Shown here: positions 1 to 57,548 of the stretch, in pieces
Layout of the letters: each line of letters opens with the position of its first letter
Position numbering within the stretch: position 1 is the stretch's first letter
Source: Clostridia bacterium
GTDB taxonomy: Bacteria > Bacillota > Clostridia > Christensenellales > Borkfalkiaceae
NCBI GenBank assembly: GCA_017504795.1
Contig: JAFVQM010000020.1
Location: forward strand, 1 to 57,548
DNA: 57,548 nt
Direction: 5' to 3'
Program-made: the position numbers and the translations under genes
Notes under the pieces: generated by a model
The model's database searches: none
What the model saw: only the letters and a program-made list of their open reading frames with translations
What the model was told of the DNA's origin: nothing

Positions 1-1078
1 AGAATTAGGGCTTGCAGTTTCAAAAGTTGTAAAAGCAGTTTCCACTAAAACCACTAACCCTATACTTGAAGGTATAAAACTTTCAGTTTTAGGAGATGAA
101 CTTACTTTATCTGCTACCGATACTGAAATTTCAATAGAAAAAACTATAATATCGTCAACTTTTACTGAAGGTGAAACGGTAGTTCCCGGTAAAACTTTTT
201 CAGAGTTTATTAAAAAACTTGAAGGGGAAGACGAGATTGAGTTTACCCTTATTGAAAACGAATTAAAAATAAACTACGGCGCGTCCGAAGGTTATATTCA
301 AACTCTTAACGCCGAAGAATTTCCCGTTATCAATAAAGATATAAAAGAAAAGTTTTTCACGATAAAACAAAAAGATTTTAAGGAACTTATCTTAAAATCA
401 AGTTTTGCATGCTCGACTGACGAGGCGCGTCCACTTCTTAAAGGTTGTTTACTTGAAATTGAAGGGGACGAGATTTCTTCCGTTGCGCTTGACGGGTTTA
501 GGCTTGCAATTTATAGAAAAAAGATAATTGAAAAGTCTGAAAACTTCAAAATTATAGTAAATTCAAGAACGTTAAACGAGATAGTTAGAATACTTGAAAA
601 AGATGATGACGTCGTTACCATTATCGTTCAAAAGAACGTTTTAATGTGTGAAGTTGACGGTACGGTTTTAATTTCAAGATTACTTGAAGGCGAGTATATT
701 GATTATAAAAATATAATCAAAGACGATTATTTGTCGCTTGTAAAAGTTAATAAAGCGCAACTTTTAACCGCGATAGATAGGGCTTCGGTTTTAACTACGG
801 ACGTTAAAAAGATAGTTAAGTTTGATATTAAAGAAAATTATATGACGGTTTCTTCTTCAAGCGAAGTAGGTAAGATGAACGAAAACGTTTTAATCAACCT
901 TGAAGGTAAAGATTTAACTATTGCTTTTAACTCAAAATTTATAACCGACTGTATTAAAGTTATTGACGACGAGTTTATAAACCTTTACTTTAACACTAAA
1001 ATTAACCCTTGCGTTATAAAGCCGTATTCAGGTAACGATTATTTATATCTTATTTTACCGCTTAGAATAAACGCTTAA
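1..1078 (+). CDS. dnaN: DNA polymerase III sliding clamp (beta subunit), 5' end outside window
   Basis: An open frame runs from base 2 to the stop at 1078 (358 residues visible), so only about the first ten codons are missing from a clamp of usual length (about 365). It contains the three-fold repeated clamp architecture, including a 'DEARPLLKG' stretch in the middle and a C-terminal end 'YLYLILPLRI' that matches the conserved clamp terminus. The clamp encircles DNA and tethers the replicative polymerase. Its position at the left edge implies that dnaA and the origin lie just upstream. Unusually, it is followed directly by rpmH on the same strand and not by the S4/recF/gyrB genes common in Bacillota. 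Confidence 0.96.
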   Translation, partial: ELGLAVSKVVKAVSTKTTNPILEGIKLSVLGDELTLSATDTEISIEKTIISSTFTEGETVVPGKTFSEFIKKLEGEDEIEFTLIENELKINYGASEGYIQTLNAEEFPVINKDIKEKFFTIKQKDFKELILKSSFACSTDEARPLLKGCLLEIEGDEISSVALDGFRLAIYRKKIIEKSENFKIIVNSRTLNEIVRILEKDDDVVTIIVQKNVLMCEVDGTVLISRLLEGEYIDYKNIIKDDYLSLVKVNKAQLLTAIDRASVLTTDVKKIVKFDIKENYMTVSSSSEVGKMNENVLINLEGKDLTIAFNSKFITDCIKVIDDEFINLYFNTKINPCVIKPYSGNDYLYLILPLRINA

Positions 1079-1082
1079 AAAG

Positions 1083-1111
1083 TTGACAAAATTGAAAATA
1101 CAAAGTATAAT
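1083..1111 (+). promoter_or_regulatory. Consensus sigma-A promoter for rpmH operon
   Basis: TTGACA (1083-1088), a 17-base spacer and TATAAT (1106-1111) form a perfect consensus promoter only 4 bases after the dnaN stop. The rpmH-rnpA-yidD-yidC-jag run therefore has its own strong start and does not depend on dnaN readthrough. Confidence 0.85.
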
Positions 1112-1159
1112 CGTAAAGCGTATAAAAAAATAAACTTATAATTAAGGAGATTATATACT

Positions 1160-1294
1160 ATGAAAAGAACTTACCAACCCAAGAAAAGACAAAGAAGTAA
1201 AGTACACGGTTTTAGAAAGAGAATGGCAACCAAAAACGGTAGAAACGTTCTTAAAAGAAGAAGAGCAAAAGGCCGTCATAAACTTTCCGCATAA
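1160..1294 (+). CDS. rpmH: 50S ribosomal protein L34
   Basis: A 44-residue, extremely basic protein beginning [14 protein letters not shown], with the family hallmark '[13 protein letters not shown]' and the C-terminal '[12 protein letters not shown]'. It is a structural protein of the large ribosomal subunit. An AAGGAG ribosome-binding site lies 9-10 bases upstream of the ATG. It is followed 10 bases later by rnpA, the standard pairing in bacteria. Confidence 0.98.
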
Positions 1295-1304
1295 TCTTTT
1301 AATT

Positions 1305-1628
1305 TTGGATAATAGACTTAAAAAACAAAAAGATTTTGACGTTGTTTTTAATAAAGGGCAAAGAATTTTTACTAAAACTTTAACTTTGTTATTTTTAGAA
1401 AATAAAAGTTTTAAGTTTGGTATAAGTCTTTCAAAAAAACACGGTAAAGCGCATGTTAGAAACCGCATTAAAAGGCTAATTCGTGCCGGTGTTAGAGATA
1501 TTATTAAAAGTGGCGTTAAACCTTACTATATTGTCGTTTTACCAAAGGTAAAAGAAGTTTACGATTACCACGAAATTTATAGGGATTTAGAGTATTCTCT
1601 TAAAAAAGGACGTATATTAGGTGATTAA
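1305..1628 (+). CDS. rnpA: Ribonuclease P protein component
   Basis: A 107-residue basic protein that assists the RNase P RNA in maturing tRNA 5' ends. The signature region 'KAHVRNRIKRLIRAGVRD' (the RNR motif) is intact, and the N-terminal 'RLKKQKDFDVVFNKG' is typical. The start is a TTG at 1305 with no better in-frame ATG upstream. The 3' end overlaps yidD by 8 bases, suggesting coupled translation. Confidence 0.96.
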   Translation: MDNRLKKQKDFDVVFNKGQRIFTKTLTLLFLENKSFKFGISLSKKHGKAHVRNRIKRLIRAGVRDIIKSGVKPYYIVVLPKVKEVYDYHEIYRDLEYSLKKGRILGD

Positions 1629-1863
1629 AGGCTTTTTGGTCGGTTTAATTAAATTTTACCGAAAATTTTTAACCCATATAATAAGGTCAAGGTGTATCTA
1701 TACCCCAACCTGCTCGGCTTACGCGTTAGAAGCGCTCAAAAAGCGCAATTTATTCGTGGCGATAGGTCTTATTATTTTTAGAATTTTAAGATGTAACCCA
1801 CTAAGTCGCGGTGGGTATGATCCCGTGCCGGATAGTAAAAGTAAACTTAAATGGGTATTATAA
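1621..1863 (+). CDS. yidD: Membrane protein insertion efficiency factor YidD
   Basis: An 80-residue protein starting at GTG 1621 inside the end of rnpA. It has the YidD hallmarks 'YTPTCSAYALEAL' and 'RCNPLSRGGYDPVP'. YidD is a small membrane-associated protein that helps YidC-dependent insertion, and it sits between rnpA and yidC as in most bacteria. The C-terminus is short, with only a few residues after the conserved block. Confidence 0.95.
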   Translation: MIKGFLVGLIKFYRKFLTHIIRSRCIYTPTCSAYALEALKKRNLFVAIGLIIFRILRCNPLSRGGYDPVPDSKSKLKWVL

Positions 1864-1866
1864 GTG

Positions 1867-1890
1867 ATAAGGGCGAAAAGCCCTTATTTT
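1867..1890 (+). terminator. Intercistronic hairpin between yidD and yidC
   Basis: ATAAGGGC, loop GAAAA and GCCCTTAT followed by TTTT. It resembles an intrinsic terminator or attenuator that could lower yidC/jag expression relative to rpmH-rnpA-yidD. Confidence 0.6.
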
Positions 1891-1909
1891 ATCAATTTAT
1901 AAGGAATTT

Positions 1910-3166
1910 ATGGAATTTTTGAACTTTTTAGCAAGTGAGGTTCACGTTTTTGACGGAAATTTACAAAACGTGCCTTTAACGGGTGTTACCAAATTCGTTG
2001 CTGACGTTATTGAGTTTTTCTCTTTCGGCGGTTATATAGCGGTAGGTATACTTATTTTCTCATTACTTCTTAAAATAATACCGCTCCCTTTTGACATTTA
2101 TTCAAGAGTTGCTACTAAAAAGAACGCTCTTAAAATGGAAAGGATGAGACCTGAACTTGAAAAACTTCAAAGGCAATACGCTAACAATAAAGAACTTTAT
2201 TCTCAAAAGATGATGGCTCTTTATAAAAAGGAAGGGTATTCGACGTTTGCGTCCTGCTTACCTACCATTTTCACACTCGTATTCTTTATTATAGTTATTT
2301 CGGCTTTCAACCAGTATTCAACGTACACTAAGGTTGAAGACTTTAACCAAATGGCAATAGCGTACAGCCAAAGCGTTAGAGAAAACGAATTCGTTGAAGA
2401 AAGATATTACGCAACGGATAGCGAAGGTAATATTATTGAAAACGAATATTACACTAATAAAACGGATCTTATCGAAGGTAAAAAATATATAACTTTATAT
2501 TATACTGACCTTCAAGGCGATATAAACACCCCCGATAGCGATTATTTTACTAAAATTATTCGCCCCGCGCAAGACGCCGCTGCGGACAAGTATTTAGAAG
2601 GTACAAACGCGCACTCTTTCTTGTGGGTAAAAAACATTTGGATAGAAGACTTACCTTGGAAAAAGGCGTTTATAGCAAAAGAAGCGTATGAAGGTTCGTT
2701 TAGATATTCGAAAGGTTGTTCGTGTTCAGCAGAAACCATATCGTCGTCAATAAGTGACGAAAACGTTTATGACGTTTTGATGGGTTCACCAAAACTTTCC
2801 GATTTGAAAAACGCACCTAACGGTTTCTTAATTTTAGTTATTTTATCTATCGGAACAATGCTACTTTCTCAACTTATAATGACAAAGTCGCAAAAAGCGC
2901 AACTTGAACTTCAAACGGTTGACGAAACTGCACAACAAACCAACAAAATGATGCTTTGGATGATGCCGATTATGTTTGGTGTGTTCTCGTTTATGTACAC
3001 CGCGTCGTTCTCGCTATACTTGATAGTTAGCACGGTATTTAGTATGTTCTCAACTATTTTAATAAATAAAATTGTTGAAAAGAGATTTGAAAAAGAAATC
3101 AAACGTCAAGAAGAAGAAAAGTACAACAAAAGATTTGGATACTTAAACAAAAAAAATAAGGACTGA
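1910..3166 (+). CDS. yidC: YidC/Oxa1 membrane protein insertase with large loop insertion
   Basis: A 418-residue insertase that places and folds proteins in the cytoplasmic membrane. The first core segment (about residues 35-130) has the positively charged cytoplasmic hairpin with 'MRPELEKLQRQYANNKELYSQKMMALYKKEGYS' character. The C-terminal core (about 305-395) has the paired hydrophobic helices and 'MMLWMMPIMFGVFSF'. Between them, about residues 140-300 form a hydrophilic, presumably extracytoplasmic, insertion including a 'CSCS' pair. Gram-positive YidC proteins are usually nearer 260 residues and lack this. There is no obvious lipobox at the N-terminus. Upstream AAGGA supports the ATG. 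Confidence 0.93.
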   Translation: MEFLNFLASEVHVFDGNLQNVPLTGVTKFVADVIEFFSFGGYIAVGILIFSLLLKIIPLPFDIYSRVATKKNALKMERMRPELEKLQRQYANNKELYSQKMMALYKKEGYSTFASCLPTIFTLVFFIIVISAFNQYSTYTKVEDFNQMAIAYSQSVRENEFVEERYYATDSEGNIIENEYYTNKTDLIEGKKYITLYYTDLQGDINTPDSDYFTKIIRPAQDAAADKYLEGTNAHSFLWVKNIWIEDLPWKKAFIAKEAYEGSFRYSKGCSCSAETISSSISDENVYDVLMGSPKLSDLKNAPNGFLILVILSIGTMLLSQLIMTKSQKAQLELQTVDETAQQTNKMMLWMMPIMFGVFSFMYTASFSLYLIVSTVFSMFSTILINKIVEKRFEKEIKRQEEEKYNKRFGYLNKKNKD

Positions 3167-3170
3167 TATT

Positions 3171-3947
3171 ATGGCAATATTTTACGGAAAAAGCGTTGAA
3201 GAAGCAATAGATAACGCTTTAATCGAATTAAATATAACAAAAGACCAAGCAAAAATAACCGTACTTGAAGAGGCTCAAAAAGGCTTTTTAGGAATAGGCG
3301 GTAAAAACGCTAAGGTAGAAGTTATCGCTATGGAAAACGACGGGGAGCGTGCATCAAACTTTATAAGCGGTTTACTTGAAATGATGAAAATACCCGCAAC
3401 TACCGAAATTTTAGAAAACGGCGATAAGATAGTTATTGATATTTTAACTACTTCCCCTACCCAAGTAATAGGTTATCGTGGCGAAGTGCTTGACGCGCTT
3501 CAAACCCTAGCAGGCGCAACGGCAAACATCGGGAACGACGAGTATAAAAAAGTAGTAGTAAACTGCGAAAATTACCGTGAAAAGCGTGAAGAAACGCTTA
3601 AAGCGTTAGCAGTTAGAATTGCTAACAAAGCAAAAAAATACGGCAAAAAATTCTCGCTTGAACCTATGAACCCGTTTGAAAGAAAGGTTATCCACTCTGC
3701 CCTATCTGAAATGGAAGGAATAAAGACCGAATCGGAAGGCGCTGAGCCCAACCGCTACGTTGTAGTTATTCCCGAAAATGTTAAAGCAGGTAACGATAAA
3801 ATTGAGCGTTACGGAAGGGGTTCTTCTAAAAGAGAACGCGAAAATAACGGTAAGCGCGATAGAAAAGAAAAGTCTGACGTTATTAAACTTGATAAAAAGA
3901 CTATCGGTTACGGCACTTTCTTAGGAAACAGCCTTAAAGAAGACTAA
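3171..3947 (+). CDS. jag: Jag/KhpB RNA-binding protein
   Basis: 258 residues: an N-terminal Jag_N domain (about 1-55, 'GKSVEEAIDNALIELN' and 'KGFLGIGGK'), a KH domain (about 75-150, 'VIGYRGEVLDALQTLA') and an R3H domain (about 155-215, 'PFERKVIHSALSE' and 'EPNRYVVV'). A charged C-terminal extension of about 45 residues follows. KhpB binds RNA with KhpA and influences cell envelope growth in Gram-positives. It starts 4 bases after yidC, the conserved arrangement. Confidence 0.95.
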   Translation: MAIFYGKSVEEAIDNALIELNITKDQAKITVLEEAQKGFLGIGGKNAKVEVIAMENDGERASNFISGLLEMMKIPATTEILENGDKIVIDILTTSPTQVIGYRGEVLDALQTLAGATANIGNDEYKKVVVNCENYREKREETLKALAVRIANKAKKYGKKFSLEPMNPFERKVIHSALSEMEGIKTESEGAEPNRYVVVIPENVKAGNDKIERYGRGSSKRERENNGKRDRKEKSDVIKLDKKTIGYGTFLGNSLKED

Positions 3948-3962
3948 TTTAATAAAAAAATA

Positions 3963-3987
3963 AAAGCAGTTCATACGAACTGCTTTT
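3963..3987. terminator. Terminator shared by jag and yyaC
   Basis: AAAGCAGTTC, loop ATAC and GAACTGCTTT, flanked by an A-run on one side and a T-run on the other. It can therefore serve the convergent genes on both strands. Confidence 0.85.
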
Positions 3988-3991
3988 TGTT

Positions 3992-4504
3992 TTAGTTAAA
4001 CGCTTTTATAATTCCACTAACTATATCGCTTAATAATTTATAAACTAGCGAAAACCTAGTGGAAAAGTTAAGGTTTTTATCGTTTTTATCACTAACTATT
4101 CCTATAACTGAAACGTCGCCTATGATAGGCAAGTTTTTATTTACGCCAAGCCCGGGCTTTATTCCAACGCTACTAATTTTAACGTAGCCTATTTCTTCTT
4201 TGTTTCCAACGGCAGCGTCTATAACTAGTATTTTAGAATACGGGTGCAATTTTTTAATTTCATCTTGAATAACGGGTATTTCCTTAGCGGTAACGGGGCT
4301 ATCTAGCGTACCGTAAACGAAGGCTTTTCCCTGTAAATTTTTGATAAGTTCACTACCTACGATAGGCCCTAAACTATCCCCTACCACAAGGTCTGAACCA
4401 ACGCAAATAATTACCGGTTTATCGGTGTTATATAAAAGTTTTACCGCCTTTGAAATTTCTTCAGAATTATCTCGTTTAGCGGAATTAAAAACGTATATGC
4501 TCAT
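3992..4504 (-). CDS. yyaC: YyaC-type sporulation protein (GPR-protease-like, DUF1256)
   Basis: A 170-residue protein matching the YyaC/DUF1256 pattern: 'VIICVGSDLVVGDSLGPIVG' near residues 32-51, then 'VYGTLDSPV', 'VIDAAVG' and 'KPGLGVNKNLPIIGDVSVIG'. The family is related to the germination protease that degrades small acid-soluble spore proteins and occurs in endospore formers. Its presence is the main sporulation marker in the window. It is one of few minus-strand genes here. No clear ribosome-binding site precedes the ATG. Confidence 0.85.
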   Translation of the reverse strand: MSIYVFNSAKRDNSEEISKAVKLLYNTDKPVIICVGSDLVVGDSLGPIVGSELIKNLQGKAFVYGTLDSPVTAKEIPVIQDEIKKLHPYSKILVIDAAVGNKEEIGYVKISSVGIKPGLGVNKNLPIIGDVSVIGIVSDKNDKNLNFSTRFSLVYKLLSDIVSGIIKAFN

Positions 4505-4595
4505 ATATTTATTTTAGACGGAATTTTTACTTTTTAATCGGTATAAAAAATAAAAGGTAGGCAAAAATTTATTTACCGCTATTTGTCAACTTGTA

Positions 4596-4624
4596 TTGAC
4601 ACGATTTTATTATTGTGATAAAAT
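4596..4624 (+). promoter_or_regulatory. Sigma-A promoter for cvpA
   Basis: TTGACA (4596-4601), 17-base spacer, TAAAAT (4619-4624), 43 bases upstream of the cvpA-like ATG. Confidence 0.75.
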
Positions 4625-4667
4625 ATTTATACTAGAAAATAATAATTAAATAAACAGGAGTTAAACT

Positions 4668-5417
4668 ATGCTTAATTTACTTGCTATTCCCTCAGTTATA
4701 GCGCTGGGTGGAATGAACGTTGCGCTGGTTGACCTCGTTGTTCTCGCCGTTTTACTGATAGCACTAATCGTAGGGCTTGCAAAGGGTTTCGTAAGGCAAA
4801 TTTTTTCGCTACTTGGCGGTATCGCCGCACTCGTCGTTGCGATATTTACCTGCGAATACGTAGCGGATTTTCTTTCAACGTCTATCCCAAGCATTCCAGA
4901 ATCGATTAGCGCTCAGTTAGATAGCCTTTTAGGGCTTGACGGGGTTTTACTTCAAGGCACCAAAGAACAAATTATCGAATCGCTTTCTAGCACCACTATC
5001 CCCGTGTTTTTACACGAACTTATCGCTAATACGATAGTAGATTCGGTAGGTGAACTTAACCTTACCGTAATGCTTACGGGCTACGTTATGACCGCAATTG
5101 CGTTTATCGCAGTATTTTTACTTTCGCTTATCGTATTTAGTATCCTTAAAAAGATATTTAGCGCATTAACTAACGTAGGAGTTTTAGGTGCTATTGATAG
5201 AATCTTAGGTATGATATTTAGTATCGCAGTAGCGCTTGCAGTGCTTATAGTAATTTGTATCGTATTATCGCTCATTATTCCTAATATTAACGACTTCTTA
5301 GTTCCGGTTACCGAAGCAGGCGAAAAGGTAACTTGCCACTTTAATACGCTACTTACCAACATTATGAATTTAGACGTTATTAAAAACCTACTTGCATCTA
5401 TCGTGCCAGCAGCATAA
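4668..5417 (+). CDS. CvpA family membrane protein
   Basis: A 249-residue integral membrane protein. An early segment 'DLVVLAVLLIALIVGLAKGFVRQIFSLLGG' and a later 'LGAIDRILGMIFSIAVALAVLIV' are the two family landmarks of CvpA-like proteins, here separated by a hydrophilic loop of about 80 residues. The founding member is linked to colicin V production, but most members have only loosely defined roles in envelope stress or polysaccharide export. An AGGAGT site precedes the ATG. It is a single-gene transcript with its own promoter and terminator. Confidence 0.8.
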   Translation: MLNLLAIPSVIALGGMNVALVDLVVLAVLLIALIVGLAKGFVRQIFSLLGGIAALVVAIFTCEYVADFLSTSIPSIPESISAQLDSLLGLDGVLLQGTKEQIIESLSSTTIPVFLHELIANTIVDSVGELNLTVMLTGYVMTAIAFIAVFLLSLIVFSILKKIFSALTNVGVLGAIDRILGMIFSIAVALAVLIVICIVLSLIIPNINDFLVPVTEAGEKVTCHFNTLLTNIMNLDVIKNLLASIVPAA

Positions 5418-5422
5418 TAAAT

Positions 5423-5448
5423 AAACCCACCTTTCGGTGGGTTTTTTA
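5423..5448 (+). terminator. Intrinsic terminator after cvpA
   Basis: AAACCCACC, loop TTTC and GGTGGGTTT followed by TTT, immediately after the stop codon. Confidence 0.9.
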
Positions 5449-5640
5449 TTACGCCAAAAATTATAAACCCTATAATTATTTTACAGTTGCAGATATATTG
5501 TGTTTGAAATTTGTAAGCGCTAGCCAAATTTTAATGCACTAACACAATATAAAACACAATATATAGGCATATAAGACCACTAAACCCTTAAAAACAACGT
5601 CAAAATCGGCATACGCAAAACAACAAAATAGCGCATAAAT

Positions 5641-5656
5641 TGTTTCACGTGAAACA
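5641..5656. promoter_or_regulatory. parS: parS centromere site (perfect)
   Basis: TGTTTCACGTGAAACA, a perfect 16-base palindrome identical to the consensus Spo0J/ParB loading site. parA and parB lie 2.8 kb downstream. Confidence 0.95.
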
Positions 5657-5798
5657 TTGATTTTTGTAGATAAAAAATTACAGTGGACAAAGAAATATTT
5701 GGGATATTTATGCAAGTTTAACCCCCGTTGCAAAAAACCCAAATTTGCCGATTTTATCGAAGATTTTGAGTTTACGAAAATTTAATTTTAACTAAAAT

Positions 5799-5814
5799 TG
5801 TTTCATATGAAACA
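5799..5814. promoter_or_regulatory. parS: parS-like palindrome with AT centre
   Basis: TGTTTCATATGAAACA differs from the consensus parS only in the central CG to AT change and keeps a perfect palindrome. It lies 158 bases from the consensus site. It may be a weaker loading site or a decayed duplicate. Confidence 0.7.
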
Positions 5815-5914
5815 TTTTTTTATTTGTTAAAATTTGATAAGTTTATTCTTTGTGAAAATTTTGTTGCAAATCTTATTAAAAAGTGAAATTATCGTGATAT
5901 TTTTACTTTTGTTA

Positions 5915-5942
5915 TTGCAATTTTTCTTTGTTTTAGTATAAT
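5915..5942 (+). promoter_or_regulatory. Candidate promoter firing into gene-free tract
   Basis: TTGCAA (5915-5920), 16-base spacer, TATAAT (5937-5942). It would start a transcript near 5949, about 440 bases upstream of ftsH, over a stretch with no convincing gene. Confidence 0.45.
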
Positions 5943-6298
5943 ATTATTGAAACGTGCGTGCTATTATGGTGTAGTTTAATTATATACGACTTACGATATA
6001 ATGGTGTGGTTAATTATAGTTATTTATGTTAACGTGCGGTTTGTGTTTTATGTTATTGTAAACTTTATTGTCGTGCTTGCCTATATAAATTTATTTATGG
6101 TTTATAGTTACGGATATGGCGTTACTATTTTTTATTTTATCTATATATAATTATAATTTCGGTGGTTGCTATAATTTTATATTAAAATAGCGCTAATTTA
6201 TAATGCTAGCGCCAACTATAAATTTTGCAAAAATTTAGAAATTTTGTATTTTATATATAATAATTTACTGAATTTAACATAATAATTAAGTGAAATCG

Positions 6299-6327
6299 TT
6301 GTAATTTTGATTAAACTGTGTTAAAAT
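6299..6327 (+). promoter_or_regulatory. Candidate ftsH promoter
   Basis: TTGTAA (6299-6304), 17-base spacer, TAAAAT (6322-6327), 62 bases upstream of the ftsH ATG, which has a strong AGGAGG site. Confidence 0.55.
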
Positions 6328-6388
6328 GGCGTAGTACCGTTTAACAAAGTTAAATTTTAATTTATATTTTCTAGTTTTAGGAGGAAAA

Positions 6389-8410
6389 ATGAAAAAACAA
6401 GGCTCGAAAACTTGGATAATTATCGTGCTAATTGCGGCAGTTTTAATTTTCGGAGTGTTCTTTTTACTAAATAAACTTTCTATTCAAGACGTTACGACCG
6501 ACGAGTTCTTAAAATACGCTTGCGTTGAAGTTGACGATAACGGAAACGTAACGTTTAACGAAGCTTTGGTTGACGAAAGTGATAGAATTACAAAAATCGT
6601 AATCGACGGGTATAATTTATCAGGTTACGTTAAAACCTCGCTTGGGTATACGCAAAAATACACCACCAGTTACGGTAGGGGCTCGCAAAGTGAGTATTTT
6701 AGTGACGTGATGATTGACTTTTTATATGAAAACGGAGTGTCAATCGATTATTCTGACCCTAACGAAGGTTCGGTTTGGTCGTCACTTATAATGCCTATCG
6801 TGGTAGTTGGTATCGGTTTGGTGCTAGTTATGGTAATGATGCGCCAAGTAAACGGATCGAACAAATCTGCGCTTGACTTTGGCAAAACCAAAGCAAGAGT
6901 TAACCAAAACGTGAAGGTAAGATTTTCTGACGTTGCAGGTGCAGAAGAAGAAAAGCAAGAACTTCAAGAAATCGTTGAGTTCCTTAAAAACCCCAAAAAG
7001 TTCTCGGAACTCGGTGCTAAAATTCCAAAAGGCGTATTACTCGTAGGCCCTCCGGGAACTGGTAAAACCTTATTTGCAAAGGCGGTTGCAGGCGAAGCGA
7101 ACGTTCCGTTCTTCTCAATTTCGGGTTCGGATTTCGTTGAAATGTTCGTTGGTGTGGGTGCAAGTAGAGTAAGAGATTTGTTCGCAATGGCGAAAAAAAG
7201 CATGCCGTGTATCGTTTTTATTGACGAAATTGACGCGGTAGGTCGTCATCGTGGCGCTGGTCTTGGCGGTGGTAACGACGAAAGAGAGCAAACTCTTAAC
7301 CAACTTCTCGTTCAAATGGACGGGTTTGACGCTAACGAAGGAATTATCATAATCGCGGCAACTAACCGTGCCGACATTTTAGACCCAGCGTTATTACGCC
7401 CGGGCAGATTTGACCGCCAAATTTACGTAAATATTCCTGACGTTAGGGGCAGAGAAGCCATCTTAAAAGTTCACGCTAGAAACAAACCCCTTGCAAAGGA
7501 CGTAAACTTCAAAGTTATCGCAAGAATAACCGCAGGTTTTTCGGGTGCTGACCTTGCTAACCTTCTAAACGAAGCGGCTATACTTGCCGCTAGGGCGGAT
7601 AGAAAGTTCATTACTAACGTTGACTTATACGAAGCCATAAATAAAGTTGTAATCGGCCCGCAAAAGAAATCGAGAGTGGTAACTGAAAGCGACAAGCGAA
7701 TAACTGCTTATCACGAAGCCGGCCACGCAATACTTGCAAGATTGCTCCCCGGTTGCGACCCCGTTCAAGAAGTATCAATTATTCCGCGCGGAATGGCGGC
7801 AGGCTATACTATGACTAGACCTGACAACGACAGCAACCATATCGAAAAGAGCAAACTTTTAGACGATATTGCTATGACGCTTGGCGGTAGAGTTGCAGAA
7901 GAACTTATCATTAAAGATATTTCGGCGGGTGCGTCGAACGACATTAGCGTTATTACACAACGTGCAAGAAAAATGGTTACCGAGTGGGGTATGAGTGATA
8001 TCGTAGGCCCCGTTAACTACGGCGGTGGCGACCAAGTGTTTATCGGCAAAGATATGCAAACTCGCGCAACGTATTCCGAAGAACTTGCAAAAATTATCGA
8101 CAACGAAGTTGAAAAAATTATCAAAAATGCTCACGAAAAGGCCACCAAACTTCTTACTGAAAACAAATCTAAACTCGATAATATGGCAAGGCTTTTAATT
8201 GAAAGAGAAACCATTTATCAAGACGAAGTTGATATGATAATGGAAGGTAAAACCGCGAAAGAGATTATGGAAATTATGGAATCTCGCGACGGGCTTTACA
8301 ATGAAAACCCCTTTATCAAAGTGGATACCGAACTTGCAAAAGAAGAAATAACTAAAACCGTTGAAGAAAAGGTTTCTGAAAATAACGAAACTGAAAGTAA
8401 AGACGAGTAA
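6389..8410 (+). CDS. ftsH: ATP-dependent zinc metalloprotease FtsH
   Basis: A 673-residue membrane-bound AAA+ protease that degrades membrane and regulatory proteins. Two N-terminal transmembrane segments (about residues 8-27 and 130-150) flank an extracytoplasmic domain. The Walker A motif GPPGTGKT is at 220-227, followed by '[14 protein letters not shown]' (Walker B) and the arginine-finger region '[11 protein letters not shown]'. The zinc site HEAGH is at 442-446. Length and order are standard. The C-terminal 50 residues are acidic and variable. It ends 10 bases before parA, so cotranscription with parAB is possible. Confidence 0.98.
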
Positions 8411-8420
8411 AGGATAGTTT

Positions 8421-9200
8421 ATGGGTAAAATTATATCGTTTTCAAACCAAAAAGGCGGTGTAGGAAAGACTACTACTTGCGTAAACATGTCGGCATATCT
8501 TGCAAAGCAAGGTAAAAAGGTACTACTTATCGATATGGACCCGCAAGGCAACGCTACTACGGGGCTTGGGCTTAATAAAAGCGGAATAAAAAATTCCGTT
8601 TACAACGTTTTAATTGACGATACCCCCGTAAAAGACGTTATTATTCCCACCAAGATAGACCGTTTAGAAATCTTGCCCGCTGGCATTGATTTAGCGGGAG
8701 CGGAAGTTGAACTCGTATATATTAAAAACCGTGAAAAACGCTTACAAGAAGCGCTTAAAAAAGTTGAAAAATATTACGATTTTATCACGATTGACTGTCC
8801 GCCGTCGCTTGGGCTTTTAACGATAAACGCGCTTACCGCGTCTGACAGTATAATTATACCTATTCAGTGCGAATATTTCGCCTTAGAAGGCTTATCGCAA
8901 CTTATGAATACTATAAAACTCGTTAAAAAGCACCTAAATAAAAAATTAGAAATTGAAGGCGTATCGCTCACCATGTACGACGGGCGCGCCATAGTATCAA
9001 GGCAAATTGCCGAAGAAATTAGAAGGTTTTTCGGCAAAAAAGTATTTAACACGGTAGTTCCTAGAAACATAAGAGTTTCAGAAGCGCCAAGCCACGGCGT
9101 TCCCGTAATGCTACACGATCCAAAGTGCGCAGGTTCACGCGCATATGACGAACTTACCAAAGAGTTTTTGGCAAAAGGAGAGATAAAAGATGTCGAGTAA
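8421..9200 (+). CDS. parA: Chromosome partitioning ATPase ParA (Soj)
   Basis: A 259-residue P-loop ATPase with the deviant Walker A KGGVGKTT at residues 11-18, 'LLIDMDPQGNATTGLG' and 'DFITIDCPPSLGLLT'. It binds DNA non-specifically in its ATP form and moves ParB-parS complexes; in sporulating relatives it also affects DnaA. The length fits the chromosomal Soj class. It overlaps parB by 11 bases, and the parS sites are 2.6-2.8 kb upstream. Confidence 0.97.
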   Translation: MGKIISFSNQKGGVGKTTTCVNMSAYLAKQGKKVLLIDMDPQGNATTGLGLNKSGIKNSVYNVLIDDTPVKDVIIPTKIDRLEILPAGIDLAGAEVELVYIKNREKRLQEALKKVEKYYDFITIDCPPSLGLLTINALTASDSIIIPIQCEYFALEGLSQLMNTIKLVKKHLNKKLEIEGVSLTMYDGRAIVSRQIAEEIRRFFGKKVFNTVVPRNIRVSEAPSHGVPVMLHDPKCAGSRAYDELTKEFLAKGEIKDVE

Positions 9201-10107
9201 AGGATTAGGAAAGGGCTTATCCGCACTTTTTTCTTCAACGGAAGACGATTATAAAAAAACTTTCGGTGTAACCGAAGAAGATATTAAAACGGGCGTATTA
9301 GAATTAGACCTTAAAGACGTTTATCCCAACCCCTCACAACCTAGAAAGGTGTTTGAGCCCAAGGCGCTTGACGAACTTGCAAGTTCAATAAAAGCAAACG
9401 GGGTTATAATGCCTATCGTCGTTAATAAAGACGACAGTGGAAAGTATATGATAATCGCCGGTGAAAGGCGGTTTAGAGCGTCAAAAATTGCAGGAAAAGA
9501 TAAAATTCCCGCAATAATTAAAGAGTACGACGATAGAAAAATCAAAGAGATTTCGCTTATTGAAAACTTACAGCGTGAAGACCTTAATCCCATAGAGTCG
9601 GCAACGGCTATGAAACAACTTATGGACGATTACGGGCTCACCCAAGAAGAACTTTCAGAGCGTATCGGCAAAAGCCGTTCGGCAATAGCCAACACGCTTA
9701 GGCTTTTGAGTTTGCAAGACGAAGTTATTAAAATGGTTTCGGGCGGAAAGATTTCGCAAGGCCACGCTAGGGCGCTTGTAACCCTTCCTTCGGAAGCGCA
9801 AATTAAAATTGCTAAAAAGTGCGTAGCGGACGGCATGTCGGTTAGAGATATCGAAAGGGAAGTTAAAGATTACTTTAACCCGCCCGACGAGAAAAAGCGC
9901 CTTCGTCAAATCAAGCGCCAAGAAGACCAAAGCGCGGAACTTAAAGACCTTATTTCGCGTATGCAACAAGTTTTCGGCACTAAAATTCAAGCGATAGGCA
10001 ACGATAAAAAAGGTAGAATTTATATCGACTACTATACAACTGACGATCTTGACCGCATTTGCGATATCGTAGAGTTTTTAGAAAAAAACCAAAATAAAAT
10101 AAGATAA
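9190..10107 (+). CDS. parB: ParB/Spo0J CTPase DNA-binding protein
   Basis: 305 residues beginning 'KGLGKGLSALFSS', the ParA-interacting N-terminus of Spo0J. The CTP-binding ParB/Srx domain is seen as 'VVNKDDSGKYMIIAGERRFRASKIAG' with 'ENLQREDLNPIE'. The helix-turn-helix 'LTQEELSERIGKSRSAIANTLRLL' recognises parS. A C-terminal dimerisation segment follows. It spreads from parS and recruits SMC in relatives. A GGAG motif within the end of parA serves as its ribosome-binding site. Confidence 0.97.
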   Translation: MSSKGLGKGLSALFSSTEDDYKKTFGVTEEDIKTGVLELDLKDVYPNPSQPRKVFEPKALDELASSIKANGVIMPIVVNKDDSGKYMIIAGERRFRASKIAGKDKIPAIIKEYDDRKIKEISLIENLQREDLNPIESATAMKQLMDDYGLTQEELSERIGKSRSAIANTLRLLSLQDEVIKMVSGGKISQGHARALVTLPSEAQIKIAKKCVADGMSVRDIEREVKDYFNPPDEKKRLRQIKRQEDQSAELKDLISRMQQVFGTKIQAIGNDKKGRIYIDYYTTDDLDRICDIVEFLEKNQNKIR

Positions 10108-10110
10108 AAA

Positions 10111-10132
10111 AAGGAAGCACTTGCTTCCTTTT
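10111..10132 (+). terminator. Terminator after parB
   Basis: AAGGAAGC, loop ACTT and GCTTCCTT followed by TT. It ends only 8 bases before the next ATG. Confidence 0.75.
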
Positions 10133-10140
10133 CAAACTAT

Positions 10141-11538
10141 ATGATTAAATTTACTAAGTTTAAGGATAAAGACTTAAAAAAAATACAAAAATTTACTGAA
10201 AAAAGCCCCTATAAAGTGTGTGATATCTCTGCGGGCGTTCTATTTATGTGGAACGATCTTTACAATTTATCTTACGCTATATTTAACGATACGCTTATTC
10301 TAAAATGTAATTTCAAAAACAAGTTTACGGCGTTTTTCTTGCCCGTAGGTAATGATTTTGACGGGGCGCTTTCTCAAATTGAAAACTACGTAGAGAAAAA
10401 CCACTTACCACTATCTTTTATGTGCGTTGAAGACGAGTATTTGCAACTTTTATCAAACCGCTATAACGGTAATATAGTAAGCGAATATAACCGTGATTAC
10501 AGCGACTATATCTACGATTATCAAGAACTTAAAAATCTCGTTGGTAAAAAGTTTTCAGGGCAGAGAAACCATATAAATTCCTTTAACAAAAATTATCCAA
10601 GTAGCGTGTTCAAGCCCCTTAAAAAAAGTGACGTTCCGCGCATAAAAGAATTTCTAAAAGAATACAAAAAAGAACACCGTGGCGGTGGTAGGGTTGAAAG
10701 GGCGGAATACAAAAACACCTTAAAACTTATAGATAATTTATCGCTTGCAAGTTACGTTGGCGGGTATATGGAAATAGGCGGAAAAATGTGTTCGTTTACA
10801 ATAGGCGAATACGTAGGCGAAACTTTTATTATCCATATCGAAAAAGCGCTCAAAAATTATAAAGGTATTTACCCGTCAACTTTCAACGCTTTCGTAAAGG
10901 CGAGTGAAAAGAGTGGTGTTTTATATATAAATAGAGAAGACGATTCGGGTGACTTAGGGCTTAGAACTTCTAAAACCCAGTATCAACCGATAATGCTACT
11001 TCACAAGCATTTCGTAACGGTAAAAAAGCCTATGCAAATAAAAAAGCGCCCAAAACTTAAAGGGGAAAGGCTTTACCTATCTAAAATAAAAGAAAGTGAC
11101 AAAACTGCGTATTATAACCTTTACGTAAACAAATCGCTAAATAGGTACTGGGGCTACGATTATAAAAAGGATATTGCTGTTCCTACGGAAGATGCGTTTT
11201 ATAAAATGCAAGAGCACGATTTTAAGATTAAAGACAATATGTGTTTAGGCATATTTGAAAACGGAAAGTCTAATCTTATAGGCGAAGTCGTGCTACACAA
11301 CTTTACTTATTCAGGAGAAGTTGAAGTAGGGGTAAGGCTACTTAAAAAATATCACGGCAAGGGCTACGGCGAAGAAGCGGTTAAACTTATAACGAACTAT
11401 GCTAAAAACGAGTTAAACCTTAGCCCCGTAGCAAAGTGCTACAAGAAAAACCTACCTAGTTTGTCCTGCTTAAAAAGAGCGGGGTTTGTAGTAAAAAACG
11501 CCGATAAAACCTATTATTATTTAGATTTTGAAGATTAA
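10141..11538 (+). CDS. DUF2156 (lysyltransferase-like) fused to GNAT acetyltransferase
   Basis: 465 residues with two catalytic-type domains. Residues about 1-295 resemble DUF2156, the GNAT-fold domain related to the C-terminal part of phosphatidylglycerol lysyltransferases: 'YSDYIYDYQELKNLVGKKFSGQRNHINSF' and 'GGYMEIGGKMCSFTIGEYV' then 'YINREDDSGDLGLRTSK'. Residues about 310-465 are a complete GNAT domain with the acetyl-CoA loop 'EVGVRLLKKYHGKGYGEEAV'. The substrate is unknown. A PG-lysyltransferase would need a membrane domain, and none is visible. No ribosome-binding site is obvious before the ATG, which sits just past the parB terminator. Confidence 0.75.
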   Translation: MIKFTKFKDKDLKKIQKFTEKSPYKVCDISAGVLFMWNDLYNLSYAIFNDTLILKCNFKNKFTAFFLPVGNDFDGALSQIENYVEKNHLPLSFMCVEDEYLQLLSNRYNGNIVSEYNRDYSDYIYDYQELKNLVGKKFSGQRNHINSFNKNYPSSVFKPLKKSDVPRIKEFLKEYKKEHRGGGRVERAEYKNTLKLIDNLSLASYVGGYMEIGGKMCSFTIGEYVGETFIIHIEKALKNYKGIYPSTFNAFVKASEKSGVLYINREDDSGDLGLRTSKTQYQPIMLLHKHFVTVKKPMQIKKRPKLKGERLYLSKIKESDKTAYYNLYVNKSLNRYWGYDYKKDIAVPTEDAFYKMQEHDFKIKDNMCLGIFENGKSNLIGEVVLHNFTYSGEVEVGVRLLKKYHGKGYGEEAVKLITNYAKNELNLSPVAKCYKKNLPSLSCLKRAGFVVKNADKTYYYLDFED

Positions 11539-11729
11539 AAAAATTTTTTGAAAATATTTTCAAAAACCGCTTAAAAACACTTTACAAATAAAACTTAAAA
11601 GTATATAGTATAAGCATTATTTTTATTTCGTTCCCCCCTTATTATATATTTTTCAGGTGGCTGTTTGTGGTGTTGATATCGCAGGCAGTCATTTGATTTT
11701 TAATCCGTTATTTCGGGCATTATACTTCG

Positions 11730-11972
11730 TTTCTGCTTAGCCGATAGACTTCGATGACCAACAAGGTCTATCTCAGCCTATCGTCTTCGCGAGCCTCGTC
11801 TAATACCCAAACTAACGTATTAAAATACGGGTTGATATAAGCGACCGACAAGGTCTATTTCAGTCTGTTGATTTTCGGTTGCCTCGCTTAACTTGTAACT
11901 AAGCCCTTAAAACAAGTTAGTATAAACGTCGCGAGCCTTGATATACTTGCAACTAACGGCTTAAAACAACTA
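11730..11972 (+). repeat. Dispersed stem-loop repeat, three units (two with tips, one tail only)
   Basis: Unit 1 has a tip GACC-AACAA-GGTC (11756-11768) inside the arms CGATAG/CTATCG. Unit 2 has GACC-GACAA-GGTC (11843-11855) and the tail ACTTGT...ACAAGT (11891-11916). Unit 3 is a tail only ('GCGAGCCTTG' then ACTTGCAACTAACGGC, 11931-11970). Related units occur at 13.7, 36.5-36.9 and 48.7 kb. The rest of the 520-base gap (11539-11729) shows no gene. Confidence 0.7.
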
Positions 11973-12010
11973 TAAAACAAATTCAATATAAAAACAATAA
12001 CAAATAAATA

Positions 12011-12056
12011 AAGTGAAGGTTTTCGGCTAACACTTCACGTTAAAAAAACCGAGGTA
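12011..12056 (+). ncRNA. PreQ1 riboswitch (class I-like), translational
   Basis: Stem GTGAAG (12013-12018) with CTTCAC (12032-12037), an A-rich tail TTAAAAAAA, then CCGAGG, which pairs back to TTCGG in the loop (12022-12026) to form an H-type pseudoknot. The GAGG at 12051-12054 is the Shine-Dalgarno of the downstream ATG, so ligand binding would hide it. Placement directly upstream of a QueT transporter fits sensing of the queuosine precursor preQ1. Confidence 0.78.
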
Positions 12057-12060
12057 TAAA

Positions 12061-12558
12061 ATGATAAAACTAAAAACTAGTAGTAAAAGTTTGGCAAGGT
12101 CTGGAATTATTGCAGGTATATACGTGGCGTTAACGCTTGCGTTATACCCCATATCTTTCGGCGCTTTTCAGTTAAGGGTGTCTGAAAGTTTAACACTACT
12201 TCCTATCCTTTTTCCTGAAAGTATTTTAGGGCTAACCGTTGGCTGTTTAATATCCAACTTTTTTGGAAACGGCTTGCTTGACGTAATATTTGGAACGCTT
12301 GCAACTTTTTTATCCGCCATTTTAACCTATCTTTTTACTAAAAACCTTAAAAAAGACTTGGCTAAAATACTAGTTGGCGGGATATTTCCGATAATTATAA
12401 ACGCTATAATAATTCCGTTTACGATACTATCTATTACCGAGCAACCTGCTATGTATTTTATAACTAGTTTTCAAATATTCGTAGGGCAGTTTTTATCGGT
12501 GTATATAGTGGGCGCGCCACTATACTATATTCTTAATAAAATAAAAAAAAGGTCTTAA
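12061..12558 (+). CDS. queT: QueT queuosine-precursor ECF transporter S component
   Basis: A 165-residue protein with about five to six hydrophobic segments and the QueT features 'SGIIAGIYVALTLALYPISFGAFQLRVSE' and 'GLTVGCLISNFFG'. QueT proteins are substrate-binding S components that use a shared energy-coupling module to import preQ0/preQ1. The preQ1 riboswitch immediately upstream supports the substrate. The shared ECF ATPase and T genes are not in the window. Confidence 0.88.
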   Translation: MIKLKTSSKSLARSGIIAGIYVALTLALYPISFGAFQLRVSESLTLLPILFPESILGLTVGCLISNFFGNGLLDVIFGTLATFLSAILTYLFTKNLKKDLAKILVGGIFPIIINAIIIPFTILSITEQPAMYFITSFQIFVGQFLSVYIVGAPLYYILNKIKKRS

Positions 12559-12575
12559 AAGACCTTAATTTTTAA
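12547..12575. terminator. Bidirectional terminator between queT and DUF378 gene
   Basis: AAGGTC, loop TTAAAA and GACCTT, with A-run and T-run flanks. It overlaps the last codons of both convergent genes. Confidence 0.75.
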
Positions 12576-12774
12576 GTTTTGAAAAGGGTTTGTACATAAA
12601 GGTAAAAAAGATTACCCAAAGCCCTGCTAAACCTACGAGAATATAAATAATTCTCGGAATTACGCCTGCGCCAAGTAAAAAGGTAACTGGGTTAAAGCCG
12701 AAAAGCCCAACCGAAAGCCACACGAGAGCGCCAACAATTACTAAAATAAACGAAATAATACTTGTAATTTTCAT
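12565..12774 (-). CDS. DUF378 small membrane protein
   Basis: A 69-residue protein starting at the ATG at 12774, preceded by GGAGG with 5-base spacing, which is why I prefer it over a TTG 15 bases upstream. Two transmembrane segments: 'IISFILVIVGALVWLSVGLFGF' and 'IIYILVGLAGLWVIFFTFMY'. The pattern 'GALVWLSVGLFGFNPV...RIIYILVGLAGL' is that of DUF378 (YuzA-like). Function unknown. Confidence 0.8.
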   Translation of the reverse strand: MKITSIISFILVIVGALVWLSVGLFGFNPVTFLLGAGVIPRIIYILVGLAGLWVIFFTFMYKPFSKLKN

Positions 12775-12816
12775 AATTACCTCCAACAATATAATGTGAA
12801 GGTAATTAAAAATTAT

Positions 12817-13077
12817 TCATAAATCTACGTTTTCTAGTAAAAGGTAGTCAAACGGCACTTTGTCAACAAAGTCGTCTTTGAAAAACTTAACCGAATTAAA
12901 CTCTTCGTAACTTTCGCGGTGGTAGTTGATTACGATAGGCGTGGGGATATCAAGTTTTCGTGAAATTTCGCTTAAATGAAAATAAAAATCTTTACCGTCG
13001 TACTCGTTTACGTTAGAGTAAGTGTACGACTTTATAGTCTTTTGATTTTTAATAAGCCTTGCAAACATCTTAACCAT
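12817..13077 (-). CDS. Conserved hypothetical protein, 86 aa
   Basis: I do not recognise a family with confidence. The product is soluble, mixed charge, with no Cys motif, no signal peptide and no membrane segment. A core 'KDFYFHLSEISRKLDIPTPIVINYH' suggests a compact alpha/beta fold. It is divergent from rex, with only about 50 bases between the two start codons. The start may be either of two ATGs (13077 or 13068); neither has a strong ribosome-binding site. Confidence 0.6.
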   Translation of the reverse strand: MVKMFARLIKNQKTIKSYTYSNVNEYDGKDFYFHLSEISRKLDIPTPIVINYHRESYEEFNSVKFFKDDFVDKVPFDYLLLENVDL

Positions 13078-13127
13078 ACCGTCATTTTACCACTACTTTG
13101 AAAAATAAACAACCAAAAAGGGGAAAA

Positions 13128-13742
13128 ATGGATAAACAAATATCAGATAGAGTTGTTGAAAGATTGCCAAAGTATTACCGCTATCTTCAAGAACTTAGCA
13201 AAAACCAAATACAAAGGGTTTCATCAAAAACCATTTCAAAAGCGCTTAATATAACCGCGTCACAAGTAAGGCAAGATTTGTCGCAGTTCGGCGGTTTCGG
13301 TCAAACGGGCGTTGGCTACAACGTTGAGTATTTAAGAGATATCATGAAAGAAATTTTAGGTATCAACAACGTTCACACCGCAATAGTTATAGGCGGTGGT
13401 AGAATAGGTCAAGCGCTTATAAGTTATCAAGGTTTTAGGGGCGAAAACGTTTACATTAAAGCCGTGTTTGACGTTTATACCGAACACCTAAAATCTGTTA
13501 AAGGCGTTGAAGTCTATAACGTTTCTGAACTTGAAAACTATCTAAAAAACAACCCCACCGATATAGCGATAATTTCCGTTCAAAAAGAAAACGCCGAAAA
13601 AATGGCGAAACGGGTAGTTGACTTAGGCGTTAAAGCCATTTGGAACTTTGCCCCTATCGATTTGTATTTTGACGGCGCAGTATGTGAAAATATAAACATG
13701 AGCGAGAGTTTGATGCGGCTTATATATAAATCAAAGGTTTAA
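13128..13742 (+). CDS. rex: Redox-sensing transcriptional repressor Rex
   Basis: 204 residues from the ATG at 13128, chosen over a TTG 30 bases upstream because AAAAAGGGG lies before the ATG. The N-terminal winged helix has 'RLPKYYRYLQELSKNQIQRVSSKTISKALNITASQVRQDLSQFGGFGQTGVGY', and the NAD-binding Rossmann domain has 'VIGGGRIGQAL'. Rex leaves its operator when NADH is high relative to NAD+, de-repressing fermentation and electron-disposal genes. A perfect Rex-type operator lies upstream of the mdh-fum-hdr-frd cluster at 23960, the clearest target here. Confidence 0.96.
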   Translation: MDKQISDRVVERLPKYYRYLQELSKNQIQRVSSKTISKALNITASQVRQDLSQFGGFGQTGVGYNVEYLRDIMKEILGINNVHTAIVIGGGRIGQALISYQGFRGENVYIKAVFDVYTEHLKSVKGVEVYNVSELENYLKNNPTDIAIISVQKENAEKMAKRVVDLGVKAIWNFAPIDLYFDGAVCENINMSESLMRLIYKSKV

Positions 13743-13868
13743 GCCGTTATAAACGGCGTTATACTTTGTTCTTTGCGTTTTTGTGAAATTCCTGCGACCA
13801 ACAAGGTCGCTCCCTTCCACAAAAACTGCAAACGCCTCGTCTAACTTGTTTCTAACGGCTTATAACAA
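13741..13868 (+). repeat. Dispersed stem-loop repeat unit 4
   Basis: Tip GCGACC-AACAA-GGTCGC (13794-13810), outer arms GCGTTTTTGTG (13775-13785) with CAC-AAAAAC and AACGC downstream, then 'GCCTCGTCTAACTTG' and TAACGGCTTATAACAA. It begins right at the rex stop codon. Confidence 0.7.
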
Positions 13869-13874
13869 AATATG

Positions 13875-13899
13875 AAGTAGGCAACCGCCTACTTTTTTA
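13875..13899 (+). terminator. Terminator downstream of rex and repeat
   Basis: AAGTAGGC, loop AACC and GCCTACTT followed by TTTT. Confidence 0.85.
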
Positions 13900-13970
13900 T
13901 TGCCCGTAAATTTCAAAAACCTTAATATAATCGTTTGAAATTTTTATATTTCACTCGCATATCAACTACT

Positions 13971-14015
13971 TTGTATAAAATACCTATTGTACTACGCTTT
14001 ACGTTATGGTAAAAT
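13971..14015 (+). promoter_or_regulatory. Promoter-like intergenic repeat, copy 1
   Basis: TTGTATAAAATACCTATTGT then TTGTAC (13987-13992), a 17-base spacer ending TATGG, and TAAAAT (14010-14015). Very similar blocks lie at 36947-36991 and 48961-49005. It points at the AraC-type gene at 14113. Confidence 0.55.
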
Positions 14016-14112
14016 TTTATTACAAAACTTTACGCTAAATGGCTATAAAAAAGCACAAAAAGTCAAGAAACGAAAAATAAACTTAATTATAATATAATCG
14101 CGGAGGTTAAAA

Positions 14113-15024
14113 ATGGACTGGATAGAAATTTTACAAAAAGCGATTGATTATATTGAAGAAAACATAACCGAAAAAATAGATTATGAAAGCGTTGCAAGAC
14201 ACGTGCACCTATCTCCCTATCATTTTCAAAGGGTGTTTGGGATAACGTGTGGGTTTACGCTTGGCGAATATATTAGAAAAAGAAAACTAACGCTTGCAGG
14301 CAACGATTTATTAAAAAACAAAATGAAAATAATAGACGTAGCCTTTAAGTATGGATATGAAACGCCTGAAAGTTTTTCTCGCGCCTTTTATAAATTTCAC
14401 GGGGTTAAGCCGTCACAAGTTAAAAGCGGTTGCAATATAAAATTTTTTTCGCGCGTTTTAGTTAGCCCTAATTTTACAAGTGCAACCGAAATGAAATATA
14501 AAATAGAAGAAAAGCCCGAAAAAATTTTAGTAGGTTATAAAAAACGATTTACGGGTGTTCCGTACGGTGACGAACGCACAAAGCAAGAAAAAGATTTTTT
14601 AACGTCTACTCGCGCTAAACAATGGCTTTTATTAGGTGCGTCTTGCGATTATTCTACCGATTATATGGTCGTTACGAACGTCGATGACGACGGTTATGAT
14701 TTTTACGTTGCGTACGAACTAGACGAGTGGACGAGAAAAGAACTTTTTAACCCCGACGTAACGGGCGTAAAGTTTATGGATGAAATGGGTTTTGAAACGA
14801 TAGTTATTCCCAAGCAAACCTACGTGGTTTTCGAAACCGAAAAGAAAAAGCGCCCTATCGTAGATTATGCCGATATTAGAAAGAAAATCGTTACTGAGTG
14901 GCTACTAGCGTCAAAATTTGTTTTTGCAAATTCGCCCGAAGTCGTAGCAATGCATTGGCGACCTAACGGCGAGTGGGCAAAAGAAAGATATATAGAAATT
15001 TGTTTACCAATAGAAAAAGCGTAA
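14113..15024 (+). CDS. AraC-family regulator with GyrI-like effector domain
   Basis: 303 residues. The N-terminal AraC/XylS helix-turn-helix pair (about 5-105) shows 'YESVARHVHLSPYHFQRVFGITCGFTLGEYIRKRKL' and 'IDVAFKYGYETPESFSRAFYKFHGVKPSQ'. The C-terminal part (about 125-303) resembles the AraC effector-binding/GyrI-like fold that binds small, often cationic, ligands. Such proteins usually activate a nearby efflux gene, but none is adjacent here. GGAGG 7 bases upstream supports the ATG. Confidence 0.88.
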   Translation: MDWIEILQKAIDYIEENITEKIDYESVARHVHLSPYHFQRVFGITCGFTLGEYIRKRKLTLAGNDLLKNKMKIIDVAFKYGYETPESFSRAFYKFHGVKPSQVKSGCNIKFFSRVLVSPNFTSATEMKYKIEEKPEKILVGYKKRFTGVPYGDERTKQEKDFLTSTRAKQWLLLGASCDYSTDYMVVTNVDDDGYDFYVAYELDEWTRKELFNPDVTGVKFMDEMGFETIVIPKQTYVVFETEKKKRPIVDYADIRKKIVTEWLLASKFVFANSPEVVAMHWRPNGEWAKERYIEICLPIEKA

Positions 15025-15034
15025 TTAGTTACAC

Positions 15035-15057
15035 CTTATAGTCAATTTGACTATAAG
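15035..15057. repeat. 23-base palindrome, copy 1
   Basis: Arms CTTATAGTCAA and TTGACTATAAG around a single T. The same palindrome with an A centre is at 49069-49091. There is no T-run, so it is a poor intrinsic terminator. Confidence 0.6.
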
Positions 15058-15086
15058 TTTATAAAGGCAAAAATTTTACAATAAAT

Positions 15087-15116
15087 AAGGCTTAGCGTTT
15101 GCTAAGCCTTGTTTTT
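15087..15116. terminator. Terminator between AraC gene and serS
   Basis: AAGGCTTAGC, loop GTTT and GCTAAGCCTT followed by GTTTTT. It can serve convergent transcripts. Confidence 0.8.
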
Positions 15117-16398
15117 ATAATTTGATAATTTCTTGTCCGCCCATAAACGGTCTTAAAACTTCGGGTACGGTGATAGACCCGTCAGCATTTTGATATTGTT
15201 CAATAAGTGCAGGGAAAACTCTTGAAGTTGCTAAGCCCGAGCCGTTAAGAGTGTGAAGGAAAGCGGGTTTTCCCGTTTCTTTATCTCTATATCTCGTGTT
15301 GTTTCTTCTTGCTTGGTAATCTCTCGCGTTAGAAACGGACGAAACTTCCTTAAATATACCCATAGAAGGTATCCAAACTTCAACGTCGTACGTTCTAGCC
15401 ATTGATGCAGAACAGTCCCCCGCGGCGAGTTTAGAAAGCCTAAAATGAAGCCCTAATTTATCCATAAGCGAGCATGCTTTGTTAACGAGTTCGTCAAACG
15501 CCTTGTCGCTTTGTTCGGGGGTAGTGTATTGAACCATTTCAACTTTGTTAAATTGATGCCCCCTTATCATACCGCGTTCTTCCGCTCTTGCCGAGCCTGC
15601 TTCTTTGCGGTAGCAAGGCGTGTAGGCAAACAACTTCATAGGAAGTTTATCTTGGTCAACTATTTCGCCTGCGTAAAGGTTAACGAGTGCCGTTTCAGCA
15701 GTGGGAAGCATAAATCTATTTTTCTTTCTATCTTCGTCAACGTCAAGCCAGTAAACTTCGTCACTAAACTTAGGAAATTGCCCGGCACCGAAACCGCAGT
15801 TATAAGAAAGTTGGTGTGGGGGAAGAATAAATTCGTACCCGTCGGATAAATGCTCGCTTATAAAGAAGTTAAGAAGCGCCCATTCAAGCCTAGCCCCGTC
15901 ACCGCGGTAAGCCCAAAAGCCGTTGCCTGCAAGTTTAACGCCACGCTCGTAGTCGATAAGCCCGTTTTTAACGCAAAGATCTACGTGGTTTTGAACGGGG
16001 AAAGAAAACTCGGGCATTTTGCCGTAAACTTTAACGACTTCGTTTGCTTCTTTTTCGCCGGCAACAAGGTCGCTATCAGGCATATTAGGTAAGCAAGCCA
16101 CGAAGTTAAAAATCTTTTCAGACAGTTCGTTAATCTTCGCATCGCCTTCCGTAATTTTATCGCCTATCTCGCGCATTTCTTGGAATATGTTTTCAACGGG
16201 AAGACCTTGTTTTTTAAGTTTAGGAATTTCCGCCGAAACTTTATTTCTTTGCGCTTTTAACTGTTCGATTTCGCGAAGAAGAGAACGCTTTTCACTGTCC
16301 CAAGAAATGAGTTCAGAAAAGTCAACTTCACAGCCTTTTTTACTAAGTGCGTCTTTCACAAAATCGGGTTTTTCAATAATGAGTTTAATATCTATCAT
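15115..16398 (-). CDS. serS: Seryl-tRNA synthetase
   Basis: A 427-residue class II synthetase charging tRNA-Ser. An N-terminal coiled-coil tRNA-binding arm covers about residues 30-105 ('SEKRSLLREIEQLKAQRNKVSAEI'). The catalytic core has motif 2 'YTPCYRKEAGSARAEERGMIRGHQFNKVE' and motif 3 with 'LNGSGLATSRVFPALIEQYQN'. The length is standard. An AGGAGA site lies before the ATG. It is divergent from the cysE-cysS T-box operon; no T-box is seen in its own short leader. Confidence 0.97.
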   Translation of the reverse strand: MIDIKLIIEKPDFVKDALSKKGCEVDFSELISWDSEKRSLLREIEQLKAQRNKVSAEIPKLKKQGLPVENIFQEMREIGDKITEGDAKINELSEKIFNFVACLPNMPDSDLVAGEKEANEVVKVYGKMPEFSFPVQNHVDLCVKNGLIDYERGVKLAGNGFWAYRGDGARLEWALLNFFISEHLSDGYEFILPPHQLSYNCGFGAGQFPKFSDEVYWLDVDEDRKKNRFMLPTAETALVNLYAGEIVDQDKLPMKLFAYTPCYRKEAGSARAEERGMIRGHQFNKVEMVQYTTPEQSDKAFDELVNKACSLMDKLGLHFRLSKLAAGDCSASMARTYDVEVWIPSMGIFKEVSSVSNARDYQARRNNTRYRDKETGKPAFLHTLNGSGLATSRVFPALIEQYQNADGSITVPEVLRPFMGGQEIIKL

Positions 16399-16429
16399 AA
16401 AAATTCTCCTAAGTTAAGGGGTTTTATTA

Positions 16430-16458
16430 AGTATATATCATAAAAAAACTTTTTGCAA
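16430..16458 (-). promoter_or_regulatory. serS promoter
   Basis: On the minus strand: TTGCAA (16453-16458), 17-base spacer, TATACT (16430-16435), about 30 bases before the serS start codon. Confidence 0.65.
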
Positions 16459-16499
16459 GCGTTTGTTTTGGGTGGTTTTATAAATTTGCCGTAAAATTA

Positions 16500-16528
16500 T
16501 TGCCTTTTAGTAACATTTGTGTTAAAAT
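16500..16528 (+). promoter_or_regulatory. Promoter of the cysE-cysS leader
   Basis: TTGCCT (16500-16505), 17-base spacer, TAAAAT (16523-16528), directly upstream of the T-box RNA. Confidence 0.6.
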
Positions 16529-16539
16529 AAGCGTATAAA

Positions 16540-16756
16540 TAACTAAACCGTTGTGAAAAAGAGTAGCAAAAACCAAGGTAAAGAGAGTGGCTGTTTGGTG
16601 AAAAGCCAACCAAAGTTTTGCGAAAGTGCATTTTACTGTTAAGGGGGACTAATTATCCACGGGTAGCGCCGTTATCTGCTTACGAGAAGTAATTAAAGTG
16701 GAACCACGTGTAAAAAAAGCGTCTTTAAGCCAAGGCTTAGAGTCGCTTTTTTAGTT
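16540..16756 (+). ncRNA. T-box leader, predicted tRNA-Cys specific
   Basis: The conserved T-box sequence TGGAACCACG is at 16699-16708, followed by a long terminator whose arms AAGCGTCTTTAAGCC and GGCTTAGAGTCGCTT lead into TTTT (16716-16754). The upstream stem I region contains the usual 'AGAGAGTGG' start and a GAAAGTGCA segment in which TGC (16627-16629) is the likely specifier codon for cysteine. Uncharged tRNA-Cys would stabilise the antiterminator and switch on cysE-cysS. Specifier assignment is by eye but agrees with the downstream genes. Confidence 0.88.
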
Positions 16757-16787
16757 ATAAGTGGCAGTTTATCACAAGGATATTTAT

Positions 16788-17411
16788 ATGAACAAAAAAT
16801 TAAAATTAGATATAGACGCGGCTATGAGAAACGACCCCGCCGCAAGAACGCGTTTAGAAGTAAGGCTAACGTATTCGGGGATAAAGGCGCTTATAGCGTA
16901 TAGGCGTGCAAACTGGTTTTACAAGCACGGCTATAAACTCATAGCAAGAATAATTTCGCAAAACGCCAAAAGGAAAACGGGGATAGAAATTCACCCCGCG
17001 GCAACTATTGCCCCAGGCGTGTTTATCGACCACGGCGCAGGCGTAGTTATAGGCGAAACTGCGGTTGTTGAAACGGGCGTTGTAATATACCAAGGCGTAA
17101 CGCTTGGCGGTACGGGAAAGGATAAGGGCAAAAAACGTCACCCAACAATAAAACAAGGCTGTGTAATTAGCGCGGGCGCAAAAGTATTAGGCGGTATTAC
17201 CGTTAACGAATACTGTACGATAGGTGCAAGTAGCGTTGTGTTGCAAGACGTTCCCGCATACTCGACCGTAGTAGGTATCCCTGGCAAAGTTATCAAGCAA
17301 AACGGCAAAAAACTTCCCAACCTAGAACAAGACAAGCGCGACCCCGTGCTCGACGAGATTAACGCGCTTAAAAAGAGAATAGAAGAATTAGAATTAAAGG
17401 TGAAACAATGA
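16788..17411 (+). CDS. cysE: Serine O-acetyltransferase
   Basis: 207 residues from ATG 16788 (AAGGA upstream; a GTG at 16761 has no such site). The left-handed beta-helix hexapeptide repeats are clear: 'GIEIHPAATIAPGVFIDHGAGVVIGETAVV' and 'CVISAGAKVLGGITV', with 'GVTLGGTGKDKGKKRHPTI' as the active loop. It makes O-acetylserine from serine and acetyl-CoA for cysteine synthesis. A charged coiled tail of about 35 residues ends the protein. It overlaps cysS by 4 bases and is under T-box control. Confidence 0.95.
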   Translation: MNKKLKLDIDAAMRNDPAARTRLEVRLTYSGIKALIAYRRANWFYKHGYKLIARIISQNAKRKTGIEIHPAATIAPGVFIDHGAGVVIGETAVVETGVVIYQGVTLGGTGKDKGKKRHPTIKQGCVISAGAKVLGGITVNEYCTIGASSVVLQDVPAYSTVVGIPGKVIKQNGKKLPNLEQDKRDPVLDEINALKKRIEELELKVKQ

Positions 17412-18790
17412 AACTTTACAACACTTTAACTAGAAAAAAAGAAGAATTTCAAACACTTGACGGAAGCGACACCGTTAGAATGTATTCTTGCGGACCTACC
17501 GTATATAACTACGCGCATATAGGCAACCTTCGTACCTACGTGTTTATGGACCTTCTTCGTCGCGCGCTCAAATACCAAGGCTTTAACGTAAAAGGCGTTA
17601 TGAACATAACTGACGTTGGGCATTTGACTGACGACGGGGACGACGGTGAAGACAAAATGGAAAAGACCGCGCGCGAGCAGAAAAAAGACCCGTACGAAAT
17701 CGCAAAGTATTACACCGAAGTTTTTATGAAAGACTTTGAAAGATTAAATATCGGCGTTCCTGAAATCGTATGTAAAGCAACCGATTATATAAGCGAAATG
17801 ATTACTTACGTTGAAGGGCTTATTGGCAACGGCTACGGCTACGAAACGAGTGACGGTATTTATTACGATATATCAAAGTTCAAAGACTACGGTCAATTAT
17901 CCGGAAACACGCTTGAAGACTTAAAGGCAGGCGCACGCATAGAAGTTAACGACGGAAAGCGCAACCCCTACGACTTTGCCATTTGGAAAAAAGCGCCCAA
18001 AGAACACATTATGCAGTGGCCTAGCCCTTGGGGGCAGGGTTACCCCGGTTGGCATATCGAGTGCTCAACTATGTCAAGAATTCACCTTGGCGACCAGTTC
18101 GATATCCACACGGGCGGTGTAGACCATATTCCTATCCACCACGAAAACGAAATAGCGCAAAGCGAAGGTTTAACGGGCAAAAACCCCGCAAAATTCTGGA
18201 TACACGGCGACTTTATGCTCGTTGACGGGGGCAAGATGAGTAAGTCGCTCGGCAACACCTATACTATCGACCAACTTATCGAAAAAGGCTATTCGCCTAT
18301 GGTGTTTAGGTTCTTCTGCTTAAACGCACACTACCGCAAAAAACTCAACTTTACCTTTGAAACTATGGATGCGGCTAAGGTTTCGTATGAGAGATTATGC
18401 GCGTCGCTCCTTAAACACAAAAACTCAACCGCAAAAACGAGTGAAGAAGTATTATCTTCCTACAAAAAGAGTTTTAGTGACGCTGTGTTTGACGATCTTA
18501 ACGTTCCCCAAGCGCTCGGCGTACTATTTACTATGCTTAAAGAACCCGCATCAAAAGACATCTACGATTTAGCGCTTGATTTCGATAGGGTTTTCGGCTT
18601 AGATTTTGATAAAGTTAAAGAAGACGTATCTAGTGATATTCCGTCTCAAATTATCGAAATGGCTGAAAAAATGCAAAGCGCAAGAGCAGAAAAGAACTGG
18701 GCGGTGGCGGACGCTTTAAGGGCGGAAATAGCAAGCCTTGGCTACAACGTAAAAAACACCAAAGACGGTTACGAAATTATCAAAAAATAA
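17408..18790 (+). CDS. cysS: Cysteinyl-tRNA synthetase
   Basis: A 460-residue class I synthetase. The zinc Cys and HIGH-type motif occur in 'SCGPTVYNYAHIGNLRTYVFMDLLRR', with the second zinc cluster in 'GWHIECSTMS' and 'HHENEIAQSE'. The nucleotide-binding motif is KMSKS in 'DGGKMSKSLGNTYT'. It charges tRNA-Cys and is the product that closes the feedback loop of the upstream T-box. The length is normal, and the start ATG overlaps the cysE stop (ATGA). Confidence 0.98.
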   Translation: MKLYNTLTRKKEEFQTLDGSDTVRMYSCGPTVYNYAHIGNLRTYVFMDLLRRALKYQGFNVKGVMNITDVGHLTDDGDDGEDKMEKTAREQKKDPYEIAKYYTEVFMKDFERLNIGVPEIVCKATDYISEMITYVEGLIGNGYGYETSDGIYYDISKFKDYGQLSGNTLEDLKAGARIEVNDGKRNPYDFAIWKKAPKEHIMQWPSPWGQGYPGWHIECSTMSRIHLGDQFDIHTGGVDHIPIHHENEIAQSEGLTGKNPAKFWIHGDFMLVDGGKMSKSLGNTYTIDQLIEKGYSPMVFRFFCLNAHYRKKLNFTFETMDAAKVSYERLCASLLKHKNSTAKTSEEVLSSYKKSFSDAVFDDLNVPQALGVLFTMLKEPASKDIYDLALDFDRVFGLDFDKVKEDVSSDIPSQIIEMAEKMQSARAEKNWAVADALRAEIASLGYNVKNTKDGYEIIKK

Positions 18791-18824
18791 CAAACGGTAT
18801 TAAAAAAGCACTACAAAACATAAT

Positions 18825-18870
18825 AAAACACGCTATATTTTACAAAATGTAAAACGTAGCGTGTTTTTTA
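18825..18870 (+). terminator. Terminator after cysS
   Basis: Arms AAAACACGCTA and TAGCGTGTTTT around an AT-rich loop containing inner pairing (TTTTACA/TGTAAAA), followed by TT. Confidence 0.8.
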
Positions 18871-18899
18871 GTAAAACCAAATTTTACTGTAACTTTTAC

Positions 18900-18934
18900 A
18901 ATTTGTTAACAATTTACTAACAATTTGTTATAAT
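18900..18934 (+). promoter_or_regulatory. Promoter with three 11-base direct repeats
   Basis: AATTTGTTAAC, AATTTACTAAC and AATTTGTTATA are consecutive 11-base units (18900-18932). They overlap a promoter made of TTAACA (18906-18911), a 17-base spacer and TATAAT (18929-18934). Direct repeats with one-helical-turn spacing are typical binding sites for OmpR-family regulators, here probably the product of the next gene. Confidence 0.6.
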
Positions 18935-18969
18935 AAAAAGGCTACAATAACTATAAAAGGAGAGTTGCT

Positions 18970-19641
18970 ATGATTAAAATATTCGTTGTTGAAGATGATA
19001 TGGACTTAAACCGTTTCGTATCTAGTAGCCTAAAAAGTGCAGGGTACGACGTAGTTTCGTGTTTTGACGGGCTTGAAGCCTTAGAAAAAATGGACGAAGA
19101 AAAATGCGACCTTCTTCTTACCGATATAATGATGCCTAAAATGAACGGGTTTGAACTAGCGGAAAGCGTTCGCGCAACCGACAAAACCACTCCTATTATT
19201 TTTATGACGGCAAAGGACGACAAGCCGTCGAAAATGCTTGGCTACAATATCGGTATTGACGAGTACGTGACTAAGCCTTTCGATATAGATATACTTCTTA
19301 TGACTATAAAGGCGATACTTCGCCGTGCTAAAATCGAAACGGAAAAAGAAGTTAAATTAGGCAATTTTTCTATGAACGTAGAAGAGCGCACTGCAACCCT
19401 TGACGGCGAAGAAATTGCCCTTACCGTTAGAGAGTTCGATATTTTATTCAAACTTTTATCCTATCCTAAAAAAACGTTTACACGCTCGGCGCTTATGTCT
19501 GAGTTTTGGGACTACGATTCTTCAACTACAAGCAGAACGGTTGACGTGTACATGGCAAAACTACGCGAAAAAACGTCTAGGTGCGACGGGTTTGAAATAG
19601 TTACCGTTCACGGCTTAGGCTACAAGGTGGTATTAAAATGA
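18970..19641 (+). CDS. OmpR/PhoB-family response regulator
   Basis: 223 residues. Receiver domain (1-115): acidic pair 'VVEDDMDLNRF', phospho-acceptor Asp in 'LLLTDIMMPKMNGFELA', conserved Thr/Lys in 'FMTAKDD' and 'YVTKPFD'. The winged-helix DNA-binding domain (about 125-220) has 'LTVREFDILFKLLSYPKKTFTRSALMSEFWDYDSSTTSRTVDVYMAKLREK'. AGGAGAG precedes the ATG. It overlaps the kinase gene by 4 bases. Confidence 0.96.
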   Translation: MIKIFVVEDDMDLNRFVSSSLKSAGYDVVSCFDGLEALEKMDEEKCDLLLTDIMMPKMNGFELAESVRATDKTTPIIFMTAKDDKPSKMLGYNIGIDEYVTKPFDIDILLMTIKAILRRAKIETEKEVKLGNFSMNVEERTATLDGEEIALTVREFDILFKLLSYPKKTFTRSALMSEFWDYDSSTTSRTVDVYMAKLREKTSRCDGFEIVTVHGLGYKVVLK

Positions 19642-20696
19642 AAAAGAAAAAAGCAACTTCTTCATCTATAAACTGGGTAGGCGTGGTTTCCTTTTTCGTG
19701 CTTATTGCCTTTATTATGCAAATGGCGATACTGTGTTACGATTTTATAACCCAAAAAACGTCCAACCTATCGTTAATAGCCGTTTTAATTTTAATTGAAA
19801 TTATAATTTTATCTACTCTTTGCACGCTGTTTGATTGGGTAAGAAGAAAGATAATGGTAGACCGCCCCACGCGAAAGATTTTACAAGCGACCGAGAAAAT
19901 AGCCGAAGGCGATTTTTCTACCCGCCTTGAAATCAAGCACGAGTACGGCAAGTATAACGAGTACGACTTGATTATGGAAAACTTAAATAAAATGGCAACG
20001 GAACTTCAAAAAAACGAAGTACTAAAAACCGATTTTATCTCTAACGTTTCACACGAGATAAAAACTCCGCTTGCCGTTATTCAAAACTACGCAACGCTAC
20101 TTCAAGACGAAACGCTCGATATAAAAACGAGAAAAGACTATTCTAAAACCCTAATATCCGCATCAAAGCGCATAACCGATTTAATTACAAACATCTTAAA
20201 ACTAAACAAACTTGAAAACCAAGAAATAAAAGAAAAGCACGAGGCGTTCAATTTAACCGAGGCGCTTTCAGAGAGCGTAGTTGAGTTTGAAACGCTTATC
20301 GAAAAGAAAAACCTTGAACTTAATTGCGATTTTGACGACGTTACGATTTTTTCTTCAAAAAGCCTACTTGAAATTGTTTGGAACAACTTAATCTCAAACG
20401 CCATAAAGTTTACGCCAAGCGGTGGAAAAATTGATATATCTCTTAAACAAATAGATAAAAACGTAGAAATTAAAGTTATTGATACGGGCGTTGGTATGAC
20501 GAGTGAAACGGGTTCTAAAATCTTTGAAAAGTTTTATCAGGGCGACACTTCTCACGCTAGCGCGGGCAACGGGCTTGGGCTTGCGCTCGTGAAAAAAGTA
20601 ATTGATATACTCGGCGGAGAAATCGCAGTTTCTAGCGAAATAAACAAAGGCAGTACTTTTACCATTTTATTAAAGGACGTTGTTTATGAACTTTGA
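19638..20696 (+). CDS. Sensor histidine kinase
   Basis: 352 residues. Two transmembrane helices (about 12-35 and 43-66) with almost no extracellular loop between them, so the stimulus is probably intramembrane or passed on by a partner protein. HAMP-like linker (about 75-125). HisKA with 'SNVSHEIKTPLAVIQNYATLL' (the phosphorylated His is near residue 139). HATPase_c with 'NLISNAIKFTPSGG', 'DTGVGM' and 'GNGLGLALVKKVI'. It forms an operon with the response regulator and three small membrane-protein genes. The short-sensor form resembles kinases that respond to envelope stress or antimicrobial peptides, but the signal is not determinable here. Confidence 0.95.
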   Translation: MKKKKATSSSINWVGVVSFFVLIAFIMQMAILCYDFITQKTSNLSLIAVLILIEIIILSTLCTLFDWVRRKIMVDRPTRKILQATEKIAEGDFSTRLEIKHEYGKYNEYDLIMENLNKMATELQKNEVLKTDFISNVSHEIKTPLAVIQNYATLLQDETLDIKTRKDYSKTLISASKRITDLITNILKLNKLENQEIKEKHEAFNLTEALSESVVEFETLIEKKNLELNCDFDDVTIFSSKSLLEIVWNNLISNAIKFTPSGGKIDISLKQIDKNVEIKVIDTGVGMTSETGSKIFEKFYQGDTSHASAGNGLGLALVKKVIDILGGEIAVSSEINKGSTFTILLKDVVYEL

Positions 20697-21606
20697 TTTT
20701 CGCTATCTTTGGAAAAAGATATTAAACCCACCTACTTTTATAAAAGTTTTAACCTTTATCATAACACTCGTAAGTGCAACGCTTTCACTAATTATCGTTA
20801 GTTTAGGGCTTGAAAACGGCGTGGTTGCTATAATTTCATACGCATTATTTGGGGTGGCGGGCGTATCGCTTACGTATAGCGTATATCTTTTAATTCCGCT
20901 ATTTCCAAAAATAAAAACGGGAATAATAAGTTGGCTTGAAAAACGCGAATTTACCCGCTTACTTCTTAGAAACTTTGGGTTTAGAACGGTAATTTTTTCT
21001 ATCGGCTCGTTTTTAATGAGTTTACTGTTTAGCGGTTTCAACGCGTATATGGGAATTAAAAACCGCTCCATTTGGTACGGCGCACTTGCCACCTTTTATA
21101 TAGCGCTAGCACTTCTTCGCGGTGGCGTGCTTTTGTACCACAAAAGGAAAAGGGCTAACGAGCAAAACGACGAGTATAATAAGATAAAAGTTTACAAAAA
21201 TAGCGGTATTATCACGCTAATTCTAAACGTTGCGCTTTCTTCTGCAATAGCGCAAATGATATTTAACAGTGAGCACTTTACTTATATGGGCTTAACGATA
21301 TTTGCCTACGCCGCTTACGCCTTTTACAAAATAACGATGTCCATCATTGCGCTTATAAAAGCGCATAAGCAAGAAGACTTAACCGTAAGGGCAGTAAGGG
21401 AAATCAACTTGGTTGACGCGCTCGTATCAATCTTAGCCTTACAAACGGCACTTCTTACCACGTTTAGTGAAGGAAATACGAATATATCTTTATTTAACAC
21501 CTTAACGGGAATAGTGGTTAGCGCGCTTTCTATAAGTATAGGAATTCATATGATAGTATCGGCAAACAAAAAAATGAAAAAATTACAAAAGGAAACTATA
21601 AAATAA
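20686..21606 (+). CDS. Polytopic membrane protein linked to two-component system
   Basis: 306 residues from ATG 20686, which lies inside the kinase's last codons with AAAGGA upstream. Seven to eight hydrophobic segments are visible, for example residues 15-40, 45-70, 95-120, 125-145, 175-195, 205-225 and 260-285, with a basic loop 'YHKRKRANEQNDEYNKIK'. I do not recognise a characterised family. Similar multi-pass proteins accompany two-component systems in Clostridia. It is translationally coupled to both neighbours (overlap of 1 base with the next gene). Confidence 0.7.
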   Translation: MNFDFRYLWKKILNPPTFIKVLTFIITLVSATLSLIIVSLGLENGVVAIISYALFGVAGVSLTYSVYLLIPLFPKIKTGIISWLEKREFTRLLLRNFGFRTVIFSIGSFLMSLLFSGFNAYMGIKNRSIWYGALATFYIALALLRGGVLLYHKRKRANEQNDEYNKIKVYKNSGIITLILNVALSSAIAQMIFNSEHFTYMGLTIFAYAAYAFYKITMSIIALIKAHKQEDLTVRAVREINLVDALVSILALQTALLTTFSEGNTNISLFNTLTGIVVSALSISIGIHMIVSANKKMKKLQKETIK

Positions 21607-21998
21607 TGAACGACAAATTTAGTTATAAATATATTGCACCCACCGAAGAAGAGAGAAAGGAAATTGATAGCATTCGCCGTCAATACGCTCCGCAAGAAAA
21701 AGAAGAAACTAAACTCGAAAGATTAAGGCGATTAGACGCGCTCGTAAAAAATACGGCAATTATTTGGTCGCTCGTGCTAGGCGTTTTGGGTACGCTAATT
21801 TTCGGGCTTGGGCTCACTATGATTTTAGAGTGGAGCATTTGGCTTTGGGGTATAGTTTTAATGTTTATAGGTAGCGTTCCTATTGCGCTAGCGTATCCCG
21901 TTTATAAATGGGTACTTAAAAAATACAAAAACCGCTTTGGCGAAGAAATTTTAAGACTTTCAGAAGAACTTCTAAACGAAAGTGACAAACGCGAATAA
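21606..21998 (+). CDS. Two-transmembrane protein with charged N-terminal helix (paralogue A)
   Basis: 130 residues: a charged N-terminal helix (about 10-45), two membrane helices (about 50-75 and 80-103) and a basic then acidic tail. It is clearly paralogous to the product at 22157: both have '...ETKLERLRRLDALVKNTA' / '...EVTKLDELKQLDKKVKRPA', then a GLGLTM/GTGMCL glycine-rich first helix, 'IALAYPVYK' / 'LALTTYPIFK' and a final acidic helix. Function unknown. Last gene of the two-component operon. Confidence 0.72.
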   Translation: MNDKFSYKYIAPTEEERKEIDSIRRQYAPQEKEETKLERLRRLDALVKNTAIIWSLVLGVLGTLIFGLGLTMILEWSIWLWGIVLMFIGSVPIALAYPVYKWVLKKYKNRFGEEILRLSEELLNESDKRE

Positions 21999-22003
21999 AG
22001 ATG

Positions 22004-22033
22004 AAAATCGGGCGAAAAAACGCCCGATTTTTG
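22004..22033 (+). terminator. Terminator of the two-component operon
   Basis: AAAATCGGGCG, loop of A and CGCCCGATTTTT. Confidence 0.88.
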
Positions 22034-22047
22034 ATATAAAGCCGATA

Positions 22048-22123
22048 TTTACAAAACCTTTACAAAACTTTATCAACCTTGTAACAAAATTTTATTAAAA
22101 CACAAACAAGCCTTGCGTATAAT
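22048..22123 (+). promoter_or_regulatory. Promoter with 11-base direct repeats, likely regulator target
   Basis: TTTACAAAACC (22048-22058) and TTTACAAAACT (22059-22069) are successive 11-base units, followed by two weaker ones to 22091. They abut a weak -35 (TTAAAA, 22095-22100), a 17-base spacer and TATAAT (22118-22123). A poor -35 with phased repeats just upstream is the layout of an activator-dependent OmpR-type promoter. Confidence 0.5.
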
Positions 22124-22156
22124 AGGGGTACAAAGTTAAATGAAAGGAGAAAAATT

Positions 22157-22498
22157 ATGAAAACTGAAATTAAAACTATTGAAAAAATTCGCGCAAGTTA
22201 TACGGAAAAGGAAGTTACTAAACTCGACGAGTTAAAACAACTTGATAAAAAAGTTAAACGCCCGGCACAAATTTTTGCCTACGTTTACGGCACGGTATCG
22301 TCACTCGTGCTTGGTACGGGTATGTGCTTAGCAATGAAAGTTATCGGAAACAGTATGGCGCTTGGCATAATTATAGGCGTTGTAGGAATTGCGCTTGCAC
22401 TCACTACTTATCCTATCTTTAAGGTTATATTAAAGAAAAGAAAAGAAAAATACGCATCTCAAATTTTTGAACTTACCGACAGTTTGTTAAATAAGTAA
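22157..22498 (+). CDS. Two-transmembrane protein (paralogue B)
   Basis: 113 residues, homologous along its length to the product at 21606: charged N-terminal helix (about 15-35), two membrane helices (about 38-60 and 65-87), basic patch KKRKEKY and a final amphipathic helix. AAGGAG precedes the ATG. It has its own promoter with direct repeats that may be bound by the adjacent response regulator, so it could be an effector or feedback component of that system. No enzyme motif is visible. Confidence 0.72.
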   Translation: MKTEIKTIEKIRASYTEKEVTKLDELKQLDKKVKRPAQIFAYVYGTVSSLVLGTGMCLAMKVIGNSMALGIIIGVVGIALALTTYPIFKVILKKRKEKYASQIFELTDSLLNK

Positions 22499-22500
22499 GA

Positions 22501-22527
22501 AAAAACCCGACAACAGTCGGGTTTTTA
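22501..22527. terminator. Bidirectional terminator between paralogue B and the acyltransferase gene
   Basis: AAAACCCGAC, loop AACA and GTCGGGTTTT with A-run and T-run flanks. Confidence 0.85.
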
Positions 22528-23742
22528 TTTATTGAAATTTTCAACGTTAATTCTAAAAAGCGCCTTTACGTAGTTAATATACTCCATAACTTTTTTAGGG
22601 TCTTTTGGGTAAACTCTAAAAATATCGTTCCCGTCTTGAATTTCAAAGCGCTTATTAGGAACGCAGGGTAGCATAGGAAAGTTCCTTGCAAAAACTTGCT
22701 TGTAAAACTTTTCGCCACCGATAATCCCGTCGATTACAAAGTTGGCGTTATCAAGCGTTACGGTCGCACTGCCCACCTTTTCGTAACGGTGTTTTTTATC
22801 GTTAATTTTATGTATTTCAGCCTCGTCAACAATCTTATAGTCGGGGTTAGACTTTGCTGTTTCGTAAACGGAATTTTCTATAAACCTATGCCAGTCACTC
22901 ACCATAGAAAAGTATAGTTCGTGCTCGCTATTTTGGTGTAAAACTCCCATTTTATCGCTTTTGACCGAATACCCGCAACTAGCACAAGTCAAGACGTTTT
23001 TATTCGACTTTATAGTGTGCTCGCTATTACAGTTTGGGCATTTATATAAAACGCTTTCAAGCCCCTCGACTATATCGCCGTTTTTATATTCTACCTTGTT
23101 TTCTAGGTTGTTGCGATAGGCGTCGAAAAACAAGTGTTTTTCAATTAGAGCGCTAGCGTCTTCTTTCGAAAGGGCAGAAAACTCTTCACGCGATGCAAGT
23201 TTATAAAGTTTTGCAAACGAGCGCCCCTTCCTTTTAATGTTAGACCATTTTGGCATAGCCAAATACGTTCCGCTAATTTTTAGAACGTAGATATCTGCAT
23301 CAAACCATTTAAGAGTTTTAGCGGTAGCGGGTGGCGTGGGTGTTGCAATGCCCGCTTCGGGCATAAGGCCAGACGGGAATATCCCTAAAACCTTGCCGTC
23401 GTCTAGCACGGCTTTCATTTTCTTCATATCGCCAACCATAGTGGAAAACTGGTTTTTACCTATCAAACCACATTGTAGCATCAAATCGTGTATAGGTAAT
23501 GCGCGAACGTAAGAATTACTTGCAACTAAATGTGTTTTACCTGGAATTACCGAATAGGCAATCATAAAATCGAGCGATGACTCGTGGTTGATAATAACAA
23601 CCTTTCGTCGCCCGTCTTTACGGTTAAATTCCCTTCCTGTTACGTGTAATCCCATAAAAATTTTAGAATAAATTTTAGAAATTAACTTTACGGGATAGTA
23701 AATTATAGGGTTTATTTTGTTGTAAAGTTTTGCCTTTTTCAT
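22525..23742 (-). CDS. PlsC-type acyltransferase with zinc ribbon
   Basis: 405 residues from the ATG at 23742. The lysophosphatidate acyltransferase signature is 'VVIINHESSLDFMIAY' (HxxxxD) with 'VLGIFPSGLMPE' as the second acyltransferase block. A zinc ribbon follows (CPNC...CASC, roughly residues 230-260), then a long C-terminal region lacking known motifs. It probably acylates a phospholipid precursor or a related substrate at the membrane. In-frame starts further upstream (ATG 23829, TTG 23853) exist, but a strong promoter lies between them and 23742, which argues for the shorter form. Confidence 0.82.
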   Translation of the reverse strand: MKKAKLYNKINPIIYYPVKLISKIYSKIFMGLHVTGREFNRKDGRRKVVIINHESSLDFMIAYSVIPGKTHLVASNSYVRALPIHDLMLQCGLIGKNQFSTMVGDMKKMKAVLDDGKVLGIFPSGLMPEAGIATPTPPATAKTLKWFDADIYVLKISGTYLAMPKWSNIKRKGRSFAKLYKLASREEFSALSKEDASALIEKHLFFDAYRNNLENKVEYKNGDIVEGLESVLYKCPNCNSEHTIKSNKNVLTCASCGYSVKSDKMGVLHQNSEHELYFSMVSDWHRFIENSVYETAKSNPDYKIVDEAEIHKINDKKHRYEKVGSATVTLDNANFVIDGIIGGEKFYKQVFARNFPMLPCVPNKRFEIQDGNDIFRVYPKDPKKVMEYINYVKALFRINVENFNK

Positions 23743-23749
23743 AATAAAA

Positions 23750-23778
23750 ATTATACGCTTATAAAAAATTCTAGTCAA
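23750..23778 (-). promoter_or_regulatory. Promoter of the acyltransferase gene, possibly leaderless
   Basis: On the minus strand: TTGACT (23773-23778), 17-base spacer, TATAAT (23750-23755). Only 7 bases separate the -10 element from the ATG at 23742, so the transcript would begin at or next to the start codon. Confidence 0.65.
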
Positions 23779-23892
23779 TAAAATGTATTCCAAATACTGT
23801 AAAATGACAACTGTTAAATAAAAATTCATAAAAAATTTTTCAAAAATAGCCAAAATGCGCGAAAAACGCTTTTATTTATAAATAAAGTGTGA

Positions 23893-23941
23893 TATAATTG
23901 ACTTGCAAATGGCGGTCTGGGGGAATTATGCCCTTAACCGC
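23893..23941 (+). promoter_or_regulatory. Leader region of the fumarate-branch cluster: -10 element and GC-rich hairpin
   Basis: A TATAAT at 23893-23898 has no good -35. It is followed by a hairpin with arms GCGGT (23912-23916) and ACCGC (23937-23941) and inner GGG/CCC pairing around AATTATG. The hairpin is conspicuous in an AT-rich gap and lies between the putative transcription start and the Rex operator. No T-run follows it. Confidence 0.4.
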
Positions 23942-23959
23942 TACTGATTTTATAAGCAA

Positions 23960-23977
23960 TTGTTAAATTTTTAACAA
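23960..23977. promoter_or_regulatory. Rex operator (perfect palindrome)
   Basis: TTGTTAAATTTTTAACAA: seven-base arms TTGTTAA and TTAACAA around ATTT, matching the TTGTTAANNNNTTAACAA Rex box described for Clostridia. It lies 26 bases upstream of the malate dehydrogenase ATG and may overlap a TTGTTA/TAAAAT promoter (23960-23987). Confidence 0.82.
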
Positions 23978-24003
23978 ATAATAAAATAAATGGAGATGTA
24001 AAA

Positions 24004-24954
24004 ATGAAGAAAAAGATTACGATTATCGGTGCGGGTGCAGTAGGCTCGTCAATAGGTTACTTATTAGTAGCGCAGGGTACTGCGTCAGAAGTTGTGTTTA
24101 TTGACGTTAACAATGAAAAAGCGCTTGGTGAGGCTATGGATATTTATCAAGCAACCCCGTTTTTGAACCCCGCGGTAGTAAGGGCTGGCGATTATGAGGA
24201 CGCGGTAGGTTCTGATATAGTAATTATCACTTCGGGTTTAGCGAGAAAGCCTGGTCAAACTAGAATTGACCTTGCTCAAACCAACGTAAACATCATAAAG
24301 AGCATTGCTCCTAAAATCACGGCGGTATGTCCTGATTCGATTTACGTTATCGTAGCAAACCCAGTTGACGTACTTACTTATACTTTCCACCAAGTTACTA
24401 ATATTCCCGCTAACAAAATTATCGGTTCGGGTACTAGTCTTGACACGGCTCGTTTAAGAACTAGGCTTTCTGAGATTTATAAAGTTTCTCCACTTCAAGT
24501 GGATGCGGACGTTTTGGGGGAACACGGTGACACGTCTTTCGTGGCTTGGTCAAAGGTAAGAATTGCCGGCGTTTCGGTTGACGAGTACGCTGACGTTATT
24601 ACCGATAAAGACAAAAAGGTTGAGCCTTACGACAAAGAAGAAGTTGCAGAATACATTAGAAAGTCGGGCGGAATTATCATTTCGAGAAAGGGCGCTACCT
24701 ACAACGGCGTTGCCGCTGCGGTTGCCTATATTTGTAAATGCTTATATTCGGGGGTTGACAGCGTTATTTGCGTATCCGTTTTATTAAAAGGCGAATACGG
24801 AATTAGTGACGTTTGTATCAGTATCCCCACCGTTATCGGCATGGGCGGTATCAAAACTACGCTTACCCCCACTTTAACCCAAGAAGAAACCGAAAAACTC
24901 GTTGCGAGTGCAAACGCTATGAAGAGCGTTATCGAGCAAGTTAACTGCAAGTAA
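24004..24954 (+). CDS. mdh: Malate dehydrogenase of LDH-like type
   Basis: A 316-residue NAD-dependent 2-hydroxyacid dehydrogenase: 'IIGAGAVGSSIGYLL' Rossmann loop, 'VANPVDVLTYTF', and catalytic His in 'DVLGEHGDTSFVAWS'. The fold and many residues are L-lactate dehydrogenase-like, but the substrate-specificity position, where LDH has Gln before KPG, is Arg81 in 'SGLARKPGQTRID'. Arg at this site recognises the second carboxylate of oxaloacetate/malate. The next gene is fumarase, which supports malate dehydrogenase. It is first in the Rex-controlled cluster; TGGAG precedes the ATG. Confidence 0.88.
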   Translation: MKKKITIIGAGAVGSSIGYLLVAQGTASEVVFIDVNNEKALGEAMDIYQATPFLNPAVVRAGDYEDAVGSDIVIITSGLARKPGQTRIDLAQTNVNIIKSIAPKITAVCPDSIYVIVANPVDVLTYTFHQVTNIPANKIIGSGTSLDTARLRTRLSEIYKVSPLQVDADVLGEHGDTSFVAWSKVRIAGVSVDEYADVITDKDKKVEPYDKEEVAEYIRKSGGIIISRKGATYNGVAAAVAYICKCLYSGVDSVICVSVLLKGEYGISDVCISIPTVIGMGGIKTTLTPTLTQEETEKLVASANAMKSVIEQVNCK

Positions 24955-24963
24955 GGAGAATTT

Positions 24964-26328
24964 ATGGAATACCGTATTGAAAAAGACACGATGGGGGAAA
25001 TGAAAGTCCCCGCGGATAGGTACTGGGCGGCTCAAACGCAAAGAAGTTATCAAAACTTCCAAATCGGTGGCGAAGTTATGCCACGCGAAATAACCCACGC
25101 TTTCGGCATACTTAAAAAGGCAGCGGCTATTGCAAACCACCGCTTAGGTAAGATTGACGACGAGAAGTTAAACGCTATCAAAACCGCGTGTGACGAAGTT
25201 ATATCGGGCAGTTTGAACGGTCACTTCCCGCTTGTCGTATGGCAAACGGGCTCGGGCACGCAGTCCAATATGAACGCTAACGAAGTTATTGCAAACCGCG
25301 GTAATGAAATCGCAGGTAAAAAACTTCTTCACCCGAACGACGATATCAATAAAAGCCAGTCAAGTAACGATACTTTCCCAACGGCTATGCACATTGCGGC
25401 TGTTATCGCTATTGAAGACAAACTCTTCCCTGAAATTGACGCGCTTATTGAAGTGTTTAAGAGATTAGAAAAAGAAAACGAAGGGATTGTAAAGAGTGGT
25501 AGAACCCACCTTCAAGACGCTGTTCCCGTAAGTTTCTCGCAAGAAATTAGCGGTTGGAGAAATATGCTTGAAAAAACCAAGGGCATGCTCGAACTTGCAC
25601 TTCCCGGTCTTAAAGAACTTGCTCTCGGCGGTACTGCGGTAGGCACGGGGCTCAACGCACCCAAGGGCTTTGACGTAGCGGTTGCCGAAGAAGTTAGCAA
25701 TTTAACGGGTAAAAAGTTTATCACCGCTCAAAACAAATTCCACGCGCTCACCGCGAAAGATGAACTCGTGTTTGCGCACGGCGCACTCAAAGCGCTTGCT
25801 TGCGACCTTATGAAGATTGCAAACGACGTAAGGTGGTTATCGTCCGGTCCTAGATGCGGTTTAGGTGAAATATTTATCCCTGAAAACGAACCCGGCTCGT
25901 CGATAATGCCAGGTAAGGTTAACCCCACTCAATGCGAGTCGATGACGATGGTTGCCGTTCAAGTAATGGGTAACGACGCGGCTGTTGGCTTTGCATCGTC
26001 GCAAGGTAACTTTGAACTCAACGTGTTTATGCCCGTAATTATTTACAACTTCTTGCAATCGGCAAGATTGCTTGCAGACGGTATACGTTCGTTCAACAAA
26101 AACTGCGTATCGGGAATTAGGGCAAACAAAGAAAAAATGAATCACAACTTATACAATTCGCTTATGCTCGTAACGGCGCTCAACCCGTATATCGGTTATG
26201 AAAACGCCGCTAAAACTGCGAAACTTGCGCACAAGGAAAACATCAGTTTGAAAGAAGCGTGCGTATCGCTCGGGTTTTTAAGCGCGGAAGAATTCGACAA
26301 GGTGTTCAAACCTGAACAAATGGTGTAA
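24964..26328 (+). CDS. fumC: Class II fumarate hydratase
   Basis: A 454-residue iron-independent fumarase interconverting malate and fumarate. The superfamily signature 'GSSIMPGKVNPTQCE' starts near residue 311. The active-site regions 'TGSGTQSNMNANEVIANR' and 'KSSNDTFPTAMH'-like 'SQSSNDTFPTAMH' and 'GRTHLQDAVPVSF' are intact. TGSGTQSN with FPTAMH indicates fumarase, not aspartase. It lies 9 bases after mdh with an AAGGAG site and feeds the fumarate reductase genes 7 kb downstream in the same run. Confidence 0.95.
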   Translation: MEYRIEKDTMGEMKVPADRYWAAQTQRSYQNFQIGGEVMPREITHAFGILKKAAAIANHRLGKIDDEKLNAIKTACDEVISGSLNGHFPLVVWQTGSGTQSNMNANEVIANRGNEIAGKKLLHPNDDINKSQSSNDTFPTAMHIAAVIAIEDKLFPEIDALIEVFKRLEKENEGIVKSGRTHLQDAVPVSFSQEISGWRNMLEKTKGMLELALPGLKELALGGTAVGTGLNAPKGFDVAVAEEVSNLTGKKFITAQNKFHALTAKDELVFAHGALKALACDLMKIANDVRWLSSGPRCGLGEIFIPENEPGSSIMPGKVNPTQCESMTMVAVQVMGNDAAVGFASSQGNFELNVFMPVIIYNFLQSARLLADGIRSFNKNCVSGIRANKEKMNHNLYNSLMLVTALNPYIGYENAAKTAKLAHKENISLKEACVSLGFLSAEEFDKVFKPEQMV

Positions 26329-26331
26329 ATT

Positions 26332-27114
26332 ATGAAATTTTCTTATTATCCGGGTTGTACCCTTAAAACTAAGGCAAAAGAATTAGACTTATACGGCAGA
26401 AAATCGCTTGAAAAATTAGGCGTTGACTTTGAAGAAGTTAAAGAGTGGCAGTGTTGCGGTGCGGTTTACCCCGTTTCGCGCGATGAAGTTGCAACTAAAC
26501 TTTCAGCCGTTAGAACGCTTGCAAGCGCAAAGCAAGAAAACGCTAAACTCTTAACGTTGTGTTCGGCTTGTCATCACGTATTAAAGCGCGTGAACGACGA
26601 TATGAAAAACGACGATAATATCCGCTTAAAAGCAAACAACTACTTAGGTCTTGACGAACCCTATCAAGGCGAGACGGAAGTAGTTCATTACCTTGAACTT
26701 TTAAGAGACTACGTTGGCTTTGATAAAATTAAAGAAGCGGTAGTTAACCCCTTAAAAGGTCAAAAAATCGCAGCGTACTACGGTTGTTTACTTCTTCGCC
26801 CGTCGGAAACGTTGAAGTTTGATAACCCCGAAAACCCGTCGATTATCGAAGAGTTTATAAAGGCTATCGGCGCAACCCCCGTAAAATACCCCTTCTCTAA
26901 CGAGTGTTGTGGAGCGTACGTTTCGGCAACTAATAAAGAAATCGCAGTTAAAAAGAGCACCAAGGTTACCGATTCTGCGGTAGCAAACGGCGCTGAAAAA
27001 ATCGTAACCGCTTGTCCGCTTTGTATGTATAACCTTACTGAAAACGGCAATAAGAAAGTTCCCGTATACTACTTTACCGAACTTCTTGCCGAAGCGCTTG
27101 GCGTAAAGGAGTAA
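26332..27114 (+). CDS. hdrB: Heterodisulfide reductase subunit B-like protein (HdrB)
   Basis: 260 residues with two complete CCG motifs: Cys9, Cys41-Cys42 and Cys77/Cys80 in the first, and 'YYGCLLLRP', 'NECCGAY' and 'ACPLCMYN' in the second. In methanogen HdrB these ligate two non-cubane [4Fe-4S] clusters that reduce the CoM-S-S-CoB disulfide. Bacterial Hdr-like complexes use the same fold with other acceptors. Nothing here makes coenzyme M or B. It is 3 bases after fumC and 3 bases before hdrC. Confidence 0.93.
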   Translation: MKFSYYPGCTLKTKAKELDLYGRKSLEKLGVDFEEVKEWQCCGAVYPVSRDEVATKLSAVRTLASAKQENAKLLTLCSACHHVLKRVNDDMKNDDNIRLKANNYLGLDEPYQGETEVVHYLELLRDYVGFDKIKEAVVNPLKGQKIAAYYGCLLLRPSETLKFDNPENPSIIEEFIKAIGATPVKYPFSNECCGAYVSATNKEIAVKKSTKVTDSAVANGAEKIVTACPLCMYNLTENGNKKVPVYYFTELLAEALGVKE

Positions 27115-27117
27115 CTT

Positions 27118-27504
27118 ATGGAAAAGAACGAAATCGTTAGACTTGTTAAAGAAAGAAGCGGAACTGACGCTAGAAAGTGTATGAAGTGTGGTAAATGCTC
27201 GGGTAGATGCCCGGCGTATCACGATATGGATATCAAGCCTCATCAATTCGTATCATATATAGAAAAGGGCGAGATAGACAAACTTATGCAAAGCAAATCG
27301 CTTTACACTTGTTTAAGTTGTTTTGCTTGCGTTGAAAGGTGCCCCCGTGGCGTAGCGCCTGCAAACGTAATTGAAGCGGTTAGACAAGAAGTTATCCGTC
27401 AGCAAGGCGGTAACAAAATTATGGCTGAAACCGTTCCGTCTATGATAGACGAAACTATACCCCAACAACTTCTCGTAAGTATGTTCAGAAAATTAAACAA
27501 ATAA
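27118..27504 (+). CDS. hdrC: Heterodisulfide reductase subunit C-like protein (HdrC)
   Basis: A 128-residue soluble ferredoxin-like protein with two [4Fe-4S] motifs: 'CMKCGKCSGRCPA' (about residues 20-32) and 'CLSCFACVERCPRG' (about 62-75), separated by a helical segment as in HdrC. It passes electrons between HdrA and HdrB. No transmembrane segment is present, so this is the cytoplasmic HdrABC type and not the membrane HdrDE type. GGAG in the end of hdrB is its ribosome-binding site. Confidence 0.94.
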   Translation: MEKNEIVRLVKERSGTDARKCMKCGKCSGRCPAYHDMDIKPHQFVSYIEKGEIDKLMQSKSLYTCLSCFACVERCPRGVAPANVIEAVRQEVIRQQGGNKIMAETVPSMIDETIPQQLLVSMFRKLNK

Positions 27505-27520
27505 TTAAGGAATATAGAAA

Positions 27521-29512
27521 ATGCAAAAGATTGGTGTATTTGTGTGTTGGTGCGGTTCTAATATCGCGGCAACGGTAGACGTAAAAAAGGTAGCGGAAGT
27601 ATTAAAAGCCGAACCCGGCGTTGTAATATCTGAAAACTATCAATATATGTGTTCTGAAAACGGGCAAGCGCTTATCCGCAACGCCATTAAAGAACACGGG
27701 TTAACGGGCGTAGTAGTATGTTCTTGTTCGCCAAGAATGCACGAAGCGACTTTTAGAAAGACTTGTGAAAGCGCAGGTCTTAACCCCTATATGGTAGAAA
27801 TTGCAAATATTCGTGAACAATGTTCGTGGATACATAAAGATATTGAAGAAGCTACCGAAAAGGCAATTATTCTCGGCAGAAGCGCTATCGCTAAACTTAA
27901 ACTTAACGCTCCATTAACTTCTGGCGAAAGCGCAGTTGTTAAAAGAGCGCTCGTTATCGGCGGTGGTATTGCGGGTATTCAGTCTGCACTTGATATCGCA
28001 GAAGCAGGTTTTGAAGTTGACATCGTTGAGCAGTCTCCAACTATCGGCGGAAACATGGCTAAACTTGACAAAACTTTCCCCACGCTTGACTGTGCTGCTT
28101 GTATCTTAACCCCCAAAATGGTTGACTGCGCTCAAAACGAGAAAATCGACATTATGACGTTTAGCGAAATAGAGTCGGTTAAAGGTTTCGTAGGAAACTT
28201 CAAAGTTCAAATTAGAAGAAAAGCAAGGTTCGTAGACGAGAAGAAGTGTACGGGCTGTGGCGAATGTATGCAAAAATGCCCGTCAAAGAAAGGTCTTAAC
28301 GACTTCAATATGGGCTTAAACACTCGCCCCGCTATTTATATTCCGTTTGCACAAGCAATTCCCAACGTGGCTATTATCGACCCCGAACAATGCTTGAAGA
28401 TTAAAAACGGCAAGTGCGGTCTTTGCGCTATGAAATGTAACGTTAACGCTATCGACTACACTCAAAAAGACGAAATTATTGAAAGAGAATACGGCGCTAT
28501 CGTAGTTGCTACGGGTTACAAGCCTATCTCACTCGAAAACTTTAACGAATACGGTTATTCAAGTTATAAAGACGTTGTTACTTCGCTTGAACTTGAAAGA
28601 CTTATGAACGCCGCAGGTCCTAGTGACGGGCACTTAGTTCGTCCTTCCGACCATAAAGAACCTAAGGTTATCACCTTTATTCAATGCGTTGGTTCAAGAG
28701 ACACGTCTGGTTGCGGTAAACCGTATTGTAGTAAAATCTGTTGTATGTACACGGCAAAGCACGCAATGCTTATCCGTGAAAAATATCCCGACACCGAAGT
28801 TCACGTATTCTATATAGACGTGCGTACCCCGGGTAAAAACTACGACGAGTTCTTCCGTAGAGCGGTTGAGCAATACGGCGTTGACTACATAAAGGGTATG
28901 GTAGGTAAGGTTTACGAAGAAAACGGCAAACTTATGGTTCAAGGTTCAGACCTTATCAATAACGAGCAAGTAGTAATTCCTTCCGACCTTGTAGTTTTAG
29001 CGGCGGCTATCGAGCCTAACCCGTCGGTTAGAAATATCGCTACTATGGTAACGGCAAGTATCGATACCAACAACTTCCTTACCGAAGCGCACGCAAAACT
29101 TCGTCCCGTAGAAAGCCCCACGGCTGGTATCTTCTTATCGGGTGTTTGCCAAGGTCCTAAGGATATTCCTGAAACCGTTTCGCAAGCGAGCGCTTGTGCG
29201 GCAAAAGTTATAGGGTTACTTGCAAAAGATAAACTTAAATGCAACGCTTGCGTATCGCACTCTGACGAAATGCTTTGTACGGGTTGTTCGGTATGTGCAA
29301 ACGTTTGTCCTTACGGCGCAATCACTTACGTTGATAAAGAATTCCGCTTAGGCGGTGGCAAAACCGAAGTACGCAGAGTTGCCACGGTTAACGACGCGGT
29401 ATGTCAAGGTTGCGGTGCTTGTACGGTTGCTTGTCCGTCGGGCGCAATGGACTTAAAAGGATTTAGCAACAAGCAAATTATGGCGGAGGTAGACGCGATA
29501 TGCAAGAGATAA
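27521..29512 (+). CDS. hdrA: Heterodisulfide reductase subunit A-like flavoprotein (HdrA)
   Basis: 663 residues, the flavoprotein where bifurcation occurs in HdrABC complexes. The N-terminal domain is present ('GVFVCWCGSNIA', 'SENYQYMCSENGQ', 'CSCSPRMHE'). The FAD domain begins 'VIGGGIAGIQSALDIAEAG' near residue 145, followed by 'TLDCAACILTPKMVDC'. Iron-sulfur motifs: 'CTGCGECMQKCPSK', 'CLKIKNGKCGLCAMKCN', then a C-terminal pair 'CTGCSVCANVCPYGA' and 'CQGCGACTVACPSGA'. The length is that of the full, non-truncated HdrA. It overlaps the next gene by 13 bases. Confidence 0.95.
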   Translation: MQKIGVFVCWCGSNIAATVDVKKVAEVLKAEPGVVISENYQYMCSENGQALIRNAIKEHGLTGVVVCSCSPRMHEATFRKTCESAGLNPYMVEIANIREQCSWIHKDIEEATEKAIILGRSAIAKLKLNAPLTSGESAVVKRALVIGGGIAGIQSALDIAEAGFEVDIVEQSPTIGGNMAKLDKTFPTLDCAACILTPKMVDCAQNEKIDIMTFSEIESVKGFVGNFKVQIRRKARFVDEKKCTGCGECMQKCPSKKGLNDFNMGLNTRPAIYIPFAQAIPNVAIIDPEQCLKIKNGKCGLCAMKCNVNAIDYTQKDEIIEREYGAIVVATGYKPISLENFNEYGYSSYKDVVTSLELERLMNAAGPSDGHLVRPSDHKEPKVITFIQCVGSRDTSGCGKPYCSKICCMYTAKHAMLIREKYPDTEVHVFYIDVRTPGKNYDEFFRRAVEQYGVDYIKGMVGKVYEENGKLMVQGSDLINNEQVVIPSDLVVLAAAIEPNPSVRNIATMVTASIDTNNFLTEAHAKLRPVESPTAGIFLSGVCQGPKDIPETVSQASACAAKVIGLLAKDKLKCNACVSHSDEMLCTGCSVCANVCPYGAITYVDKEFRLGGGKTEVRRVATVNDAVCQGCGACTVACPSGAMDLKGFSNKQIMAEVDAICKR

Positions 29513-29940
29513 ATAAAGAGAAAAAACCGCTTATCGTAGCGTTTTGCTGTAACTGGTGTAGTTACGCTGGCGCGGACCTTGCAGGTTCGTCAAGATTATC
29601 GTATCCTGCCGACGTAAAGATTATAAGAGTTCCTTGCTCGTGTAGAGTTAACCCTATGTTTATATTAAAGGCTTTCCAAAGGGGTGCTGACGGGGTTATC
29701 ATCTGCGGTTGCCACCCGGGCGACTGCCACTATACGACTGGTAACTACTACGCTAGAAGAAGAATGTCACTTCTATTTAGTATGCTTGACTATTTGGGAA
29801 TTGAAAGAGAAAGAACTCGCGTTGAGTGGGTATCGGCTGCCGAAGGCGCTAAATTTTCAAAGGTTATGAACGAGTTCGCAAGCAAAATTAACGAACTTGG
29901 CGAAAATAAGAGATTGGAGGATTTAAGATGCAAAAATTAG
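29500..29940 (+). CDS. mvhD: MvhD/FloxD-type [2Fe-2S] protein
   Basis: 146 residues. The MvhD pattern is complete: 'FCCNWCSYAGADLAG', 'VPCSCRVNPMFILKAFQRGADGVIICGCHPGDCHYTTGN' and 'RRRMSLLFSMLDYLGIE'. MvhD docks on HdrA and delivers electrons from a hydrogenase, formate dehydrogenase or NADH-oxidising module. No hydrogenase subunit is adjacent; the following genes are Flox-type. It overlaps both hdrA and the next gene by 13 bases, indicating tight stoichiometry. Confidence 0.94.
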   Translation: MQEINKEKKPLIVAFCCNWCSYAGADLAGSSRLSYPADVKIIRVPCSCRVNPMFILKAFQRGADGVIICGCHPGDCHYTTGNYYARRRMSLLFSMLDYLGIERERTRVEWVSAAEGAKFSKVMNEFASKINELGENKRLEDLRCKN

Positions 29941-30884
29941 AAACTTTAATGCTTGAAAAAGCCAAAAATCTTTTAAGTAGCGGTGAAGTATCGAGAGTTC
30001 TCGGCTGGAAAAAGGGCGAATTAGGTTACGACGTTGAGCCTTCGGTATTTACTAGCGCCCAAAGTCTTGATAATTTCGTTTACAACGTATTTTGCGGAGC
30101 AAACCTTTCAAAATACTTAGTTCAAGAAACCAAAAAAGAAGGCAAAATTTTAGTTTTCTTAAAACCGTGTGACAGTTATAGCTTTAATCAACTTATAAAA
30201 GAACACAGAATAAACAAAGACAAAGTTTACACCGTTGGCGTTGAGTGTCAAGGTAAAATTGACAACTACAAACTCAAAGAAAACGGCATAGAAGTAGTTG
30301 AAAGTTTTGACGAAGAAGTTGACTTCGTTACCGTAAACGGCAAAAAGTTTACAAAGGGCGAAATCGTTCTCGGTAAATGTTCGGTTTGCGAGAAGAAACT
30401 TCTTGACTATGACGAAGTTATTTCGATAAACGAAAAGCGTAGCCCCGATAAAGACCGTTTTGAAATGGTTAAAAAGTTAGAATCTATGACGGCTGACGAA
30501 AGATACGCTTTCTGGAAAGACCAACTTTCTAACTGCATACGCTGTAACGCTTGTAGAAACGTATGTCCTGCTTGTACTTGTACTAAATGCGTTTTCGATA
30601 ACGACAATTCGGGCATAGCAAGTAAGGCAAACAGCGATAGTTTTGAAGAAAAGATGTTCCACATAATTAGGGCTTTCCACGTAGCAGGTCGTTGTACCGA
30701 CTGTGGCGAGTGTTCAAGAGTTTGCCCTCAGCATATCCCCTTACACCTTCTCAACAGAAAGTTTATCGGCGATATCAACAGATTATACGGCACTTACCAA
30801 GCGGGTGAAGATACCACTTCAAAAGGTCCTTTAACCGACTATACTAAGCAAGACGTTGATCCGAGCGACGTATTTGGAGGTTGA
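29928..30884 (+). CDS. FloxC-like iron-sulfur protein (FrhB-related N-terminus)
   Basis: 318 residues. The N-terminal part (about 1-180) has 'FLKPCDSYSFNQLIKEHRI', 'VGVECQGK' and 'GKCSVCEKK', resembling the F420-hydrogenase/dehydrogenase beta-subunit superfamily. The C-terminal part has two ferredoxin motifs, 'CIRCNACRNVCPACTCTKC' (about 204-222) and 'CTDCGECSRVCPQHIP' (about 260-275). It matches the FloxC position in HdrABC-Flox clusters, between the MvhD-like and AsrA-like proteins. The assignment as FloxC rests on gene order and motif content. Confidence 0.8.
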   Translation: MQKLETLMLEKAKNLLSSGEVSRVLGWKKGELGYDVEPSVFTSAQSLDNFVYNVFCGANLSKYLVQETKKEGKILVFLKPCDSYSFNQLIKEHRINKDKVYTVGVECQGKIDNYKLKENGIEVVESFDEEVDFVTVNGKKFTKGEIVLGKCSVCEKKLLDYDEVISINEKRSPDKDRFEMVKKLESMTADERYAFWKDQLSNCIRCNACRNVCPACTCTKCVFDNDNSGIASKANSDSFEEKMFHIIRAFHVAGRCTDCGECSRVCPQHIPLHLLNRKFIGDINRLYGTYQAGEDTTSKGPLTDYTKQDVDPSDVFGG

Positions 30885-30889
30885 AACTT

Positions 30890-31909
30890 ATGAAAAAGAT
30901 TGCTATATCTAATATTGAAAAGTTATATAACGAAATAAGTTCACTTCAAGAACTTTATCTTCCCGTAAAAAAAGCGGGCGCTACTAACTTTGCCAAGTAC
31001 GAAAACGGGGTTGACGTTGATATTAAATCACTTCAAACCGTAAAGTCGGCAAAAGACTTATTCTTCCCCCAAAGCGAAGATATGATAGACTTCAAAGTTA
31101 GCGGTAAAAACATTGAGATAAAAGACGCGCGCGCGCAATCTAACCCCTTCGTGTTATTCGGCGTTAGAGGTTGTGACCTTAAAAGTTTTGAAGTGTTAGA
31201 CAAGGTGTTCTTACAAGAACCCGTTGACACTATGTACAAGTCAAAGCGCGACGCGGTTACCGTAATAACCCTTGCTTGTAACAATCCTGAAAGTTCGTGT
31301 TTTTGTAAAGTATTTGGGGTAGACCCAGCAAACCCGAAAGGCGATATCCAAGCGACTATCGTTGGCGAAGAAATGTTCTTTGAACCTTTAACGGATAAGG
31401 GTAGCGAACTACTTTCAAAACTCACCACGCTTGAAGACGGTGACGAAAAGGCAGTTGAAAGCGAAAAGAAAGAAATTTCTCAAAAGGTAGAAAAACTTCC
31501 GTTTGTAAACCTTGATTTATCTAACTTCAAAGGCGAAAACCTTATGGAACTTTTTGATAGACCTGAGTGGGAAGAACTTTCAAAGGCTTGCCTTGGCTGT
31601 GGTACTTGTACCTTCGTTTGCCCGACTTGTCAGTGCTTTGATATAAGGGACTTTGAAACGAACGATGGGGTTAAGAGATTTAGGTGTTGGGACTCGTGCA
31701 TGTATTCTGAATTTACCAAAATGGCTGCCGAAAACCCAAGAAAAACCCAAATGCAACGCTACCGCCAAAGATTTATGCATAAACTCGTATACTTCCCCGC
31801 AAACAACGGTGGAGAGTACAGTTGCGTAGGTTGCGGAAGATGCGTTAAAAAATGCCCGCAATCACTCAATATTGTAAAAGTAATAAAGAAACTCGGAGGT
31901 AAAAACTAA
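30890..31909 (+). CDS. FloxB/AsrA-like 4Fe-4S dicluster protein
   Basis: 339 residues from ATG 30890 (GGAGG 10 bases upstream; a TTG at 30881 is too close to that site). 'RGCDLKSFEVLD' and 'CNNPESSCFCKVFGVDP' in the N-terminal half and 'CLGCGTCTFVCPTCQCFDI' plus 'CVGCGRCVKKCPQSLN' in the C-terminal half match anaerobic sulfite reductase subunit A and FloxB. It would carry electrons from the flavin subunit encoded next toward MvhD/HdrA. The acidic stretch near residues 185-205 looks like a linker. Confidence 0.83.
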   Translation: MKKIAISNIEKLYNEISSLQELYLPVKKAGATNFAKYENGVDVDIKSLQTVKSAKDLFFPQSEDMIDFKVSGKNIEIKDARAQSNPFVLFGVRGCDLKSFEVLDKVFLQEPVDTMYKSKRDAVTVITLACNNPESSCFCKVFGVDPANPKGDIQATIVGEEMFFEPLTDKGSELLSKLTTLEDGDEKAVESEKKEISQKVEKLPFVNLDLSNFKGENLMELFDRPEWEELSKACLGCGTCTFVCPTCQCFDIRDFETNDGVKRFRCWDSCMYSEFTKMAAENPRKTQMQRYRQRFMHKLVYFPANNGGEYSCVGCGRCVKKCPQSLNIVKVIKKLGGKN

Positions 31910-32736
31910 TGACTAATGAAGCGTTAATTCCCGTAGTCGGCGTGATTACGGACATAAGAAAAGACACCCCCGACGTTAAGACTTTTAGAGTTGTAACACC
32001 CGACGGTAAGAAGGCTTTCGAGCATATGCCCGGTCAATGCGCAATGCTTTCAATCCCAGGTGTAGGCGAGGCTATGTTTTCAATAACTTCGTCGCCAACG
32101 AATACCGAATTTATGGAGTTTTCCATTAAAAAATGCGGTTGCGTAACTTCTTGGTTACACTCTTGCGAAGTAGGGCAAATGGTAACTATTCGTGGACCTT
32201 ACGGCAACGGTTTCCCCGTTGAAACTGCTTTCAAGGGCAAAAATATGCTCTTTATCGCAGGTGGTATCGGTTTAGCGCCTTTGCGTTCGGTAATCAACTA
32301 CGTTCGCGCTCACCGTGAAGATTACGGCACGGTAGATATCGTATACGGCTCGCGTTCGATGGACGACCTTGTTGATTTTAAGGAAATCGAAGAAGAGTGG
32401 AAGAACGAAAAGGACTTTAACGTATTTTTAACGATTGACCGTGAGCAAGAAGGTTGGGACGGGCACGTTGGTTTCGTACCCGCGTACGTTAAAGAAGTTA
32501 ATATTCCTACTGACAGAACGGCTATCCTTTGCGGTCCGCCGATAATGATTAAGTTTACCTTACAAGCGCTACTTGAACTCGGCTTTAATAAAGAACAAGT
32601 TTACACCACGCTTGAATTCCGTATGAAATGCGGTGTAGGTAAATGCGGTCGTTGTAACGTAGGTAACAAATACATTTGTAAAGACGGTCCTGTATTCCGT
32701 ATGGACCAACTTGAAGAACTTCCTTCGGAATACTAA
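31909..32736 (+). CDS. FloxA/AsrB-like FAD-NAD(P)H oxidoreductase
   Basis: 275 residues of the ferredoxin-NADP reductase fold. FAD domain with 'MPGQCAMLSIPGVGEAMFSITSSPT' and 'TIRGPYGNGFPVE'. NAD-binding domain with 'MLFIAGGIGLAPLRSVINY' and 'ILCGPPIMIKFTLQALLELG'. C-terminal [2Fe-2S] motif 'CGVGKCGRCNVGNKYICKDGP'. In HdrABC-Flox this subunit oxidises NADH and supplies electrons for bifurcation. Its start shares TAATG with the preceding stop. Confidence 0.88.
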   Translation: MTNEALIPVVGVITDIRKDTPDVKTFRVVTPDGKKAFEHMPGQCAMLSIPGVGEAMFSITSSPTNTEFMEFSIKKCGCVTSWLHSCEVGQMVTIRGPYGNGFPVETAFKGKNMLFIAGGIGLAPLRSVINYVRAHREDYGTVDIVYGSRSMDDLVDFKEIEEEWKNEKDFNVFLTIDREQEGWDGHVGFVPAYVKEVNIPTDRTAILCGPPIMIKFTLQALLELGFNKEQVYTTLEFRMKCGVGKCGRCNVGNKYICKDGPVFRMDQLEELPSEY

Positions 32737-32750
32737 TAGGAGAAAAAATT

Positions 32751-33425
32751 ATGGAAAAAATGGTAAACGTTTACTTTTTCGGTAAAAAATACTCTGTACC
32801 CCAAAGCCTTACTATTATGAAGGCTATGGAATACGCAGGCTATCAACTTATTCGCGGTTGTGGTTGCCGTAACGGTTTCTGTGGCGCGTGCGCAACGCTT
32901 TACAGAATTCACGGCAAAACCGAACTTAAAACTTGTCTTGCTTGTCAACAACAAGTAGAAGAAGGTATGTACGTAGCAACTCTTCCTTTCTTCCCGCTCG
33001 TTAAACAAGTATACGATATACAAAAGGTTAAACCCACCGAGCAAATTATGATGCAATTATATCCTGAAATTTATAGTTGTATCGGCTGTAACGCTTGTAC
33101 TAAGGCTTGCCCGCAAGAACTTAAAACTATGCAATATATCGCATACGCTCAACGTGGCGAATATGCAAAGTGCGCAGAAGAGTCTTTCGACTGTATTATG
33201 TGCGGTCTTTGCTCGTCTAGATGCCCGGCAGGTATTTCTCATCCCCAAGTTGCAATCTTGGCTAGAAGACTTTACGGCAAGTACATTGCGCCCGAATGCA
33301 AGCACCTTCTTGACCGCGTAGCGGAAATCAACGAAGGCAAGCACGACGACAGCATGGCAGACATTATGAACAAATCTCTCGAAGAGCAAAAAGCCCTTTA
33401 CAACTCGAGAGATATTGAAAAGTAA
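32751..33425 (+). CDS. frdB: Fumarate reductase iron-sulfur subunit-like protein (soluble)
   Basis: A 224-residue protein. N-terminal [2Fe-2S] domain: 'RGCGCRNGFCGACATLY' with the distal 'KTCLACQ', as in SdhB/FrdB. C-terminal domain with 'CIGCNACTKACPQEL' (about 107-121) and 'CIMCGLCSSRCPAGI' (about 146-160). Both are classical four-Cys motifs as in HdrC and TfrB; canonical FrdB has a [4Fe-4S] plus [3Fe-4S] pair there. No membrane anchor gene (FrdC/SdhC) is present. AGGAG precedes the ATG, 14 bases after floxA. Confidence 0.85.
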   Translation: MEKMVNVYFFGKKYSVPQSLTIMKAMEYAGYQLIRGCGCRNGFCGACATLYRIHGKTELKTCLACQQQVEEGMYVATLPFFPLVKQVYDIQKVKPTEQIMMQLYPEIYSCIGCNACTKACPQELKTMQYIAYAQRGEYAKCAEESFDCIMCGLCSSRCPAGISHPQVAILARRLYGKYIAPECKHLLDRVAEINEGKHDDSMADIMNKSLEEQKALYNSRDIEK

Positions 33426-33439
33426 GGAGGGGTAAAAAG

Positions 33440-35047
33440 ATGTATCAATACACTCAAGAACAACTTGATTCAATGAAGAAGGTAGAAGCGTCTCGTCAAG
33501 AAAGACTTTCTAATCTTCACGCAAGAATGACCGCTGATGAAAAGGACGCGGTTTTGAAACAATTCCACCCCGACTATATTGAAAGCGCTTACGAAACGCT
33601 TAAAGTAGGTCCTAACAAAGGCGAAAAAGTTCTTCACGAACTTGCCGACCTTTTACAAGGTAAGTCAAGAATTGAAACTTCTAAAATCGACCTTTCAAAA
33701 CCCGATTACGACGTTGACGTTTTAGTTATCGGCGGTGGCGGTGCAGGTTCGTCTGCCGCAGTTACCGCGCACGCTAACGGCGCTAACGTTATGATAGTTA
33801 CCAAACTTAGAATAGGCGACGCTAACTCAATGATGGCAGAAGGCGGTATCCAAGCGGCTGATAAGCCTAACGATAGCCCTGCTCAGCACTATCTTGATGC
33901 GTTCGGTGGCGGTCACTTTGCCGCTAAACCTTGCCTTCTTGAAAAACTCGTTAAAGAAGCGCCAGACGCTATTCGTTGGCTTTCCGACCTTGGCGTTATG
34001 TTCGATAAAACCGCAACGGGCGAAATGGTAACCACTCACGGTGGCGGTACTTCTAGAAAGAGAATGCACGCTTGTAAAGACTATTCGGGCGCTGAAATTA
34101 TGAGAACCCTTCGTGACGAAGTTCTCAACAGAGGTATCCCCGTTGTTGACTTTACCGCAGCAATAGAAATTATTAAAGACGTTGAAGGTAAAGCAGCAGG
34201 TGCCGTTCTTCAAAATATGGAAACGGGCGAAATCTTAATCGCTAAGGCTAAAACCGTAGTTATCGCAACGGGTGGCGCTGGTAGACTTCACTATCAAGGT
34301 TTCCCAACTTCTAACCACTACGGCGCAACGGCTGACGGTTTAGTTCTCGCTTACCGCGCAGGCGCAAGCCTTTTATATGCTGACACTTTACAATATCACC
34401 CCACCGGCGCAGCAGAACCCACTCAAATTTACGGCGCGCTCGTAACTGAAAAAGTTCGTTCATTAGGCGCACAACTCGTTAATAAAAACGGTGAAGCGTT
34501 CGTATACTCACTCGAAACGCGTGACGTAACCGCATCTACTATCATTAGAGAATGTAAAGGTCGCGGTAACGGCGTTAAGACGACTGACGGTGAAGGCGTA
34601 TGGCTCGACACCCCGATGATAGACATTATCGGTGGCGAAGGCACTATCGAAAAACGTATCCCCGCAATGATGAGAATGTTCGGTAAATACGGCATTGATA
34701 TTAGAAAAGAGCCCATCTTAATTTACCCCACGCTCCACTATCAAAACGGCGGTATCGATATCGAGGCTGATGGTCAAACCACCAAAATCGAAAACCTTTA
34801 CGTTGCAGGCGAGGCAGTAGGGGGTATCCACGGTAGAAACAGACTTATGGGTAACTCACTTCTCGACATTATCGTATTTGGTAGAAACGCTGGTAAATAC
34901 GCTAGTGAAAAGTGTAAAACCGTTGAAGTTAAAGAACTCACCCTTTCTCACGTTGACGCTTTCAATAAAGAACTTTCTGACGCCGGCGTTGATACGGGCA
35001 AAGTATCTCCGCAACTTCTTCCTAACTATAAACGTCAAGACCTTTAA
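33440..35047 (+). CDS. frdA: Fumarate reductase/succinate dehydrogenase flavoprotein-like subunit
   Basis: 535 residues. A helical N-terminal extension of about 90 residues precedes the FAD Rossmann loop 'VIGGGGAGSSAAV' (G98 on). Catalytic-domain blocks match the family: 'LQYHPTG', 'ALVTEKVRSLGAQLVNKNGEAF', 'ETRDVTASTI' (proton-shuttle Arg), 'PTLHYQNGGI' and 'GIHGRNRLMGNSLLDIIVFGRNAG'. The His that binds FAD covalently in membrane enzymes (SHT) is replaced ('DANSMMAEGG'), so FAD should be non-covalent, as in soluble fumarate reductases. The usual C-terminal helical domain is nearly absent. L-aspartate oxidase is a less likely alternative. Confidence 0.85.
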   Translation: MYQYTQEQLDSMKKVEASRQERLSNLHARMTADEKDAVLKQFHPDYIESAYETLKVGPNKGEKVLHELADLLQGKSRIETSKIDLSKPDYDVDVLVIGGGGAGSSAAVTAHANGANVMIVTKLRIGDANSMMAEGGIQAADKPNDSPAQHYLDAFGGGHFAAKPCLLEKLVKEAPDAIRWLSDLGVMFDKTATGEMVTTHGGGTSRKRMHACKDYSGAEIMRTLRDEVLNRGIPVVDFTAAIEIIKDVEGKAAGAVLQNMETGEILIAKAKTVVIATGGAGRLHYQGFPTSNHYGATADGLVLAYRAGASLLYADTLQYHPTGAAEPTQIYGALVTEKVRSLGAQLVNKNGEAFVYSLETRDVTASTIIRECKGRGNGVKTTDGEGVWLDTPMIDIIGGEGTIEKRIPAMMRMFGKYGIDIRKEPILIYPTLHYQNGGIDIEADGQTTKIENLYVAGEAVGGIHGRNRLMGNSLLDIIVFGRNAGKYASEKCKTVEVKELTLSHVDAFNKELSDAGVDTGKVSPQLLPNYKRQDL

Positions 35048-35100
35048 TTCGTTTTTAACGTCTTAAATGGTGTTTATATAGGCTTTCAAAAAATATTAAA

Positions 35101-35131
35101 TTTAGCGTTTGGCGTAAAGTCAAACGCTAAA
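35101..35131. other. Hairpin between frdA and the transporter gene
   Basis: TTTAGCGTTTG, nine-base loop, CAAACGCTAAA. Only AATAAT follows, so it is a weak terminator on the + strand. It may stabilise the upstream mRNA or partly separate the carrier gene from the reductase cluster. Confidence 0.55.
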
Positions 35132-35159
35132 ATAATGCTTAGTTATATGGAGTAAAATT

Positions 35160-36503
35160 ATGGAAAAACAAAACAAAAAGGGGCTTATAGGGTGGTTAAT
35201 TATAGGCGTTATCCTTGCTGCCCTTATCGGTTGGTGCGTGTATAACGCAGTTTCGGCAGGCACGGTTGACAAGGTTTTTAAGTTCGGCTCAACCGCAGTG
35301 CTTTTTATCCTTATATTTATAATCGTAGCGCTCGGCTACTTGCTTGGCTCTATTACCATTAAGGGCGTAAACTTAGGAACGGCAGGCGTATTCTTAGTTG
35401 CAATACTCTTTGGTTTTTTATGTACGCTTGACTTTGGTAACGTTCCTATCTTAGGCGCTTTCCACGTAACCCACGAAAGTTCAGTAGTTTCTACTATGGG
35501 TGGCTCGGTACAAAACTTAGGTCTTATAATGTTCGTAGGCTCGGTTGGTTTAATCGCTGGCCCTAACTTTTTCAAAAACCTTAAAAAGAACTTCAAAACC
35601 TACATAGTACTCGGCGCGGTAATTATTTTATCGTCAACCTTAGTTGCCGTTATCTTTACTTTGGCAACAGGTTATAGCCCAGAATTTTGGGCGGGCATAC
35701 TCTCTGGCGCTCTTACGACCACCCCTGGTTTTTCGGCAGCGCAAGAAGCCGCTAAACAAACTGCAAGCGAATTCTATAACCAAATCTCGCTCGGTCACGC
35801 TATTGCGTACCCGTTCGGCGTTGTTGGCGTTGTACTTTTCGTTCAACTTATGCCAAAGTTCTTGAAAGTTGATATGGATAAAGAACGCGCACTCTTAAAA
35901 CTCGGCGATGAAGACGAAGTTAGAAATTATTGCGGTTTATTTGAAGTTGAGCCTTTCGGGCTTGTTCCCGTAGCCTTAACCGTAGTTTGCGGTTTAATCT
36001 TAGGCGCTATTAAAATTCCGCTTTTCGGCGGTTCGTCGTTCAGTTTAGGAACAACCGGTGGCGTACTCATTATGGGCTTAGTGCTCGGTCACTTTGGTAA
36101 AATCGGCAAACTCTCGCTTGCCGTTCCCGAAACCACTTTGAAACTTTTAAGAGAATTCGGTTTAATGCTCTTCCTTCTCGGCGCAGGCTTTGAAGGTGGT
36201 GTAAACCTTGTTTCCGAAGTAGCAGCATCGGGCGGTGGCTTAGTAGTTTGGGGTTTTATCGGTGGCGCGCTTATGACTACCGTTCCTATGATAGTAGGCT
36301 TTATCTTAGCAAAATTCGTTATGAAACTTCCCCTTCTCAACGGTCTTGGCTCAATTACTGGCGGTATGACTTCAACTCCCGCACTCGGCACCTTAATCAA
36401 CACCGCTAAAACGGAAGACGTAGCGTCCGCTTACGCGTCAACCTATCCTATCGCGCTCGTACTCGTGGTACTTGCTTGTCAGTTAATGATAACTCTTCTT
36501 TAA
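35160..36503 (+). CDS. AspT/SucE (AAEx) family dicarboxylate carrier
   Basis: 447 residues, about ten membrane segments in two homologous halves. Each half carries the family's hairpin motif: 'ILSGALTTTPGFSAAQEA' in the first and 'LGSITGGMTSTPALGTLIN' in the second. The usual AspT proteins are about 540 residues with two cytoplasmic TrkA_C/RCK domains between the halves; here only a short loop (about 240-270) remains. Known members exchange aspartate for alanine (AspT) or export succinate (SucE). Its place after frdA suggests succinate, fumarate or aspartate as substrate. Confidence 0.83.
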   Translation: MEKQNKKGLIGWLIIGVILAALIGWCVYNAVSAGTVDKVFKFGSTAVLFILIFIIVALGYLLGSITIKGVNLGTAGVFLVAILFGFLCTLDFGNVPILGAFHVTHESSVVSTMGGSVQNLGLIMFVGSVGLIAGPNFFKNLKKNFKTYIVLGAVIILSSTLVAVIFTLATGYSPEFWAGILSGALTTTPGFSAAQEAAKQTASEFYNQISLGHAIAYPFGVVGVVLFVQLMPKFLKVDMDKERALLKLGDEDEVRNYCGLFEVEPFGLVPVALTVVCGLILGAIKIPLFGGSSFSLGTTGGVLIMGLVLGHFGKIGKLSLAVPETTLKLLREFGLMLFLLGAGFEGGVNLVSEVAASGGGLVVWGFIGGALMTTVPMIVGFILAKFVMKLPLLNGLGSITGGMTSTPALGTLINTAKTEDVASAYASTYPIALVLVVLACQLMITLL

Positions 36504-36504
36504 T

Positions 36505-36870
36505 TTTTAATCCCTTATAAGCGTCGCATAACGGCGTTACTGCTTCGGTCTTGCGACCACAACAACCAACAAGGTTAGTTTTGTCCGCAAGCCCTTGCGA
36601 GCCTTGTTCTGCTCGCTTCTAAGGTCTTAAAACAAGTTGTAAATAAACTCCCGTTTGAATAAAATGGGAGTTTTTATTATCTCCAACAAGGTCGCTCCCT
36701 TCCGCAAAACCACAAACGCCTCGCCTAACTTGTAACTAAGCCCTTAAACCAAGTTTTAATAGGCTTTAAGATAAGTGGACTTCGATGACCAAAAAGGTTT
36801 ATCTCACCCCGTAAACTTCGCGAGCCTTGATATACTTGCAACTAACGTCTTAAAAAGGTTGCAATAAACA
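36505..36870 (+). repeat. Cluster of three stem-loop repeat units (units 5-7)
   Basis: Unit 5 (36505-36632): outer arms CTTGCG/CGCAAG, tip AACC-AACAA-GGTT, closed by 'GCGAGCCTTG' and CTTAAAACAAG. Unit 6 (tip CC-AACAA-GG at 36683-36691, tail ACTTGTAACTAAGCCCTTAA). Unit 7 (tip GACC-AAAAA-GGTT at 36787-36799, tail ACTTGCAACTAACGTC). A terminator-like hairpin CTCCCGTTT...AAAATGGGAG with TTTTT (36646-36676) separates units 5 and 6. Unit 5 is 127/128 identical to 48743-48870. Confidence 0.75.
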
Positions 36871-36879
36871 AATAGAAAA

Positions 36880-36910
36880 CTCTCGTTTGAATAAAGCGAG
36901 AGTTTTTTGT
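36880..36910 (+). terminator. Intrinsic terminator after stem-loop cluster
   Basis: ACTCTCG, loop of TTTGAATAAAG and CGAGAGT followed by TTTTT. Confidence 0.7.
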
Positions 36911-36946
36911 TTGGTATTCGTGTTTTTCACGCAAATTTCGTCAAAA

Positions 36947-36991
36947 TTGTATAAAATACGTATTGTGCTACGTGGTATATTATGGTAAAAT
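36947..36991 (+). promoter_or_regulatory. Promoter-like intergenic repeat, copy 2
   Basis: TTGTATAAAATACGTATTGT, TTGTGC (36963-36968), 17-base spacer ending TATGG, TAAAAT (36986-36991). It contains the perfect palindrome AATACGTATT and points at the secreted operon 350 bases downstream. Confidence 0.55.
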
Positions 36992-36992
36992 T

Positions 36993-37273
36993 TAGGCAAG
37001 GAAATATTATCCAAACCTTGCCTTAAAGCACGTATATTTAAGCATCTTACGTCAAATACTCACTCGTTGTATGCTTTATACAACTTCTCTCGTCTTTGCC
37101 AAAATCTACTCAAATCTCCGCACTTTAAGGTGCAAAGCAATTTTTAGTTAGAAAATTTTGATTTAGGCGAGGCAAAGACCGACGGCAATAGTTTACCCTA
37201 TTGCCTAGGGCTTTAACAAAGTATAAATAAAAATTAGCAAGTCAAAATCAAGGTTTTGATAATATTTACTTGC
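36993..37273 (+). other. Non-coding tract with a series of hairpins
   Basis: Inverted repeats in order: AGGCAAGG/CCTTGCCT (36994-37023), TTGTAT/ATACAA (37068-37083), GTCTTTGCC/GGCAAAGAC (37092-37179, enclosing GCAC...GTGC at 37120-37133), GGCAATAG/CTATTGCC (37184-37205) and GCAAGTCAAAATC with TTTTGAT...ACTTGC (37237-37273). No frame is open. It lies just after the promoter-like repeat, so it would be transcribed as the leader of the next genes or as a separate RNA. Confidence 0.5.
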
Positions 37274-37337
37274 CTAAGAGGTGTAAACCGATGCAATAAT
37301 TTTTAGCATGGTATATTTTACTAAAGGAGTTTAGATT

Positions 37338-38195
37338 ATGAAGAAAATTATAGAATTACTATTAGGATTGATACTTCTTCCATTTGTGCTTTTATTTGTT
37401 ACGTGTATTTCATGCGATAGTAACGGGTGCTTAGATAATAATCAAGATATTAAAGCATATGGCGACTTTCTTTATAAAGTAGTTTATTATAACGAAGACG
37501 GTATGGAAATTGTTGTAGAAGAAAAAAGTGTGCGCTCTACAATAAGAATAATGGGTCTTAGTGAAGAGGGAATGAAGAAAGAGTCGGTAATAATACCAGA
37601 GTATATTGATGAATTAAAAGTTGAAGAACTTGGTAAGAGAATAGAGTTTTGGGGTGACGAAGGTTCGTGGCAAGAAAATCACGTATTAAAAAAAGTGTAT
37701 ATTCCATTTGATATATTGTGTTGGAGCAATATATTTGAAAAATGCAAGGAGTTAGAAAAGATTATTATTTTACAACACAACCCTAATAAGTATGATGAAA
37801 ATAGTGGTAAGTGTAATTTTGTTACTAGTTTTAATTATGAGGTAGAAGATGTTGTGAATATGTTTATAGGACATAATGGAAAGTTGCGTTTTGCAAACGT
37901 ATCGTATTTTTATAATTATGATAATGCACCCAACGACAATTATTTCTGGATAGACGATTACGAATACGGCGAAAAGATAAGTTTTATACCGCCCGAGCCA
38001 ACACGCGCAGGTTATACCTTTGGCGGTTGGTATAAAGAAAGTGAGTGTATAAACAAGTGGGATTTTGAAATTGATACGTTGCCAGAGGTAAAATATACTG
38101 ACGTTATTCCTACACACCAACTTTTTTATAACGAAAACGCTGAGTATGATTATAGGATTTACCAAGAAACTAAATTGTATGCAAAATGGATATAA
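37338..38195 (+). CDS. Secreted protein with InlB B-repeat-like (Flg_new) C-terminus
   Basis: 285 residues. An N-terminal signal segment ends in a lipobox-like 'LFVTCISC', so it may be a lipoprotein. The middle contains 'VIIPEYIDELKVEELGK' and 'LKKVYIPFDI', like a degenerate BspA-type leucine-rich repeat. The C-terminal 'PEPTRAGYTFGGWYKESECINKWDF...ETKLYAKW' is a Listeria-Bacteroides (Flg_new) repeat, with a charged insertion before the last strand. Strong AAAGGAG precedes the ATG. Composition is more AT-rich than the metabolic genes, suggesting accessory origin. Confidence 0.72.
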   Translation: MKKIIELLLGLILLPFVLLFVTCISCDSNGCLDNNQDIKAYGDFLYKVVYYNEDGMEIVVEEKSVRSTIRIMGLSEEGMKKESVIIPEYIDELKVEELGKRIEFWGDEGSWQENHVLKKVYIPFDILCWSNIFEKCKELEKIIILQHNPNKYDENSGKCNFVTSFNYEVEDVVNMFIGHNGKLRFANVSYFYNYDNAPNDNYFWIDDYEYGEKISFIPPEPTRAGYTFGGWYKESECINKWDFEIDTLPEVKYTDVIPTHQLFYNENAEYDYRIYQETKLYAKWI

Positions 38196-38209
38196 ATAGG
38201 AGGGTAATT

Positions 38210-41200
38210 ATGAAAATTAAAATAAGCAAGTTGCGTATAACAATAATAACTTTGTTAATAATGACAATGTTTGTTTGTTGCGGATTAAGTATTGGCATGG
38301 TTAATGTTCGGGCGGATGATAACAATATATTTAGTGGTATAAATGGGAGTCCAGGTGCTGGTTCAACGCTTTATAATGCCACTAATACATATAATTATAA
38401 TGGGGACAACGATATTGTTAATAATACTGTTCAATTAAGCAATAGAATTTATCAATACTATAATACTAATGAAGGCACAAAAAATAATAATGCAACATCA
38501 ACGAGTATGCCTTTAATAACTGTTTTAACTCATGGACTTAATGGCAGTGCTGCAGCTTGGAGTAATAATGGTGCAAATAGTTTTGCTTATGATGAAGATT
38601 CATTATTTATAAGGTTAAAAGAATCATTGAAAACAGTCAATCTAGATGCAAATATTTATTTGGCAGACATGATAAATAAGACTTCGTTTTATCTTTACGA
38701 TATAACCAATCAATATGATGGAACTTATCTAAAAAATAGTAGTGTTACATCAATAACGGACATGTCGAAGCATATAATAATCATATTTCAATCTAGTAAG
38801 CCAGGAGGCTATAACTATGAAGTGTACGAAGAGTTTAACTATATGCTTAGCAAAATCGTTTATGACGTTAAGCAGTTAAACAATGGAGTTTTACCCAAAA
38901 TTAACCTAATAGGGCATAGCCGTGGTGGTATAACCAACTTAATGTACGCATTAGATCACCCAGATATGGTTGCCTCAATGTTTAGCATTGGGACGCCATT
39001 TTTTGGCTCCGATTCAGCATCAACAGAGTTTGGTGAAATGTTTTCAGGTGGAGACGGGTTAACGGATATTGTAAATCGTACTGTATTTACAAGTTATTTT
39101 CATCGCTGGAATGATAATTATACTAGATTATATTCAAATATTAACGTGCATGCCTTAGGCGGTTATTCTGATACGGATTTTGTTTTGAATGAATTTATAA
39201 AAATTACTAAACAAGGCTATCAAAATGCAATACCAGTTGATGTTTTAGAATGCATGCAAGTAGTCGCTAATGAATTACCTGGTGTTGTCAACGGCATAAC
39301 AACTATATTAGACGTAATTGATTTTCTACAATCTTATGCAAGGGACGACGATTATACAACTCATGAAAAAGAAGCTATGCTACAAGTGCTTGCCGACATT
39401 AAATATATAGATGTACAGTATTATTTTCCAAATAGAATAGTACAAAATTTACCTAGTAGTAAGAAGGTGTATTTTTTGAATGATGTGCTAGTTGATTTAA
39501 CTTCTCAAATAGGTTACGATGTACATGGGGCTGAGAAATATGATTATAGATTCAATGTCTATTCAAAATGTTTTAGAGAAAGTGATTATGAAGACAAAGA
39601 GAAAAAACTATCTAGCCCTAACAGTCCAGAAGTTGTCCATAATTTAGAAGCAAGAGACGGGGATTTTATAAGTTATATTTTGTCTCATATCAATATGGCT
39701 CCAATTGGATATTTATATAAAACAACAGGTAATACGATTGAATTAGTTGGTTACAACGGGAATAATTTACCAGCAGAAGTAACTATACCTTCACAAATAA
39801 ATGGAAAAACAGTTGACTGTATTTCCTACGACTTATTTAAGGGGCAGGGTGATAACATAACTAAAATAACAATACCAGCAACGATACAGGTTATTGGTGG
39901 TGGCGCATTTATAGGTTTACCAAATTTGAGAGAGGTGGTTTTTGCTAATAATAGTGCATTGAATATAATAGGCAGTGAGGCGTTTTCAAGGTGTTATAAT
40001 TTAGTAAATTTTGAAATACCAAGATACGTTCACACAGTTGAAGGTGATGCCTTTTTGTGCTGTGATAAACTCAACTTAGAGATAGATAGTAATAATAATT
40101 CGTTTTCTATGACTGGTGGCGTATTTTTTAATAAATCTGGAAATAAGTTGTTGAGATATCCCATAAATAAAACGGATAGCAGTTATACGATACCTGCAAC
40201 GGTTACAGAGCTAGGCGAATATGCATTTAGCGATAATGATAAATTACAAAGCATTCGTATACAAGGTAGTCCGCACATAAGGGAATATGCTTTTTGTAAT
40301 TTAACTAATTTACAAGAGATACATTTTGAATCAACAACACCGCCATACGTTGAGATAGGTGCATTTGAAAATACGTATTTTTCAATGTACGTGCCAGATG
40401 GATATGAAGAAGCATATTATGAACAACTTGGTGCATATGCAAATAACGTAGATTCAACATATGAAGTGGCATATCAAATAGAGTTAATTTGCTCAATTAC
40501 GGGTAATAAGGTAATGTATGCCGAGGCTTATTTCCTTTGTGGAGTAACGCTTACGCATATACCCTCAAAAGAGCATTATGAAATGGAAGGTGTTTACGAT
40601 TTACCTAATGGGCAAGGTAATAAATACGTATCAATAGAATATAACACTGCTACAAAAAAACTTGAAGCGGAAACTACTGCATATTATTGGCAACAGCATT
40701 CAAGCGGGATACTATACATAAATTGGAAGCGAATTTCAGAAGATGTAACTTGTAGTGCGGTTGCTAACAACAGTGTTATATCTAACCCAACAGTGCATAT
40801 AACAAGTGGTGTAGAAAGCACTATAACCGCACCTACGATTAGCGGTTATACCTTTAATTACTGGACTATATACGGCACAAATTATACTAATGTATCTATT
40901 ACAATAGATGTAACGTTACACCGCAGTTATACTACAGGGAAAATTACGTTGCTTGGAACGGAACACCCAACCCAAGACGATTATATTACAATTTATTATA
41001 ATAAAAACCCCGAGCCGGAAAGTTGCGTAGCGAAGGGAACGCTAATAACGTTAGCGGACGGTAGCCAAGTACCCGTAGAGAGTTTAACGGGTAGTGAAAG
41101 GCTACTTGTTTGGAACTTAAAAACGGGTAGTTTTGACACTGCGCCCATACTGTTTATAGACAGTGAGCCGTATAAACATTACGATATAATAAACTTATAT

Positions 41201-41719
41201 TTCTCTGACGGAACGCACGTTAAGGTTATAGACGAACACGCCTTTTTCGATTTCAACCTTAATAAATACGTATATTTGAGAAGTGACGCGTCTAACTACA
41301 TAGGGCATTATTTTAATAAGCAAGTAGTAGACGAAAACGGTAATCTAGCGTGGGCAAGAGTGCAGTTAACAAACGTAACTATAACTAATGAGTACACTAT
41401 GGCGTATAGCCCCGTAACGGAAACGCATTTATGCTTATACGTAAACGGAATGCTTTCAATGCCAGGTGGAATTGAAGGGCTAGTAAACACGTTTGAAGTT
41501 GACGGCGATACTATGCAAATAGACCAAGCGAAATATCTTGAAGATGTAGAAACTTACGGTTTATTTACCTATGAAGAATTTTACGAGTTATATCCCGTGC
41601 CAAAGTATATGTTTGACGCGGTTGACGGCGCTAACTTAAAAGTAGCGCTTGGTAAAGGCTTAATAACTTATGAAGAATTATCTTACTTAATTGAAAGGTA
41701 TTCTGAATTTTTTGTATAA
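38210..41719 (+). CDS. Secreted alpha/beta-hydrolase - leucine-rich repeat - Hint protein
   Basis: 1169 residues from ATG 38210 (AGGAGGG 6 bases upstream). Signal peptide about 1-35. Alpha/beta-hydrolase (about 70-480): 'PLITVLTHGLNGSAAAW' oxyanion region and nucleophile elbow 'NLIGHSRGG' with Ser237. BspA-type leucine-rich repeats (about 505-740: 'KITIPATIQVIGGGAFIGLPNL', 'SEAFSRCYNL', 'TIPATVTELGEYAFSDNDKL'). A short 'ISGYTFNYW' repeat. A Hint domain starts at Cys939 ('CVAKGTLITLADG', 'DGTHVKVIDEHAFF', 'THLCLYVNGMLS'), then an 80-residue tail. Intein-type terminal HN and +1 nucleophile are missing. Substrate unknown. Confidence 0.8.
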   Translation: MKIKISKLRITIITLLIMTMFVCCGLSIGMVNVRADDNNIFSGINGSPGAGSTLYNATNTYNYNGDNDIVNNTVQLSNRIYQYYNTNEGTKNNNATSTSMPLITVLTHGLNGSAAAWSNNGANSFAYDEDSLFIRLKESLKTVNLDANIYLADMINKTSFYLYDITNQYDGTYLKNSSVTSITDMSKHIIIIFQSSKPGGYNYEVYEEFNYMLSKIVYDVKQLNNGVLPKINLIGHSRGGITNLMYALDHPDMVASMFSIGTPFFGSDSASTEFGEMFSGGDGLTDIVNRTVFTSYFHRWNDNYTRLYSNINVHALGGYSDTDFVLNEFIKITKQGYQNAIPVDVLECMQVVANELPGVVNGITTILDVIDFLQSYARDDDYTTHEKEAMLQVLADIKYIDVQYYFPNRIVQNLPSSKKVYFLNDVLVDLTSQIGYDVHGAEKYDYRFNVYSKCFRESDYEDKEKKLSSPNSPEVVHNLEARDGDFISYILSHINMAPIGYLYKTTGNTIELVGYNGNNLPAEVTIPSQINGKTVDCISYDLFKGQGDNITKITIPATIQVIGGGAFIGLPNLREVVFANNSALNIIGSEAFSRCYNLVNFEIPRYVHTVEGDAFLCCDKLNLEIDSNNNSFSMTGGVFFNKSGNKLLRYPINKTDSSYTIPATVTELGEYAFSDNDKLQSIRIQGSPHIREYAFCNLTNLQEIHFESTTPPYVEIGAFENTYFSMYVPDGYEEAYYEQLGAYANNVDSTYEVAYQIELICSITGNKVMYAEAYFLCGVTLTHIPSKEHYEMEGVYDLPNGQGNKYVSIEYNTATKKLEAETTAYYWQQHSSGILYINWKRISEDVTCSAVANNSVISNPTVHITSGVESTITAPTISGYTFNYWTIYGTNYTNVSITIDVTLHRSYTTGKITLLGTEHPTQDDYITIYYNKNPEPESCVAKGTLITLADGSQVPVESLTGSERLLVWNLKTGSFDTAPILFIDSEPYKHYDIINLYFSDGTHVKVIDEHAFFDFNLNKYVYLRSDASNYIGHYFNKQVVDENGNLAWARVQLTNVTITNEYTMAYSPVTETHLCLYVNGMLSMPGGIEGLVNTFEVDGDTMQIDQAKYLEDVETYGLFTYEEFYELYPVPKYMFDAVDGANLKVALGKGLITYEELSYLIERYSEFFV

Positions 41720-41721
41720 TT

Positions 41722-41747
41722 AAAAGCACGCGTTTGCGTGCTTTTTC
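41722..41747 (+). terminator. Terminator after the Hint protein gene
   Basis: AAAAGCACGC, loop GTTT and GCGTGCTTTTT. Confidence 0.88.
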
Positions 41748-41785
41748 ATACTTAGAAAAATAATTAGATTATTTTTTAATTTACT

Positions 41786-41814
41786 TTGACTTTACGATAA
41801 AATAATAGTATACT
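41786..41814 (+). promoter_or_regulatory. glyA promoter
   Basis: TTGACT (41786-41791), 17-base spacer, TATACT (41809-41814), 34 bases upstream of the ATG. Confidence 0.75.
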
Positions 41815-41848
41815 TATAGCGTTAAATAAATTATACAGGGGAGAAACT

Positions 41849-43084
41849 ATGTTTTTTGACAAATTACAAAGTTTAGACGCGGAAGTTTACGCATCGGTTG
41901 AGCGCGAACTTAAACGCCAACAACAAAATATTGAACTTATTGCATCTGAAAATATCGTAAGTGAAGCGGTACTTCTTGCAGCGGGTACGGTACTTACTAA
42001 CAAGTACGCCGAGGGTTATCCCGGCAAGCGTTACTACGGCGGTTGCGTGTACGTTGACGAAGTTGAAAATATCGCACGCGAACGCGCTAAAAAGTTATTC
42101 GGAGCTGAGCACGCTAACGTTCAACCCCACAGTGGCGCGAACGCAAACCTTGCCGTATTTTTTGCATTACTTAACCCAGGTGATACCGTTCTTTCGTTAT
42201 CGCTTGCAAACGGCGGTCACTTATCACACGGTTCGCCCGTAAACATTTCGGGTAAATATTTTAACATCGTTCCTTACGAAGTTAGCCTTGACAAGCAAGT
42301 TCTCGATTACGACAACATTAGAAAACTTGCCTTAGAAAATAAGCCCAAACTTATCTTAGCAGGCGCTAGCGCATATCCTAGAACTATTGACTTTGCAAAG
42401 TTTAGAGAAATAGCAGACGAAGTTGGCGCATACTTAATGGTAGATATGGCGCATATTGCAGGCTTAGTTGCGGCAGGTTTGCACCCAAGCCCCGTTCCGT
42501 ATGCAGACGTTGTTACTACCACCACCCACAAGACCTTGCGCGGTCCTCGTGGCGGTATGATACTTTGTAAAGAGCAATACGCTAAACAAATTGACAAAGC
42601 GGTATTCCCAGGAACGCAAGGTGGCCCGCTTATGCATATAATAGCAGCAAAGGCGGTTGCGCTTGGCGAAGCGTTAACTCCTGAGTTTAAGGCTTATCAA
42701 CAACGCATAGTTGATAACGCTCAAACTCTTTCAAAAGCCCTTATCGAAAAGGGCATAAAACTCGTTTCGGGCGGAACGGACAATCACTTAATGCTCGTAG
42801 ACCTTATAGGTACAGGTATAACGGGTAAAGAATTAGAGCGTAGGCTTGACGAAGTTCACATTACCTTAAACAAAAACGCTATTCCTAACGACCCTGAAAG
42901 TCCCTTCGTTACGAGCGGTGTAAGAATAGGAACTCCCGCGGTTTCTCAAAGGGGTTTCGGCAAAGAAGAAATGCTTCAAATTGCAGAATTTATTTACGAC
43001 GCTATTTACAATTTCGAAGAAAAGAAGGAAGAAATCACTAAAAAGGTTATTGCCCTTTGTGAAAAATTTCCCATTTACGAATAA
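41849..43084 (+). CDS. glyA: Serine hydroxymethyltransferase
   Basis: A 411-residue PLP enzyme converting serine and tetrahydrofolate to glycine and methylene-tetrahydrofolate. '[16 protein letters not shown]', '[16 protein letters not shown]' and the PLP-binding Lys228 in '[16 protein letters not shown]' are all present, with '[14 protein letters not shown]' near the end. Length and order are standard. It has its own promoter and a strong GGGGAG ribosome-binding site. It links to the serine/cysteine genes at 15-19 kb only through metabolism. Confidence 0.97.
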
Positions 43085-43095
43085 TAATTAAAGAC

Positions 43096-43122
43096 GGTAA
43101 GATTTTTCTTACCTTCTTTTTA
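43096..43122 (+). terminator. Terminator after glyA
   Basis: GGTAAG, loop ATTTTT and CTTACC followed by a TTCTTTTT tract. Confidence 0.75.
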
Positions 43123-43146
43123 TGCGCTTATTAAGGAGATTTGAAA

Positions 43147-44562
43147 ATGCACAAGGTAAGTATGCGCGTTCACGGATATAAACATCCGCCAAGAAAAATT
43201 GAAAAAGACCTAACGCAAGGCCCGTTACTTAAACAAATTATACTGTACTCTATACCCCTTTTATTAACCAACGTTTTACTTCACGTTTTCAAAACTGCGG
43301 ATATTGCGGTTCTTGCTATTTTCGTTGGCGATAGGGCGGTTGCGGCGGTTGGTTCAACCACTTCGCTTATAAGTTTAATGACCATGCTTTTTATAGGTAT
43401 TTCCGTCGGCGTTAACGTTATGGTGTCTCGCTATATCGGTGAGCACGACGAAGAAGCCGTTAAAAAAACCATCGGTTTAAGCGTTCCGCTTGCGCTACTT
43501 TTCGGCGTGGTGCTTATCTTCGTAGGTCAATTTTGTTCAAGATTTTTCTTGGAAATTATGGATTGTGACGAAAACGTTATCGACCTTGCTGAAAAGTATC
43601 TAAGGTTTTATTTTTACGGTGTTCCGCTAGTAGTTTTATACAACTTTATGTCGGCTATAATGCGCGCGTCGGGCGATACGGTTAGACCGCTTATCTACTT
43701 AATAATAGGTGGCGTACTAAACGTAGGGCTTAATCTCTTTTTCGTTCTCGTTTTAGGAAGGGACGTTGAAGGCGTAGCCATAGCAACTGTTGTTTCGCAA
43801 GGCGTTTCGGCGTTGCTTTGTATAATTTCGCTTATAAAGGCAAAAGGTGTTGTTAAACTTCGCGCTAAGTATATGCGCTTTTACAAAAGGGAACTTCTTG
43901 CAGTGTTAAAAATTGGCGTACCGTCGGGGCTTCAAAGTTCACTTTTTGCAATATCTAACGTAACGTTACAATCGGCAATTAACTCGTTTGGCGAATTTGC
44001 TATGGCAGGCTCGTCGTACGCGGCGGAAGTTGACGTTTACATTTACGCTTGTATGAACTCTATTGCCGTGGCGATAATGTCTTTCATATCCCAAAACTAC
44101 GGCGCGGAAAATTACGATAGGGTTAAAAAGTCGGTTATCTATGCGCTAATTATAAATACCGTTTTAGGTCTTGCTATCGGGCTTTTAGTCGTTTTATTAG
44201 GTACGCCCGTTATCAAACTCGTAACTAGCGAAGAAAAAGTAGTAGAATACTTTACTATACGAAATATCATAATGAGTTCAACGTACTTTTTGTGCGGACT
44301 TATGGAAGTTTTATCGTATTCCGTTCGCGGGCTTGGTAAAAGCGTAGTAAGTATGATAGTATCTCTTATCGGCGCGTGCTTGTTTAGAATAGTTTGGGTT
44401 GAAGTTGTTGTAAAACTCACGGGCGATTTTAGTTTGATTTGGTGGTCGTACACCGCGTCTTGGGCGATAACTTCGCTAATATTCGTGCCTATTTTACTTA
44501 GCCAACTCAAAAAAACTAAAAGAAAGTTTTCTAAAAAGATTGAAAATTCCGTTTCGGCATAA
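43147..44562 (+). CDS. MATE family efflux transporter
   Basis: 471 residues from ATG 43147 (AAGGAG upstream, preferred to a TTG at 43141). About twelve membrane segments in two six-helix halves. MATE landmarks: 'LLLTNVLLHVFKTADIAVLAIFVGDRAVAAVG', 'GISVGVNVMVSRYIGEHDEEAV', 'GVPLVVLYNFMSAIMRASGDTVRPL' and 'SFISQNYGAENYDRVKK'. It exchanges Na+ or H+ for a substrate that cannot be predicted from sequence; drug, cell-wall precursor and metabolite exporters all occur in the family. Confidence 0.93.
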   Translation: MHKVSMRVHGYKHPPRKIEKDLTQGPLLKQIILYSIPLLLTNVLLHVFKTADIAVLAIFVGDRAVAAVGSTTSLISLMTMLFIGISVGVNVMVSRYIGEHDEEAVKKTIGLSVPLALLFGVVLIFVGQFCSRFFLEIMDCDENVIDLAEKYLRFYFYGVPLVVLYNFMSAIMRASGDTVRPLIYLIIGGVLNVGLNLFFVLVLGRDVEGVAIATVVSQGVSALLCIISLIKAKGVVKLRAKYMRFYKRELLAVLKIGVPSGLQSSLFAISNVTLQSAINSFGEFAMAGSSYAAEVDVYIYACMNSIAVAIMSFISQNYGAENYDRVKKSVIYALIINTVLGLAIGLLVVLLGTPVIKLVTSEEKVVEYFTIRNIIMSSTYFLCGLMEVLSYSVRGLGKSVVSMIVSLIGACLFRIVWVEVVVKLTGDFSLIWWSYTASWAITSLIFVPILLSQLKKTKRKFSKKIENSVSA

Positions 44563-44660
44563 TAAAATAAACGCATAAAAGTTTGTTTTGTTACATTTTT
44601 TAGTTGTTTTATTACTTTTATTAAATAAAAAATTATGATATAATAAGCTTAATCAATATA

Positions 44661-44751
44661 TCAAACGCCAAGGGGTTTACTCGTAGGGGAAGCGTGGTGA
44701 AAGTCCACCGCAACAGTCATTGCCGTTATAGTCGGAATACCTACCGTTTGA
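44661..44751 (+). ncRNA. Cobalamin riboswitch aptamer
   Basis: Closing stem TCAAACG (44661-44667) with CGTTTGA (44745-44751). Core motif 'GGTGAAAGTCCACCGCAACAG' region (44696-44716, 'GCAACAGTCATTGCCG') and a B12-box-like AGTCGGAATACCTACC (44730-44745). The downstream genes are a DUF4430 lipoprotein and an ECF S component, which suits B12 uptake control. Confidence 0.85.
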
Positions 44752-44778
44752 CGAATTTTTATCAAAGCATTTTCGGGC

Positions 44779-44848
44779 AAAGGAGAATGCGCGGTAGTCT
44801 TATTTTAGACAAAACGAATCTCCTTTCTCGTGCAAAGGAGATTTTTTT
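44779..44848 (+). promoter_or_regulatory. Riboswitch expression platform: terminator/antiterminator that also sequesters the ribosome-binding site
   Basis: Three mutually exclusive segments: AAAGGAGA (44779-44786), TCTCCTTT (44819-44826) and AAAGGAGA (44834-44841). Segments 2 and 3 form a terminator stem with a T-run (44842-44848), and segment 3 is also the Shine-Dalgarno of the lipoprotein gene. Segments 1 and 2 form an antiterminator. CGGTAG (44792-44797) can pair with CTACCG of the B12 box (44741-44746), coupling the platform to ligand binding. Confidence 0.75.
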
Positions 44849-45259
44849 ATGAAAAAATTAGCAACTTTTTTACTCGTTTTTACACTTTCGGTTTGCGCTC
44901 TTTTTGTGGGTTGCAACAAAGACCCGCTCGTTCTTAAAGAGTCGGACAATTTCGTTGTAATTACTGCCGATACAAGTGAAGATCTAACGCTTATAGAGTA
45001 TATAAACTCGCTTGACGAGTATAAGGATATGTTCGTTATAGAAAACGGAATGGTTACTTCAATTGACGGCGTTTCGAACACGGCTAACTGGTCTCACAGT
45101 TGGATGATATATACTAGCGATAGCGAAATGGCTAACACGGGGTGGGGCGAAGTTGAGTATAAAGGCAACGTTTACGGTTCGGCAATACTCGGTGCAAGTG
45201 AACTAAAAGTTAAAAACGGGTGCTTGTATATCTTTGTGTATCAATCTTTTAATTTATGA
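44849..45259 (+). CDS. DUF4430 lipoprotein, putative cobalamin-binding (transcobalamin-like)
   Basis: 136 residues. A signal peptide ends in the lipobox 'LFVGC' (Cys23). The rest fits DUF4430: 'TLIEYINSLDEYKDMFVIENGMVTSIDGVSN', 'SHSWMIYTSD' and a final 'CLYIFVYQSF'. DUF4430 resembles the C-terminal domain of transcobalamin and intrinsic factor. With a cobalamin riboswitch upstream and an ECF S component overlapping downstream, a surface B12-capture role is likely but inferred. It overlaps the next gene by 4 bases. Confidence 0.82.
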   Translation: MKKLATFLLVFTLSVCALFVGCNKDPLVLKESDNFVVITADTSEDLTLIEYINSLDEYKDMFVIENGMVTSIDGVSNTANWSHSWMIYTSDSEMANTGWGEVEYKGNVYGSAILGASELKVKNGCLYIFVYQSFNL

Positions 45260-45774
45260 AAACAGCAAAAGAAATTTCACTACTTGGGGTGTTTATAGCC
45301 CTTTTAATAGGCGGGCAGTTTGCTTTGAGCGCTGTGTCGGGCGTGGAAGTCGTCACCGTTTTAGCCGTTAGTTTTTTCTACTTTTTCGGTATTAAACGTG
45401 GCGTCGTTTTAGCAACCGCATTTTCGCTACTTAGATGTTTAGTGTTCGGCTTTTTTGCAAACGTAGTAATATTATACCTTGTATATTATAACGCACTAGC
45501 GGTTTTGTTTGGTTTAATAGGTAGGGCGTTTAATAAAAAAACGGGCGTAAAAGAAATAGTAATAGTAACTTTAACGGCGGTAGTTTGCACCGTTTTGTTT
45601 ACCGTGCTTGATAACCTTATCTCATATATATACTTTGGCTTAACTCAAAAGGCGTTTGAAGTTTATTTCAAAGCGTCCTTACTTACTATGATACCGCAAG
45701 TAATTTGCGTAGCCGTAACCGTTCCGCTACTTTTTTATCCGCTAACAAAAATATATAAAACCATAAACCTATAA
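45256..45774 (+). CDS. ECF transporter S component, putative cobalamin-specific
   Basis: 172 residues with about five to six membrane helices, small and hydrophobic as S components are: 'EISLLGVFIALLIGGQFALSAVSGVEVVTVLAVSFFYFFGIKRGVVLATAFSLLR' at the start. It has no ATPase of its own, so it needs the shared ECF module encoded elsewhere. The substrate call (cobalamin or a corrinoid) rests on the riboswitch and the DUF4430 partner, with which it is translationally coupled (ATGA). Confidence 0.8.
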   Translation: MKTAKEISLLGVFIALLIGGQFALSAVSGVEVVTVLAVSFFYFFGIKRGVVLATAFSLLRCLVFGFFANVVILYLVYYNALAVLFGLIGRAFNKKTGVKEIVIVTLTAVVCTVLFTVLDNLISYIYFGLTQKAFEVYFKASLLTMIPQVICVAVTVPLLFYPLTKIYKTINL

Positions 45775-45775
45775 A

Positions 45776-45804
45776 AAAACGCTTGGGAAACCCAAGCGTT
45801 TTTT
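45776..45804. terminator. Bidirectional terminator between ECF and AraC genes
   Basis: AACGCTTGGG, loop AAA and CCCAAGCGTT with A-run and T-run flanks. The AraC-type stop codon lies inside it. Confidence 0.88.
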
Positions 45805-46630
45805 AGTTTATATCTAGGTGGTTGTATAAAGTGTAGTTTTCTTTGTTTGCTTCGGACGGGAGTATCCCCATCGTTTTTTTGAACACGCGCGTAAAGTATG
45901 AAACTTCTGAAAACCCGCAGGCAAGCGCCGTTTCTGAAACGGACTTATTCTCCATTAAAAGTGCGCGCGCGTTTTGGCAACGCACTAAGTTGATATATTC
46001 TACCAGCGAGTAGCCCGTAACGTCCTTAAACGTGTGGCTAAGATAACTTTTACTAAAATGAAGGTGACTTGAAACGTCTTCAACCATAAAGTTTTCAAAG
46101 TAATTGTTCTTTATAAACTCAATGGCGTCTCGCACCATATTTATTTTCTTTTTTTCAACGGGGAAAACCTTGTCTGCGTGGCAGGTGTAATTTCGCCTTA
46201 AATACACGAAGATAGAAGTTAAAAGCGAAAGTATGGCGGGGTTTGAAAACTCGTCCTTTTTCTCGTATTCTAATATAATATTTTCAAATAAACTTTTAAC
46301 GTTATCGTCTTTTATAAAAGGCGTAAAATAAAGCGTGTCCGAATACAAACCGCTGGTTTTGAAATAGTCGTCACTCGCGATTAAAACGTAATAGTCAACG
46401 GGTGCTTTGGTTATGACGAAAGAGTGCACGATTGACGAGTTTATAATAATAACGTCACCTTTATTAGGCGTGCACGTGACGCCGTTTAGCGAAATTTCAA
46501 GCCCACCGCTTAAAAAATATATAAACTCAATGGCGTTATGCCAGTGAAGTTCCGAGTGCCTTGAACACCGCATAAGCGAAAACGCTGGGTTTTCGGAAAA
46601 GTGTTTAGTTGACGGTTGATACAATATCAT
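45803..46630 (-). CDS. AraC-family regulator with N-terminal cupin
   Basis: 275 residues. The N-terminal cupin sensor (about 1-140) has 'SELHWHNAIEFIYFLSGGLEISLNGVTCTPNKGDVIIINSSIVHSF'. The C-terminal HTH pair (about 170-270) has 'VEDVSSHLHFSKSYLSHTFKDVTGYSLVEYINLVR' and 'VSETALACGFSEVSYFTRVFKKTMGILPSE'. This class usually activates carbohydrate genes. It is divergent from the two NagB-like genes, its probable targets, with about 190 bases between them containing an AT-rich promoter region. Confidence 0.93.
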   Translation of the reverse strand: MILYQPSTKHFSENPAFSLMRCSRHSELHWHNAIEFIYFLSGGLEISLNGVTCTPNKGDVIIINSSIVHSFVITKAPVDYYVLIASDDYFKTSGLYSDTLYFTPFIKDDNVKSLFENIILEYEKKDEFSNPAILSLLTSIFVYLRRNYTCHADKVFPVEKKKINMVRDAIEFIKNNYFENFMVEDVSSHLHFSKSYLSHTFKDVTGYSLVEYINLVRCQNARALLMENKSVSETALACGFSEVSYFTRVFKKTMGILPSEANKENYTLYNHLDIN

Positions 46631-46822
46631 AGTAAAACTATTTTATCGCTAAAAAGCGAAAAAGTCAATATTATAGCCGTCTTTAAGGGGTAAAAAAAGC
46701 AAAAAAAAGCACGATTGTGCTAAAAATAAACATTATTATGTATAGCGTTTTACAAAAATGTTTGTTATAATTAAAATATCAAAGTGTGTAACCACTAAAT
46801 AAAATTTATAAGGAGAAACAAA

Positions 46823-47803
46823 ATGGCATTTAATAACACCTTTAAGTTTGCGCCTGCCGAGTGGCTTCCCTTCCAAGACAGAGAAGTTTTGGATGCGGTT
46901 GTTAACAAAGATATCAGAGAGCATCAAGGTAAAAATTTTGAAAACCCAGACTTTGAACTCAAAGTAGTATTTGACGTTCATAACTATTTCGCGATTGACT
47001 TATTCCAAAAAATAAGAATGTCCGCCGTGAAGAACGAAAAACTCGTAGTTATTCTTCCTAGCCCTGAAAACGCGGTGTTTATCAGCGTGGTTGAAAATCT
47101 TAACAAATATAAAGTAAGCGCTAAAAACGTTCACGTATTCTTCCTTTACGAATACGCTAACGAAAAGGGCGAAGTTGCTCCTTGGCAAAGCCCGTACAGC
47201 CGTTCTGGCCACTTTATGAGATATTTCTATAATAGGCTTGACGCTGAACTTAGAATGCCTATGGAAAATATCCATTTCTGGACAGAAGAAAATATCGACA
47301 CTTATTCTGATGAAATCGCAGCGCTCGGTGGGGCTGACGTTGCGTATACCGCACTTAGTTGGTCTAGCGGTATCGGTGCTATCGACCCTGAAAGTTTCCC
47401 TGCAAAATCGCTTGACGAATTCCTTTCAATGGGTTCACGCTTAGTTACGCCTATGGCTGAAATGATCGCTCACGATTCGCTTCGCGGTATGTTTGGTTGC
47501 TCGGGCGATATCGCTAACGTTCCTCCAAAAGCAGTTACCGTTGGTCCTAAGGATTTAATGGCGTCAAAAGAGTGGAACGATATGGAATATTTAGTAGGTT
47601 GCGGTGGAAATCCTGCTCATCAAAAATTCCCACTTCAACTTGCAATGTTCGGGCCTATTTGCCCTGAAAACCCCGGTTCGATTATGAGGCTTCACAATGG
47701 TACTTGTTACGTTTGCCCAGAAGTTGCAACCCCAGCAAGCACGTTGCCCGATTATGATATTATCGAGCGCCTTGCGGAAATTCGCAAGAAAGAAGAAAAG
47801 TAA
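46823..47803 (+). CDS. NagB-like protein, probable pseudoenzyme (paralogue 1)
   Basis: 326 residues of the glucosamine-6-phosphate deaminase/isomerase fold, clearly homologous to the next product ('FAPAEWLPFQDREVLDAV' against 'FNPADWLPTQDKAVLEYC'). The catalytic positions of NagB are lost. The MDEY aspartate region reads 'FLYEYANEKG' (Asp to Tyr), and the GxDGHxAFNEP loop reads 'SWSSGIGAIDP', without the His. It has its own conserved features, such as 'GNPAHQKFPLQLAMFGP' and 'GTCYVCPE'. It could be a regulatory or structural partner of paralogue 2. AAGGAG precedes the ATG. Confidence 0.8.
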   Translation: MAFNNTFKFAPAEWLPFQDREVLDAVVNKDIREHQGKNFENPDFELKVVFDVHNYFAIDLFQKIRMSAVKNEKLVVILPSPENAVFISVVENLNKYKVSAKNVHVFFLYEYANEKGEVAPWQSPYSRSGHFMRYFYNRLDAELRMPMENIHFWTEENIDTYSDEIAALGGADVAYTALSWSSGIGAIDPESFPAKSLDEFLSMGSRLVTPMAEMIAHDSLRGMFGCSGDIANVPPKAVTVGPKDLMASKEWNDMEYLVGCGGNPAHQKFPLQLAMFGPICPENPGSIMRLHNGTCYVCPEVATPASTLPDYDIIERLAEIRKKEEK

Positions 47804-47815
47804 GGAGGTAGACTT

Positions 47816-48748
47816 ATGAATCGCAATTTATTTGATTTTAATCCGGCAGATTGGCTTCCTACTCAGGACAAAGCAGTTTTAGAATATTGTAGAAACGTTA
47901 AACGTGAAGAAATGGAATTCACCAACAAAAACGGCTATACGATAAGAGTCGTTCCTCATCCGTCAAGCGCGGTTGCGGTTGAACTTTTCAACTGGATATA
48001 TAGGTCTGACGTTGAAGATAAAAAGACGGTTATCGTTTTCCCCAACTCTTGGAAAAATATTTATATGAGCGCAGCGGAAATGTGTAATAAATACAACGTT
48101 TCGGCAAGAAACATCCACGCTTTCTGTATGGACGAGTATGCCGATGAAGACGGTAACGTTGCTCCTATTTCTTGGTATCGTTCACTCGGTGGCCACTTTA
48201 TGACCGAATTCTATATGAGTTTCCGTGAAGATTTACGCCCACCGCTTAAACAAATGCACTACTACACCAACGAAAACATCAACTGCTACTCGGATATGAT
48301 AGCAGAAGAAGGTAACGGTGGTGCCGACCTTATTATTTCGGCTACCGGTTGGGTAGGTCATACCGCGTTTATCGACCCCAAGACCAAAGCGTTCAAGGCA
48401 GACAATTTAGAAGATTTCCTTAAAATTAAAGCAGGCTTTGTAGATAACCACCGCTTAACTATCCAACAAAACTCGGGTGGCGGTTCTGCTCTTTGGCATA
48501 CGCCTAGATACTCCGTTTCTATCGGCCCGTGGGACGTTATTCACGCACGTGAACACTTAGAGCGTCACGACCTTGGTAACGTAGGCGGTTACAATTCTTG
48601 GGAACGTATGATTTCACGCCTTCAACTTTACGGTCCTGTGTGCAAAGAAGTTCCCGCATCTATCTATCAACTTACCAAAGGTACTATCTACGTAAGTGAA
48701 GATATGGCGTTGCCTGTTAACAATCCGATTGACCTTAAATCATTTTAA
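47816..48748 (+). CDS. NagB-like sugar-phosphate isomerase/deaminase family protein (paralogue 2)
   Basis: 310 residues. It keeps 'FCMDEYADEDG', matching the catalytic Asp72 block of NagB, and 'GWVGHTAFIDP', with the conserved His of the GxDGHIAFNEP loop. The Asp before GH is Val, and the loop Glu is Asp. An active enzyme of altered specificity is therefore possible, but standard glucosamine-6-phosphate deamination is uncertain. AAGGAGG lies 12 bases after paralogue 1, so they form one operon. The divergent cupin-AraC gene suggests regulation by a sugar. The stop codon lies inside a stem-loop repeat. Confidence 0.82.
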   Translation: MNRNLFDFNPADWLPTQDKAVLEYCRNVKREEMEFTNKNGYTIRVVPHPSSAVAVELFNWIYRSDVEDKKTVIVFPNSWKNIYMSAAEMCNKYNVSARNIHAFCMDEYADEDGNVAPISWYRSLGGHFMTEFYMSFREDLRPPLKQMHYYTNENINCYSDMIAEEGNGGADLIISATGWVGHTAFIDPKTKAFKADNLEDFLKIKAGFVDNHRLTIQQNSGGGSALWHTPRYSVSIGPWDVIHAREHLERHDLGNVGGYNSWERMISRLQLYGPVCKEVPASIYQLTKGTIYVSEDMALPVNNPIDLKSF

Positions 48749-48880
48749 TCCCTTATAAGCGTCGCATAACGGCGTTACTGCTTCGGTCTTGCGACCACAA
48801 CAACCAACAAGGTTAGTTTTGTCCGCAAGCCCTTGCGAGCCTTGTTCTGCTTGCTTCTAAGGTCTTAAAAAGGTTGCAAT
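48743..48880 (+). repeat. Stem-loop repeat unit 8, near-identical to 36505-36632
   Basis: 128 bases (48743-48870) match 36505-36632 with a single difference (T at 48851 against C at 36613). It then continues with AGGTTGCAATAAACAA, which matches the end of unit 7 (36855-36870), as if internal units had been lost or gained. The repeat includes the TAA stop of the gene before it. Confidence 0.85.
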
Positions 48881-48889
48881 AAACAAAAT

Positions 48890-48923
48890 GAACTCTCGTT
48901 TGAAAACAAACGGGAGTTTTTTA
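48890..48923 (+). terminator. Terminator after stem-loop unit 8
   Basis: ACTCTCGTTTG, loop AAAA and CAAACGGGAGT followed by TTTTT; one G-T/mismatch region within the stem. Equivalent to the hairpin at 36880. Confidence 0.75.
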
Positions 48924-48960
48924 TTTGATATTAGTGTTTTTCACACAAATTTCAATTAGT

Positions 48961-49005
48961 TTGTATAAAATACATATTGTGTAAGTTAGTATATTATGGT
49001 AAAAT
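48961..49005 (+). promoter_or_regulatory. Promoter-like intergenic repeat, copy 3
   Basis: TTGTATAAAATACATATTGT, TTGTGT (48977-48982), 17-base spacer ending TATGG, TAAAAT (49000-49005). It contains AATACATATTGTGTA (48969-48983), which occurs exactly in reverse orientation at 57366-57380. Confidence 0.55.
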
Positions 49006-49018
49006 TTGGTTAGAAACG

Positions 49019-49051
49019 AAATTATATGCAAAATGGATAGAAATAGCGTAA
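49019..49051 (+). pseudogene. Remnant of an InlB B-repeat protein C-terminus
   Basis: Codes for KLYAKWIEIA then stop, with no start or upstream frame. About 28 bases (49019-49046) match the 3' end of the secreted gene at 38172-38199 with only three differences. It looks like the leftover tail of a deleted paralogue. Confidence 0.6.
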
Positions 49052-49068
49052 AAAGTGATTAAATATAC

Positions 49069-49091
49069 CTTATAGTCAAATTGACTATAAG
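49069..49091. repeat. 23-base palindrome, copy 2
   Basis: Arms CTTATAGTCAA and TTGACTATAAG around a single A; the same arms occur at 15035-15057. Flanks also match (ACC before; GTAAA or TATAAA after). Confidence 0.6.
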
Positions 49092-49160
49092 AACGTAAAA
49101 AGCGAAATACAAAAAAGCAATAATTTTTAGCATATAATATTTTACTAAAGGAGTTAGAGT

Positions 49161-49541
49161 ATGAAGAAAGTTAAAAAAATACTTATATCAACAACCATGA
49201 TTATTGTGTTATTTTATATATTTATGGGTTTTAGTGGATGTGAAAATCATAGTTTAATACCAAACGGTAAATATATCTTAAGTCAAGATAAAAACGTGTT
49301 CATTTTGAAAAAAGACGCGGTTAACATTGATTATTATTGGGAAATTAATAATGGTTGGGCGCAGCGATGTGTTAGTGGAACAATTGATTATAAAAGTAAA
49401 ATAATTAAGGAAAGCGGTATTTTATATTTTGAAGGATATACTTGGACAAATATATTTTCAGGTAAAAAATTGGGATCAACAACTAAATATATAGTTGAAT
49501 ATGACAATCAATCAAAAAGCATAACGTTATTAGTTTTGTAA
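49161..49541 (+). CDS. Small lipoprotein, 126 aa
   Basis: Signal peptide with lipobox 'GFSGC' (Cys27), then about 100 hydrophilic residues rich in beta-prone sequence ('GKYILSQDKNVFILKKDAVNIDYYWEINNGW'). No known family recognised; the general shape resembles small lipocalin-like or DUF-type surface lipoproteins. The leader 'GCAATAATTTTTAGCAT' and TTTTACTAAAGGAGTT is shared with the gene at 37338. AT-rich composition and position beside repeats suggest an accessory locus. Confidence 0.7.
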   Translation: MKKVKKILISTTMIIVLFYIFMGFSGCENHSLIPNGKYILSQDKNVFILKKDAVNIDYYWEINNGWAQRCVSGTIDYKSKIIKESGILYFEGYTWTNIFSGKKLGSTTKYIVEYDNQSKSITLLVL

Positions 49542-49590
49542 TGACAATAAGAATAAATATTAATTTTCATTTTAGTAAAGGAGTTAAGGC

Positions 49591-50091
49591 ATGAAGAAAA
49601 TTAAAAAATCAACTTTAACAACTATAATACTTATTTTATTTACGATTATAATGTCGGTTTCATTTACGGCTTGTGATAATTCAATTTATAATATTGATTA
49701 TGAGTTAATTGAATTAAGAGAGGCTTATTATCAAGGTAAATTATCCGATGAAGATATGCTAAGTATCGCTTATTACAGTAACGGTTGTAGTAGAGAACAT
49801 AACGAAAACGTGATTTCAGAAGATTTTATACCTAAACCGAAGGCAGAGTTGAGTGAAGAAGTTAAAGATTTAATAAGAAAATCAATAGCAAATTATTTGA
49901 GTGACAAAAGCAAAAAGATTATCAAATATGATAACATTAGGTTGGGCGGATATTATGGTGAGTATAATGGATATACCGTTATTTGTCGCGTATATGAAAG
50001 TTTAATTGATGATATAATGCACGTTCAATTAGGTGGAGTAAAAGTTAGTTATGCTTATGATGAAGATATCTTTCTTTGGAAAAAATTGTAG
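49591..50091 (+). CDS. Small lipoprotein, 166 aa
   Basis: Signal peptide with lipobox 'SFTAC' (Cys28). The mature part begins with 'ELIELREAYYQGKLSDEDMLSIAYYSNG', a helix-rich stretch, and includes 'ELSEEVKDLIRKSIANYLSDKSKK', then 'IRLGGYYGEYNGYTVICRVYE'. I recognise no characterised domain. The start context (TTTAGTAAAGGAGTTAAGGC) resembles those at 37338 and 49161, so the three genes form a set of lipoproteins with a common leader. It ends with an unpaired repeat/hairpin tract. Confidence 0.7.
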   Translation: MKKIKKSTLTTIILILFTIIMSVSFTACDNSIYNIDYELIELREAYYQGKLSDEDMLSIAYYSNGCSREHNENVISEDFIPKPKAELSEEVKDLIRKSIANYLSDKSKKIIKYDNIRLGGYYGEYNGYTVICRVYESLIDDIMHVQLGGVKVSYAYDEDIFLWKKL

Positions 50092-50100
50092 GAGTGTTGT

Positions 50101-50139
50101 ATGAATATAAGTAAAAAATATCACTACGCCAAGGCGTAA
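50101..50139 (+). other. Possible 12-codon micro-ORF
   Basis: ATG preceded by AGGAG with 6 bases between (TGTTGT) encodes MNISKKYHYAKA and stops inside the first short hairpin. It may be translated, but it may equally be chance. Confidence 0.2.
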
Positions 50140-50175
50140 TATCACTATGCATTAGCATAATATCACTGCAATAAG
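50117..50175. repeat. Tandem short-hairpin repeat (AATATCACT units)
   Basis: Three AATATCACT copies separated by different small inverted repeats: ACGCC-AA-GGCGT, ATGC-ATTA-GCAT and a degenerate GCAATAAG. The constant part and variable but self-complementary part suggest selection for hairpins. Confidence 0.6.
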
Positions 50176-50183
50176 TTAAAAAA

Positions 50184-50216
50184 ATTCTCGTTTGAAGTAA
50201 AACGAGAGTTTTTATA
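50184..50216 (+). terminator. Terminator after lipoprotein genes
   Basis: TCTCGTTT, loop GAAGT and AAAACGAGA followed by GTTTTT. Confidence 0.75.
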
Positions 50217-50260
50217 TATAGAAATATCCACAGTGTCGGTGCAATCTAACTCATAACTTA

Positions 50261-50291
50261 AAAAATGCTTAGCAAACGCTAAGCATTTTTT
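50261..50291. terminator. Terminator overlapping the end of the ferritin-like gene
   Basis: AAAAATGCTTAGC, loop AAAC and GCTAAGCATTTTTT. The minus-strand stop codon (TAG) is part of the stem. Confidence 0.8.
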
Positions 50292-51520
50292 ACTCTTCCT
50301 ATTTCAACGTTGTCTTTCGTTCTATCTCTAAGTTCTTTTTCGGGGTGGGGTGCGGTTTCGTAGCGCAAGTCTTCGCCAAACTTTTTAATATATTTATCAA
50401 CTACTTTGTGACTAGGCGCGCCAAGTGGGTTTCTAACTACCGATTTTTGATATTGCTCAAAAGTGTTGTTTGCTTTTAGCGAGTTTACAAGAACGTAGTT
50501 TTCTTTTTGAGAAGTAAGCCTAATATTTTTCAAAACTTCACGTATATACGCCTTGTTTTCTCTAAACGACAAAAGTTCAGGAAAATCTAGGGTAACTAAA
50601 ACGTCTTCGTAGTGCTTACCTTCGTATTTATATAAAAGTTCGGCTATCTTTTTAAGGTGACAAAGTTCGTCTTCAAAATGAGCAAGCCAAACGTTTTTGA
50701 TATTTTCGTCGCTTTCATCTTTATAGCACGAATAGTATAAATAACACTCGGTATACTCGTGCATAAGGGCGCATTCAAGCCAAGTGGCGTTAGGGTCTTT
50801 CAAACTTTCGTAGCCCGAAACGTGCTGTTCTTCTATCATTGCAATTTCGGCGTAAATATTTCTGCCTGCTTGGTTGCGATAGAAACTGCCCACGTTCATA
50901 TAGTAGTTCATTGTTTGTTGTTCCGCCGCCGTTATAATGTTTATATGAAGTTTAGTAAGCGGGTCTGAAAGGTAGTTGATAACGGGCTTTCTAATATCGT
51001 CAAACGGGTGGCGGTGTTCGGCAACGGTAGGACGACCTGGCATAATCTCGGTGTAACTGCCGATAAGGTTTTTATAACTTTCGCGCTCGTCCATATAAAG
51101 CATATCGGTAAAGCGATAAAGGTGGTCAAAGTCTTCAAGCAGTGCAAAGTCGAGTTGGTTTTTGACCGAAAAGTCCTTTTCGCGCTTTGCAAGAATTGCC
51201 GTTAAATCAACGGCTAATTGTTCGTAGGAAAGCGTGGTTTCTAAAATGCTTTCGTTTATAGGTTTAAGCGACGAAATGCGTTTTTGTTGCTGTTGTTCAA
51301 CCCGCCTTATCTCAGCAATTTCACGCCGTAACTCGTTGTTAGAACAATGCCTTGCGAACTGGTGATAAAATTTAACGCTTTCAAACTCCGTGCCGTTAAG
51401 AAGAATAACTCTCGTTTTGGTATACGGTGCGGTTTCGTACTTGTCGTAACTTTTAAGCGCCAAATTTTTAAGTGTGTAATAATTGATTTTTGATTTTGAT
51501 GACTGTTCAAACGGATTCAT
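50279..51520 (-). CDS. Ferritin-like (diiron-type) domain protein, 413 aa
   Basis: Not assignable to a named family. It contains helices with spaced carboxylate and His residues typical of the ferritin-like/rubrerythrin superfamily: 'LLEDFDHLYRFTDML' (about 126-140), 'AEIAMIEEQHVSGYE' (about 222-236), 'LMHEYTECYLYYSCY' (about 248-262) and 'WLAHFEDELCHLKKIAELL' (about 273-291). The repeated E-x-x-H (EEQH, DELCH) would ligate two metals. A rubrerythrin would also have a Cys4 rubredoxin site, and none is present. The N- and C-terminal thirds look unique. A role in oxidative or metal stress is a guess. GGAGGG precedes the ATG. Confidence 0.65.
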   Translation of the reverse strand: MNPFEQSSKSKINYYTLKNLALKSYDKYETAPYTKTRVILLNGTEFESVKFYHQFARHCSNNELRREIAEIRRVEQQQQKRISSLKPINESILETTLSYEQLAVDLTAILAKREKDFSVKNQLDFALLEDFDHLYRFTDMLYMDERESYKNLIGSYTEIMPGRPTVAEHRHPFDDIRKPVINYLSDPLTKLHINIITAAEQQTMNYYMNVGSFYRNQAGRNIYAEIAMIEEQHVSGYESLKDPNATWLECALMHEYTECYLYYSCYKDESDENIKNVWLAHFEDELCHLKKIAELLYKYEGKHYEDVLVTLDFPELLSFRENKAYIREVLKNIRLTSQKENYVLVNSLKANNTFEQYQKSVVRNPLGAPSHKVVDKYIKKFGEDLRYETAPHPEKELRDRTKDNVEIGRVKNA

Positions 51521-51599
51521 AAATTCCCTCCATACCGTTAATTATTTCACGGCGCTAAAAATAATATACAAAAAACGCTTAAAAAGTTAACTTCGTTAC

Positions 51600-51627
51600 T
51601 TTACAAAAACGCAAAATATGGTACAAT
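51600..51627 (+). promoter_or_regulatory. Promoter for eda-kdgK
   Basis: TTTACA (51600-51605), 16-base spacer ending ATGG, TACAAT (51622-51627); 40 bases upstream of the ATG. Confidence 0.6.
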
Positions 51628-51667
51628 ATATAGTGTAAAAACTTTAATTTAGTTAAGGAGAATTGAA

Positions 51668-52249
51668 ATGGACGTTAAAGTAGTACCCGTGGTGGTAATA
51701 AACTCTATCGAACAAACACTTCCAACCATGCAAGCACTTTGTGACGGGAATTTACCCGTTGCCGAAATTACGTTTAGAACTGCTTGTGCGGAAGAGGCTA
51801 TCCGCTTAGCAACTAAAAACTTCCCAGATATGTATATCGGCGCAGGCACGGTTATAAACGTAGATCAATGCAAAAAAGCGATTGATGCGGGCGCGAAATT
51901 CATAGTTTCGCCAGGTCTATCCAAAGAAGTTGCGCTATATTGTCAAGAAAAGGGCGTAACCTATTATCCCGGTTGCGTAACCCCCACCGAAATTATGGAA
52001 GCAATTAGCCTTGGCATAAAGGTAGTAAAATTCTTCCCCGCAAACGTTTACGGCGGTCTTAAAGCGATTAAGGCGCTTGCCGGTCCTTTTGGTCAAATAA
52101 AATTCTTGCCAACGGGTGGCGTTAGTGAAGAAAACCTAAAAGAATTCTTAGACTGTGACAAGATTTTTGCCGTTGGCGGTAGTTGGATGATGAAAGGCGA
52201 CATAAAGGCAAACTGCCTTAAAATAAACGAGATTATTAAAGGAGAATAA
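51668..52249 (+). CDS. eda: KDPG/KHG aldolase
   Basis: A 193-residue class I aldolase cleaving 2-keto-3-deoxy-6-phosphogluconate to pyruvate and glyceraldehyde 3-phosphate. Family blocks: 'LPVAEITFRTACAEEAI' (catalytic Glu), 'IGAGTVINVDQC', 'FIVSPGL', 'YYPGCVTPTE', and the Schiff-base Lys121 in 'VVKFFPANVYGG', with 'FLPTGGV' as the phosphate site. Paired with kdgK it completes hexuronate or ketodeoxygluconate breakdown. AAGGAG precedes the ATG. Confidence 0.96.
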   Translation: MDVKVVPVVVINSIEQTLPTMQALCDGNLPVAEITFRTACAEEAIRLATKNFPDMYIGAGTVINVDQCKKAIDAGAKFIVSPGLSKEVALYCQEKGVTYYPGCVTPTEIMEAISLGIKVVKFFPANVYGGLKAIKALAGPFGQIKFLPTGGVSEENLKEFLDCDKIFAVGGSWMMKGDIKANCLKINEIIKGE

Positions 52250-52253
52250 TATT

Positions 52254-53276
52254 ATGGCAAAGGTTATTACTTTTGGCGAACTTATGTTAAGACTTGCACC
52301 CGAAGGTTATTATAGATTTTTACAATCGGAAAAATATCTTGCAACTTTCGGTGGCGCAGAGGCAAACGTAGCGGTATCTCTTGCAAACTACGGGATAGAC
52401 GTTGCTTTCGTATCTAAACTTCCCAAGCACGAAATAGGTCAATCGGTAGTTAACTCACTTAGAAAATACGGGGTTGACACTTCGCTTATCGTTCGCGGTG
52501 GCGATAGGGTTGGCGTTTACTATTGTGAAAAGGGCGCTTCACAACGCCCAAGTAAAGTTATTTACGATAGAGCGTACTCGGCTATCGCTATGGCTGACAA
52601 GTCGGATTTTGACTGGGATAAGATTTTTGAAGGCGTTGAGTGGTTCCACTTTACGGGCATTACCCCCGCTCTTTCAGACAGTATGGCGGAAATTACTTTA
52701 CTTGCCCTTCAACAAGCAAAAAAGAGAAACATCACCGTTTCTTGCGACTTAAATTACAGAAACAAACTTTGGTCGAAAGAAAAAGCAGGCAAGGTAATGA
52801 GCGAACTTTGTAGTTACGTTGACTACTGCATCGCCAACGAAGAAGACGCGAAAGACGTTTTCGGTATCGAAGCAGACAACACCGATATATACAGTGGCAA
52901 ACTCAACCGTGAAGGTTATATCTCGGTTGCTAAAAAGTTAACCGATAAATTTAACTTCAAAGGCGTTGCTATTACCCTTAGAGAAAGTTTATCCGCTAAC
53001 GACAATAACTGGTCGGCTATGCTTTACACGGGTGGCGAAGCGTATTTCAGCAAAAAGTACGCCGTTCATATCGTTGACCGCGTAGGTGGTGGCGATAGTT
53101 TTGGCGGTGGCTTAATTTACTCGCTTATTTCGGGGTATGACGCGCAATCTACTATCGAATTTGCAGTTGCAGCAAGTTGCTTAAAGCACTCTATCGAAGG
53201 CGACTACAATCTCGTTTCGGTTGACGAAGTTAAAAAACTCGCTGGGGGCGACGCGTCCGGTAGAGTTCAAAGATAA
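52254..53276 (+). CDS. kdgK: 2-keto-3-deoxygluconate kinase (PfkB family)
   Basis: A 340-residue ribokinase-type sugar kinase: 'FGELMLRLAPEGYYRF', 'FGGAEANVAVSLANYG', 'GVYYCEKGASQRPSKVIYDRAYSA' (KDG-kinase-like substrate loop), 'CDLNYRNKLWS' and the anion hole with catalytic Asp 'VDRVGGGDSFGGGLIYSLI'. It phosphorylates KDG to KDPG, the substrate of Eda, encoded 4 bases upstream. GGAG precedes the ATG. Confidence 0.93.
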   Translation: MAKVITFGELMLRLAPEGYYRFLQSEKYLATFGGAEANVAVSLANYGIDVAFVSKLPKHEIGQSVVNSLRKYGVDTSLIVRGGDRVGVYYCEKGASQRPSKVIYDRAYSAIAMADKSDFDWDKIFEGVEWFHFTGITPALSDSMAEITLLALQQAKKRNITVSCDLNYRNKLWSKEKAGKVMSELCSYVDYCIANEEDAKDVFGIEADNTDIYSGKLNREGYISVAKKLTDKFNFKGVAITLRESLSANDNNWSAMLYTGGEAYFSKKYAVHIVDRVGGGDSFGGGLIYSLISGYDAQSTIEFAVAASCLKHSIEGDYNLVSVDEVKKLAGGDASGRVQR

Positions 53277-53280
53277 TAAA

Positions 53281-53306
53281 AAAGCAAGGCAGTTGCCTTG
53301 CTTTTT
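53281..53306 (+). terminator. Terminator after kdgK
   Basis: AAAGCAAGGCA, loop GT and TGCCTTGCTTTTT. Confidence 0.88.
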
Positions 53307-53365
53307 ATCTAAAAACGCATTATAAAAATTCCTTAATTGCCCACACTTAATCTTAGGGGGTAATT

Positions 53366-53500
53366 ATGGACGACGAAAAATTTTCAACGCTTGACCAAAT
53401 TGCTTGGGGGTTGTTTTCTCAAACGGGCAATATCGGTTACTACTTTTTGTATAACGACGTTAAAAAAAGAAGAAAAAACCATAAGGACAGTAAAGAGTAA
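53366..53500 (+). CDS. yqzL: YqzL-like small protein
   Basis: 44 residues. The core 'AWGLFSQTGNIGYYFLYND' matches the YqzL family pattern (a W, then F-x-x-TGNI-x-x-YLLY), followed by a basic tail. In Bacillus the yqzL gene also lies directly before recO. Function unknown. GGGGG 5 bases before the ATG gives a good ribosome-binding site. The stop codon abuts the recO ATG. Confidence 0.85.
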   Translation: MDDEKFSTLDQIAWGLFSQTGNIGYYFLYNDVKKRRKNHKDSKE

Positions 53501-54232
53501 ATGGAAGTTATAGTAAACGCCATAGTTTTAAGGGCGGTAGACTATAAAGATAGCGATAAAATTTTAACCCTATACTCGCTTGAAAGGGGCAAAATTACCG
53601 CTTCAATAAAAGGTGTAAAAAAATCGGGTGCGAAACTTAAATTCGCATCCGAGCCGTTTGCGTTTTGCGAGTATGTTCTCGCCGAAAAGCAGGGGCGTTA
53701 CACCGTTATCGGCGCTTCGTACATAGACACTTTCTTTTCCCTTAGAACTAATATGCTAAAATATTATGCGTCGGCAGTTGTTGGGGAAGCGCTAAACCGC
53801 TTAACCGTTGAAAACGAGAGTGACGACGGGTTGTTTTCTCTCACGATAAACGCTATAAAAAAGATAAACTATCAAGATAACGAACTTAAAAGTTTAGCGG
53901 TTTTTTTAATATCCTTAACAGAAATTGCGGGATATAAAATTCAAAAAGCAAGTTGCGTGGCGTGTGGCGACGATATAGAAGGGAGAGTTTTCTTCTCTAC
54001 TAAAAACGCCGAGTTTTATTGTTTAAGTTGTCGGCCGGATGACGCTATGGAAATAACCATAGAAACCTACAACGCGCTAAAAACCCTAACCGAGCGTGGT
54101 GACGGCGTAGATATTATGCCTTCGCATCTTATAAAACTGTTAAAGTTTTTGTTTTATTATATAGAAATAAAAACCGAAACCAAGTTAAAATCGGGCACTT
54201 CATTAGTTGATTTTATTAAATACATTATGTAA
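53501..54232 (+). CDS. recO: DNA repair protein RecO
   Basis: A 243-residue recombination mediator that with RecR loads RecA at gaps. The N-terminal OB fold has 'VLRAVDYKDSDKILTLYSLERGKITASIKGVKKSGAK'. A helical middle follows, and a zinc finger CVACGD...FYCLSC (about 149-171). The C-terminus is short but typical of Gram-positive RecO. It follows yqzL directly, the usual neighbourhood. Confidence 0.93.
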   Translation: MEVIVNAIVLRAVDYKDSDKILTLYSLERGKITASIKGVKKSGAKLKFASEPFAFCEYVLAEKQGRYTVIGASYIDTFFSLRTNMLKYYASAVVGEALNRLTVENESDDGLFSLTINAIKKINYQDNELKSLAVFLISLTEIAGYKIQKASCVACGDDIEGRVFFSTKNAEFYCLSCRPDDAMEITIETYNALKTLTERGDGVDIMPSHLIKLLKFLFYYIEIKTETKLKSGTSLVDFIKYIM

Positions 54233-54277
54233 AATGTGCGTTTTTTTTATCATTATGCGCTATTTATAAAAAAATGG

Positions 54278-54306
54278 TTGATTAAAATTGCAAAATAGTG
54301 TAAAAT
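54278..54306 (+). promoter_or_regulatory. ppdK promoter
   Basis: TTGATT (54278-54283), 17-base spacer, TAAAAT (54301-54306), 47 bases before the ATG. Confidence 0.65.
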
Positions 54307-54353
54307 AATTAAGTTAAAAAATAAGTGAGAAATTTATTCTATAAGGAGAAATT

Positions 54354-56978
54354 ATGAAATATACATACCTTTTTAGCGAAGGCAACGGTAAGATGCGTAA
54401 TCTTCTTGGCGGTAAGGGTGCAAACCTTGCTGAAATGACTGGGCTCGGAATGCCCGTTCCCCGTGGTTTTACTATAACCACCGAGGCTTGTACTCAATAT
54501 TATAAAGACGGCAAGCAAATCAACGAAGAAATCACCGCACAAATCTACGAATACGTTGCAAAACTTGAAGAAATCACCGGCAAAAAATTCGGCAGTATGG
54601 AAAACCCGTTACTCGTATCCGTTCGTTCGGGTGCAAGAGCGTCCATGCCCGGCATGATGGACACTATCTTAAACTTAGGTCTTAACGACGTGGTAGTTGA
54701 ACGCTTTGCGGAAAAGACGGGTAATCGCCGTTTCGCATACGATAGTTATCGTCGTTTTATTCAAATGTATAGTGACGTCGTTATGGAAGTAGGTAAAAAA
54801 TACTTCGAAGAACTTATCGACGAAATGAAGGAAAGAAAGGGCGTTAAACTCGACACTGAACTCGATGCGGACGACCTTAAAGAACTCGCTTTCCTTTTCA
54901 AGGCAGAATACAAGAAAAAACTTGGTACTGACTTCCCTTCCGACCCCAAAGAACAACTTATGGGCGCTATCAAAGCGGTATTTAGATCGTGGGACAACCC
55001 GCGCGCTATCTACTACCGCCGTATGAACGACATCCCCGGTGACTGGGGCACTGCCGTTAACGTACAAGAAATGGTATTTGGTAACATGGGCGATACGTCA
55101 GGCACGGGCGTTGCTTTTTCTCGTAACCCCGCTACCGGCGAAAAGGGTTTATTCGGCGAATTCCTTATGAACGCTCAGGGTGAAGACGTAGTTGCAGGCG
55201 TTAGAACTCCGCAAACTATCGACCAACTTGAACAAACCCAACCCGAAGTTTACAAACAATTCAAAGAAATAGTTGACAAACTTGAAAAGCATTACAGAGA
55301 TATGCAAGATATGGAATTTACCATTGAAGAAGGCAAACTCTTTATGCTTCAAACCCGTAACGGTAAAAGAACTGCTGCCGCAGCGCTCAAAATTGCTTGC
55401 GACCTTATCGACGAAGGTATGATAAGTGAAGAAGAAGCAGTTTTAATGATTGATCCTAAGCAACTTGACGCGCTTTTACACCCTCAATTCGAGGCTAAAA
55501 AACTCAAAGCGGCAGTTCCTATCGGTCAAGCACTTCCCGCATCTCCGGGCGCAGCGTGTGGTAAAGTAGTATTCACGGCTGACGACGCTACCGAATGGGT
55601 TACCAAGCGTGGCGAAAAGGTTATCCTTGTAAGACTTGAAACTTCTCCCGAAGATATCGAAGGTATGCATTACTCTCAAGGTATCTTAACCGTACGTGGC
55701 GGTATGACTTCTCACGCAGCCGTAGTTGCTCGTGGTATGGGTACTTGCTGTGTATCTGGTTGTGGCGATATCGTTATGAACGAAGAAGAAAAGACCTTCT
55801 ACTTAGGCGGTAGAATTTTCAAAGAAGGTGACGTTATTTCGATTGACGGTTCTACTGGTAAAATCTACGGCGAAGCAATTCCTACCGTTGAAGCAACCGT
55901 ATCTGGTTACTTTGGTAGAATTATGGAACTTGCCGATAAGTATCGTAGGCTTGAAGTTAGAACTAACGCCGACACCCCGAAAGACGCTAAACAAGCAAGA
56001 CTTTACGGTGCGGAAGGTATCGGTCTTTGCCGTACCGAGCATATGTTCTTCGAAGCAGATAGAATAGCGGCAATTCGCGAAATGATCGTTTCTAAAACGG
56101 TTGAACAACGCGAAAGAGCGCTCGCTAAACTTCTTCCTATGCAACAAGGCGACTTTGAAGAAATTTACGAGGCTATGGAAGGTAACCCCGTTACTATTCG
56201 TTTCTTAGACCCACCGCTTCACGAATTCGTTCCTACTGAAAAGGAAGATATCGTAGCGCTCGCTAAGGAAATGAAGATGAAAGTTGAAGAAGTTAAAGCG
56301 GTTATTTCGTCGCTTCACGAATTCAACCCCATGATGGGTCACCGCGGTTGCCGTCTTGCAGTAACTTACCCTGAAATTGCAAAAATGCAAACTCAGGCGG
56401 TTATCCAAGCAGCACTTGCCGTACAAGACCGTCATCCCGAATGGGAAATTATCCCCGAAATTATGATACCGCTAGTAGGCGAAGTTAAAGAACTTGCTTT
56501 CGTTAAACAAGTAGTTTGCGATACCGCTGAAAAGTGTATTGCAACCGCAGGCAAATCGCTCACCTACAAAGTTGGTACTATGATAGAAATTCCGCGTGCA
56601 GCACTCACGGCTGACGAAATTGCAAAAGAAGCAGAATTCTTCTCGTTCGGCACGAACGACTTAACTCAAATGACTTTCGGCTTCTCGCGTGACGATGCTG
56701 GTAAATTCCTTAACTCGTACTACGACAATAAGATTTACGAAAGCGATCCGTTCGCTCGTTTAGACGTGAACGGCGTTGGTAAACTCGTTGAAATGGCTGC
56801 AACGTTAGGTAGACAAACTAGACCTGCTATTAAACTTGGTATCTGTGGTGAACACGGTGGTGATCCTTCTACTATCGAATTCTGCCACAAAGTTGGTTTA
56901 ACTTACGTTTCTTGCTCGCCGTTCAGAGTTCCTATCGCTCGCTTAGCCGCAGCACAAGCAGCACTTAAAAACAAATAA
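54354..56978 (+). CDS. ppdK: Pyruvate, phosphate dikinase
   Basis: An 874-residue enzyme interconverting pyruvate + ATP + Pi and phosphoenolpyruvate + AMP + PPi. N-terminal ATP-grasp: 'GGKGANLAEMTGLGMPVPRGFTI' and 'VRSGARASMPGMMDTILNLG'. The swivelling domain has the phospho-His454 in 'RGGMTSHAAVVARGMG'. C-terminal PEP/pyruvate barrel: 'GIGLCRTEHMF', 'GTMIEIPRAA', 'FFSFGTNDLTQMTFGFSRDD' and the active-site Cys in 'KLGICGEHGGDP'. Typical full length. In anaerobes it serves PPi-dependent glycolysis or anaplerosis and may supply PEP for the oxaloacetate-malate-fumarate branch encoded at 24-36 kb. Confidence 0.98.
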   Translation: MKYTYLFSEGNGKMRNLLGGKGANLAEMTGLGMPVPRGFTITTEACTQYYKDGKQINEEITAQIYEYVAKLEEITGKKFGSMENPLLVSVRSGARASMPGMMDTILNLGLNDVVVERFAEKTGNRRFAYDSYRRFIQMYSDVVMEVGKKYFEELIDEMKERKGVKLDTELDADDLKELAFLFKAEYKKKLGTDFPSDPKEQLMGAIKAVFRSWDNPRAIYYRRMNDIPGDWGTAVNVQEMVFGNMGDTSGTGVAFSRNPATGEKGLFGEFLMNAQGEDVVAGVRTPQTIDQLEQTQPEVYKQFKEIVDKLEKHYRDMQDMEFTIEEGKLFMLQTRNGKRTAAAALKIACDLIDEGMISEEEAVLMIDPKQLDALLHPQFEAKKLKAAVPIGQALPASPGAACGKVVFTADDATEWVTKRGEKVILVRLETSPEDIEGMHYSQGILTVRGGMTSHAAVVARGMGTCCVSGCGDIVMNEEEKTFYLGGRIFKEGDVISIDGSTGKIYGEAIPTVEATVSGYFGRIMELADKYRRLEVRTNADTPKDAKQARLYGAEGIGLCRTEHMFFEADRIAAIREMIVSKTVEQRERALAKLLPMQQGDFEEIYEAMEGNPVTIRFLDPPLHEFVPTEKEDIVALAKEMKMKVEEVKAVISSLHEFNPMMGHRGCRLAVTYPEIAKMQTQAVIQAALAVQDRHPEWEIIPEIMIPLVGEVKELAFVKQVVCDTAEKCIATAGKSLTYKVGTMIEIPRAALTADEIAKEAEFFSFGTNDLTQMTFGFSRDDAGKFLNSYYDNKIYESDPFARLDVNGVGKLVEMAATLGRQTRPAIKLGICGEHGGDPSTIEFCHKVGLTYVSCSPFRVPIARLAAAQAALKNK

Positions 56979-56987
56979 TTTATAACA

Positions 56988-57016
56988 AAAACTCCCGTGC
57001 AAACGGGAGTTTTTTT
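56988..57016 (+). terminator. Terminator after ppdK
   Basis: AAAACTCCCGT, loop GCAA and ACGGGAGTTTTTTT. Confidence 0.9.
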
Positions 57017-57034
57017 GTTGTAAAATATTGAGTT

Positions 57035-57322
57035 TTAATGAGTTAATAATTCTAATATATCAGATTTTGCTTGGTCTAATATACTTTCGATTTTTAGCAT
57101 TGTACGCATGTCTATCGTTTGGGTGTTATTTAGATTAGATGTTCCCGCATGTGCTCTTCTGCCTCTGTTTTTCTTAATGGTCGCGTTTTCGCTATTTTGA
57201 GCTTTTATTATTTCGTCAATCAAAACGCTTTTTTTAAGCATGCTAGGATGAGGAACACATAGATTACGCCCAATAACTTGAAGTTCATGCACCGTAAAAA
57301 ATTGAAGTTCTTCTTTTGTCAT
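57035..57322 (-). CDS. Small protein with Rho_N/SAP-like helix-extension-helix
   Basis: 95 residues. The N-terminal 40 residues 'EELQFFTVHELQVIGRNLCVPHPSMLKKSVLIDEII' fit the helix-extension-helix pattern of Rho N-terminal/SAP domains, which bind nucleic acids. A basic linker 'KKNRGRRAHAG' and a C-terminal helix follow. Function unknown. It is divergent from an XRE-type regulator and carries a near-ideal promoter with an operator-like palindrome, so it is probably repressed by that regulator. No ribosome-binding site is obvious. Confidence 0.6.
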   Translation of the reverse strand: MTKEELQFFTVHELQVIGRNLCVPHPSMLKKSVLIDEIIKAQNSENATIKKNRGRRAHAGTSNLNNTQTIDMRTMLKIESILDQAKSDILELLTH

Positions 57323-57361
57323 ATAAACACCGAATACACTTACTGTATATTTCTACACATT

Positions 57362-57390
57362 ATTATACACAATATGTATTATATTGTCAA
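57362..57390 (-). promoter_or_regulatory. Consensus promoter with operator palindrome in its spacer
   Basis: On the minus strand: TTGACA (57385-57390), 17-base spacer, TATAAT (57362-57367). The spacer holds the inverted repeat ACAATAT-GTATT-ATATTGT (57369-57387), a typical repressor site, between the two divergent genes. Confidence 0.75.
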
Positions 57391-57396
57391 GGTATT

Positions 57397-57548
57397 ATGA
57401 AAGAAGAAGTAGGTAAAAGATTTTGTGAGTGTCGCAAGGCGCTTAATTTAACACAAAAAGAAGTTGCCACCCGTTTAGGCGTAGCGCAACCCGTGTATCA
57501 AAGGTTTGAAAAGGGTATATACGAGTGTAATTATTCGCAACTCGTAGC
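57397..57548 (+). CDS. XRE-family helix-turn-helix protein, 3' end outside window
   Basis: The first 50 residues are visible. 'VGKRFCECRKALNLTQKEVATRLGVAQPVYQRFEKG' is a standard HTH_3 (Cro/C1-type) domain. The reading frame is open to the window edge, so length and any C-terminal domain are unknown. The operator-like palindrome 10-28 bases upstream suggests autoregulation and control of the divergent Rho_N/SAP-like gene. The start ATG has only a weak AAGG upstream. Confidence 0.85.
   Translation, partial: MKEEVGKRFCECRKALNLTQKEVATRLGVAQPVYQRFEKGIYECNYSQLV

What the first reader, a model, noticed from the sequence alone, without database searches (positions are those of the whole stretch)
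23960..36503. Candidate soluble, electron-bifurcating NADH:fumarate reductase (HdrABC-Flox coupled to FrdAB)
Seen: a single-strand run mdh-fumC-hdrB-hdrC-hdrA-mvhD-floxC-floxB-floxA-frdB-frdA-aspT, with gaps of 17 bases or less or overlaps from mdh through frdA. Known: HdrABC-MvhD modules bifurcate electrons at HdrA between ferredoxin and a high-potential acceptor (CoM-S-S-CoB in methanogens; DsrC proposed for HdrABC-Flox of sulfate reducers; a methylene-THF reductase is attached to HdrCBA-MvhD in Moorella). Here the built-in acceptor would be fumarate (E0' near +30 mV), with NADH as donor through the FloxA-like subunit and ferredoxin reduced in parallel. No DsrC, CoM/CoB or hydrogenase catalytic gene and no membrane anchor is present. 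I know of no characterised enzyme with this composition, but cannot search the literature. It would let a cytochrome-free anaerobe conserve the NADH-fumarate energy gap as reduced ferredoxin.
Basis: partly seen in the sequence, partly recalled or inferred. Interest (0 to 1): 0.93.

Follow-up and report, generated by a model that had tools for sequence, protein, structure and literature searches.

The report
Ferredoxin-charging soluble fumarate reductase operon
This bacterial genome carries a run of genes predicted to build a soluble enzyme that would reduce fumarate with NADH while charging the electron carrier ferredoxin; that idea is already in print for one other Clostridium, and the same nine-gene core stands in the same order in all 61 related loci whose DNA reached far enough to check.

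Summary
In detail: twelve same-strand genes, mdh-fumC-hdrBCA-mvhD-flxCBA-frdBA-aspT, lie at the stated coordinates, with gaps of at most 16 bases or overlaps up to frdA. The parts are right too: FlxABCD-HdrABC plus a FrdAB without membrane anchor. The nine-gene core is in order in 61 of 61 testable named loci, including cultured Eubacterium coprostanoligenes ATCC 51222. The novelty claim fails: an operon of this layout, with ferredoxin-coupled fumarate reduction proposed, is described for Pseudoclostridium thermosuccinogenes (PMC7282089). My searches listed no biochemical test, so I file it as a new member of a known, still hypothetical kind. Added here: the cluster ligands are kept; FrdA has lost the covalent-FAD histidine; FrdB has two complete 4Fe-4S sites; and FrdBA relatives also occur away from Hdr, beside cytochromes, and in three near-complete genomes where no HdrA was found, so coupling is not obligatory for the family. 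In the window's genome (83.6% complete) no Rnf, [NiFe] hydrogenase or PFOR was found, only a group-B [FeFe] hydrogenase; if ferredoxin is reduced, its likely fate is H2 or biosynthesis rather than ion pumping.

The parts
23960..23987 (+). promoter-like match upstream of mdh
   Evidence: 9 of 12 consensus positions; not evidence of function
24004..24954 (+). mdh: LDH/MDH-family dehydrogenase, likely malate dehydrogenase (Arg in the RKPG specificity loop)
   Evidence: LDH models above cut-off, MDH model just below; RKPG or RKAG, once RRPG, in the relatives printed; specificity rule recalled
24964..26328 (+). fumC: class II fumarate hydratase
   Evidence: TIGR00979 746 bits against cut-off 664.75
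26332..27114 (+). hdrB: two CCG domains with ten conserved cysteines (two non-cubane-cluster sites predicted)
   Evidence: PF02754; one search matches HdrB chains of 8rvv, 7bkb, 5odc; ten Cys conserved 70 of 70
27118..27504 (+). hdrC: 4Fe-4S dicluster subunit
   Evidence: eight Cys conserved 74 of 74
27521..29512 (+). hdrA: FAD subunit, predicted site of electron bifurcation
   Evidence: 674 bits to 5odc_A, FAD-proximal CCMY cluster and both ferredoxin-type domains aligned; ligands
29500..29940 (+). mvhD/flxD: FlpD-type subunit, predicted link from Flx to HdrA
   Evidence: PF02662, 190.6 bits
29928..30884 (+). flxC: 4Fe-4S subunit
30881..31909 (+). flxB: sulfhydrogenase-beta/AsrA-like 4Fe-4S subunit
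   Evidence: PF17179; NF040829 (below cut-off)
31909..32736 (+). flxA: FAD/NAD(P)H-binding subunit, predicted NADH entry
   Evidence: PF00175, PF00970, PF10418
32751..33425 (+). frdB: 2Fe-2S domain plus a dicluster half with two complete 4Fe-4S motifs
33440..35047 (+). frdA: fumarate reductase flavoprotein, non-covalent FAD predicted, about 90-residue N-terminal extension
   Evidence: TfrA best model; top fold E. coli FrdA 1kf6
35160..36503 (+). aspT: AspT/YidE-family transporter, likely dicarboxylate (succinate) exit
   Evidence: PF06826; family includes a succinate exporter (PMC9527358, start of abstract in search listing)
36645..36673 (+). terminator-like hairpin after aspT
   Evidence: as many matches as in shuffles, so weak

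Best explanation
The operon is predicted to encode a soluble NADH:fumarate reductase in which FlxABCD-HdrABC would split electron pairs from NADH between ferredoxin and, through HdrB/HdrC and FrdB, fumarate on FrdA. Shown: the genes, their order and conservation, and the conserved cofactor ligands. Inferred: NADH enters at FlxA; FlxB, FlxC and MvhD pass electrons to the HdrA FAD; HdrA sends one electron of each pair to ferredoxin and the other through HdrC and the two predicted non-cubane clusters of HdrB to FrdB and FrdA. Overall: 2 NADH + fumarate + 2 Fd(ox) -> 2 NAD+ + succinate + 2 Fd(red), about -49 kJ/mol from E0' -320, +33 and -420 mV (my arithmetic). Mdh and FumC would make fumarate from oxaloacetate and AspT probably exports succinate.
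For: Nine core genes in order in 61 of 61 testable named loci; flxA upstream in 75 of 75 and frdB directly upstream in 78 of 78 with room, and flxA-frdB-frdA in 29 of 29 genome-search loci. Ligands kept: HdrB ten Cys 70/70, HdrC eight 74/74, FrdB eight 123/123, 22 HdrA cysteines 71/71 (four more near its N-terminus 70/71), in register with bifurcating HdrA 5odc. Substrate residues His320, Glu337, Arg361, His433 and Arg468 in 128/128, Thr336 in 127/128. Covalent-FAD His replaced by Asn in all 126 family members, His only in 2 outgroup rows. QFR-type Glu134 in 109 of 109 window-type operons (Glu/Gln rule from PMC10308238, passage). TfrA is the best NCBIfam model for FrdA, and the TfrB model matches parts of HdrB, HdrC and FrdB, all below cut-off: in TfrB HdrB-like and FrdB-like domains are one chain (recalled), a precedent for HdrB-FrdB transfer. 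DsrC over cut-off in 0/20 carriers. Fumarase, malic enzyme and probable SucCD beside relatives of FrdBA (SucCD read by eye) tie the family to fumarate/succinate. P. thermosuccinogenes operon about 4-fold up under CO2 limitation, not significant for every subunit, and an older report there that 85% H2 nearly abolished succinate (PMC7282089, passages).
Against: No biochemistry was found in what I could read. HdrA (E <= 1e-60) was not found in 3 of 28 chosen genomes that hold FrdBA; two of these (G356, G353) also lack any CCG match, and one HdrA-less case (L120) branches inside the operon clade. Other relatives sit beside NapC-type or b561-type cytochromes. HdrABC genes alone do not prove bifurcation (PMC5861303, passage), and the ferredoxin partner of Moorella MetFV-HdrABC-MvhD carries a question mark there. 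Crude soluble extract of Pelotomaculum thermopropionicum shows NADH:fumarate activity (35.7 mU/mg) in an assay mix that lists no added ferredoxin (PMC10308238, passages); whether that enzyme is of this family was not tested. Hdr-Flx-linked relatives with other gene orders carry Gln at position 134 (3 of 3 frd-first, L121, L127), so the Glu does not track Hdr linkage as such. In P. thermosuccinogenes, lowering the culture redox potential with Na2S had the opposite effect to H2, which its authors call confusing. FlxA might use NADPH; not tested.
Confidence: 0.6

Rival explanations
1. Same complex, no bifurcation: Flx-Hdr is only a wire from NADH to FrdAB, and the energy gap is lost as heat.
For: Moorella MetFV-HdrABC-MvhD has no identified ferredoxin partner, and HdrABC genes are said not to be sufficient proof (PMC5861303, passages); NADH:fumarate activity in P. 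thermopropionicum crude soluble fraction in an assay listing no ferredoxin (PMC10308238, passages).
Against: HdrA keeps the FAD-proximal cluster and both ferredoxin-type domains in 71 of 71; a seven-subunit module conserved in 61 of 61 loci is costly for a plain NADH oxidase.
Confidence: 0.2
2. HdrB reduces a diffusible disulfide and the dithiol donates to FrdAB, a two-step relay like thiol:fumarate reductase.
For: Both predicted non-cubane-cluster sites of HdrB are intact (70 of 70); TfrA is the nearest named model of FrdA.
Against: DsrC over cut-off in 0 of 20 carriers; no thiol-carrier gene seen in the operon; FrdB has no CCG domain of its own.
Confidence: 0.1
3. FrdAB works alone with another donor and is only co-transcribed with an unrelated Flx-Hdr.
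For: HdrA not found in 3 of 28 genomes with FrdBA; varied neighbours in relatives.
Against: Unbroken linkage in 61 of 61 and 29 of 29 loci and a second linked arrangement, frdB-frdA-hdrB-hdrC-hdrA, in L118, L119 and L122.
Confidence: 0.1

Closest known systems
Pseudoclostridium thermosuccinogenes 'succinate operon' (CDQ83_RS03365-03315; PMC7282089, passages; Koendjbiharie and van Kranenburg preprint 2019, seen only as a reference)
   Same: fumarate hydratase, then Flx-Hdr (seven genes by counting locus tags in steps of five), then two fumarate reductase genes, then a possible succinate transporter; ferredoxin coupling proposed
   Different: no mdh is listed in that operon, whereas the window has mdh and an AspT-type transporter; that host is described with Rnf, Ech and PFOR, none of which was found in the window's incomplete genome; sequences were not compared
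FlxABCD-HdrABC of Desulfovibrio vulgaris (Ramos et al., reference entry only)
   Same: all seven subunit types
   Different: DsrC is the postulated acceptor there (PMC5296606, passage); here FrdAB is in the operon and no DsrC was found over cut-off
Thiol:fumarate reductase TfrAB of methanogens (recalled; NCBIfam models)
   Same: nearest FrdA model; FrdB-like and HdrB-like parts work together
   Different: here HdrB and FrdB are separate chains; score far below the TfrA cut-off (329 against 718 bits)
Membrane quinol:fumarate reductase (FrdABCD)
   Same: FrdA fold and substrate residues
   Different: no anchor gene, no covalent-FAD His, and the second 4Fe-4S motif is complete where the quinone enzymes have a 3Fe-4S site (recalled)
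MvhADG/FdhAB-HdrABC of methanogens
   Same: HdrABC with HdrA as bifurcating subunit
   Different: NADH module in place of hydrogenase or formate dehydrogenase; fumarate in place of CoM-S-S-CoB

Membership tests
FlxABCD-HdrABC | adjacent genes for HdrA, HdrB, HdrC, FlxA, FlxB, FlxC and FlxD/MvhD | tested here: met
FlxABCD-HdrABC | NADH dehydrogenase and heterodisulfide-type reductase activity | not testable with these tools
   no biochemistry
P. thermosuccinogenes-type succinate operon | fumarase, Flx-Hdr (7 genes), two Frd genes, transporter in that order | tested here: met
   against the gene list in PMC7282089; the order inside Flx-Hdr is not given there
P. thermosuccinogenes-type succinate operon | sequence homology of FrdA to CDQ83_RS03320/25 | not tested
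   no call reached that record by name
Quinol:fumarate reductase | covalent FAD histidine in FrdA | tested here: not met
   Asn129; Asn in 126 of 126 family members
Quinol:fumarate reductase | 3Fe-4S site in FrdB (one ligand missing) | tested here: not met
   both 4Fe-4S motifs complete in 123 of 123
Quinol:fumarate reductase | membrane anchor gene in the operon | tested here: not met
   no such gene between mdh and aspT
Thiol:fumarate reductase TfrAB | TfrB as one chain with FrdB and HdrB parts; TfrA over its cut-off | tested here: not met
   separate genes; 329.3 against 718 bits
Flavin-based electron-bifurcating enzymes (HdrA group) | HdrA with FAD site, FAD-proximal cluster and ferredoxin domains | tested here: met
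Flavin-based electron-bifurcating enzymes (HdrA group) | ferredoxin-dependent turnover with both acceptors | not testable with these tools
   needs purified enzyme
L-aspartate oxidase | catalytic Glu of NadB (Glu121 in E. coli; position recalled) | tested here: inconclusive
   the window reads TTHGGG near there; no alignment to NadB was printed and the match was made by eye from memory

The most novel reading that the evidence does not exclude
In the window's lineage, which seems to have shed pyruvate:ferredoxin oxidoreductase, Rnf and Ech, this complex is the main source of reduced ferredoxin, and with the group-B [FeFe] hydrogenase it forms a wholly soluble fumarate-powered hydrogen machine: 2 NADH + fumarate + 2 H+ -> 2 NAD+ + succinate + H2. 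FrdBA is a plug-in oxidant module whose HdrC-like half docks on HdrB here and on cytochromes in relatives.
Probability: 0.25. Interest if true: 0.75.

Novelty: new member of a known kind. Interest (0 to 1): 0.5.

Why it matters
If right, fumarate (+33 mV) is a built-in high-potential acceptor of an Hdr-type bifurcating enzyme, with a larger driving force than CoM-S-S-CoB, and succinate formation through this soluble route would yield reduced ferredoxin. A strict FrdA match was found in 41 of 292 genomes drawn from the window's class, the window's included, and 29 of 29 other loci fetched there carry flxA-frdB before it; record titles show many ruminant-gut assemblies. So it bears on succinate and H2 in the gut. 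The cultured carrier E. coprostanoligenes ATCC 51222 makes the published proposal directly testable.

Tried and rejected

Rows dropped: genes that were cut, interrupted or outside 0.85-1.2 times the window's length were left out, which gives the different denominators. In one search, 19 of 80 named loci were not scored for the core for lack of upstream DNA. Of the 40 other genomes matching, loci of 29 were fetched there. The 20 carrier genomes were hand-picked from the hits and the 28 from those; the 13 are the window's genome and those of 12 of the 80 loci; the 20 are those 13 plus 7 carriers. The tree has 46 rows chosen from 128; L129 is not in it, and it is a quick search without bootstrap.
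Full report
Observation. Pfam and NCBIfam scans support the identities. The one soft call is mdh: lactate dehydrogenase models score above cut-off (340 against 339; 320 against 303.55) and a malate dehydrogenase model just below (271.9 against 283), but the specificity loop reads RKPG, with Arg where LDH has Gln (the rule is recalled); RKPG or RKAG (once RRPG) recurs in the relatives printed.

Conservation. A genome-contig scan with FrdA kept the best 80 of 570 related stretches, among them Eubacterium coprostanoligenes ATCC 51222 (L069), a Christensenella MAG (L099) and Candidatus Gallacutalibacter (L101). In 61 of the 80, FrdA starts at base 7200 or later; all 61 carry hdrB-hdrC-hdrA-mvhD-flxC-flxB-flxA-frdB-frdA in order. 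fumC precedes hdrB in 58 of 61 and mdh lies upstream in 41 of 61. An AspT-like gene follows in 62 of 71 with room. In 292 genomes drawn from the class, 41, the window's included, have an FrdA match at 1e-120; all 29 loci fetched there from other genomes have flxA-frdB-frdA together on one strand.

Family boundary and modularity. In 398 genomes drawn from the phylum, 42, the window's included, match FrdA at 1e-70. There is a clear step: matches of at least 52% identity reach into the N-terminal extension (from residue 2-10), and the three matches at 39-40% begin at residue 86-90. Outside the window-type clade the context changes: frdB-frdA-hdrB-hdrC-hdrA-mvhD-flxC-flxB (L118, L119, L122), hdrC-hdrB-hdrA-mvhD-flxCBA-frdBA (L127), hdrC-hdrB-frdB-frdA (L117), several hdrA-like genes upstream (L121), NapC-type cytochromes (L113, L125), a b561-type cytochrome with a 4Fe-4S part (L111), and fumarase (L126), malic enzyme (L116), pyruvate carboxylase (L120) or probable SucCD (L114, read by eye). 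HdrA at 1e-60 was found in 25 of 28 chosen genomes and not in G623, G356 and G353, each about 99% complete; G356 and G353 also lack any CCG match, as does G552, which was not in the HdrA search, while G623 has one 723-residue CCG frame. By the coordinates I count HdrA within about 10 kb of FrdA in 7 of those 28; contig ends could hide more. On the FrdA tree (46 rows) the window-type operons group together apart from L127, with the HdrA-less L120 nested among them. So the coupling is old and stable in the window's clade, but FrdBA can be used without it.

Redox centres. HdrB keeps ten cysteines in 70 of 70, HdrC eight in 74 of 74, FrdB eight 4Fe-4S cysteines in 123 of 123. FrdB also keeps the 2Fe-2S motif (Cys39, 44, 47, 65 in 123 of 123; Cys37 in 122). 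HdrA aligns over residues 3-659 with 5odc_A, including the CVGSRD...CCMY cluster motif and both ferredoxin-type domains; 22 of its cysteines are kept in 71 of 71. FrdA keeps the dicarboxylate residues (128 of 128, Thr336 127 of 128), has Asn in place of the covalent-FAD His in all 126 family members, and the QFR-type Glu134 in 109 of 109 window-type operons; Gln occurs in 6 of 9 unlinked, 3 of 3 frd-first, L121 and L127. The Glu/Gln meaning comes from PMC10308238 (passage). Loss of the covalent bond is expected to favour fumarate reduction over succinate oxidation (recalled from E. coli FrdA His44 work).

Genome setting. The window's genome is 1.40 Mb in 39 contigs, 83.6% complete. Its operon HdrB is the only CCG protein found in it. 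Carrier genomes: [FeFe] hydrogenase in 20 of 20, Rnf/Nqr in 12 of 20, PFOR over cut-off in 17 of 20, DsrC over cut-off in 0 of 20. The window's genome has none of Rnf/Nqr, PFOR or DsrC over cut-off, and its single [FeFe] hydrogenase is group B1 (TIGR04105, 589.6 against 450 bits). In a set of 13 genomes (the window's and 12 of named loci): Rnf/Nqr in 2, PFOR over cut-off in 4 and partial in 1. [NiFe] hydrogenase large subunit: one short match, in the E. coprostanoligenes genome, among 20. Incompleteness of the assemblies is a real caveat.

Mechanism. With E0' of NADH -320, Fd -420 and fumarate +33 mV (values as in PMC5861303, passages), reducing fumarate with one NADH releases 68.1 kJ/mol, and reducing 2 Fd with another costs 19.3, so the coupled reaction gains about 48.8 kJ/mol (my arithmetic). 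Steps shown: genes, order, conserved ligands. Steps inferred: NADH as donor (FlxA could take NADPH), ferredoxin as low-potential acceptor, direct HdrB/C to FrdB transfer, succinate export by AspT (the family includes a succinate exporter, PMC9527358, start of abstract in the listing).

What is known. PMC7282089 (passages) describes in P. [quoted passage not shown] It also discusses an older report that 85% H2 nearly abolished succinate, as expected if ferredoxin re-oxidation limits the enzyme, and that Na2S did the opposite. The preprint is not held and was not read. The listings of searches showed me no later biochemical proof in the open-access library; I opened passages of five papers (PMC7282089, PMC5861303, PMC7382037, PMC10308238, PMC5296606), not all listed ones. 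PMC10308238 (passages) reports soluble NADH:fumarate activity in P. thermopropionicum and assigns it to a cytoplasmic FrdAB with an FrhB-type neighbour: a second soluble NADH-linked fumarate reductase of different composition. PMC5296606 (passages) suggests that HdrABC homologues elsewhere may use NADH and disulfides such as DsrC; fumarate occurs once in that text, in a growth medium.

Verdict. The novelty claim does not: this is a further, well-conserved member of a published but, as far as I could see, untested kind. What is added is its breadth in gut Clostridia, the ligand-level evidence, the modular history of FrdBA, and a genome where Rnf, [NiFe] hydrogenase and PFOR were not found.

Noticed in passing
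window 38186-41719 (+): 1177-aa protein with an alpha/beta-hydrolase part and BspA-type leucine-rich repeats; its C-terminal part reads by eye like a Hint domain, not reported by Pfam at 1e-6.
   Followed up: partly
window 54354-56978 (+): Pyruvate phosphate dikinase, which could feed PEP to oxaloacetate and the succinate branch.
   Followed up: no
L114 and L115 (genome G374): One genome with two copies of the FrdA family about 90 kb apart: one with FrdB between a 4Fe-4S gene and probable SucCD, the other with no FrdB match beside a DUF4387 gene.
   Followed up: partly
L120 (genome G623): FrdBA nested in the operon clade but next to pyruvate carboxylase in a near-complete genome where no HdrA was found; its electron donor is unknown.
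   Followed up: partly
L121:7679-15974: FrdBA preceded, on the same strand, by hdrC, hdrB, three hdrA-like stretches and mvhD.
   Followed up: no
window 22525-23853 (-): Acyltransferase with a C-terminal part holding paired CxxC cysteines, a possible zinc ribbon seen by eye.
   Followed up: no
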